IMG/VR virus record: IMGVR_UViG_3300010430_000349
Coordinates: 1-29,605 of that record
Reading direction: 5' to 3' (one strand)
Length of the DNA: 29,605 nt
DNA from: a virus
Shown: in pieces, positions 1 to 29,605 of the stretch
How positions within the stretch are numbered: position 1 is the stretch's first letter
How the letters are laid out: every line of letters begins with the position of its first letter
The notes under the pieces: generated by a model
Database searches by the model: none
Told to the model about the DNA's origin: nothing
The model's input: the letters and a program-made list of their open reading frames with translations, nothing else
Made by a program: the position numbers and the translations under genes

Positions 1-186
1 GGCGTGTTCGGCCGGCAAAGTCGTACTGGTATCAACTAAAATCGCATCGACGATACCATCGACAATGGCCAGATTGGCCGCGGTGGCCAGCAAGGCGTGT
101 TCAGCTGGTAGCGTTGTGCCGGTGTCGACAAGGATAGAATCCACAATACCATCGACGGTGGCCAGGGCTGCCGCGCTTGCTGGTTC
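1..186. repeat. 93-bp direct repeat, two copies inside a coding region
   Basis: GGCGTGTTC begins at 1 and GGCGTGTTC again at 94, and the flanking words (GATACCATCGAC / AATACCATCGAC) keep the same 93-bp spacing. The repeat encodes the 31-residue unit of the gene at 1-498. More copies may lie beyond position 1. Confidence 0.8.
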
Positions 187-498
187 CACTTCAATTTGCA
201 AGGAGTGGCTTAAAGTGCCCTCGATACTATCAACCGTGGCGGATATGTAAATACTGTACGATTTACCCACCTCAAAACCACTGGCCGCGGTTAATTGGAT
301 CCGCTCGGAATAAAGGCCGGCCGTATTTCCAGAATCCAATAAGGCCATTGTGCCGGTTAATATCGGCGTGGCGGTTTCATCCTCATATACGCGATAACTC
401 GGCACTGCGTCTGCATCTTCGGCCGCGCCGGTGCCTGCATTGTGCGTATTACAGGTGAAAGTCACAAAATCGTCTATTTCCCATTTGCCTAAATTCAT
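1..498 (-). CDS. Phage tail/fibre-region protein with 31-residue repeats (C-terminus beyond window)
   Basis: The start at 498 follows a GAGG ribosome-binding site, and the frame stays open for 166 codons to the window edge, so the C-terminus is missing. The first ~110 residues look like a compact beta-rich domain. From about residue 112 a 31-residue unit begins, of the form LAxVDGIVDxILVDTxTTLPAEHA; two copies are visible. This matches the 93-bp direct repeat at 1-93 and 94-186. Such VDxIxDxI repeats are common in phage tail and fibre proteins and probably form an elongated trimeric stalk. It is the last gene seen in the late operon, just after a beta-helix protein. The role is inferred from position and repeats only. 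Confidence 0.75.
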   Translation of the reverse strand, partial: MNLGKWEIDDFVTFTCNTHNAGTGAAEDADAVPSYRVYEDETATPILTGTMALLDSGNTAGLYSERIQLTAASGFEVGKSYSIYISATVDSIEGTLSHSLQIEVEPASAAALATVDGIVDSILVDTGTTLPAEHALLATAANLAIVDGIVDAILVDTSTTLPAEHA

Positions 499-503
499 AA
501 TTT

Positions 504-1562
504 TTACCTCACTATTCTACCAAAAATTAAGGAGCTCACAAATCGGTCTGTCACGATCGGATAACCGATTGCTAATAGAAACTCATCAAATCCTATATCC
601 CAGGTGCCGGATCTGGTTTCCCAATCAACATCATCGTCAAAACCAAAAACGCCCAGGGCGCTTAAATCGGTGCCAAAATCTTTAGCGCCGGCGTCGGCGC
701 CGTCCAGGTGGTAATCATCGGATCCGGCATCTTTAAAGGTAAATGTTTGGCTGCCGCGGCCGTTTGTGAAGTCGGCGCCGGTGGCATCTTCCGAGGCGTT
801 ATTGCTTGAATTTGTTAAATCCCACTCGGCATTAGCACTCGGATCCTGAAAATCATCCCCGCCGTTTCCATGCGCCAGGCAATTAATAGCGACGGCCGTA
901 TCATCGTCGGCGCCGTTATCTGCCACAAAACCCTCGTCACCATTATTTATGGCGGTGCAATTCAGCGCGTAAACCTTAAAGCCTACATCGTCCGCGTTAA
1001 GATCAAATCCAAAAGTGTCGCTATTCATCGATAGGCAATTAACGGCCATATCATTATCCCCGCGGATCGACATACCGCGGACCGTACCGCCCGAATTGCT
1101 GGCGATATTCATAATAACACCCACCCATTTACAATCTCCGCCGTCGGAAACCAAAACCAAACGATTAGCGCCGCCAGGAACAATCCACCCACAAATTAAA
1201 TCTTGAATCTGTGAAAATGGCTCGCCTATCTCCATAAGGGTATCGTCCTGGTCGGTTAGCATATAAACGCCGTTTTGGTCGGTACCATCGTGGCCCTGCC
1301 ATGATACCTCGCCCTTTACGCCGGCGGGCCTTATGATCCTAAAATAGCTCGCGCTTGTGGTAGCTCCGGACATATTCGGGCTGCCTGGGTCCAAGTCGGC
1401 CGCATCGTCGTAACACTCCAAAACCTCTGATTGCGTGGCGGATACAAGATCTATATCTGTATCGCCCTCCCAATTTGACGCATCGGTATAATCTCGGCCG
1501 AATCCGGCCGCGCCAAACGTGGAAACATTCTCGTTAGTTGCGGTTTCTCTTGAAGATGCCAT
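504..1562 (-). CDS. Parallel beta-helix tail-spike or fibre-like structural protein
   Basis: A 352-residue protein whose ATG overlaps the stop of the upstream gene (TAATG). The middle (about residues 60-260) is rich in short Asn/Gly/Asp/Val strands and turns such as CTAINNGDEGF and AINCLAHGNGGDDF, the pattern of right-handed parallel beta-helix proteins (pectate-lyase fold) often used as phage tail spikes. The N-terminal ~40 residues are Ser/Thr/Asn-rich and could be a virion-anchoring segment. It lies among fibre-like genes at the end of the late operon. A role in host-surface recognition is inferred. No catalytic residues could be assigned. Confidence 0.6.
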   Translation of the reverse strand: MASSRETATNENVSTFGAAGFGRDYTDASNWEGDTDIDLVSATQSEVLECYDDAADLDPGSPNMSGATTSASYFRIIRPAGVKGEVSWQGHDGTDQNGVYMLTDQDDTLMEIGEPFSQIQDLICGWIVPGGANRLVLVSDGGDCKWVGVIMNIASNSGGTVRGMSIRGDNDMAVNCLSMNSDTFGFDLNADDVGFKVYALNCTAINNGDEGFVADNGADDDTAVAINCLAHGNGGDDFQDPSANAEWDLTNSSNNASEDATGADFTNGRGSQTFTFKDAGSDDYHLDGADAGAKDFGTDLSALGVFGFDDDVDWETRSGTWDIGFDEFLLAIGYPIVTDRFVSSLIFGRIVR

Positions 1563-2023
1563 TATAAATATACTCCGAGTGCTTTATCGAAAACCAGGCC
1601 CGCGGTATCGAGCGGGATCCGGTCGGTCAACCATAGGTGGTTTTCAGTATCTAATGTGTAAAAAGGTTGGTATGCCTGGCCGAGATCTCGCGCTTTTGCC
1701 AGGTCCAGGGTAGGGAAAACCTGTATTAGCCTGGCCAGTGGGATACAATATCGGCGCTTATCGTATTTGATATATGCCTGGTCCTCGTAAAGCCTGGTCG
1801 GATCTATGGGCTCGGTAACTTTTTCCTTTAGGCCGGCATACTCGATATATTGCGGGCCCTGCACCAATAGCCATAATCGCGTTTTGGCCTCTTTTAATCC
1901 GATACCGATCTGCGGTTTCCGGACGCTGGTAATATCGCCCTCCTGCAGGCGCTCGCCCTGGCCGCTAAATAATGCGATCGCTACCTCGGCCGTCGGATAA
2001 CTCCTGGGTTTGTAATCTACCAT
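1562..2023 (-). CDS. Uncharacterised late structural-region protein
   Basis: A 153-residue protein with no motif I recognise. The start follows GAGGA, and the stop overlaps the next start (TAATG), so it is translationally coupled to the beta-helix gene. It is mostly beta/loop with many aromatics (YKPRSY, QYIEYAG, YEDQAYIKYDKRRY) and no signal peptide or TM segment. Position between adaptor-side genes and the spike gene suggests a small tail or spike-attachment protein. Coding status is supported by packing and RBS. Confidence 0.6.
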   Translation of the reverse strand: MVDYKPRSYPTAEVAIALFSGQGERLQEGDITSVRKPQIGIGLKEAKTRLWLLVQGPQYIEYAGLKEKVTEPIDPTRLYEDQAYIKYDKRRYCIPLARLIQVFPTLDLAKARDLGQAYQPFYTLDTENHLWLTDRIPLDTAGLVFDKALGVYL

Positions 2024-2025
2024 TG

Positions 2026-2535
2026 TTAATCATCCTCATTTATTCTTGCGAGTACCGCCGTCCTAAACGCCGCGAGCGTTCTTGGGGCTTGATCTGGCAG
2101 GGCCGCCACTGCGGCCTTAAACTCGGCCAGGTTCGTTGCAGCTGCCACACCGGCCTTTAGATCCATATTCCATTGACGTTGGAGATTAAACTCGAGGATA
2201 TTTATATCGATAATAGCGATCTGCAATTTTCTCCATCGAGGGTGCACTGCAAATAGCCCGCGGGCCCCCGCCTGGTCCTGCAGATTATCGTCGGCCGTTT
2301 CCGCGGCCACAAAGGCGTTTATCTCGCCGGCCGTCGCGTTCCTGCAGGAGCTCCCGCCGACGTCCATAAATTTCGCGGATCCCTCGATACGCGGTGGCTT
2401 AAATTCGGTACCATCCGGAAAAGCCGGATCCGTGGCCACTCCCCAATAATCGGTATCTCGATCGGCAAAGGTTTGATTCGCAGCTGAGATCTTAATAACC
2501 TCGCCGGCGTTTAATCGATAAAGTACGGTTGTCAT
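2026..2535 (-). CDS. Uncharacterised late structural-region protein
   Basis: A 169-residue protein starting after AGGAG. The N-terminal ~85 residues are beta-rich; the C-terminal half (AEFKAAVAALPDQAPRTLAAFRTAVLARIN) is clearly helical and Ala-rich. It sits directly after the adaptor gene in the late operon. No homology was recognised; a tail or fibre-associated role is inferred from position only. Confidence 0.6.
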   Translation of the reverse strand: MTTVLYRLNAGEVIKISAANQTFADRDTDYWGVATDPAFPDGTEFKPPRIEGSAKFMDVGGSSCRNATAGEINAFVAAETADDNLQDQAGARGLFAVHPRWRKLQIAIIDINILEFNLQRQWNMDLKAGVAAATNLAEFKAAVAALPDQAPRTLAAFRTAVLARINEDD

Positions 2536-2548
2536 AGCCTAAACTCCT

Positions 2549-3211
2549 TTATGATTGCCGCTGCCTGGGCTTAACTGTTTCGATCTGCAGCGCGGTTTGA
2601 AATCTTTGATAATACATCTGCGATCGCGGGGTATTGCCTGGATTGTCGCTATCATCGTCATAAAACATATAAAGCATACCATTGTGAATCGCATCGATAT
2701 ATTGATCCTCGACCGGTATTGTTATCAATTTCCAATCGTTTGATACGTCATAAACTATCGGATCCGGTAAAGTGCTCATTTGGATTAAGACATATACAGG
2801 CGTGGTGCTGTGCACCGGTGGATAAACATAAAACCGGCGTTCCTCGTTATCGTCTTTCATGTAGTGCTCGATAACGGTATCCTCCGGATCATAGGCCCAT
2901 CGGGGCCAAACATCGTTAAAAATCTTTAGGGTGGTTTCTCGCGGTGGGGCCCCTGGGATCGTGCCGTCCTCGCCCATATTTAAGGGCATATCGACCAGCT
3001 CAATACCTTTGGCCGGTAGAAACTGCAGTACGCCAGGCGCCAATAAAACAGACTCGGTTTTGCTGTGCAGTTTGGGCACTAAATTAATCATGGTGCGGAT
3101 CGTGTTATTAAACAAAGTCACGTTTTCCGCCTCGGTCCAATCCTCATTTCCCTCATCGAGGACTTTCCTTTCAAATTGATCTATCGCGCTGCCCACTGTT
3201 ATTACTGACAT
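2549..3211 (-). CDS. Phage adaptor / head-tail connector-like protein
   Basis: A 220-residue protein with a strong AGGAGATAAATA-ATG start. The layout matches short-tailed phage adaptor proteins (DUF6682-like, comparable in role to T7 gp11): an N-terminal helical part (residues 5-60, IDQFERKVLDE...LFNNTIRTMINLVP), a beta-rich middle with PAKGIEL and RRFYVYPPV, and a C-terminal helix (DQYIDAIHNGMLYMFY...YYQRFQTAL). In this family the protein docks below the portal and starts the tail tube. Its place among the structural genes agrees. Assignment is by sequence style, without a search. Confidence 0.65.
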   Translation of the reverse strand: MSVITVGSAIDQFERKVLDEGNEDWTEAENVTLFNNTIRTMINLVPKLHSKTESVLLAPGVLQFLPAKGIELVDMPLNMGEDGTIPGAPPRETTLKIFNDVWPRWAYDPEDTVIEHYMKDDNEERRFYVYPPVHSTTPVYVLIQMSTLPDPIVYDVSNDWKLITIPVEDQYIDAIHNGMLYMFYDDDSDNPGNTPRSQMYYQRFQTALQIETVKPRQRQS

Positions 3212-4618
3212 TTATTTATCTCCTATTTGCCTGGATCCCATTGTATCAACTTCATAATGCAGGCCGGCCGTCATTACTAAGGCGTCACCGGAATAGGCGT
3301 CACCAGCTGCCGCTATTCTTTCGACGGTTAGCAAGAATTGATCGCCCATCTGAATAGGCCCGCCATTGTTGCCGCCGGTCGATCCGCTTATCATCGGAAA
3401 AACGGAAGTGTTCATTTTATATTGGGTATCGATCGGGGTTTCTATGACAATCACCGTGGCCGCGTCTAAGGTGGCATCAAATCTTGCGATCGTGTAGGTG
3501 AGCTGCCATTGTACGTTGTCGGTACCGGTGGGCGCCGCCTTGCCCTGCCAATGGATATGAAAGGATATATCGGTGCCCTCTTTGTAGTCGTGCTGGATCT
3601 CAAAGGATCCGGATGCACTCTCGCCCACTGCAAAGGCCAGGGTATAAATGCCGGTATCTCCGCCGCCCTCGTCTGCGAATTTTTCCAGGTCCGGAGCAAA
3701 GGCCGGTATCGGGTTTAATTGAGCGCCGCCGACGTTTATATCTTTCCAAACGCCCTCGGCCAATTTTACGGTTTTCTCGGTGCCGCAATCGATTGTTAGA
3801 TCGATCGGCGTTACGGTATTGGTTTCGAGTAGGCCGACCGGCAAATTAACAGAAGTGCTATCTATATCCATTAATATGACGCTGCCGCCGGCGCCATTCC
3901 CAATCGAAAACCGCATCAAGGGGCTTATGCCACAATCTATTAGGAGTTGAGTTTTGCCCCAGGTTTGCAGATCAACCGCGTCACCTATCCGGATTGAATA
4001 AGAATCTAACGATATTGATTTAAGGGTATTTATCGCCCGCATCGACATTGAACCGGCGCCGGCATTACTAAAATCGATCCTGGCCTCGTTTATTTTGCCG
4101 ATCCTGCCGCCCAGGTTATAAAGCCTTAATACCTCGTTATTGTCTGCATATCCGTAAATGATCCCTGTACCGGTATCGACAATTTCTAACCTGGAATCGC
4201 CCTCAAATATTTTATCCGGTGGGTGCAAGGCGCCGGACTCCGCCAGGGTTAAATGGTATCGCTCGGTAGGGGATCCGCCCTGGATGGATCCCAGGTCGTT
4301 ATGGTCCGGAATAGCGCCCAGGGCGGTATGTTCGGCCAGGGTTAAATGATACCGCTCGGTGGCGTTGCCACCCTGGATCGTGGATAGATCATTATGCGGG
4401 TGGTTGTGGGCGCCTGGTAAAACCGTAATCGTTATGGTTTCGTCACCGGATAGGAGCTCCAACAATTCGTAATAATCAATAAACCGGAAATTGGTATCAC
4501 CCAGGCGCCCCTCGCGTATATCCAGGGTTTGCTTGATCTCTTTCAAGATCTCGACCAGCTCCGGATCCTTACTTGTTATTACTATGTCCTTTATCGGTGG
4601 CGTCGGTGCTGTTGGCAT
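3212..4618 (-). CDS. Tail-fibre-like structural protein with HNDL...TERYHLT repeats
   Basis: A 468-residue protein with two repeats 31 residues apart (HNDL at about 75 and 106, each followed by IQGG...TERYHLTLAE), a motif seen in many phage fibre proteins. A short helical N-terminus (residues 10-35) is followed by repeats, a long beta-rich section, and a C-terminal beta-sandwich-like part (DISFHIHWQGKAAP...WQLTYTIARFD) resembling virion-exposed domains. The start follows GGAG and lies inside the upstream gene (50-bp overlap). It is probably a virion fibre, but whether it sits on the tail or the head is unclear, because it lies between the decoration-like and adaptor genes. Confidence 0.65.
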   Translation of the reverse strand: MPTAPTPPIKDIVITSKDPELVEILKEIKQTLDIREGRLGDTNFRFIDYYELLELLSGDETITITVLPGAHNHPHNDLSTIQGGNATERYHLTLAEHTALGAIPDHNDLGSIQGGSPTERYHLTLAESGALHPPDKIFEGDSRLEIVDTGTGIIYGYADNNEVLRLYNLGGRIGKINEARIDFSNAGAGSMSMRAINTLKSISLDSYSIRIGDAVDLQTWGKTQLLIDCGISPLMRFSIGNGAGGSVILMDIDSTSVNLPVGLLETNTVTPIDLTIDCGTEKTVKLAEGVWKDINVGGAQLNPIPAFAPDLEKFADEGGGDTGIYTLAFAVGESASGSFEIQHDYKEGTDISFHIHWQGKAAPTGTDNVQWQLTYTIARFDATLDAATVIVIETPIDTQYKMNTSVFPMISGSTGGNNGGPIQMGDQFLLTVERIAAAGDAYSGDALVMTAGLHYEVDTMGSRQIGDK

Positions 4619-5213
4619 ATTGCTCCAAATTTAGGCCGTCGATCTCGGGGTCTTTGCCTGGCCAGGTTTTAATTATCTTTTTGGCCAGGGCCGCCTTAAC
4701 ATCGATCGGCATCATTTTTATTTGATCGCGGTTGTTTTCGAGCCAGCTTTCAAACCTCTTTTTAGATAGCGTTCTAAAGCTATTAATGATCTCTCTAATT
4801 CTGGTTTCTGCCAGGCCTGCGGCTGCGCTCTGCTTTATCACCGGCTTTTCCGCCGGCGGATCCTGTTTATCTTCCAGCTTTTTTAGCCTGGCCTCCGGAT
4901 CCTGGGCTTTCTTTTTGGCCTGCTCGGCCTCGATCGCGTCCGCTCGCGCCTGTTCTTCCCGAATCCTGGCCTTATGATCCTCGGCCTCGCCGTCGGGGAG
5001 CTCGAATATCTGCGCTGCGCTCATCTGCTCATAAGGTATTTTCGGCGTGTATTCCACATAACAATGGGGCCCCATGTTCAAAAACTGCTTAATATGGCCC
5101 TCTTTGGTTACGTTGCAAAGCGGATTGCCGGCCGCATCCGGCCGGAAAGTGTAGCGGTATCCCTCTATATCCGCCTCGGTTATTCCCTCTCGCATCGTGC
5201 ATTTAATAAGCAT
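4569..5213 (-). CDS. Uncharacterised head-module protein with charged coiled coil
   Basis: The frame is open further upstream, but the start at 5213 is chosen because AGGAGGCCTT-ATG precedes it, giving 214 residues. The N-terminal ~75 residues (LIKCTMREGITEADIEGYRYTF...CYVEYTP) form a small mixed domain typical of short phage virion-assembly proteins. Residues about 78-120 are a highly charged coiled coil (KARIREEQARADAIEAEQAKKK). The C-terminus carries a second helical part (FRTLSKKRFESWL). Location after MCP and decoration genes suggests head completion, but this is inference. Confidence 0.6.
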   Translation of the reverse strand: MLIKCTMREGITEADIEGYRYTFRPDAAGNPLCNVTKEGHIKQFLNMGPHCYVEYTPKIPYEQMSAAQIFELPDGEAEDHKARIREEQARADAIEAEQAKKKAQDPEARLKKLEDKQDPPAEKPVIKQSAAAGLAETRIREIINSFRTLSKKRFESWLENNRDQIKMMPIDVKAALAKKIIKTWPGKDPEIDGLNLEQYANSTDATDKGHSNNK

Positions 5214-5240
5214 AAGGCCTCCTGTCCTCTTTGGGGTTGC

Positions 5241-5265
5241 GGGGCCCCTGCCTGCCAGGGGCCCC
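5241..5265 (-). other. Perfect GC-rich hairpin between head genes
   Basis: GGGGCCCCTG (5241-5250) and CAGGGGCCCC (5256-5265) form a perfect 10-bp stem around a 5-nt loop. It lies between the decoration-like gene and the RBS of the next gene. No U-tract follows on the minus strand, so it is not a standard terminator. It may be a processing or mRNA-stability element that changes gene dosage inside the late transcript. Confidence 0.55.
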
Positions 5266-5307
5266 TGGGTTGAGTGCCTGGTCAACTATTGTGCAATTAA
5301 AGACCTA

Positions 5308-5781
5308 TCAATAATCCTGCTGCTCCTGGGCGCGATAGGTCAAAGCGCCGCGCACTCCGCCGACTCCGCCGCCGGTGGGTGCGGCCGTGACTTTGAGCGC
5401 GATAAGCGTTTCCTCGGTCTGAGAATAGGCCACACGGAGATTATCGAAATTCCCCGCGATCCATTCCTTGCCTTGAAGTCCGCCGGCCTGGCCCACATCT
5501 GAATCCACAAAAAAATCATGGGCCGCGATCAGATCCGTACCGGCGCGAGTTTTCATCCCGCCGGTTAAGGTAATCGTGGTACCGGTGTCCAGATCCTCGC
5601 ACTCGATAGCGAATCCGAGCGGTACACACTTGGGCGGTAAAATGCACAAGGAAATGAGATCATCTTCCTCTAACGCTACCGTGAGATCGATATAGCCATC
5701 ACTGACATATACCTCGCCCGCGGAATGAGGGCTTTTGCCTGGGGCCTTTTCCCCTGCCATATTTGCAATATACTCGGTCAT
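5308..5781 (-). CDS. Putative capsid decoration / minor head protein
   Basis: A 157-residue, beta-rich protein immediately downstream of the major capsid gene, starting after AGGAGGATAATACC. The central block (DLISLCILPPKCVPLGFAIE, then TTITLTGGMKT) is typical of a small phage family encoded beside capsid genes, with a Gly-rich C-terminus (PTGGGVGGVRGALTYR). Stoichiometric head decoration is the likely role, based on position and size. Confidence 0.55.
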   Translation of the reverse strand: MTEYIANMAGEKAPGKSPHSAGEVYVSDGYIDLTVALEEDDLISLCILPPKCVPLGFAIECEDLDTGTTITLTGGMKTRAGTDLIAAHDFFVDSDVGQAGGLQGKEWIAGNFDNLRVAYSQTEETLIALKVTAAPTGGGVGGVRGALTYRAQEQQDY

Positions 5782-5860
5782 GGTATTATCCTCCTGTAAA
5801 ATATCGGTTTAATGCAATTAAGATTTTACAAATAAGTTAAAGGTTAATGGTTACGGCCGT

Positions 5861-6997
5861 TTAGGTGGTCGGATTCTTGGCTGCGGTGTCAATCGCCATG
5901 ATGCCATAATCCTTGCCATTAAACGTGGTTTTCTTGATCCCGAAAATGGAATGAGTCGAGATAACCAGCTGATTGCCATTGTCGCGGGTTTCCTCAAACC
6001 ACCCGAAACGCAGGCCAGTGCCAGGGGATCCAAACGCACAAACGGCCGCTTGCTCGCCCAGGAATAGAGCTCTGCAGGCCTCAATGTTACCGCCGGATCC
6101 ATAATCGGTAAACCGGATCGGGTTTTCATGCTCATGGAGCACCACATTGTTATACATACCCAGGGCACCCTTAAAAATCGGGTTGTTCCTGCCCTCGGCT
6201 GCCGCGGCCGCTTTCTGAATATCTAACCATTGGCCGGTGCTGGTGGCGGTCCGAACATCGTAAACCTGCCAGGAATTCATCACCGTAACAAAGTGATTTT
6301 CGCCGTTAATCATAATCGGCATGATCTTAGGCGTTTGGGTATTGCCGTCGGTGCCGGCATCACCGCCGCCGGATCCGCCGCCCATCATGGTGGCAACCGC
6401 TTTGGCCTTATCGATCTCGGTAAGGTTCATAACGTCACCAACTACGATGGTCGCCTTTGTTTTGTTGTTCGCGTACTGGATATGCTCCGCGTCCGGTGCG
6501 GTAAAGGCGTTGCCCGCAAATCCGGAATAGGTTGCCGGAAAAACAAACTCGGCATTTACGCCGCGAGCTCCGGAAAGGTACATGAAATGCAGCTCATCAA
6601 ATACCCTGGCCCACCATTCGGATTGACGCTTACGCGCCACCTTGCGTAAATTGTGGATGGTCCGTTTCCGCGTCATGCGGCCGCCGCTGTTCACACCGCC
6701 GCGCATTTGATCGATATAAACGCCGTCGGTGTAAAACTTCAATTCTTCCTCTTTGTTCTCGAGTACATCGTCACCCTCGACCGGTTGCATTTTCAGCTGC
6801 ATGGAAAGGTCAAAGGAAATGTACTCGCCGGCATCGTTTTCCAGCTCGTTAAGCTGGTGGATCGGCATACCGGATTCAACTCCCTGGCCAAAAAACTTGC
6901 GACTCCAATATGAAGTACGCGCAACATCGACGGCCAGAAACGCCGAATATTTCTTTACTGCTTTTGGGTCATTAACCCCTATGATGGTTTGTGCCAT
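5861..6997 (-). CDS. Major capsid protein, N4 gp56 family
   Basis: A 378-residue protein with the hallmarks of the N4 gp56/DUF4043 (PF13252) HK97-fold capsid family: N-terminal KYSAFLAVDVARTSYWSRKF, then the E-loop-like stretch with GVYIDQMRGGVNSGGRMTRKR (about 92-112), and the C-terminal GRNNPIFKGALGMYNNVVLHEHE (about 269-291) and SPGTGLRFGWFEE (about 324-336). The start follows AACAGGAGG. It forms the icosahedral shell, assembling on the scaffold encoded upstream. Collinear pieces of its C-terminal part recur in the gene at 15801-16139. A clear family match. Confidence 0.9.
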   Translation of the reverse strand: MAQTIIGVNDPKAVKKYSAFLAVDVARTSYWSRKFFGQGVESGMPIHQLNELENDAGEYISFDLSMQLKMQPVEGDDVLENKEEELKFYTDGVYIDQMRGGVNSGGRMTRKRTIHNLRKVARKRQSEWWARVFDELHFMYLSGARGVNAEFVFPATYSGFAGNAFTAPDAEHIQYANNKTKATIVVGDVMNLTEIDKAKAVATMMGGGSGGGDAGTDGNTQTPKIMPIMINGENHFVTVMNSWQVYDVRTATSTGQWLDIQKAAAAAEGRNNPIFKGALGMYNNVVLHEHENPIRFTDYGSGGNIEACRALFLGEQAAVCAFGSPGTGLRFGWFEETRDNGNQLVISTHSIFGIKKTTFNGKDYGIMAIDTAAKNPTT

Positions 6998-7145
6998 TTT
7001 TATAGCCTCCTGTTCAGAATAAGATTAGAGTAGGTTACAGGTTTTTAATTCACTCCTGCACGTTGCCGGCGCCTATCGTTGGCACCGTCCGCCGGCCTCT
7101 TGCCCTGCTCTGTTTTAACAGGTGGCTATAATTGAACCTGGGGCC

Positions 7146-7313
7146 TTACTTTCTTGGCAAATCCTTTTTGGATATGCTCACTGTTTTAGGTGCGTCAATG
7201 CAGATCCTAACCTTTTTGCCGCTCTTTTTGATAACGCGCAGCGTGATTATCGTATCGTCCTGCAGATGCAAGTGCACAATCTCGCTTTTCGATACGTCGG
7301 TTAAGAGTGCCAC
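7146..7313 (-). CDS. CsrA/RsmA-like RNA-binding translational regulator (55 aa)
   Basis: A GTG-start ORF (SD-like GGGGCGG 4 nt upstream) that begins 19 nt after the acyltransferase stop. It aligns end to end with CsrA: LLTDVSKSEIV against LTRRVGETLMI, then strand-forming DTIITLRVI, then KKVRICIDAPKTVSISKKDL against E. coli [20 protein letters not shown]. CsrA dimers bind GGA motifs in mRNA leaders and control translation. Of the RNA-contact residues, Leu4 is kept, Arg44 is replaced by Lys and Arg6 is not kept. The usual helical C-tail is absent. The short length explains why gene callers would miss it. GTG use and the N-terminal end are less certain than the core match. Confidence 0.75.
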   Translation of the reverse strand: MALLTDVSKSEIVHLHLQDDTIITLRVIKKSGKKVRICIDAPKTVSISKKDLPRK

Positions 7314-7331
7314 ATTTCCGCCCCATGATTT

Positions 7332-7793
7332 TTAAAATACACTGGCCGCCTGGCCTTTCACTTGCTCACCGGCTGCCATATCCTTTGTTACGATTGCGCC
7401 GGCGCCCACTTTGGCCCGCGGGCCTATGGTCACGCCTGGCAGGATTACTGCGCCGCCGCCTATAACGGCGCCCTCACATATTACGACCGGATCCTCTTTC
7501 GGATCCTCGAAAGTGGCCTGTGGATGCTTTACGTTTAGGATCCGGACGCCTGGACCGATAAAAACGTCACGCTCGATCGTGGCCGCCTGCATGGTCACAT
7601 GGGCCATAACTTGTACGTTCTCACCCAGGATGCACGTTTCACCGATCAGCGAATATGATCCGATTATCACCCAGGGCCCTATTACCGCGCCGGCCATAAC
7701 ATAGGCAAATGGCGCGATTAATACCGTTTTATCGATCTCGGCCTTTTCAACTTTCGCGGTCGGATCCCAATTATCTGGATATACCTTTTCCAT
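7332..7793 (-). CDS. Left-handed beta-helix (hexapeptide-repeat) acyltransferase
   Basis: A 153-residue protein built almost entirely of hexapeptide repeats ([LIV]-G-x4, e.g. VIGPWVIIGSYSLIG and VIGGGAVILPGVTIG), the left-handed beta-helix fold of trimeric acetyl-CoA-dependent O-acetyltransferases (LacA, NodL, WbbJ). NVKHP places His90 where LacA carries its catalytic His, and the end (GAGAIVTKDMAAGEQVKG) matches the LacA-type acyl-CoA-binding C-terminus. Start and scaffold stop overlap (TAATG). Finding it between scaffold and capsid genes is odd: it may modify host surface sugar to block superinfection, or act as a virion protein. Fold is confident, substrate unknown. Confidence 0.8.
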   Translation of the reverse strand: MEKVYPDNWDPTAKVEKAEIDKTVLIAPFAYVMAGAVIGPWVIIGSYSLIGETCILGENVQVMAHVTMQAATIERDVFIGPGVRILNVKHPQATFEDPKEDPVVICEGAVIGGGAVILPGVTIGPRAKVGAGAIVTKDMAAGEQVKGQAASVF

Positions 7794-8749
7794 TAGTGGT
7801 GGTCCTCGTATTCTTTTAACTCGGTCGGGCTGAGTTTATCGATCGCGGCCTGCAGCTTTTCGCCCTCTAAATTATCAAGATAGGCAAATTTACTCTCATC
7901 GGTGTGTTGCTCGGCTGCCGGTTTGCCGGCCAGGGTTTCCGGTGGCCGCTTGCCGGACTCTGCCGCCTTTGCCTTTTTAAGGGCCGCGGCCGCTTTTTCG
8001 TCGGCGCTCAATTTATCGCCGCCAGCTGGTCGGCCATTGTTGACCGGTTCGGATCCTGGGCCCGCCAGGCTATCGATCTCGGACGATACGCGCCTGTGTG
8101 CCTCGGTCAAAAGGTCAAAACCTGGGGCGGTATTCCATTCATCGTCGGCTAAAAGCGCGTTTACCTGGCTTGCAAAGGCACCGTAAATCACCTGGGAATT
8201 ATTGAGCTCCGCATTTGATTGCAGATACCAATCGCGTTCCCACTGCCACCGCTGTTCGACGGCGTTAATATTTGTCATTTCGGCCTGCTCATGGTGCCAT
8301 AACAATTTTTCGAGCTCTAAACGGCCGTCGGTGTATTTCTCATAATCAATATCACCATCATCAAATTGAGTTTTGAGCGTGGCCAGGTCCGTATCGATCT
8401 GTGTTAGATCTTCCTCGGTTAATGTTTCCGCCATTGCGATGAAATGGTCGGGTACCTTTTCGGCCGGTTTAAGATCGTCGGTTTCCGCGTCACCCTCGCC
8501 GTCGCTGGCCGCGTCCGCCTTATCTTTATCGGCCTGGCTCTCCCCTTTGGCATCGTCGGCCTCCTTGTCTGCAGCTGCAGGCTTGTCGGCATCCTTGCCG
8601 GCTGCGTCCTTATCGGCGCCCTCGTCGGTATCGTCGGCCTCGAGGGCCGCTTGTTCTTCCGGAGATATGCCAATATCCGTTAATTTTTCTTTGTCGGTTC
8701 GGCCGTCGCTGGCCGGTGCTGCTGCCTTATCCTCGGCTTTTGCTACCAT
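7793..8749 (-). CDS. Capsid scaffolding protein
   Basis: A 318-residue, very acidic Ala/Asp/Lys-rich protein starting after AGGAGGTAGAATC. The first ~100 residues are low-complexity (DKDAAGKDADKPAAADKEADDAKG), the middle (about 105-210) is helical with Trp-rich WHHEQAEM and RWQWERDWYLQS, and the C-terminal end is a short helical charged domain (KLQAAIDKLSPTELKEYEDHH) like the coat-binding tails of scaffolds. Position between portal and MCP is the classic scaffold site. Assignment is by composition and context. Confidence 0.7.
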   Translation of the reverse strand: MVAKAEDKAAAPASDGRTDKEKLTDIGISPEEQAALEADDTDEGADKDAAGKDADKPAAADKEADDAKGESQADKDKADAASDGEGDAETDDLKPAEKVPDHFIAMAETLTEEDLTQIDTDLATLKTQFDDGDIDYEKYTDGRLELEKLLWHHEQAEMTNINAVEQRWQWERDWYLQSNAELNNSQVIYGAFASQVNALLADDEWNTAPGFDLLTEAHRRVSSEIDSLAGPGSEPVNNGRPAGGDKLSADEKAAAALKKAKAAESGKRPPETLAGKPAAEQHTDESKFAYLDNLEGEKLQAAIDKLSPTELKEYEDHH

Positions 8750-8777
8750 GATTCTACCTCCTGGTTTTGGTTAAGGG

Positions 8778-9077
8778 TTAATCTTTTAGAGCTTCTTCCA
8801 TCCGGCGCTTGCGTTCCTGTATGGTATCCAAAACGCCGCCGACTCCGCCGCGGGGTTTTTCTTTTTTCTTCTTAGGCGGTTGGGTTACAATCGGCTTTTC
8901 CATATCCTCGCCAGGCGGTTTGGGCTCAATCTTGCGTACACCTGGTTTCGGCCTGGTTTCGCTCATCTGCTTACGCTTTGCCATATAGTGACTATACAGC
9001 TTTTTACCCATGCCATAGATATTCTTGACATTTTCGACAAGGCCTGGATTCTTTTTTTTCTTTTCATCGTCTGCCAT
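8778..9077 (-). CDS. Small Lys-rich protein of the portal-scaffold interval
   Basis: A 99-residue basic protein (AAGGAGG SD) with Lys runs (DEKKKKN, PKKKKEKPRGG) and a central helix (VKNIYGMGKKLYSHYMAKRKQM). No known domain. It belongs to a row of six short basic genes between the Gly-rich gene and the scaffold. A virion DNA-binding or assembly role is possible but unproven. Confidence 0.55.
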   Translation of the reverse strand: MADDEKKKKNPGLVENVKNIYGMGKKLYSHYMAKRKQMSETRPKPGVRKIEPKPPGEDMEKPIVTQPPKKKKEKPRGGVGGVLDTIQERKRRMEEALKD

Positions 9078-9089
9078 GTTGGGGCCTCC

Positions 9090-9272
9090 TTAATTCATGC
9101 GCGATCGACCGCGCATATAGATTTGATGTTTCTTATTTTTATTGCGGGCCTTATCTACGCCCGAGATCGTGCCTTTATTCCTGCTGGCGTAAAAAACGCG
9201 CTCGCCCTGGTCCTCGCCATACTGGCCTTTCATGGCCGACATAATCTTGCGGCCTTTTTTCGTCAACGGCAT
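9090..9272 (-). CDS. Small conserved phage protein (MPLTKKGRKIM family)
   Basis: A 60-residue basic protein starting after AGAGGTAGGCC. The block MPLTKKGRKIMSAMKGQYG followed by GERVFYASRNKGTISGV is a pattern I recognise from short proteins near portal and scaffold genes of many podoviruses; function unknown. The conserved block is N-terminal, the Arg/Lys tail (MRGRSRMN) is variable. Confidence 0.65.
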   Translation of the reverse strand: MPLTKKGRKIMSAMKGQYGEDQGERVFYASRNKGTISGVDKARNKNKKHQIYMRGRSRMN

Positions 9273-9283
9273 GGCCTACCTCT

Positions 9284-9499
9284 TTAGTATCCGCCCTTAT
9301 CCTTGCTGGAATTGTGTACCGGCCTCTTTTGCGGTGCCGGATTTTTCTCTTTGCCTGGGCTCTTGCCCATCGGCTTAAATTGTTTTTTGGTTTCGGTTGC
9401 CCTGGCCGTCTGGCCTCTGCCGGTGGCCGGCTTGCCGGAATAATCATCTTTTTGGGGTTTTCGCCCCTGGTAACTTGGTGCTGTGCCCTCGCCTGACAT
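9284..9499 (-). CDS. Small basic, low-complexity protein
   Basis: A 71-residue protein with a strong AGGAGGTATCACT-ATG start, rich in Lys/Gly/Pro/Gln (e.g. GRKPQKDDYSGKPATGRG) and probably disordered. No family recognised. The good RBS and tight packing with neighbours are the main evidence that it is real. Confidence 0.45.
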   Translation of the reverse strand: MSGEGTAPSYQGRKPQKDDYSGKPATGRGQTARATETKKQFKPMGKSPGKEKNPAPQKRPVHNSSKDKGGY

Positions 9500-9510
9500 A
9501 GTGATACCTC

Positions 9511-9693
9511 CTATCGTTTATTCCAGGGGTTAATGGATGCTTTGGGGCCCTGGGGTGTTTGTTCCTCGGTCAACATAAATGATCGATTAGCCAAATATTT
9601 CTTTTTCTTGCGCTTTGCATCCTGGCCGCGCCACTTCTTAATGGCCGGCAATCCATAAGGATGATATGTGCTACTTTTGCCTGTTGGATCCAT
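9511..9693 (-). CDS. Small basic protein
   Basis: A 60-residue protein with KKWRGQDAKRKKKKYLANRSFML in its centre. Its ATG overlaps the end of the upstream gene (TAGATAATG region). Unknown function; member of the basic mini-gene row. Confidence 0.45.
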   Translation of the reverse strand: MDPTGKSSTYHPYGLPAIKKWRGQDAKRKKKKYLANRSFMLTEEQTPQGPKASINPWNKR

Positions 9694-9902
9694 TATCTAC
9701 CTGTTGACATTGGGCCGCGGTCTTTCATTAAACTAATGAATTCCTGGTTTGACGCTATCCGCTTTTTGCGCTTTTTCTTTAGCTTTTCCTGTTCCTCGCG
9801 CAATCGGAGCTCTGGCGTTACGATCCCGCCGCCCTGGTAGGCCTCCGGATCGTCCGGATTAATATCGTCCTCGGTCCAGCCTTTTGATCTGGATACGCCC
9901 AT
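9693..9902 (-). CDS. Small charged helical protein
   Basis: A 69-residue protein starting after GGGAGGAAATA. The acidic N-terminus (WTEDDINPDDPEAYQGGG) is followed by a basic helix (ELRLREEQEKLKKKRKKRI). It overlaps the stop of the preceding gene by one base. Unknown function. Confidence 0.5.
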   Translation of the reverse strand: MGVSRSKGWTEDDINPDDPEAYQGGGIVTPELRLREEQEKLKKKRKKRIASNQEFISLMKDRGPMSTGR

Positions 9903-10174
9903 TATTTCCTCCCAAAAGTCGGCATGGTGGATCGTGCCTTGCGCCTGGATCGCATTTCTAAAGTTAAGTTCCGCATTTTGGTAAGGCGATCTTTACCCGC
10001 GGCTTTCTTGTCTTTTTTCGACGGTCCGGCGCTAAATGATCCATACCGTTTGGCCTCTTTTGCCTTTTTCTCGATATGATAGGCCTCGCTGGACGTTATC
10101 TTTTTAACCTTATCAACCTTTTTTGTTTCTCCCGCCACCATCTTAGTCAATTTCTTTTTAATGGGTTTTGCCAT
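9902..10174 (-). CDS. Small, strongly basic protein
   Basis: A 90-residue protein with about one third Lys/Arg (AKPIKKKLTKMVAG, KKDKKAAGKDRLTKM, RSRRKARS). The start follows AAGGGAGCAATTTAAA. No domain recognised. The composition resembles histone-like or internal virion DNA-binding proteins, but that is only a resemblance. Confidence 0.5.
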   Translation of the reverse strand: MAKPIKKKLTKMVAGETKKVDKVKKITSSEAYHIEKKAKEAKRYGSFSAGPSKKDKKAAGKDRLTKMRNLTLEMRSRRKARSTMPTFGRK

Positions 10175-10175
10175 T

Positions 10176-10880
10176 TTAAATTGCTCCCTGGCCGCCTTGA
10201 AAAAATCTACCTGGCCGCCCTTTAGGTTTCCTGCGCGGTTGAAATCCGGACATAGGTTGACGCATGGCCATCATCCTTGCCATTGGCGCCGCCTGCGCTG
10301 CCGGTGGGATTGCAGCTGGTACACTCTCGCCACCATCCAGGGGCCGGATCGGTGCGGCCGGTTGAATAAGGCCGGATCCTGGCCTCAATAATCGACCGCC
10401 ACCGCCGGCGCCTGCATCCTGTACCCCTTTCGGAGTCGGGCCCATATCGATAGCGCCTTTTCCGCCAGTGCCAACATCGGCGCTTGCTCCGGATCCGCCG
10501 GTCGGCATCGGCGCCGCCGCCGCATCGGGTGGCATAACCGCGGGCCCCTGGGCGCCTGTTGCCGCCTCGGGCTGCCCTCGACCTGGCGCCGGCATCGAGG
10601 CCGGTCCGCCGTGTACTCCGGATAGCTCGCCTTGCGGTAAACCGCCTGGGCCTCGATCGCCTGGTCCGCCCATTTTCGTCGACATGGCGCCTCTCCGGAG
10701 TCCTGGGCGGCCGCCCATTTGGGCGCTATACCTTAACGCAGCATTTGCTACCGGTCCGCCCATTTGACTTGACGCGCCGCGCTTTACCGGTCCGCCCATT
10801 TGGGCGCCGTACCTTAGCCCTGTGCTCTTGGCGCCTTTTTTAAGGCCTTTTTGGAGTGCTCTTGCTGCTGCTGCTGGCAT
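10176..10880 (-). CDS. Gly/Pro/Ala-rich protein with MGGP repeats
   Basis: A 234-residue low-complexity protein just downstream of the portal gene (6-nt gap; SD AAGGAT). A MGGP/MGG block recurs at about residues 28, 40, 55 and 70 with Ala/Arg spacers, followed by a long Gly-Pro-Ala region and a basic C-terminus (FQPRRKPKGRPGRFFQGGQ). No enzymatic motif. The repeats give matching DNA repeats (GGTCCGCCCATTT on the plus strand near 10664, 10753 and 10788). Probably a flexible virion protein. Confidence 0.55.
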   Translation of the reverse strand: MPAAAARALQKGLKKGAKSTGLRYGAQMGGPVKRGASSQMGGPVANAALRYSAQMGGRPGLRRGAMSTKMGGPGDRGPGGLPQGELSGVHGGPASMPAPGRGQPEAATGAQGPAVMPPDAAAAPMPTGGSGASADVGTGGKGAIDMGPTPKGVQDAGAGGGGRLLRPGSGLIQPAAPIRPLDGGESVPAAIPPAAQAAPMARMMAMRQPMSGFQPRRKPKGRPGRFFQGGQGAI

Positions 10881-10886
10881 GATGCT

Positions 10887-13193
10887 TTATCCTTTCTTGG
10901 CTGGTTTCTTAGCCGGTTGCCTGGGTGTTGGTCGTTCGGATGCCATAGCCGATCGCTTAGAGGCCTCAATATCCGATAAGACTTTCGCCCTATCGATCTG
11001 CCGGCCGACGGCCGCATCGGTCTTTTTAAAATCTAATTCCTCGTCGGCCAGTTCGACCGAGCTCTCGATCGACATTGTTTCCGCCTCGATCTTCTCAACC
11101 TCGGCGCCTACCTTGTCGGCCTCGACTTCCATCTTTAATGATTTTTCCTCGGCCTCGACTTCCAGCTTGCCGGATTGGGCCTCCTTAAATCGAATCTCGA
11201 GCATCTGGATTGCCTCGAGTAGTTCCTTTTGCTTGGCCTCGGCCTCTGCTTTCTGGCGCTCTTTTTCAACTTCTTCCGGATCCTCCGGATCTTTGCTCGG
11301 ATCCTTTTGACCGGTTATATCGCGGATCCGCTGCACCAATGTTTCCTTTAGCGGTACATCGGACATATCGACAATAATATCGAGCATGGCCATAGCCAAT
11401 TCGGGCGGTAGTTTCTCGAGCATGGCGGTTAATTGCTCAAAGGCTGCCTGCCTCATCGAGGCCGTAAAGTTCTGGCTATCGATAACAAAATCGGCCTGGC
11501 TGGCCGTTATATCGTTTAGCGTTTCGCCGGTATCCGGATCCTGGTAATTGAGATCGACAAAATCCCACTCATTCGGGGCCCCCTGGATCCGGATTGTTTT
11601 TTCTTCGGTGTAAAATTGTTCGATCAAGGATAGTTTTAGCTCGCCTATTAACTGAAATGCCAGGCGGAGATTGTCAAACATGGTCATGGTTAAGGTGGTA
11701 CCGAGCTCCTGGCGGGCCGTTATCGCCTTGCCGCTTACGGCGTTTGTCTGCCTGCCCATCATTTCATCATTAACGCCGCCGGTCCGCTCGATATATTCGG
11801 CGTCCTGGTTCATTAGCATAATGTGTTCGCCGGCCAGCTGCGTATCGGTCTGGAAATCGAATCGGGTACCGGACTTAACTCGGATAAGACCGTCGGGCCG
11901 GTCCACTTCCTGCTTAATATCATCCCAATCATCGGTGGCATTTTCATCGGCTACAACCTGGCGAGTATTGAGAATATGCAGGGCTTTTGATCGGCGCTTG
12001 TTTAGATCTTCCTGGGGATCGCGCAGCTGCCGGATCATGCCATAAGGTGAGTTATCAACCTTTTTGCGGTTTGCCCAAATGGGCACAAATGGAAACCGGT
12101 TGTGGTTGTAAGGCGTCGGGCCGTCGTGCAAGATGCCTCGACTACAAAATATCATTACCCTAACGGCCATCCGGATAGCATCCACTGTGCTGGCCAGGCC
12201 CTCTTGCACCATCGTTTGATGGTTTTCGTTCTTCTCATCAAACATTACGCCGTTCATGGTGCCAATGTCCTTGCCTTTCATTATCTTGCCGCGCATCGGT
12301 TCTTTATACCAGGCTTCAATAAGGCGGACGCGATTGCGGGCCCAGGTGGTTACGCCGGTATCTCCGGATAGCTCGAGCGCGAATCCGGCCTCGCCCTCGA
12401 CCGGATCAACATCGATCTGTTGATCTTCTTCCTGCCAGTATAGATCATCCTTTTGCACTGCCAGGCGGACAATGCCTATCCGGTCCGGAAACATCGAGGC
12501 CGCTACATCGAAATCCACCCACTTGGATCTGAATAAATAGCGGCCGTCTGAATAATCGGGCTCAACGTGCAGGGTATCCCACCAAATATTGCGCCAATCT
12601 TCCCACCTTACGAATACCGGATCATCGTCAATATCTGATTTAACGCCGGCCTCTAACCATCCCAGGCCGGATTTGACCGAATCCTCAAAGGCCCTCGAGC
12701 GGTGGAATTGTTCTTTATTAACGTCGGATACATATTTAAGGATCTTTGTTTTCGTTTCCGCCAGGGGCCGGTCCTCTTTACCTCGAGGTAGTACAAGATA
12801 ATCAATGCGCGTTCGTTTCTCGGTGCCGATCACCCAATCACAAGTAGGCTTGATCTGATTAAAAACTGTTGCCTTTTGCCCGCGTTCTTTTAGCTCGCTC
12901 TTATCATCTTCCTCCCATTGATCGCCGTCATAAAATTTATGGTCTTTCATCTGCTCGATACGGAAATCGCCTTGCAGCTGCCGCTCGCGCTTATACCATC
13001 CATTTAGCCGGCGGTACCTGGTTAAGGATACCTGGTCATAATCATAGGGGTGCTTTTCAGTGTCGCGGGTTTCCGCATCTTCAAAACCGGCGAGTGCCAG
13101 TTCTTCCTCCTGGGATAGGCCCTGGTTGTAACCATAATCCGGATCGTTAAATCGATCCGGTTCAACCGCTGTTGTATTGGATATATCCGGCAT
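10887..13193 (-). CDS. Portal protein, P22-type
   Basis: A 768-residue protein of the length and layout of P22-like portals. The early block (MKDHKFYDGDQWEEDDKSELKERG and FNQIKPTCDWVIGTEKRTRID, about 85-150) is the family signature. A wing/stem section follows, then a long charged coiled-coil barrel-like C-terminus (about 640-750). As dodecamer it would form the DNA channel at one head vertex and dock TerL and the adaptor. Its start lies 32 bp inside the preceding gene and follows GCGAGGATACCA. Confidence 0.88.
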   Translation of the reverse strand: MPDISNTTAVEPDRFNDPDYGYNQGLSQEEELALAGFEDAETRDTEKHPYDYDQVSLTRYRRLNGWYKRERQLQGDFRIEQMKDHKFYDGDQWEEDDKSELKERGQKATVFNQIKPTCDWVIGTEKRTRIDYLVLPRGKEDRPLAETKTKILKYVSDVNKEQFHRSRAFEDSVKSGLGWLEAGVKSDIDDDPVFVRWEDWRNIWWDTLHVEPDYSDGRYLFRSKWVDFDVAASMFPDRIGIVRLAVQKDDLYWQEEDQQIDVDPVEGEAGFALELSGDTGVTTWARNRVRLIEAWYKEPMRGKIMKGKDIGTMNGVMFDEKNENHQTMVQEGLASTVDAIRMAVRVMIFCSRGILHDGPTPYNHNRFPFVPIWANRKKVDNSPYGMIRQLRDPQEDLNKRRSKALHILNTRQVVADENATDDWDDIKQEVDRPDGLIRVKSGTRFDFQTDTQLAGEHIMLMNQDAEYIERTGGVNDEMMGRQTNAVSGKAITARQELGTTLTMTMFDNLRLAFQLIGELKLSLIEQFYTEEKTIRIQGAPNEWDFVDLNYQDPDTGETLNDITASQADFVIDSQNFTASMRQAAFEQLTAMLEKLPPELAMAMLDIIVDMSDVPLKETLVQRIRDITGQKDPSKDPEDPEEVEKERQKAEAEAKQKELLEAIQMLEIRFKEAQSGKLEVEAEEKSLKMEVEADKVGAEVEKIEAETMSIESSVELADEELDFKKTDAAVGRQIDRAKVLSDIEASKRSAMASERPTPRQPAKKPAKKG

Positions 13194-13563
13194 TGGTATC
13201 CTCGCTTATTTCATGGTGAAACGGTTGGCCGTCGATCTTTACAATGGCCGAGGCCACCGCCTTTTTCTCTGGTGCAAGGGGTGGCATCTTCAATAGATCG
13301 TCGATCCTCGATTGAATCACGGCCGCAATTTCTGCCATTTTCTTAATAGTTGGCTCTCCGAGATCAAAACGCTCCAAAACCGCCTGGGATACTCGCCTCA
13401 TGTGTTGCTCGAACGTGGCGTTATGGTCCTCTGAGTACTCGTAAAGCTGGTTCATGCCGATTAAAAACCTCTTTCCTTTGTTGCTGGTGCGCTCAACTTT
13501 CGGCGCCAGGCATATTACCGGCTGCCTATCGAAATATCCGAGCTCGCTCCTGATCTCTGCCAT
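13162..13563 (-). CDS. Uncharacterised protein between Fn3 and portal genes
   Basis: A 133-residue protein (GCAGGAGGCTATTAAA-ATG), helical in the middle (YEYSEDHNATFEQHMRRVSQAVLERF) and ending with a short beta part (SAIVKIDGQPFHHEI). It overlaps the portal start by 32 bp, so translation is probably coupled. Not recognised; small virion or packaging-associated protein by position. Confidence 0.55.
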   Translation of the reverse strand: MAEIRSELGYFDRQPVICLAPKVERTSNKGKRFLIGMNQLYEYSEDHNATFEQHMRRVSQAVLERFDLGEPTIKKMAEIAAVIQSRIDDLLKMPPLAPEKKAVASAIVKIDGQPFHHEISEDTNAGYIQYNSG

Positions 13564-13578
13564 TTTAATAGCCTCCTG

Positions 13579-14271
13579 CTATTGGGCCTGGACGGTTACT
13601 CTTAGGCCGAAAGGGACGCCCATCGACAATTTAACGGCCACCTCGTTAGAGTTAGATGAGAAATTACCATCGTTATCGGTTAGCACCACCACAAAATAAA
13701 TCCACTTGCCAGAATCCGACGGCGCCAGCTGGTACACAAACGGGCTGGATCCCTGGCCGATCGAGGCATAGGGCCCGCCGGCTGCCGAGGCCTTGAAAAC
13801 TTCCTGGCTGGCTATATCGGTATCGGCCGGATCCGTCGACCAGGTTAGCGTGACCGTCTTAGCCTGGTTGTCGAAAACTGCAGCGAGATCTGCCACTGCT
13901 GCCGGTGGCTTGAAATCAATAATGGTCGGTGCGCCCTCCTGCAGATCCGAGGGATCGCTCGATAATCCGCCGGTATCGATCGCCGTCATTTTAAAGTAGG
14001 TGGCCGTTTCGGCGCCGTCGGGCACTGTGATGGTGAAAGGTGCATCATACCAATCGGCCGGCGTTCCGGTGTAAACAATATCGCCCTGCAGGGCCCATTG
14101 ATCGAAAGGTAGATCGGGATCCAGGCTCATAAATAGCTGCCACTTGGCCAGGTCCGGAAGATCATCGGCCGCCTGCTGCCATTCAAAAGTTAATTGTTTG
14201 TCACCGGCAAAGGCCAGGCCGGCCACCAGGACGATTAAAAGAATTACGAAAATCGATTTTAGCTTTTGCAT
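13579..14271 (-). CDS. Secreted protein with fibronectin type III-like domains
   Basis: A 230-residue protein starting after TAGGAGGATACCC. Residues 1-22 form a clear Sec signal peptide (basic MQKLK, hydrophobic FVILLIVLVAGLAF, AFA-G cleavage-like end). Two beta-sandwich repeats follow: residues about 25-115 ending in TYFKMTAIDTGGLSSDPS, and about 120-220 containing PAAVADLAAVFDNQAKTVTLTW and WIYFVVVLTDNDGNFSS, the strand pattern of Fn3/Ig-like domains. Exported Fn3 proteins are unusual among head genes; it would act in the periplasm or at the surface. A moron-like function is inferred. Confidence 0.7.
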   Translation of the reverse strand: MQKLKSIFVILLIVLVAGLAFAGDKQLTFEWQQAADDLPDLAKWQLFMSLDPDLPFDQWALQGDIVYTGTPADWYDAPFTITVPDGAETATYFKMTAIDTGGLSSDPSDLQEGAPTIIDFKPPAAVADLAAVFDNQAKTVTLTWSTDPADTDIASQEVFKASAAGGPYASIGQGSSPFVYQLAPSDSGKWIYFVVVLTDNDGNFSSNSNEVAVKLSMGVPFGLRVTVQAQ

Positions 14272-14281
14272 GGGTATCCTC

Positions 14282-15766
14282 CTATACGCTCATGGCGGTG
14301 CGCCGCCGACGTTTCCACTTTTCGGCGCCGCGTTTCTTGGGTTTGTTGCCTGTTAGGCGGACCATGACATATTGAAAGGCATCATGGATATGGCTAAACC
14401 GGTTCTTTTCTGGATCGTCAAAGTATTCGCCGGTGTTCATTATCTCTTTGTAATGGTATCCGCCTAAGAATCCGTTTAATAACCTGGTGCACCTGGGATC
14501 GATCAAGCATCCATCGATACGCGCCAGGATCCCATCGACGGCCTGCGTTCTGGCCGTAAAGTTTTGCTCCGAGCTCTCGATCTTGACGCCTTCCTCTGTC
14601 ATTAATATGGCATTACTGGTAAATCCTCCCTCTTTTTTGCTAAACTTGGCCGCGCCGGCCGGATCCCCATAATCTACCCACTCGGCGTTAGGAAATTCGG
14701 TGTTACATTTTTCCTTTACCCACTTAGTAAAATCGATGATCCCCATCTTATCGTGGCAAAATTCCCGCATTACATGAAACCGCAAAGGCGAGGGGTTATG
14801 GACTACGACCGCGGCCGGCACGTTGCCCGAGTTATCCCATCCTCGATACAGGGTGCCAGGTCCGGACCATATCAAAGGGGCGCCGGCCTGGTGCATATCG
14901 CGCCGGAAATTATAATAAACCAGCTTACCTTTGACCAGGACGCCTGGCTTTCCATCGACATACATTTCGATCCAATCTGGCGTATCCTTATAATCCAAAA
15001 TTAGATCGTTATAATAGCCAGGCCTGAGATACTTCTCGTTTTCCCTGGGTGGCTGCCAAAATCCCTCATGGTTGGCCAGTGGTTCAATTTCCGGTATGGG
15101 CCCTGGCACTTCGTTCTGCCAGGCAAATTGATGATAGGTGGGCATTTCTATATCGGGCGGGTTCGTTGTTTCTATGCCGAATCGAGGTAGCGGGAATGTT
15201 TCCTCACCATCGATGATCCATTCGGGCGGGATCTCTTTATATTTTTCCTTGTACCACTGCAGGGCCTTTTTCATCTTAGGAAATCGGCCGATCCGATTTT
15301 TAAGCATCCTCTTGATAGCGTCGGCCACTTCGATAGACTCATCGATCCAATAGCCGGTTATCTCGAGGCTTTTAAACTTCTTAACGTCCGCCTCTCGATC
15401 GCATGATCTAAATAAAAGGGTTACGGTGGGGCCGTCCGGATGCTTAATGGTATATTTTTGCTCTTGCTTTAGGAATTTACCGAAAGGAAACCACTCAAAG
15501 ATGGTGGCCTGCGTGGTATCTCGGAGCTCTGCATAGGTATTGCGGACAACAACAAATTTACATTCTTTGATATTGTATTTTGTGAAAAGGTGCCAGGGTA
15601 TAAGGTGGCACACTTCCCAGGTGGCGCCGGTGGTTTTGCCGGATCCGACCGGACCGACCACTGCGCGTAAGGCTGCGCCGGACTTGTGGAATTGCCTTAA
15701 TGTAGGTATCGCGTCATAAGTGACGCTTTCCTCGCCGGCAACCGGTTGTGGTATCGCGCTTGACAA
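14282..15766 (-). CDS. Terminase large subunit (ATPase/nuclease)
   Basis: A 494-residue packaging motor. Walker A is GPVGSGKT (38-45); Walker B is at ITGYWIDES (136-144). The C-terminal RNase H-like nuclease shows Asp311 in RGWDNSG, Asp365/368 in WVDYGDP, and Asp462 in SHIHDAF. It drives ATP-dependent DNA entry through the portal and cuts genome ends. The start is a TTG preceded by GGAG with 7-nt spacing; an upstream ATG at 15780 is in another frame and stops early, and the TerL frame has a TAG 21 nt before the TTG. The rare TTG start may limit expression. Confidence 0.93.
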   Translation of the reverse strand: MSSAIPQPVAGEESVTYDAIPTLRQFHKSGAALRAVVGPVGSGKTTGATWEVCHLIPWHLFTKYNIKECKFVVVRNTYAELRDTTQATIFEWFPFGKFLKQEQKYTIKHPDGPTVTLLFRSCDREADVKKFKSLEITGYWIDESIEVADAIKRMLKNRIGRFPKMKKALQWYKEKYKEIPPEWIIDGEETFPLPRFGIETTNPPDIEMPTYHQFAWQNEVPGPIPEIEPLANHEGFWQPPRENEKYLRPGYYNDLILDYKDTPDWIEMYVDGKPGVLVKGKLVYYNFRRDMHQAGAPLIWSGPGTLYRGWDNSGNVPAAVVVHNPSPLRFHVMREFCHDKMGIIDFTKWVKEKCNTEFPNAEWVDYGDPAGAAKFSKKEGGFTSNAILMTEEGVKIESSEQNFTARTQAVDGILARIDGCLIDPRCTRLLNGFLGGYHYKEIMNTGEYFDDPEKNRFSHIHDAFQYVMVRLTGNKPKKRGAEKWKRRRRTAMSV

Positions 15767-15800
15767 TTCAATCTCCGCATAGGCCTATCCTCTCCTTTTG

Positions 15801-16139
15801 CTACCACCCTCCTGGGCGGTTTAGTTTGGTAAATGGGATCCACTGCTCATGGATCGTGACAAAATCCTTACCGTCGATATTGACCGATACCTTTTTGACG
15901 GTGGATCCAACATGGTACAATTCACGCATAGGCCCCAGGCCATCCCCAGGGCTATGAATAATAGAAACGCCCTCATACCTACCGAGGGCGCCCGTAAAAA
16001 TCGGATTAGTGCGGCCGGCTGCCGGCGCGATTCTCGCTGCAGCTGGTACGGCCTCGAGGCCCAGGGCCAGGCCCAGGGTGCCCAGGGTGGCCAGCTGCAG
16101 AAACTTGCGTCTATTTATTTTCGAGCGATTATTAGGCAT
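15801..16139 (-). CDS. Tat-signal protein with major-capsid-protein-derived domain
   Basis: A 112-residue protein. Residues 8-35 are a textbook twin-arginine leader: NRRKFLQL, a mild hydrophobic stretch rich in Gly/Ala/Leu, and VPAAARI as cleavage region. The remainder repeats collinear pieces of this phage's own capsid protein: GRTNPIFTGALGRY (42-55) against GRNNPIFKGALGMY (269-282), SPGDGL (63-68) against SPGTGL (324-329), and KK...GKDF (82-93) against KK...GKDY (355-364). At DNA level 32 of 41 bases match between 15976-16016 and 6153-6193. The start has only a weak SD (AAAGAA). Export via Tat is predicted; function unknown. Confidence 0.75.
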   Translation of the reverse strand: MPNNRSKINRRKFLQLATLGTLGLALGLEAVPAAARIAPAAGRTNPIFTGALGRYEGVSIIHSPGDGLGPMRELYHVGSTVKKVSVNIDGKDFVTIHEQWIPFTKLNRPGGW

Positions 16140-16244
16140 TTTCTTTAAAATGGGCTATTTGTGTGAAATCACGCAAAAAATGGCCTCGCCAGGTGCGCGA
16201 CATTGGACGATCTCAAGGGCCCGAGTATGGTAGGGTGCAGTAAA

Positions 16245-16877
16245 TTAGGCACTTAACCGCTTAGACATTCCCGCATCGTCCGGTTTCTCTAAGTCGCCAA
16301 CAATGTAATAAGTGATTTTGTCGGCGCCGGATCCGTCCTCATCGATATTAAATGCCTGCCGCTGCAGGGGAACAATTCTGGCCACCACTTCCGATACTGT
16401 TCTCAGGGTAGTGTTTTGATCCTTTAGGGCCAGGGTGGCTGCCACCACAATATTTTTCCGGATACGTTTTCCGGACGCGAGCTCGTCCATTATTATATCG
16501 CCTCTAATTAATCGGTCCAGGGTTACATCACACCGTCGCAAAATTTTATGGAATAAAACCTTGTGAGCGCCGATCACTCCTGCGCCGAGCTCGCCATATT
16601 TGTCGATCGCCTCGGAGTAGTTATCAGCTGTAACCTCTTGCTGTAACTCCTGTTCAATCGATTTCTTTTTTACCGCTGCGCGTACATCGTCGGCCATGTT
16701 TCGGGCCCATCCGAGTTTATCCGCCTTTTTCATTATAGCCTGGCGGGTGGGTCCGTAACTACGGGAAATTGCAGCAATAGATAGCTGGCCTAATATGTAC
16801 TCCTGTTTGATCTCGGTCCACACTTCGGCCGGATAACCGTTGCCATTACCGTTGCCGTTTTTCGTACCTTTCGACAT
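16245..16877 (-). CDS. Terminase small subunit
   Basis: A 210-residue protein with a Gly/Asn-rich start followed by a helix-turn-helix (about 20-62: VWTEIKQEYILGQLSIAAISRSYGPTRQAIMKKADKLGW), as in small terminases that recognise packaging sites. The centre is helical (oligomerisation) and the C-terminus is acidic. It lies in the usual place before TerL, separated only by the Tat-signal gene. Its start overlaps the previous gene. Confidence 0.75.
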   Translation of the reverse strand: MSKGTKNGNGNGNGYPAEVWTEIKQEYILGQLSIAAISRSYGPTRQAIMKKADKLGWARNMADDVRAAVKKKSIEQELQQEVTADNYSEAIDKYGELGAGVIGAHKVLFHKILRRCDVTLDRLIRGDIIMDELASGKRIRKNIVVAATLALKDQNTTLRTVSEVVARIVPLQRQAFNIDEDGSGADKITYYIVGDLEKPDDAGMSKRLSA

Positions 16878-17235
16878 TCCTGTTATGCCTCAAAAGGGTT
16901 CGGGCCAGTTGCAGCTGTAACCGGTATTCGGTTTGTTTCCACACTGGCAATTTTCTAAACGGTAGCATATAAGTTTCTAAATTGGCAACCAAATCCTGCG
17001 AAATGGTGTCCGAATCGATCAATTCCTGGGCGGTTACTTTCCATTTATCATGTAACTCTTTAGGCCTTGTCTTAATATCGTCAATAATTATGGCCATTTG
17101 TGAGTTGAAAATGGTCTGCAAGGCCTCCGGAAGATCGTCAAAAGCCTCGATAGGTGTAACCGGATTGGTCAATTCGTTCAAATCACGAATTGCTGCATAA
17201 ATAATTGCGTTTAGTTTCTCAGTGGTCAAGATCAT
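16846..17235 (-). CDS. Uncharacterised helical protein before TerS
   Basis: The start at 17235 (MILTTEKL) is chosen because GAGG precedes it at 8 nt; an upstream in-frame ATG at 17265 lies in the hairpin 17251-17277 and lacks an SD. The 129-residue product is mainly helical with a basic C-terminus (QLQLARTLLRHNRNVERYEKRQR). It overlaps TerS by 32 bp. Function unknown; a packaging-associated role is possible from position. Confidence 0.55.
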   Translation of the reverse strand: MILTTEKLNAIIYAAIRDLNELTNPVTPIEAFDDLPEALQTIFNSQMAIIIDDIKTRPKELHDKWKVTAQELIDSDTISQDLVANLETYMLPFRKLPVWKQTEYRLQLQLARTLLRHNRNVERYEKRQR

Positions 17236-17250
17236 TTTACCATCCTCGAT

Positions 17251-17277
17251 GCCCAGGGGCGCCACTGGCCCCTGGGC
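17251..17277. other. Perfect GC-rich hairpin
   Basis: GCCCAGGGGC (17251-17260) and GCCCCTGGGC (17268-17277) form a 10-bp perfect stem with a 7-nt loop, right upstream of the RBS for the gene starting at 17235. No U-tract follows, so it is unlikely to be an intrinsic terminator. It resembles the hairpin at 5241-5265 in size and sequence and may be an mRNA processing or translation-control structure. Confidence 0.5.
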
Positions 17278-17298
17278 CTTTACGTTCTGCCTGGGGGT

Positions 17299-17475
17299 TT
17301 ATCCGGTGCCGCCGAATTCGGCCTCAAAGGCCGCCCTGGCGGTTTTTGTTCGGGTTTCCTCACTCACGGCCATAGCGTCGATTTCTTCCGGCGTTTTACC
17401 GGCCGTCGCTTTTTCAAACAAGCGGACTCCTGCCTCTAAAAAGCTCATTAAAATGATTAACTCGCTTGCTCCCAT
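17299..17475 (-). CDS. Small protein of the lysis-terminase interval
   Basis: An ATG at 17475 with AAAGGAGAT 8 nt upstream gives 58 residues; a TTG 21 nt further up would start inside the SD. The N-terminal half is hydrophobic/helical (MGASELIILMSFLEAGVRLF), the C-terminal half acidic-helical. Not recognised. Confidence 0.5.
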   Translation of the reverse strand: MGASELIILMSFLEAGVRLFEKATAGKTPEEIDAMAVSEETRTKTARAAFEAEFGGTG

Positions 17476-17522
17476 ATCGGTATTATCTCCTTTCAAATAG
17501 ATCGATACGCGCCAAATTAGGC

Positions 17523-17903
17523 CTATTCATCCATGTATTTAGCGATTATTGCCACCATTTGCCCGCGCAATTTAAGCCAGGCGCTATTATATGCGGTGGG
17601 ATCCTTTGCCGGATCCAGTAGCGCAATTTTCCAGGCGTCCAGGGTGGTTTCAATCCCATCCATAACCGGCGCCAGATCTTTGTGCATCCCCGCTTTTTGC
17701 TCCGGAGTTAATACAGGGGCATAGGCCGTTAGGGCCTCAACCTGGTCGTTATAAAATTTGCGGGCCGTGACATATTTGCCCTTTGCCGTTTCCGGTATCG
17801 GGTTGCCCTGGAATTGAGCGCAGCCGGCGAACATGAGCGCCAGGAAAATAGCCAGGCCGATTACCAGGCCGTCAAAAATTTCGTTTCGGATCTGCTTTAC
17901 CAT
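17523..17903 (-). CDS. Lipoprotein of the lysis cassette (spanin-like candidate)
   Basis: A 126-residue protein starting after AGGAGGCCTTTAGTT. The N-terminus has a hydrophobic stretch (GLVIGLAIFLALMFAGC) ending in a lipobox-like Cys28, so the mature protein should be lipid-anchored. The remainder is helical (YVTARKFYNDQVEALTAYAP). Directly after the holin gene, a lipoprotein is commonly an outer-membrane spanin or Rz1-like partner, though it is longer than typical Rz1. Function inferred. Confidence 0.6.
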   Translation of the reverse strand: MVKQIRNEIFDGLVIGLAIFLALMFAGCAQFQGNPIPETAKGKYVTARKFYNDQVEALTAYAPVLTPEQKAGMHKDLAPVMDGIETTLDAWKIALLDPAKDPTAYNSAWLKLRGQMVAIIAKYMDE

Positions 17904-17923
17904 AACTAAAGGCCTCCTTTCCT

Positions 17924-18361
17924 TTATTGGGCTATCGGCGTCCGCGGTTCCATACTGCCGGCATCCACCTTTAGCCTCTTGGTTGTTAAAACGGCCACCT
18001 CGACCTGGCCGGAAATAAAATCGTCCAGCTGGCCGATCCCTATCTCGAGAATCTTCTGCGTGGCCGGCGGTAACTGCTGCTTGATTGAAGTCATGGCCGC
18101 GCCTTTCAGCTTTTGGGCCTCGTCCGGAGTTATCACCCCATCGGCGCCGACTTCCTTAACAGTTTCATTTATCTTGGCCACCGTGTTTTGAACCACTACG
18201 CCCAGGACGTTTAAGGCCTCGTTTAGGGCCTCGCTCTTGGTCCGGCTTTTCACCCATTTTTTGAGCTCGTACAGGGCCCAGGTTGTTAAGGCCGAAACGG
18301 CCGCCACTGCAAAGGGAATTATGATCTGCAGCAAACTTTGCATTAAGGTCTGTTCTTCCAT
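17924..18361 (-). CDS. Holin, LL-H-like
   Basis: A 145-residue protein (AGGAGGCAACAG-ATG) with one N-terminal TM helix (about 8-30, LLQIIIPFAVAAVSALTTWALYELKKW) and a long, soluble helical tail. This topology, with a Lys-rich turn after the TM and a helical segment (ALNEALNVLGVVVQNTVAKINETV), fits the LL-H holin superfamily. It would permeabilise the inner membrane and let the soluble endolysin out. Assigned from topology and operon position. Confidence 0.6.
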   Translation of the reverse strand: MEEQTLMQSLLQIIIPFAVAAVSALTTWALYELKKWVKSRTKSEALNEALNVLGVVVQNTVAKINETVKEVGADGVITPDEAQKLKGAAMTSIKQQLPPATQKILEIGIGQLDDFISGQVEVAVLTTKRLKVDAGSMEPRTPIAQ

Positions 18362-18376
18362 CTGTTGCCTCCTGCG

Positions 18377-18850
18377 TTAGGGTTTCTCGCCATTAGACTT
18401 GATAAAAAGCTGGATCCTCTCATCCAGCCGCGCCAACAACTCTTGGCCTATGTCCATTTTTTTAAAGAGGACGCCCATATCGGTTTTAACATTTTTTTTG
18501 TGCTCATCAAACTCGGCCTTTGTTACTATCTCGGTGCGGGCCCGCTCGCGCTTGTTGTCGAATTCTTTTAGGCCCGTACTTAGTTCCTCGATCCTGGCCT
18601 GCAGGGTGCCCTGGCAGGATATTCTGTGGTGCTGCCGGCTTAAATTAATCCGCTCGATCTCCTGGTCGAAATCCGCCCGCGTAATTGCGTTGCCTATTTT
18701 TTCCTCGATCGCGGTCAACCTCTTTATGATATTGCCCAGGCTTTCTTTTAAATTCGGGATCGCAAATCTTATCGTTCCCCACACCGCGGCCGCCGACGTT
18801 ATGAAAAGTACACCGATCAAGATAACTATGTGAATATCCTTAAATACCAC
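18377..18850 (-). CDS. TM/coiled-coil protein (inner-membrane spanin or holin-associated candidate)
   Basis: The frame is open further, but a GTG at 18850 with GGAG 7 nt upstream is the sensible start, since the upstream TTG lies next to the terminator hairpin. The 157-residue product has a TM helix (about 6-30, HIVILIGVLFITSAAAVWGTI) and long coiled-coil segments (NIIKRLTAIEEKIGNAI; ARLDERIQLF). It is the first late gene, followed by holin and lipoprotein. An i-spanin-like role is inferred from topology. Confidence 0.55.
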   Translation of the reverse strand: MVFKDIHIVILIGVLFITSAAAVWGTIRFAIPNLKESLGNIIKRLTAIEEKIGNAITRADFDQEIERINLSRQHHRISCQGTLQARIEELSTGLKEFDNKRERARTEIVTKAEFDEHKKNVKTDMGVLFKKMDIGQELLARLDERIQLFIKSNGEKP

Positions 18851-18869
18851 GTTTCCGCTCCATAAACGC

Positions 18870-18899
18870 AAAAAGCCTGGGGGTGGTCAAACCCCAGGC
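18870..18899 (-). terminator. Intrinsic terminator at the early-late junction
   Basis: On the minus strand GCCTGGGG, a 9-nt loop (TTTGACCAC), CCCCAGGC and then TTTTT form a rho-independent terminator. It ends just before the first late gene (GTG 18850) and about 105 nt after the promoter at 18983-19012, like lambda tR'. Confidence 0.8.
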
Positions 18900-18982
18900 C
18901 TCTTGCAAAAGAAGATTGAATAAATTAGTTGATCCATTTTGTCGCCCGCTTACGTTCCAATGTGACTCAGGATAGAGGCAAT

Positions 18983-19012
18983 ATGGTAAAGCTAATTATT
19001 CGGGCTTGTCAA
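18983..19012 (-). promoter_or_regulatory. Sigma70-like late promoter candidate
   Basis: On the minus strand a perfect -35 TTGACA (19007-19012), an 18-nt spacer and TACCAT (18983-18988, 4 of 6) as -10 predict a start near 18976. The -35 overlaps the last codons of the gene at 18996-19412. The transcript would have a ~105-nt leader that ends at the terminator 18870-18899. Confidence 0.6.
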
Positions 19013-19412
19013 CTTCTTTTTTTTCAGCATCCGGATCCGCGGTCGTTTCCTCGGCCTCATCGGCTGCCGGTGGATCCTCTGGCGCCGCGGATCCGCCGCT
19101 CGCTTTAATGCTCTGAATATTCTGAACAATTTTTATGATCGTGGCCGCGTACTTTGTGGCCTGCTCCGGACTTAACGCCATCCAGCTTATCGATTGCCCA
19201 AAATCGACAATCACCTGGCCGTCTTGCTCGCGGACCTGTACTCTTAGATCTCGTTTCTGTTGGGGCATCATGCCGCCGGCCGCCCCTGGGCCCTGCCCTT
19301 GATTAAATGGGATCCCATGTTTTTTAGCCGCCGCCTTAACTTCATCTAAAAAGGCCATTTGTTTTTTTACGTCCTTAACGCTTTTATCGTCACCGTTGCC
19401 TTTTTTCGCCAT
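18996..19412 (-). CDS. Uncharacterised acidic-tailed protein next to the late promoter
   Basis: A 138-residue protein with a basic N-terminus (MAKKGNGDDKSVKDVKKQM), a Gly/Met linker (QGQGPGAAGGMMPQQ), a central mixed domain (LRVQVREQDGQVIVDFGQSISWMALSPEQATKYAATIIKIVQNI), and an acidic tail (PPAADEAEETTADPDAEKKE). It is the last gene of the early minus operon. Lambda Q occupies the equivalent place before pR', but no Q-like sequence is apparent. Confidence 0.6.
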   Translation of the reverse strand: MAKKGNGDDKSVKDVKKQMAFLDEVKAAAKKHGIPFNQGQGPGAAGGMMPQQKRDLRVQVREQDGQVIVDFGQSISWMALSPEQATKYAATIIKIVQNIQSIKASGGSAAPEDPPAADEAEETTADPDAEKKEVDKPE

Positions 19413-19418
19413 AATAAT

Positions 19419-19658
19419 TTAGCTCCTTTCATATTCGTTATAATGAAATTCAACCGCCTTAGCGCCTCGCGCCTTTAAGTGCAACTCCATAATATCAAGA
19501 TCAAATTTATCCTTTTCATCGGCATAAACCTTAACCTCGATCAATACCACCTGGCCCTCGATCTGCTGCGCGTTAAAAAACTTCCTGGCCTCGGGTTGAT
19601 ATTCTGCATAGGTTTGTGGCGTCGACTTTCGCCTTAAATCCAGTACCAGCTTAACCAT
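19419..19658 (-). CDS. Uncharacterised small early protein
   Basis: A 79-residue protein whose ATG overlaps the preceding stop (TAATG), so translation is coupled. A beta/alpha pattern with GQVVLIEVKVYADEKDKFDLDIMELHLKARGAKAVEFHY. Not recognised. Confidence 0.55.
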   Translation of the reverse strand: MVKLVLDLRRKSTPQTYAEYQPEARKFFNAQQIEGQVVLIEVKVYADEKDKFDLDIMELHLKARGAKAVEFHYNEYERS

Positions 19659-19858
19659 TATGTTTTAAATCCTAAATTCTTGCTGACTCTAACGTGCTCG
19701 GCATTTCCCACCTGGGCCCGCATATCCGTCATAACCTTTTTGTAATACTCGCCGGCCTCGCCCTGGAAAATGGGATCTCCGCCTTTAGCAAATCGCCACC
19801 GGTTCATCAATGCGTAATAAGTAGCATTGTCAATCCATTCCTTTTGATCCTTATCCAT
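19658..19858 (-). CDS. Small conserved phage protein
   Basis: A 66-residue protein (CCAGGAGGTTAGATC-ATG) with DKDQKEWIDNATYYALMNRWRFAKGGDPIFQGEAGEYYKKVM, a pattern known to me from many phage early regions with unknown function. Its RBS follows directly on the structured hairpin at 19890-19949. Confidence 0.65.
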   Translation of the reverse strand: MDKDQKEWIDNATYYALMNRWRFAKGGDPIFQGEAGEYYKKVMTDMRAQVGNAEHVRVSKNLGFKT

Positions 19859-19889
19859 GATCTAACCTCCTGGTCAAGCGTAAAATATC

Positions 19890-19949
19890 AACTCTGAAAT
19901 GGCTGGCGGTCTGGCCCGCTTTTGGCCAGGCGCCGGACAATTCAGAGTT
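19890..19949. ncRNA. Long, nearly symmetric stem-loop (structured RNA candidate)
   Basis: Three nested stems: AACTCTGAA/TTCAGAGTT (9 bp, 19890-19898 with 19941-19949), GGCG/CGCC, and CTGGCC/GGCCAG around a 7-nt loop, separated by a 6x6 and a 2x1 internal loop. It fills the intergenic gap between the gene at 19956-20147 and the RBS of the next gene. No U-tract follows. It could be an mRNA processing site or regulatory structure. Confidence 0.5.
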
Positions 19950-19955
19950 TAGATT

Positions 19956-20147
19956 TTAAAGCGATAGATCCGACCGACGGCCACACCGCCGACAATACAT
20001 GGCCGAGTACTCCGCGAAACCCGCCAATGGATCCTTATCTGCGAGCTCGATAATCCGCTCATCCGGCGGGATCCCCTCGAGCGCCGCGCCGGTCCAATCG
20101 TGATCGCCTATAAAGCAAAGAAATTTGCCCCACCATTTTTTAATCAT
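19956..20147 (-). CDS. Small zinc-ribbon phage protein (DUF1660-like)
   Basis: The ATG at 20147 overlaps the stop of the tiny gene upstream (ATGA). 63 residues with a Trp-rich start (MIKKWWGKFLCFIGDHDW) and CRRCG near the end; Cys/His and CxxC pairs suit one zinc site, as in DUF1660-type proteins. A longer frame from 20228 would cover the neighbour's reading and is not chosen. Function unknown. Confidence 0.6.
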   Translation of the reverse strand: MIKKWWGKFLCFIGDHDWTGAALEGIPPDERIIELADKDPLAGFAEYSAMYCRRCGRRSDLSL

Positions 20148-20263
20148 GTTACCGCCCTTTCCCACCATTTTAGCGCGATCGGCGTTAGCCAAATGCCGAG
20201 AATAACGGCCGCCGCGATAATCGACCATACAAAAACAAGTGCATACATTTTCTGCTTAGTCAT
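20144..20263 (-). CDS. Tiny single-TM membrane protein (39 aa)
   Basis: The ORF MTKQKMYALVFVWSIIAAAV...WWERAVT is 39 residues. ATG overlaps the upstream stop (AAATGA) and the stop overlaps the next start (ACATGA), so both ends have ATGA coupling. Residues about 7-27 form one TM helix, with Lys residues before and Arg after. Function unknown; small phage membrane proteins include holin regulators and superinfection-exclusion factors. Confidence 0.65.
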   Translation of the reverse strand: MTKQKMYALVFVWSIIAAAVILGIWLTPIALKWWERAVT

Positions 20264-20529
20264 TTGTCGCCCTCAAAATCGAAAAGGATTTGATCCGGAT
20301 CATATTTCACCGTCATGCCGTCTTTTACCCGCGTTTTGATAAAATTGATCTCGGTCCTCTGTTTAACCTGGCCCTTGTCCATTTTCACCGTTACGCCAAA
20401 ACCGATCTTTACCTCTCGATCGCCGTTTTTGTACGCCTGGTCAATTTGATCGGTATATGTATCGAAATATTTACCGATCGTGGCGAGCGCGTTCTCCTTT
20501 ATCTTCTGCATTTTTAGTATGTTTGCCAT
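20260..20529 (-). CDS. Uncharacterised early protein
   Basis: An 89-residue protein (AGGAGGGTGGAAA-ATG), helical first half (IKENALATIGKYFDTYTDQIDQAYK) then beta (REVKIGFGVTVKMDKGQ). Followed by ATGA coupling to the tiny TM gene. Not recognised. Confidence 0.6.
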   Translation of the reverse strand: MANILKMQKIKENALATIGKYFDTYTDQIDQAYKNGDREVKIGFGVTVKMDKGQVKQRTEINFIKTRVKDGMTVKYDPDQILFDFEGDK

Positions 20530-20686
20530 TTTCCACCCTCCTTAATGCTCTGCGATCTGTTATAATTAACTGGTTATCGATCTCGATTAATACAGAATTA
20601 AGCCGGCCGGTGGCCAGGATCCGGCATGGCCGGCCTTTCAATCTTGCCCTTACAGGATTATTAGCCCAATAATATTGATATATCAT
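20471..20686 (-). CDS. Small conserved phage protein
   Basis: A 71-residue ORF with RLKGRPCRILATGRLNSVLIEIDNQLIITDRRALRR, a beta-barrel-like pattern seen in short phage proteins of unknown function. It overlaps the next gene by 59 bp, and its SD is weak, so the exact start is uncertain. Confidence 0.5.
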   Translation of the reverse strand: MIYQYYWANNPVRARLKGRPCRILATGRLNSVLIEIDNQLIITDRRALRRVENGKHTKNAEDKGERARHDR

Positions 20687-20758
20687 TTTAAACCAGGCCA
20701 GGGCAGGCGCCGCGTCCTTTTTCCACTTTGGGGGATTACGTTGCGCCCGCCCAGGCGT

Positions 20759-20775
20759 CCGGCGGTCCTCGCCGG
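20759..20775. other. Short hairpin after a stop codon
   Basis: CCGGCG, a 5-nt loop and CGCCGG directly follow the stop of the gene at 20776-20973 on the minus strand. There is no U-tract. It may be a minor stability element; confidence is low. The rest of the gap (20687-20758) shows nothing further. Confidence 0.3.
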
Positions 20776-20973
20776 TTAGTCAAACAATTTCCTTTGCTGG
20801 TCTTTAGCTTTTTGCACCGTTGTAGCATGGTGCCCGCGGGAAACTTCAATCATCTTCCCGCATCCCTCGCACTCGAAATAATATGTTTTACCAGGCTTGA
20901 TCTTCGCATCGTTTCTTGCAAAAGGCTGGCGCCGCATACATTTTGGACAAGTGCCAATATTCCTGGCCCTCAT
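20776..20973 (-). CDS. Small zinc-ribbon protein
   Basis: A 65-residue protein with CPKC near the N-terminus and CEGC about 22 residues later, i.e. a four-Cys zinc ribbon, plus a Lys/Gln-rich C-terminal helix (TTVQKAKDQQRKLFD). Coupled to the upstream gene by ATGA. Possibly nucleic-acid binding. Confidence 0.6.
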   Translation of the reverse strand: MRARNIGTCPKCMRRQPFARNDAKIKPGKTYYFECEGCGKMIEVSRGHHATTVQKAKDQQRKLFD

Positions 20974-21305
20974 CCTGGCTCGGTCCTTTCCTCGTCCGGT
21001 CCGGTATCCTCGCTGGCCACTTCGGGCCCTGGCGAATCTTGCGCCGGCGGGCCCAGGCTTTCAACCGTCCGGCCGGATCCCAGGTTTCCATTACAGGGCA
21101 TCGGACCATGCGAGGCTTTCCGCGCCGCATTATAGGCCTTTTCGACTTCCTCCGGATCCGCGAAATACTCGCGCATAGCGGTTAAAAGTTTGTTGGTAGA
21201 TGAAAAGGTGAGCTCCGCGCATCCAACTCTTGCGATAACTCCGCCATTAACAGTTGGTATTACATGGATTTCGTAAGGAAATGCCAGTTTGAATTCAATC
21301 GTCAT
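20970..21305 (-). CDS. Uncharacterised early protein with disordered tail
   Basis: The start at 21305 follows GGAGGGCACCC; the longer frame to 21479 reads across the neighbouring gene and is rejected. 111 residues: a beta-rich core (IEFKLAFPYEIHVIPTVNGGVIARVGCAELTF), one helix (EEVEKAYNAARKAS) and a Pro/Glu-rich tail. It overlaps the Tad1-like gene by 11 nt. Function unknown. Confidence 0.55.
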   Translation of the reverse strand: MTIEFKLAFPYEIHVIPTVNGGVIARVGCAELTFSSTNKLLTAMREYFADPEEVEKAYNAARKASHGPMPCNGNLGSGRTVESLGPPAQDSPGPEVASEDTGPDEERTEPG

Positions 21306-21681
21306 GGGTGCCCTCCGTTCCCGCGGCCTCTCGTCGTGCGGTCCTGGTTTCCAGTGCTTCAAGTGCGTCTTTAAGATAGTTGATAGCGGCCTCGTTCTCG
21401 TCGCAGTGGAATTTAGATTTTTGATAAAATTGGAGTCGATCGATAGCTGCAAATATAATGCTCTCGACAAAAGCGCCATTTGGTATCCGCCTTTCTTCGC
21501 CGCGCCCCAGGGGCCCCATCTGCCAGGAAATAGTATAGCCCATTCCTGTTGATACGCCGCCGGCCGGATTTCCTCTTGAATCTAACCAGTGCTCGCTAAA
21601 ATCGCCCATCGGCGCGAGTTTCATTTCGGCCAGTTCTTTCTCGGTGGTCGGTACCGGCCTTTCATCTTGATTTATCGTCAT
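21295..21681 (-). CDS. Tad1/Acb2-type cyclic-nucleotide sponge candidate (anti-defence)
   Basis: The start at 21681 has AGGAG at 9 nt; the upstream ATG at 21705 codes through this SD. 128 residues. The core has GYTISWQMGPLGRG, RIPNGAFVES, AIDRLQFYQKSKF, then CDENEAAINYLKDALEALETRTARREAAGTEGTH, a pattern I associate with the Tad1/Acb2 hairpin-domain phage proteins. Known members bind Thoeris and CBASS second messengers and block these defences without degrading the signal. Early-operon placement suits rapid anti-defence. Assigned from recalled family motifs, not a search. Confidence 0.6.
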   Translation of the reverse strand: MTINQDERPVPTTEKELAEMKLAPMGDFSEHWLDSRGNPAGGVSTGMGYTISWQMGPLGRGEERRIPNGAFVESIIFAAIDRLQFYQKSKFHCDENEAAINYLKDALEALETRTARREAAGTEGTHDD

Positions 21682-21877
21682 TTTTAGGATCTCCTTTCCT
21701 TGCATCTAACCAGTTGATAGTTGTTTCCAGGGCATCAACATGAGTGCCGGTAATAGCATAGGGCCAGGTTTCACCCATATTATTATCGTCCGCCCTGTCT
21801 GTCATAAAACCATCTAACCATAATCGGAGCTCCTTTAATTCGTTTAGGATCTCCGGATCGCCTGGATCTTGAAACAT
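21662..21877 (-). CDS. Small acidic early protein
   Basis: A 71-residue protein with two helices (EILNELKELRLWLDGFM; HVDALETTINWLDARKGD) and an acidic linker. Its end overlaps the Tad1-like start by 20 nt. Not recognised; could be functionally linked to its neighbour, but there is no direct evidence. Confidence 0.5.
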   Translation of the reverse strand: MFQDPGDPEILNELKELRLWLDGFMTDRADDNNMGETWPYAITGTHVDALETTINWLDARKGDPKNDDKSR

Positions 21878-21891
21878 GGTTTTCCTTTCTG

Positions 21892-22221
21892 TTATTGATT
21901 CATTAGTTTATGCACTTCGCGCTGCCAAAACGTCTGTTGTTTTTTGGCCTCGGTTAATTGGTTTTTCTTAAATTGATTACTCGGCGCCCTGGCTACTTCG
22001 CCGGTCAATCTTTCCACCTGGGCCTGCCAGTACCATAATTGATTTTGGGCCGCGGCCACCTGGTTGTTTTTCTGGATCTGGATCATTTGTTTCTGCATAT
22101 CCGCCACCCATAACTCATGTACCTCTCGCGGTGTAAATTGATCGTTTAGGCCCCATACCGCGCCGAATAATGCAAAAACTGTTAAGATCGTGCCGGCTAT
22201 TACCTTAAATTTTCCGTTCAT
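21892..22221 (-). CDS. Single-TM coiled-coil protein
   Basis: Start 22221 follows AAAGGAGATCCAACTT. 109 residues: N-terminal TM (about 5-25, FKVIAGTILTVFALFGAVWG), then a periplasmic-type coiled coil with many Gln/Asn (ADMQKQMIQIQKNNQVAAAQNQLWYWQAQVERLTG). N-in/C-out topology resembles inner-membrane spanins, but it lies in the early operon, away from the lysis genes. Function unknown. Confidence 0.55.
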   Translation of the reverse strand: MNGKFKVIAGTILTVFALFGAVWGLNDQFTPREVHELWVADMQKQMIQIQKNNQVAAAQNQLWYWQAQVERLTGEVARAPSNQFKKNQLTEAKKQQTFWQREVHKLMNQ

Positions 22222-22529
22222 AAGTTGGATCTCCTTTGCTGCTCCCAATACTCGCGCAGAGCTTTAAGGGTTTGATCCAACTCCTTTGGATCGCAAAATG
22301 GATGATACTTTACTCGGTGCTCTTTTATAAGATCGACAACTACCTCTTTAAATCGATCGTACATAATTTCAAAGGATTTATTTCTGGCCTTTGCGTTACA
22401 TCTAAGTAGGTGGGCCTCTTGCTCACCGACCGCGAGCTCGATCTTTTTATCTCAGAGATCCATCATTACCTTGACAATTTCCTCGAGGGTAACGGGCTTT
22501 TTCCTGGGCCGTCCTGGGCCGCGTTTCAA
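22218..22529 (-). pseudogene. AT-hook-like gene interrupted by an in-frame TGA
   Basis: A 104-codon frame (TTG at 22529, overlapping the upstream stop as TTGA; its TGA stop overlaps the next ATG) fits perfectly between its neighbours. However codon 26 is TGA (22452-22454), splitting KRGPGRPRKKPVTLEEIVKV...DL from DKKIELAVGEQEAHLL. The N-terminus carries an AT-hook-like GRPRKKP; the rest is helical, with a coding-like Lys/Glu pattern. Other genes here use TGA as their only stop, so general recoding is unlikely. It is a nonsense mutation, a readthrough site, or an assembly error. Confidence 0.6.
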
Positions 22530-22900
22530 AATAAAGGCCTTTGCTCACGCCTGGGTTCCCGCGGTGGCGCCAGGGTCCAGGTATGTACCATTTTTCCCTG
22601 CAGGCCCAATACCATAGGCACCTTGTCTTTATCGTTTTTTATCAATTTGCCCTCTATAACCAAATTCCTTAAACAGCGAACGATACTTGATTGCAATAGG
22701 CCCATTTCAATTTCAACCTGGTGCCTGGGTATGTTTTGGCCTGGCCGGTCTTTGAAATACTGCCAGACTCGATCCTCTTGTTTGCCGGCGTCTTTTTGGC
22801 TTTTTAGTAGGGTGGCGCCGGTTTCAAAGTTGGTATTGTAATATGTACCGCGTTTCTTTTGGCACAACTCGCACATACAATCGTCGGGGTGATCGATCAT
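22526..22900 (-). CDS. Winged-helix-like DNA-binding protein with zinc knuckle
   Basis: A 124-residue protein (AGGAGGCGAAACC-ATG). The N-terminus has CMCELC, a likely zinc knuckle. Residues about 40-90 (WQYFKDRPGQNIPRHQVEIEMGLLQSSIVRCLRNLVIEGKLI) fit a winged helix-turn-helix with wing. The C-terminus is basic (PPREPRREQRPLF). It may regulate early genes or serve in replication. Confidence 0.6.
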   Translation of the reverse strand: MIDHPDDCMCELCQKKRGTYYNTNFETGATLLKSQKDAGKQEDRVWQYFKDRPGQNIPRHQVEIEMGLLQSSIVRCLRNLVIEGKLIKNDKDKVPMVLGLQGKMVHTWTLAPPREPRREQRPLF

Positions 22901-22915
22901 GGTTTCGCCTCCTGG

Positions 22916-23200
22916 CTATTCGTCATTTCCTCGATCTTTGGTGCGGTCATATAGCGGTAAAGGGGTGGTAATTTCATCCAACTCACCTATTAAATTTTGA
23001 TTTAATAGTTTTTTAACCTCTCTTTTCATGCCGACCTTAACCATTAATGACATAACTTTAAGCGTATTTTGTACGCGCCGGTTCGTTTGCTTATATATTG
23101 AAACCTGGGCATCTAAATCCTCTCGGCTAACTGTGCCCTCTTTAAAATCAACCAGTAATTTACGCAGTTCATTTATCTCCGATACTATCATCCTGGCCAT
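22916..23200 (-). CDS. Uncharacterised helical early protein
   Basis: A 94-residue protein starting after CAAAGGAGGTATTAG. Strongly helical (EINELRKLLVDFKEGTVSREDLDAQVSIYKQTNRRVQNTLKV), ending in a charged loop. It overlaps the upstream gene by 32 bp. This layout resembles short phage proteins that accompany replication genes; not recognised more precisely. Confidence 0.55.
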   Translation of the reverse strand: MARMIVSEINELRKLLVDFKEGTVSREDLDAQVSIYKQTNRRVQNTLKVMSLMVKVGMKREVKKLLNQNLIGELDEITTPLPLYDRTKDRGNDE

Positions 23201-23675
23201 CTAATACCTCCTTTGCTTTTTTTAATTCTCGGTGCATTAAGATATGCTCCCGCTTGACCTGTATTATTATTGGATCGTTTACCCAAATACCGGAGTGCCG
23301 ATATATAACCTTTTTAACATAAGTATCTGATAAAAATAGCCGATTATACAATTCTCGTTGCTGCTTTATTCTTGATAGATCTCTATTTTGGTTATAGGGG
23401 CCGCGTCGAGTGGCCTTAATACGGCGAGGGCGATTACTTGCCTCCCACTTCCGGCTATAATCCCTGCATTTTTCCCTATTTTTACCCCGCCAGATCCGCA
23501 TCGATGCCCGCGTGTTTTCTTTATAGCGCGTCCTTTTTAAGAGGTTGGTACACTCAATACAACAACCGGATTTTTTGCCTTTTTTTAGTTTCCTTAATGA
23601 TTTACTGGTCCTTTTGTATGTGTGCCCTCGCTTGCATAACGTACCGAGGTAACTCTTTTCGGCATCAAAATCCAT
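23169..23675 (-). CDS. Zinc-binding HNH-like phage protein
   Basis: A 168-residue, very basic protein. N-terminal YLGTLCKRGHTYKRTSKSLR...CCIECTNLLKRTRY (about 9-50) has the CxxxH...CxxC zinc-ribbon found in many phage proteins related to HNH-type nucleases; a basic helical middle and the C-terminal PIIIQVKREHILMHRELKK follow. The His/Asn of a full HNH active site could not be placed, so nuclease activity is unproven. It may be a DNA-binding or homing-type protein. Confidence 0.5.
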   Translation of the reverse strand: MDFDAEKSYLGTLCKRGHTYKRTSKSLRKLKKGKKSGCCIECTNLLKRTRYKENTRASMRIWRGKNREKCRDYSRKWEASNRPRRIKATRRGPYNQNRDLSRIKQQRELYNRLFLSDTYVKKVIYRHSGIWVNDPIIIQVKREHILMHRELKKAKEVLDGQDDSIGDK

Positions 23676-24106
23676 TATCGAAAGGGATCCCGAAAGCCGG
23701 CCAGGTTGTTCAACCGGATCGGCCGGACCTTGATATAGGCATCCTGGGCCGCGGCCGCGGCCTCGCTGGTCGTTGCGGATCCGCCGCCGCTGGCGCCCAT
23801 TGTGTGCTTAGTATCGAGGCAAAATTCAATATGGATAATTTTTGTTTTTGGTGAATTCCACCAAAAGGCCAGGCATCCTAATTGAGCTCCGGACCGCTCA
23901 TTATCAAATTTGTCATAAAGGCCCTGGGCCGTCCAATCTCCGGACCTGGGCAGGAGATCGACCGATTTAAGGATCTCGATTACCATACCGCTGCAGTCAA
24001 ATCCCTCGATCGTATCGGATCCGCCCCATCGATAGGGTAGGCCATGCAGTGACCAGGCCACCTTTTCGGCCAGCTTTAACTTGTGGATTAATTCGTGATT
24101 TTCCAT
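23675..24106 (-). CDS. NlpC/P60 peptidoglycan hydrolase (putative endolysin)
   Basis: A 143-residue soluble enzyme. PYRWGG (24-29) and GFDCSG with Cys38 mark the NlpC/P60 fold, and IIHIEF with His92 gives the second catalytic residue; the third position is probably His101. The family cuts gamma-D-Glu-mesoDAP bonds in cell walls. No signal peptide, so it would depend on the holin for release. Its position in the early/replication operon, about 5 kb from the holin, is unusual. Start overlaps nothing but follows GAGGTAAA. Confidence 0.8.
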   Translation of the reverse strand: MENHELIHKLKLAEKVAWSLHGLPYRWGGSDTIEGFDCSGMVIEILKSVDLLPRSGDWTAQGLYDKFDNERSGAQLGCLAFWWNSPKTKIIHIEFCLDTKHTMGASGGGSATTSEAAAAAQDAYIKVRPIRLNNLAGFRDPFR

Positions 24107-24107
24107 T

Positions 24108-24557
24108 TTACCTCACAATCTTGAAACCTTGATATTCGGCCTCAAATTTCTTTAATCTTAATTTACCTTTGGTGGATCCATACTGCTTGCGCCAGTTCTC
24201 GCAGGATCCACAAAGCACAATAGCCGATTGCCGCTTTTCACTATCGCCATTAGCCGCGTATTTCACAAAATAATAGCCCTGGCCGTCGCAATCAGTACAG
24301 GGTTCATCTATTGGTTTAGGCCTGGCCTCCGGATTATCAGCATAATAGATCTTGATAAATTCTTTTAACTTAAACAGCATATTATAAGGCCGCCGGCCGA
24401 GCTCCGTTTTCATTTTCTCTAAGACGGCCGCCAGGGTTTGCAATTCCACCTTTTCAACGTGCCAAAACCAGCTTTCAATCGTTGCCGCCGGTGGCCTTTC
24501 TATCCCTGTTGTTTCGTAAAATTCGTTCATTAATTCTCTGTAAGTTTCGAGATCCAT
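24108..24557 (-). CDS. Zinc-finger protein following the replication initiator
   Basis: A 149-residue protein. The N-terminal ~95 residues are helical (YRELMNEFYETTGI...VELQTLAAVLEKMKTELG). A CTDCDGQGYYF motif and CGSCENW give a four-Cys DnaJ-like zinc finger. It overlaps the initiator gene by 28 bp. In lambda-like phages the second gene is the helicase loader; here a primosome-accessory role is plausible but unproven. One iteron copy lies in the gene (24482-24496). Confidence 0.6.
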   Translation of the reverse strand: MDLETYRELMNEFYETTGIERPPAATIESWFWHVEKVELQTLAAVLEKMKTELGRRPYNMLFKLKEFIKIYYADNPEARPKPIDEPCTDCDGQGYYFVKYAANGDSEKRQSAIVLCGSCENWRKQYGSTKGKLRLKKFEAEYQGFKIVR

Positions 24558-25438
24558 AGTTTAAAATCCTCTGCATCGATTTTGTTATCCTGACAATATC
24601 GCAGGCAGGCCTCCTGGCCAGACTCGCGCAATATGCCGGCCGCTATTTTATAACGGCGTTCCCTTACCTTTTGTTTCTCGGACTTGGCCAGGTTCTTTGA
24701 TCGTTTGGCCTCTTGTAGGTAGGCGTCGAACTTCCGAGGCCGAAATAATGTATCCGGCCTTAAATATTGGGTCATTTTAGAATCGCCTAACCATTGATCG
24801 GTTTTCACGCTGATTACATCGTAAAAATCTTGCTCGGTGTATCCGGTCCTAAACCGAGCTCGGATCTGGCCCCTGGTTGATTCGTTTTGATCGTTATAGC
24901 TGGATCCGGTTAATAGGTTCAGATATTCGATGATTTTTTTATATGGTGGTATAATTTTAGCCGGCGGTGGGGGTGCGGGCGGTTCGCTCGCGCCATTTTC
25001 TTTTAAGTTATCTTTTATATTTTCTTTTAATAAGGTACCGTTGCCGCCGGTGGCATCATCGTTGCCACTGGTGGCACTACCCTTGCCGCCGGTGGTCTTT
25101 GTTGCCGCCGGTGGCAATTTCTTCCAGGTTTTATAATACTTATTAAATGAATATGTTAGTGTACGTTGATTGCCACTGGTGGCAACTTTTATAACTTTCA
25201 TTTTTACCAGGCGCCGGCGGACCTGGCAAACCTTATAGATCGGCATGGCGGTCATATCTGCCAGCTGTTGATTTTCAATCCTGGCCTTTTTGCGGCCGTG
25301 GATCCCATAGGTTAATCGAAACACTGCCAGGACCAGGCGAATATCGGTATTTCGGCATTTCCATTTACAAAGTGCCTCTAATAATTCATTAGCCAGCCGC
25401 GTATATCCATCCTCGACTTGCGGGGCGCCCTTTTTCAT
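24530..25438 (-). CDS. Replication initiator, lambda O-like with conserved phage C-terminal domain
   Basis: A 302-residue protein. Residues about 5-110 form an O-type winged-helix domain (YTRLANELLEALCKWKCRNTDIRLVLAVFRLTYG...QQLADMTAMPIYKVCQVRRRLV). A Gly/Thr/Asn linker (about 115-150) is encoded by the iterons. The C-terminal part (about 165-260: IIEYLNLLTGSSY...RPDTLFRPRKFDAYL) matches the conserved phage C-terminal domain found in initiators. It would bind the iterons, open the AT-rich stretch and load helicase. Starts 9 nt after the XRE gene stop, in the same operon. Confidence 0.8.
   Translation of the reverse strand: MKKGAPQVEDGYTRLANELLEALCKWKCRNTDIRLVLAVFRLTYGIHGRKKARIENQQLADMTAMPIYKVCQVRRRLVKMKVIKVATSGNQRTLTYSFNKYYKTWKKLPPAATKTTGGKGSATSGNDDATGGNGTLLKENIKDNLKENGASEPPAPPPPAKIIPPYKKIIEYLNLLTGSSYNDQNESTRGQIRARFRTGYTEQDFYDVISVKTDQWLGDSKMTQYLRPDTLFRPRKFDAYLQEAKRSKNLAKSEKQKVRERRYKIAAGILRESGQEACLRYCQDNKIDAEDFKLWISKLTEN
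24995..25184. repeat. Replication origin candidate: iterons plus AT-rich unwinding region
   Basis: Five palindromic copies of TTGCC(G/A)C(C/T)GGTGGCA start at 25041, 25062, 25083, 25102 and 25170; the first three are 21 bp apart, and copy 3 ends GGTC. A sixth partial copy is at 24482. Next to them, 24995-25033 is a T-rich AT block (TTTTCTTTTAAGTTATC...), an expected unwinding element. They lie in the linker-coding part of the initiator gene, as lambda ori lies in O. Confidence 0.75.
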
Positions 25439-25447
25439 GGCCCGCCC

Positions 25448-25669
25448 TTATCGGAAATCGTCTTTATTTATAAACAACTTCTTAACCGTCGTGCCCAGCG
25501 CCTCTGCTATTTTTATTTCTTCCTCATCGGTCGGCCGCATCCGACCGCGTTTGATATGTGAAAGTTTCGCGCTATCGACTCCCGCCTTTTTAGCCACTTC
25601 TATGGCCTGCAGGCCGGACTCTCTGATGGCCTTTTCTAATTCCCAATTATGGTATGCCTCAACTCTCAT
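25448..25669 (-). CDS. XRE-family transcriptional regulator (Cro/CI-like)
   Basis: A 73-residue protein (AGGAGGTTTTAAAGC-ATG) with a full XRE helix-turn-helix: LEKAIRESGLQAIEVAKKAGVDSAKLSHIKRGRMRPTDEEEIKIAEALG (about 11-59). It is the first gene of the minus early operon and lies beside the divergent promoters. It would bind an operator between them (candidate 25738-25752) and control its own operon and the plus operon. No CI-like dimerisation domain, so Cro-like use is likely. Confidence 0.85.
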   Translation of the reverse strand: MRVEAYHNWELEKAIRESGLQAIEVAKKAGVDSAKLSHIKRGRMRPTDEEEIKIAEALGTTVKKLFINKDDFR

Positions 25670-25705
25670 GCTTTAAAACCTCCTTTGATTATGGTTTTTT
25701 GTTTA

Positions 25706-25734
25706 GTTGTAGGCCCATAGAATTAATATGTCAA
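25706..25734 (-). promoter_or_regulatory. Promoter for the minus early operon
   Basis: On the minus strand TTGACA (25729-25734), a 17-nt spacer and TACAAC (25706-25711) predict transcription starting near 25700, upstream of the XRE gene. The -10 is 4 of 6. Confidence 0.65.
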
Positions 25735-25737
25735 TAC

Positions 25738-25752
25738 CAAACAAATAGTTTG
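25738..25752. promoter_or_regulatory. Palindromic operator candidate
   Basis: CAAAC-AAATA-GTTTG is a perfect 5+5 inverted repeat located between the two divergent -35 boxes and overlapping the plus-strand -35. It is the natural binding site for the XRE protein. Confidence 0.5.
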
Positions 25753-25779
25753 ACACGGTTAATTTTTGTGGTGTATAAT
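25750..25779 (+). promoter_or_regulatory. Consensus promoter for the plus operon
   Basis: TTGACA (25750-25755), an 18-nt spacer and TATAAT (25774-25779) are both perfect hexamers; start expected near 25786. The leader to the first start (25877) is about 90 nt. Confidence 0.85.
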
Positions 25780-25876
25780 CGTAGTACGTCAAAGTAGGAT
25801 AAATAAACCTAAAGTATATGAACGAAAAGCCAATAATATATACAGGGGTAAACCAATAACAAAGGAGATCGAATAC

Positions 25877-26080
25877 ATGAAAACAAGAATTAAAATGATC
25901 GAGGCGGACCACATGAATAACGGCCAGGAAAAAAAGATAAACGATGAAATCTGCCAGCTTGAAGCAAGTCGGAATATAGAAATAGTATCGGTCAAAACCC
26001 ACTTTCTGCCAGGGTGCGGATACTCCGCGATTATCACCTACACCATTAACGATGCACCGGCCGAAAGATACGAACGATAA
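25877..26080 (+). CDS. Uncharacterised first gene of the plus operon
   Basis: The start at 25877 is preceded by AAAGGAGATCGAATAC; the open frame extends up to 25766 but that would begin inside the -10 region. 67 residues with a charged helical half and a beta half (IEIVSVKTHFLPGCGYSAIITYTI), a double-strand pattern seen in sporadic small phage proteins. Function unknown. Confidence 0.65.
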   Translation: MKTRIKMIEADHMNNGQEKKINDEICQLEASRNIEIVSVKTHFLPGCGYSAIITYTINDAPAERYER

Positions 26081-26094
26081 AGGAGATTGAATTT

Positions 26095-26247
26095 ATGAAA
26101 AACGCAGGCCCAAACAAAGTATTTTTTCCCCAGGACCGGATAGACGAGCTGGCCGCCTTTTTGCTGGCCGTCCTGTTTCACGGTGGCCACTTCACCGTCG
26201 AGAATGGTCCGGACTTCGGGTACACGGTCGAGGTAATGAAAAAATGA
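26095..26247 (+). CDS. Small uncharacterised protein (50 aa)
   Basis: A 50-residue ORF starting after AAAGGAGATTGAATTT. MKNAGPNKVFFPQDRIDELAAFLLAVLFHGGHFTVEN: one amphipathic/hydrophobic helix and a beta end. The stop overlaps the next ATG (ATGATGA). Good RBS and coupling support expression. Confidence 0.6.
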   Translation: MKNAGPNKVFFPQDRIDELAAFLLAVLFHGGHFTVENGPDFGYTVEVMKK

Positions 26248-26624
26248 TGAAAAAAACCAAACTGGAAAAAGAATTAGCAACCTTGCGCGAGCGGTACCGG
26301 CGCCAGAAAGAAAAAGCCGAGCTCGCTTGCTTTTTCGCGGCCGATCATCAATGGAAAGAATTAGCCGAGATCGAGTGTGGCCGCCGAGGCATCAAGGCCC
26401 GCTTTCTATCTTTCGGATCGCCGCACAATTCAATGGCGCCACAATGGGCTAAAGACTTACACGCCGAAATAAGGGCCGAGATCCTGCCGCGCTTTATGGC
26501 CCAGGCCAATACCACTCTAAGGAAGATCGACCGACTAAGGGCCCGCCCAAAACCAAAAATCAAAATCAACATGGCCCAGGTTATCCAGCTCGAATTTTGG
26601 CCGGATCTATCCAGGGCCGCATAG
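26244..26624 (+). CDS. Uncharacterised basic helical protein
   Basis: A 126-residue protein, Lys/Arg/Glu-rich at the start (KLEKELATLRERYRRQKEKAEL), a Trp-containing middle, and a basic end (RKIDRLRARPKPKIKI). No motif recognised. Start overlaps the previous stop; a second ATG follows immediately. Confidence 0.55.
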   Translation: MMKKTKLEKELATLRERYRRQKEKAELACFFAADHQWKELAEIECGRRGIKARFLSFGSPHNSMAPQWAKDLHAEIRAEILPRFMAQANTTLRKIDRLRARPKPKIKINMAQVIQLEFWPDLSRAA

Positions 26625-26631
26625 GTGAATT

Positions 26632-26895
26632 ATGAAACACATCTATTGGATTATAGGATTTTTGATTATCGCCCTGGTGGCCTACTGCGCCGGTATCCAT
26701 ACCGGCAAACTGCAGGCCGCCCAGGAGTGCATCGATCAAGTCGCTGAAAATTGCGATTATATTTGCGGGGTTGGTGCAGATTTTTACTATCCGGACAAAC
26801 AGACTCCGGACGCCCGCCAGGACGAGTACGAGCTGGTGGACGATTCGATGGTAGCAAGAAAAGGAGATTATGGATTATATACCAAAACACGTTAA
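26632..26895 (+). CDS. Single-TM protein with Cys-containing periplasmic part
   Basis: An 87-residue protein, TM helix about 4-22 (IYWIIGFLIIALVAYCAGI), then an outer segment with CIDQVAENCDYICG, followed by an acidic part. Its end overlaps the next gene by 26 nt. SD is weak (AGGTGAATT). Possibly membrane-anchored; function unknown. Confidence 0.5.
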   Translation: MKHIYWIIGFLIIALVAYCAGIHTGKLQAAQECIDQVAENCDYICGVGADFYYPDKQTPDARQDEYELVDDSMVARKGDYGLYTKTR

Positions 26896-27055
26896 TCTGG
26901 ATATTCAAGTCAATCCGGAGAATTACGGATTTAAGCAGTGCCCGCACTGTAAAGGTTATGGATCCAGCCTAAAGGAAAAGGCTGTCATTTGCTCTAAATG
27001 CGACGGTATAGGCCTGGTCAAGGCTTGTGATACCAGCGAGGATTATTCAATTTAG
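26870..27055 (+). CDS. DnaJ-type zinc-finger mini-protein
   Basis: A 61-residue protein (AAAAGGAGATT-ATG). CPHCKGYG and CSKCDGIG form a CxxCxGxG pair, as in the DnaJ zinc finger. Possible chaperone-like or nucleic-acid binding role. Start lies inside the TM gene. Confidence 0.65.
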   Translation: MDYIPKHVNLDIQVNPENYGFKQCPHCKGYGSSLKEKAVICSKCDGIGLVKACDTSEDYSI

Positions 27056-27063
27056 GGGGGATT

Positions 27064-27279
27064 ATGGGTTATGTATTCGTTACCGCCGCGTGTATTTCAT
27101 GCCGGCGGATTTTTGGTTTTAATCCTCATAAGGTTCCATCGATCCGGATCAAGGGAGTAAAACAACCGGTATGCCGCGAGTGCATCGAGGCCGCTAATCC
27201 TAAAAGGATTAAAAATGGCCTGCCGCCGGTCGAGATCCTACCAGGCGCCTATGAGCCAATGAACGAGGTAGAATTATGA
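27064..27279 (+). CDS. Zinc-ribbon phage protein
   Basis: A 71-residue protein with GYVFVTAACISCRRIFGFNPHKVPSIR and CREC, the four-Cys pattern of a small phage family. The C-terminus PGAYEPMNEVEL is typical of it. SD AGGGGGGATT. Stop overlaps the next start. Confidence 0.65.
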   Translation: MGYVFVTAACISCRRIFGFNPHKVPSIRIKGVKQPVCRECIEAANPKRIKNGLPPVEILPGAYEPMNEVEL

Positions 27280-27506
27280 ATATCAAGAAATGTAAATGCG
27301 GTGCCGATATTGCCTTTATAACGATGGTTACAGGCAAAAAAATGCCGGTCGATGCTAAACCGGAAAGCATGGTCATGGTGCCAGAATATACCGGCATCCA
27401 GTTATTTACCGATCGCCAGGGGGAAATGGTCAAGGTGTACCGGCCGCATTGGGGCACCTGTCCGCTGGCTAAACAGTTCAAAAAGAAAGAGAAAAAAGGA
27501 GATTGA
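27276..27506 (+). CDS. Small zinc-ribbon-like protein
   Basis: A 76-residue protein with KCKCGADIAF, a beta core (MPVDAKPESMVMVPE) and CPLAKQFKKKEKKG at the end: CxC plus a distant Cys could bind zinc. Coupled to the previous gene (ATGA) and its stop overlaps the SD of the next gene. Confidence 0.6.
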   Translation: MNIKKCKCGADIAFITMVTGKKMPVDAKPESMVMVPEYTGIQLFTDRQGEMVKVYRPHWGTCPLAKQFKKKEKKGD

Positions 27507-27511
27507 ATCTA

Positions 27512-28612
27512 ATGGCAAATGCAAAACAGCAATTAACAGAGGCGCTGGCAAAAGCTAAAAAGGATAAATGCAATATCCTTACGCCGGCGATCACCACCGA
27601 GGGCCTTACACCACTTCATGCGGTTACGGTCGAACAGTTGGAGCTCTCGCCGGATCCGAAAGAGGGTGACGTTTATCCGCACGATAAGGGTAAAATGATA
27701 ATCCACAAACAGGGCCTCGAGAAACTTTCTAACCTGGCTGGCATTGAAATGATTAAAACCGTCCGGACCGATAACGGATCCGATCGGCAATATATCAGCT
27801 ACCAGGCCGGCGGGTTTATCCGGAAAGCCGATGGATCGGTCGTTATGGCCGTCAAAACCTACGGCATGGATTTTGAGGTTATCGAGGAAGAAGTCTTAGA
27901 AATGTACCAGGACAAAATGAAAAAGTGGTGCAAGGATAAGGGCCAGGGCGCCTGGCCGAATAATCTTAGCGATCATCAGCGCCAGGAATACATCGACGAT
28001 AAATCCCGCAAAGAGGTTAGGCGCCGCCGGAAATTTAAAGACCAGCTATGCGAATCCGGCGCCCAGGCGCGAGTTAAGCGCGATCTGTTGGGCCTTAAAA
28101 CCTTTTACACTCCGGATGAATTGAAAAGGCCCTTTGTGGTGGTCCGCGTTGTTTTAAAACCGGATTACGAGGATCCGAATATTAAAATGCTACTCACCCA
28201 GGCCGCCATAAGCGCCCAGGGTCAAATATTTGGATTGCCGCCTGGTGGGGCCCCTATGGGTACCTTGCCGGCGCCAGGATCCGCGCCGCCGCCGCAAATC
28301 ACCGCCGGCGATCCGGAGATCGAGCCCGCCGCCCTACCCAATGGCGGGGCCCAGGGTTCAGATATAGAGGACGCCGACTATCAAGAGGCTGCCGCCGAGG
28401 CCTCCGCCGATCCGGATCCGGCCGACGTTGCCCGCGCCGACTTTGAGGGCGCCAGTGGTAAGGATAAAATATCAATGCTTAACAAACTCATCACCCGCAA
28501 AAATTACGATAAGAAACAGTTGAAAATCGCATTGACGGAATTCTCGGATATTCAACTATTGTCGTTTTATGATGCCTTATCGGATATGCCGGAAGATGAT
28601 ATTCCATTTTAG
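27512..28612 (+). CDS. Putative recombination / ssDNA-annealing protein
   Basis: A 366-residue protein. ATG at 27512 follows AAAGGAGATTGAATCTA. Domains: an N-terminal part with VTVEQLELSPDPKEGDVYPHDKGKMIIHKQGLEKLSNLAGI, a middle with ISYQAGGFIRKADG and RRRKFKDQLCESGAQARVKRDLLGLKTFYTPDELKRPFVVVRVV (about 170-215), a Pro/Ala linker, and a C-terminal helix. This block resembles phage recombination proteins next to SbcD-like nucleases, but no RecT or Erf motif is firmly identifiable. Being followed by SbcD supports the idea. Confidence 0.5.
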   Translation: MANAKQQLTEALAKAKKDKCNILTPAITTEGLTPLHAVTVEQLELSPDPKEGDVYPHDKGKMIIHKQGLEKLSNLAGIEMIKTVRTDNGSDRQYISYQAGGFIRKADGSVVMAVKTYGMDFEVIEEEVLEMYQDKMKKWCKDKGQGAWPNNLSDHQRQEYIDDKSRKEVRRRRKFKDQLCESGAQARVKRDLLGLKTFYTPDELKRPFVVVRVVLKPDYEDPNIKMLLTQAAISAQGQIFGLPPGGAPMGTLPAPGSAPPPQITAGDPEIEPAALPNGGAQGSDIEDADYQEAAAEASADPDPADVARADFEGASGKDKISMLNKLITRKNYDKKQLKIALTEFSDIQLLSFYDALSDMPEDDIPF

Positions 28613-28625
28613 AAAGGGGTTATCG

Positions 28626-28946
28626 ATGCCAGATCTAATTGAATTTACACCATACCGGATCAAGAGGATCCGCGGATATTTCCAAGAGAATACCGAAACA
28701 TTCGCCCGCCGGTTTGAAGTCACCGGCAAAACTGTTGAATCCTGGGAACAAGGCCGGCGCCAGGTAAAGGGGCCCGCCCTGGTTATCTTCCGCCAGCTCG
28801 TCGAGGTAATGAAACACTATTGCCCTGTATGCTCGCGCTTAATGTCAAAGGTCAATCGCCGGTATTATTGCCGCTCTTGTGAAACCGGCGGTGGCCGCGT
28901 TCTGGCCCAGGATGAAAACCACATACCGAAAGTCAAGAAAGGATAA
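28626..28946 (+). CDS. HTH protein with zinc ribbon (MqsA-like)
   Basis: A 106-residue protein; start at 28626 after AAAGGGGTTATCG. Residues about 8-60 (YRIKRIRGYFQENTETFARRFEVTGKTVESWEQGRRQVKGPA) form an XRE/MqsA-type HTH. The C-terminus has CPVC and YCRSC, a zinc ribbon. It may be a transcription regulator or antitoxin-like DNA binder, here in the plus operon. Confidence 0.65.
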   Translation: MPDLIEFTPYRIKRIRGYFQENTETFARRFEVTGKTVESWEQGRRQVKGPALVIFRQLVEVMKHYCPVCSRLMSKVNRRYYCRSCETGGGRVLAQDENHIPKVKKG

Positions 28947-28948
28947 AT

Positions 28949-29605
28949 ATGAAAATTTTACATACTTCCGATTGGCACATAGACGCCAATATAATTGAGG
29001 CTGGCCGCGTTCTGCAGTTCATGGTGGGCGAGGCCTCGGTCATTATGCCGGATCTAACCGTCATTACCGGCGATATATTCAACTCGGCCGACGTTCGCCT
29101 GGATTCAGAGGCCGCCAGGCTGGCCATGACGATTGTTAGAAAGCTGGCCGATTATTCCACTTATGGCGTTGTAATTCTTATCGGTACACCGTCGCATGAC
29201 GGCCTGGCCGCTAAGATCTTCGAGGGCCTTGATAAGGTTATCGTGGCCGATTATCCAAACTCGATCATTTTTGATGCACTGCCAGGCGGACAATTTAAAC
29301 AATTCGTTGTTTCCTGCCTGCCACAACCGACTAAACAGTATCTTGAAACAGTGGCCGAGGGCGATATAGAGGACGTTAATCAAGCTATGGTTAATGCCTT
29401 GACTTCCATCTGTACCGGTTTCGGATCCGCGGCCGCTCAATATCCGGATGGGCCCCATATCTGCCTGGGGCATTTCTCGGTGCGCGGTGCCAAGATCTCG
29501 CCCACCCAACAAATGATGGGTTACGATATTGAATTGAGCACCGACCAGCTGGCCCTGGCTAACCATGATCTATGGTGCCTGGGGCATATCCATCATGCCC
29601 AGGAA
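28949..29605 (+). CDS. SbcD/Mre11-family nuclease (partial, C-terminus beyond window)
   Basis: 219 residues of the metallophosphatase domain: HTSDWHI (Asp8, His10), VITGDIF (Asp42), GTPSHD (His83-Asp84) in place of the usual GNHD, LGHFSVRG (His175) and GHIH (212-215). All metal-binding positions except the Asn of GNHD are visible, so activity is likely. The family forms SbcCD and trims DNA ends and hairpins. SD AAAGGATAAAT. Continues past the end. Confidence 0.88.
   Translation, partial: MKILHTSDWHIDANIIEAGRVLQFMVGEASVIMPDLTVITGDIFNSADVRLDSEAARLAMTIVRKLADYSTYGVVILIGTPSHDGLAAKIFEGLDKVIVADYPNSIIFDALPGGQFKQFVVSCLPQPTKQYLETVAEGDIEDVNQAMVNALTSICTGFGSAAAQYPDGPHICLGHFSVRGAKISPTQQMMGYDIELSTDQLALANHDLWCLGHIHHAQE

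Follow-up and report, generated by a model that had tools for sequence, protein, structure and literature searches.

A small gene between the terminase genes of a phage clade joins a predicted twin-arginine leader to motifs of phage head proteins

In a 29,605-nucleotide stretch of viral DNA (the window), we identified a chimeric ORF of 112 residues that is very probably a clade-specific accessory gene, selected and fast changing, inserted between terS and terL and composed of a twin-arginine (Tat) leader, a motif of the major capsid protein (MCP) that is not of the GP4 type, and a middle portion in which motifs of head proteins are exchanged. Its function is probably interference with rival phages or the decoying of sensors of capsid and portal; the more specific proposal that its product is a bait directed against co-infecting phages is put forward tentatively. 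The ORF joins parts of head-building and head-gating proteins to an export leader, with one part varying as a cassette, and, should it act on rivals or on head-protein sensors, phages would be reusing fragments of their head proteins as competitive or counterdefense factors. With portal type, MCP motif A type, and neither represented, the six naturally occurring variants allow direct experiment. The features of the region are as follows.

15801 to 16139, minus strand: chimeric ORF, 112 aa plus stop (homologs and alignment)
16245 to 16877, minus strand: terminase small subunit (TerS), upstream neighbor (phrog_1206, E=3e-21)
14282 to 15766, minus strand: terminase large subunit (TerL), downstream neighbor (phrog_2, E=2e-21)
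16035 to 16139, minus strand: residues 1-35, twin-arginine leader NRRKFLQLATLGTLGLALGLEAVPAAA, with an AAA cleavage-type end and then a basic residue (TIGR01409)
15954 to 16034, minus strand: residues 36-62, MCP motif B GRTNPIFTGALGRYEGVSII (BLASTP, MCP and motif profiles)
15846 to 15953, minus strand: residues 63-98, exchangeable middle (profile and pairwise comparisons)
15804 to 15845, minus strand: residues 99-112, tail WIPFTKLNRPGGW, in which IP is invariant in six homologs (family alignment)
15773 to 15802, minus strand: near-invariant AGCAAAAGGAGAGGATA-N-ATGCGGAG, ribosome-binding-like (alignment of relatives)

The ORF lies exactly where the original prediction had placed it, with TerS upstream and TerL downstream, each encoded by its own minus-strand gene. 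The slot between the two terminase genes also holds homologs in five sister phages, together with one truncated copy, and the family comprises six full-length sequences. All have a leader with RR-F, motif B, and a tail that includes IP, and the homologs are 37-76% identical to the window copy. The reading frame is uninterrupted in each of the six lineages, and synonymous change exceeds nonsynonymous change in most of the homolog pairs tested (Fisher p 7e-6 to 0.02), with no excess in two comparisons (window copy against L002 over codons 1-43 and against L033 over codons 31-62). Judged from this substitution pattern, the ORF is a real coding gene, translated and selected, and the earlier suggestion of a recombination accident that has kept its frame is too weak to account for an ORF retained in six lineages with a synonymous excess in several pairs. 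Across the clade, TerL is 84-96%, the portal 75-94%, and the MCP 90-99% identical, and the chimeric ORF (33-76%) diverges much more than these three proteins (75-99%). Other small genes near the slot are likewise variable, so that fast change is by itself no proof of an arms race. No full-length relative was found in Pfam, NCBIfam, PHROGs, or 50,697 phage records, and no match to hosts or prophages emerged from the genome collection; phages Ss1 and Rollin, which have a related TerL, contain no such ORF, and the gene preceding terL in these phages overlaps it by a few bases.

A Tat signal had been predicted at the N terminus, and the profile search agrees. The window leader scores 21.5 bits against NCBIfam TIGR01409 (cut-off, 16.7), and the RR-x-F/L motif, hydrophobic h-region, and AxA-type cleavage site of a predicted Tat substrate are all present. 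Five of the six leaders pass the cut-off, that of L028 falling short at 16.4 against 16.7 bits, and RR-F, the hydrophobic run, and the Ala-rich end occur in all six homologs. As predicted from sequence, then, the leader is of the Tat type. The same cargo was found behind Tat leaders in none of about 70 other GP4-like loci, and we found no phage Tat-capsid fusion in the literature.

That the leader is joined to a capsid protein fragment was also correctly foreseen. Comparison of the window ORF with the phage's own MCP by BLASTP gave E=9e-7, in one region only, and the ORF scored 30 bits on an MCP profile made from 15 phages and 40 bits on a separate profile for motif B (NPIFTGALGxYxGVxI, a hairpin motif), a score reached by none of 2000 shuffles. 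Five homologs tested scored 27-40 bits on motif B, again with 0/2000 shuffles. All six homologs keep motif B and score on the full-length MCP profile; conservation within the family is highest in motif B, which holds 9 of the 19 invariant columns of the alignment. At the DNA level, the reported 32 of 41 identical bases between 15976-16016 and 6153-6193 proved exact and lies above chance, the maximum among 200 codon-shuffled ORFs being 26. The proposal that three MCP blocks follow one another in the same order survives only in its first part: residues about 36-62 match MCP significantly and no others do, support for its other two blocks is weak, and the order that it states fails, being probably the reverse. 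The chimeric ORFs also remain below the curated whole-protein cut-offs, with 12-18 bits for PF13252 (cut-off, 23 bits) and no match to TIGR04387 (cut-off, 60 bits).

The phage's own head genes provide the reference for the source of these motifs.

5861 to 6997, minus strand: own MCP, N4-gp56 type (TIGR04387, E=6e-52; 8h89)
6128 to 6196, minus strand: own MCP motif B, loop and hairpin 280-289 in the AlphaFold2 model
6245 to 6334, minus strand: own MCP motif A, hairpin 228-240 followed by a helix in the AlphaFold2 model
10887 to 13193, minus strand: own P22-type portal (PF16510, E=2e-160)

The AlphaFold2 model of the MCP is confident (pLDDT 82). Two positions of motif B that are K and N in the MCPs of the clade are T and G in every one of the six ORFs. 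A first set of foreign MCPs had been fetched by the pattern TNPIFTGA and was T biased; this bias is removed in a set collected via portals, in which K occurs in 18 of 22 distinct GP4-like MCP motifs and N likewise in 18 of 22. The MCPs nearest to the ORF motif, as protein and as DNA, are those of other N4-gp56 branches, in a set partly fetched by the ORF's own motif. Since motif B has the T/G of other N4-gp56 phages, it was not copied from the phage's own capsid gene, and the derivation from its own MCP that had been proposed was rejected. We consider it very probable, jointly with the architecture as a whole, that motif B is of a foreign type belonging to a non-GP4 branch of the N4-gp56 phages. 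The structural module itself is GP4-like in both portal and MCP (8h89, 8jov). A TerL profile found no homolog in other GP4-like loci, some of whose contigs stop short of the slot, and the packaging module (window 14282-16877) appears, from these comparisons, to be foreign to GP4-like phages. Between portal and MCP (window 7146-7313) lies a small ORF that reads as a putative regulator of the CsrA type, and the corresponding slot of Pavtok and JC1 is annotated with a CsrA-like gene.

The relatives' ORFs add a portal motif or a second MCP motif, a feature outside the view of the original prediction. What occupies the middle of the L003 and L028 ORFs is KFF-x-GDQW...RG-x-x-A-x-x-VN, the conserved N-terminal motif known from P22-type portals; it corresponds to about 12846-12944 within the phage's own portal gene. 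In whole-library scans, Pfam P22_portal hits these two ORFs over identical profile positions (E=0.003 and 0.0055), and on the portal motif profile they score 21 bits, with shuffles reaching no more than 11.5. This piece covers about 35 residues, the full-length portal domain being absent from both ORFs, and the window's own copy is without the GDQW motif. In L033 and L032, the middle is MCP motif A, KIKPVKIDGTDYYV (8 bits; 0/2000 shuffles), which in L033 follows motif B, the reverse of the order in MCP; L032 ends at a contig edge. The window middle is weakly like motif A. In profile comparisons of its residues 63-112, 217 of 2000 shuffles match the MCP C terminus as well and 620 of 2000 match motif A as well; pairwise, residues 79-99 gave 3/20000 against motif A of one foreign MCP, the best of several tried, and 322/20000 against the C terminus of the phage's own MCP. 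Resemblance of the tail to the MCP C terminus was rejected as not significant against shuffles. MCP has motif A before the first block, so that the order would be reversed in the window ORF if the assignment to motif A is right. An alignment of the window and L003 copies shows identity of mostly 80-95% on both sides and about 40% across the middle ~110 nt, in two phages with terminases 90-96% identical, and the pattern is that of a cassette exchange with the frame kept. The clade's own portals are about as similar to the portal piece as the few foreign ones compared; this part of the ORF therefore does not account for immunity of the phage itself. No close donors, with high DNA identity, were found in INPHARED or IMG/VR for the portal piece or the tails. 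A plain deletion remnant of head genes was considered and is unlikely, as the MCP-then-portal order of the ORF opposes the genome order.

Specificity was assessed with 9,048 small ORFs from all loci of related phages, at a threshold of E=0.01 and with reversed sequences as the control. The MCP profile matched this family, one ORF of L132, and contig-edge pieces of true MCP genes; the portal profile matched only L003 and L028 besides one fragment, at a contig edge, of a true portal gene. Reversed ORFs gave nothing under E=0.9 against either profile. The L132 ORF (L132:3078-3263; 60 aa) lies in a distant GP4-like phage between the portal and the next head-region gene, its start overlapping the portal stop; it begins with MERKPNPIFKGGHGVYNDI, a GP4-type MCP motif B, has no homolog in about 77 related loci, and is possibly a second, independent small protein with motif B.

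The junction with terL shows several features of its own. The near-invariant stretch at 15773-15802 overlaps the end of the chimeric ORF (AGGAGAGG...ATGCGGAG) and sits before the TerL start, and in L028 and L033 the ORF continues through it as SKRRG and a stop. Within AGCAAAAGGAGAGGATA...ATGCGGAGA, the frame of the ATG relative to TerL varies among relatives, and TerL seemingly starts at a TTG just downstream; a programmed frameshift into TerL from ATGCGGAGA was rejected, in our reading, because the frame offset is not constant among relatives. By our reading, L028 and L037 have better ribosome-binding sites than the window, L002, and L003, where these are weak. The gap between TerS and the ORF (window 16140-16244) has conserved islands, GATC, GAG-CC, TTT, and AAATAG, in all relatives. 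A search of the slot for an RNA element or intrinsic terminator gave no z-score signal and no Rfam family, and the sole terminator-like match within the ORF falls in motif B. Just upstream of TerS (window 17523-18361) are a holin (phrog_36209) and a lipobox-bearing 126-aa protein that is possibly spanin-like.

We tentatively favor a Tat-targeted slot that takes up MCP and portal motifs of other phages in frame, as a "motif-swap" gene exchanged between sisters, with the product serving as bait for rivals or for sensors. A role in superinfection exclusion or as a decoy, as originally proposed, is possible. The Tat leader would carry the peptide to the inner membrane, where the hairpin derived from MCP, together with the segment taken from portal or MCP, might compete for the contacts that start the procapsids of rival phages with N4-gp56 capsids and P22-type portals; alternatively, the product might hold rival head subunits at the membrane. 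Because its own MCP has a different version of the motif, the phage would leave its own heads unharmed, and changes of the middle may track changing rivals. Models of either kind, rival assembly or sensors, face their greatest obstacle in the export signal: a product that is truly exported cannot meet capsid subunits in the cytoplasm and would have to be active before its export or while still tethered as a precursor. The Tat pathway, moreover, normally wants folded cargo, in contrast to the AlphaFold2 model of the ORF, which has no fold (pLDDT 44, with only six sequences in the input).

A first alternative, possible if doubtful, is that the leader alone is selected, for a membrane or Tat-pathway activity, and that what follows is debris of head genes from illegitimate recombination in the packaging region. 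The leader is indeed kept in all six copies, while the middle is open to replacement and structure prediction gives no fold, and the seemingly foreign packaging module marks a region with a history of recombination; however, motif B is the most conserved part, the constrained positions are those conserved in MCP, and debris should not persist in this way. We regard it as unlikely that the protein acts as a decoy for, or modulates, a host sensor of capsid and portal proteins, of the CapRel, Lit, or Avs4 kind, by offering it the recognized motifs without the remaining head. CapRel is activated by capsid proteins, Lit by MCP with EF-Tu, and Avs by portal and terminase (PMC11087589). The motifs found in the ORF family are precisely those of MCP and portal, of canonical type, but known sensors are cytoplasmic and the leader points outward. 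Avs-type sensors, furthermore, recognize folded structure and not a 30-residue piece, and no such sensor is tied to a host. Another reading is an assembly factor for the phage's own heads, expressed with the terminase genes and serving as a small scaffold or docking peptide by way of its MCP and portal interface motifs. This would suit the location in the packaging operon and the independent 60-aa ORF of L132; it is nonetheless improbable, as motif B is not of the own-MCP type, phages whose portals are 94-95% and whose TerL is 95-96% identical differ in whether they have the portal piece, and a Tat leader is odd for such a role. Chance resemblance or a spurious ORF, to which the shortness of the motifs and the nonsignificant tail of the window copy might point, is largely refuted by the shuffle, reversed-ORF, and whole-Pfam controls and by the retention of ORF and motif in six lineages with a synonymous excess.

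Set beside known systems, the gene resembles each in part. Residues 36-62 correspond to the most conserved motif of the N4-gp56 MCP family (TIGR04387/PF13252; HK97 fold, GP4 8h89), and the L033 and L032 ORFs also have its motif A, but only about 25-45 residues of that protein are present, out of order, behind a leader, and far under the family cut-offs. The L003 and L028 ORFs share with the P22-type portal (PF16510; GP4 8jov) its N-terminal F-x-x-GDQW...RG-x-A...N, although this piece amounts to about 35 of roughly 770 residues and is missing from the window copy. In leader anatomy and small size, the product is like the small Tat-targeted proteins (TIGR01409; TIGR02811, formate-region Tat target), whereas its cargo consists of phage head motifs and matches to TIGR02811 are far under the cut-off. 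Phages possess membrane-bound superinfection exclusion proteins, small, variable, membrane-targeted accessory proteins that the product resembles in being small, variable, and predicted to be membrane targeted; to our knowledge, none is built from head-protein motifs. Finally, the triggers of abortive infection (T4 gp23/Lit, CapRel, and Avs4; PMC11087589) involve recognition of the same two head proteins, but there the trigger is an intact phage protein, whereas here fragments are carried in a separate gene with a predicted Tat leader.

Follow-up and report, generated by a model that had tools for sequence, protein, structure and literature searches.

The 128-aa product of a minus-strand gene at positions 21295–21681 of the window (the whole stretch of DNA analyzed, a 29.6-kb viral record) belongs to the Tad1 family, and the gene very probably encodes a Tad1 sponge with an N-terminal beta-sheet and a C-terminal helical hairpin. 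The original prediction had described a Tad1/Acb2-like sponge; the family was borne out by sequence, profile, and predicted fold and could be narrowed to Tad1, while the Acb2 part was not retained.

The tad1 gene and its sequence family

The ORF was present as originally claimed, and the peptides quoted for it, namely, RIPNGAFVES, AIDRLQFYQ, CDENEAAINYLKDALEAL, and RTARREAAGTEGTH, were all found in its translation. The start was placed at 21681 because a Shine–Dalgarno-like element read from the sequence, AAAGGAGAT (21689..21697, minus strand), lies just upstream and because the start is identical in the closest relative (L001:410); the mechanically called ORF opens further upstream, at 21705. 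The AAAGGAGAT element is contained in the upstream gene, at whose 3′ end it codes for KGD. Copies of tad1 on independent viral contigs were 89, 78, and 74% identical, dN/dS was about 0.19–0.27, and the differences from these copies were concentrated at third codon positions; consequently, tad1 is a genuine gene and not a chance ORF, and it is under purifying selection.

A phmmer search of the PDB sequences with the tad1 product returned only Tad1 entries and phiKZ gp184 (E-value = 2e-6), with CmTad1 (8kbb) as the best match (E-value = 3.9e-7); the chain of entry 7uav is named "ABC transporter ATPase", whereas the entry itself is titled Tad1. A profile search had been proposed as a check on the assignment, and a seven-sequence profile led to Tad1 and to no other family: CmTad1, CbTad1, and gp184 were matched in the PDB at E-values of 2.5e-27, 1e-12, and 8e-11, respectively, and the next, unrelated match appeared only at 0.098, leaving a clean gap. 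No Acb2 was retrieved from the PDB sequences by either the single-sequence or the profile search. Relatives in named-phage records came from Vibrio Ackermannviridae and from phages of Bacillus, among them the annotated Tad1 of SBSphiJ7 (tblastn, 38% identity over 109 residues), and relatives were encoded by 86 viral stretches. The matching PHROG family was phrog_2428 (E-value = 2.4e-17), whose function is given as unknown in that library. The plasmid search yielded no tad1 relatives; in bacterial genome contigs, no loci were found with a narrow alignment and nine with a broader one.

The window protein remained unmatched in Pfam, NCBIfam, and PADLOC. The silence of PADLOC is uninformative, since the authentic SBSphiJ7 Tad1 is likewise unmatched there. 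The Pfam entry PF24729 (Acb2_Tad1_hairpin) did not match the window protein up to an E-value of 1; this model matched one of the seven aligned members, SBSphiJ7 Tad1 being among the seven, and is thus narrow, so that the miss bears on the Pfam entry and not on Tad1 homology, which was established directly by sequence comparison.

Conserved residues, clades, and ligand preference

By analogy with characterized Tad1 proteins, the product would probably form dimers and hexamers and trap immune second messengers during infection (the sponge mechanism is reviewed in PMC12043709). The candidate ligands are gcADPR (glycocyclic ADP-ribose), made by the TIR enzymes of Thoeris, and/or the cyclic di-/trinucleotides of CBASS; with the signal trapped, ThsA or the CBASS nucleases/phospholipases would not be triggered and abortive death would be averted. 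The further claim that the gene shows the host range to include defended strains goes beyond what the sequence implies.

Seven residues (G56, G69, R82, N96, R113, R117, and G124) were invariant in 58 homologues spanning two deep clades. In the profile alignment, Y86, N96, R113, and R117 corresponded to the presumed gcADPR contacts of CbTad1, namely, Phe82, Asn92, Arg109, and Arg113 (numbered as in the chain, less one). N96, R113, and R117 were found in 58/58 homologues, and their alignment with these presumed contacts marks them as putative pocket positions; the counterpart of Phe82 is Y86 in the window protein.

The maximum-likelihood tree divided the relatives into two groups (support 100/100). 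The 37-row clade of the window protein remained intact (100/99) when fragments of CmTad1, CbTad1, and phiKZ gp184 were added, and it left out all four placed Tad1 proteins, namely, SBSphiJ7 Tad1, CmTad1, CbTad1, and phiKZ gp184, the own positions of CbTad1 and gp184 being unsure because their rows are long or partial and the bootstrap was unsettled. All sources of the window-clade members were viral contigs or Vibrio phages, and the bacterial-genome loci placed in the tree fell into the other (Bacillota-type) clade. The window clade is recognized by a GNPxGG turn and the motifs GPLxRGxxR and NGAFVED. Between P57 and N68, in the loop joining the last strand to the first helix, 33 of 36 members of this clade had at least 10 residues vs. 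5–6 residues in 22/22 of the other; R64 was present in 27/36 window-clade members, and Tyr replaces Phe at position 86. Judged provisionally on the four placed proteins, with other Tad1 proteins that have been tested in published work, e.g., ColiTad1 (PMC12657218), lying outside the tree, the window clade seems uncharacterized. Since no placed Tad1 shares its clade, the ligand range is not confidently transferable to the window protein.

The longer loop before the first helix may tune ligand choice. A stronger version of this idea is that, in this large uncharacterized clade, the Arg-bearing loop reshapes the pocket so that a nucleotide signal other than gcADPR or cyclic trinucleotides is sequestered; the Tad1 fold would then be kept while Thoeris is no longer blocked. 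The depth and separateness of the clade, the loop length, the frequency of R64, and the exchange of Phe for Tyr at position 86 are consistent with such a change; however, the conserved Asn and the two Arg are kept in all members, and several signal classes are already bound by characterized Tad1 proteins, so that an altered preference would remain within the Tad1 kind. A changed ligand is considered unlikely, and a Tad1 sponge is the preferred reading.

Predicted fold and the distinction from Acb2

Structure prediction had also been suggested as a check, and it gave a Tad1 fold. The AlphaFold2 model of the single chain, built on a 58-member alignment, had a mean pLDDT of 88 (the means of ten-residue blocks exceeded 90 across residues 31–120), and its elements followed the order of strands E28–33, E39–46, and E49–53 and helices H72–87 and H94–120. 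In a Foldseek search with this model, every match at an E-value below 0.001 was a Tad1 structure. In VIA-align, the best structural matches were likewise all Tad1, with CbTad1 in complex with gcADPR at Z = 10.2 (rmsd = 3.5, 113 aligned residues) and CmTad1 at Z = 9.9 (rmsd = 2.7, 109 aligned residues, identity = 29%), whereas the top unrelated row reached Z = 6.3.

An Acb2-type sponge, i.e., a helical hairpin without a beta-sheet domain that is specific for CBASS cyclic nucleotides, would share with Tad1 the C-terminal helical hairpin (Pfam Acb2_Tad1_hairpin), and T4 Vs.4 (Acb2) was indeed among the structural matches (Z = 5.8). This match lies among the unrelated helical rows and not above them, the sequence searches yielded Tad1 entries and no Acb2, and the Acb2 layout of a short N-terminal helix followed by two long helices, with no beta-sheet, differs from the model, which carries the three N-terminal strands of Tad1. 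Strands ahead of the hairpin are the feature separating Tad1 from Acb2 (PMC12043709); because an N-terminal beta-sheet precedes the hairpin in the model, the protein is assigned to Tad1, and an Acb2-type sponge is highly improbable. A phage protein with a structural role, or one in decay, that has no more than its fold in common with Tad1 is equally improbable: the 230-residue form phiKZ gp184 is among the matches, and some of the family are carried with the virion, given that the Tad1 encoded by phiKZ is reported to be injected into the host (PMC13282480), but that same protein is reported as an active Tad1, and the window ORF is intact, is under purifying selection, retains every invariant residue, and has no extra domain like that of gp184.

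Genome context and comparison with known systems

The minus strand of the window encodes a P22-like portal, a major head protein, terminase subunits, and a holin-like gene, and these genes are preceded by a Cro-like HTH gene (25448–25669) and an O-like replication gene. The tad1 gene has the replication gene on one side and the holin/terminase genes on the other and is part of a run of small ORFs that overlap or follow one another closely. The original placement in an early operon agrees with this co-directional run downstream of the Cro-like HTH and O-like genes; since the run is also ahead of the holin/terminase genes, delayed-early expression of tad1 is likely and fits better. No near relative of the DNA at 10000–29605 was found in the named phage collection, no tRNA or Rfam family was found in the window, and no integrase was found in G000–G004, records that may be fragments.

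Several other features of this region were recorded. Near-palindromes GCCRCYGGTGGY occur inside the O-like replication gene at 25043, 25064, 25085, and 25104 (19–21 bp spacing) and at 25172, and, with one mismatch allowed, the window contains 17 matches where one would be expected by chance; these repeats (25043–25183) look like lambda-type origin iterons, and none were seen in the relative L002. A perfect sigma-70 consensus promoter (TTGACA-N18-TATAAT, 12/12; 25750–25779, plus strand) stands before divergent rightward genes. An NlpC/P60 peptidase gene (23675–24106, E-value = 3e-8) lies on the replication side, at a distance from the holin-like gene (17924–18361), and may code for an endolysin at an unusual location.

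The small neighbors of tad1 on the minus strand had been proposed as further anti-defense genes, a claim that found no support beyond their position. The upstream ORF of 71 aa (21662–21877) and the downstream ORF of 111 aa (20970–21305), which overlaps the end of tad1, had no family match in Pfam, PHROG, NCBIfam, or PADLOC, and for neither was a relative detected beyond this phage lineage. The downstream ORF keeps its synteny within this lineage alone; it had no relatives among named phages or, in viral contigs, outside that lineage, and its structure model was of low confidence (pLDDT = 58). Next to it, a small zinc-ribbon-like protein gene (20776–20973, minus strand), recognized by its four-cysteine pattern with sub-threshold Pfam zinc-ribbon matches only, is syntenic in L001, L002, and L004. 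The tad1 neighbors recur only in L001, L002/L003, and L004, which represent the same lineage, and the other tad1 loci compared had no common neighbor function.

The gene that immediately precedes tad1 in L001 (78–413) and L004 (4504–5001) has an additional C1/Cro-type HTH segment ahead of the KGDPK tail common to these genes, a segment missing from the window gene 21662–21877 and from L002; in L004 it gave a sub-threshold HTH_3 match (E-value = 5e-4), and in L001 it was assigned by similarity to L004. Aca proteins are products of helix-turn-helix genes beside anti-CRISPR genes and repress those operons; by this analogy, it is a reasonable guess that the HTH gene in L001 and L004 is a candidate regulator of tad1, and an Aca-like regulator may have been gained or lost beside an anti-defense gene. 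Elsewhere, at L051:2836–3456 and L052:2836–3456 (on contigs 233 kb and 116 kb long), a Tad1 domain is followed in frame by about 80 extra residues, and these ORFs are possible Tad1 fusions.

An uncultured phage lineage whose portal is P22-like thus gains a well-supported Tad1, and a wide Tad1 clade separate from the placed solved Tad1 structures is outlined; the window Tad1 alone leaves the understanding of sponges unchanged, this type of sponge being already known. The Tad1 of Bacillus phage SBSphiJ7, the founding Thoeris anti-defense 1 protein, has in common with the window protein, besides the 38% identity over 109 residues, the C-terminal RTAxREx(x)GxEGTH tail, but it belongs to the other deep clade, and its pre-helix loop is shorter and its N-terminal strand region longer. 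CmTad1 (8kbb/8kbc/8kbd), crystallized with cAAA or cAAG, is the best PDB sequence match (29% identity over the 109 structurally aligned residues) and also belongs to the other clade. CbTad1 (7uaw/8smd/8kbf), bound to gcADPR and cA3, has the top structural Z (10.2 over 113 residues) and keeps the aligned Asn, Arg, and Arg, whereas its identity is 18% and its loop before helix 1 differs in length and sequence. PhiKZ gp184 shares the C-terminal hairpin and the GTEGT tail; however, it is a 230-aa protein with an additional N-terminal part, while the window protein is a 128-aa stand-alone form. The resemblance to Acb2 (T4 Vs.4, 7uq2) is confined to the helical hairpin, Acb2 having neither the N-terminal beta-sheet nor a sequence match, with a structural match at background level.
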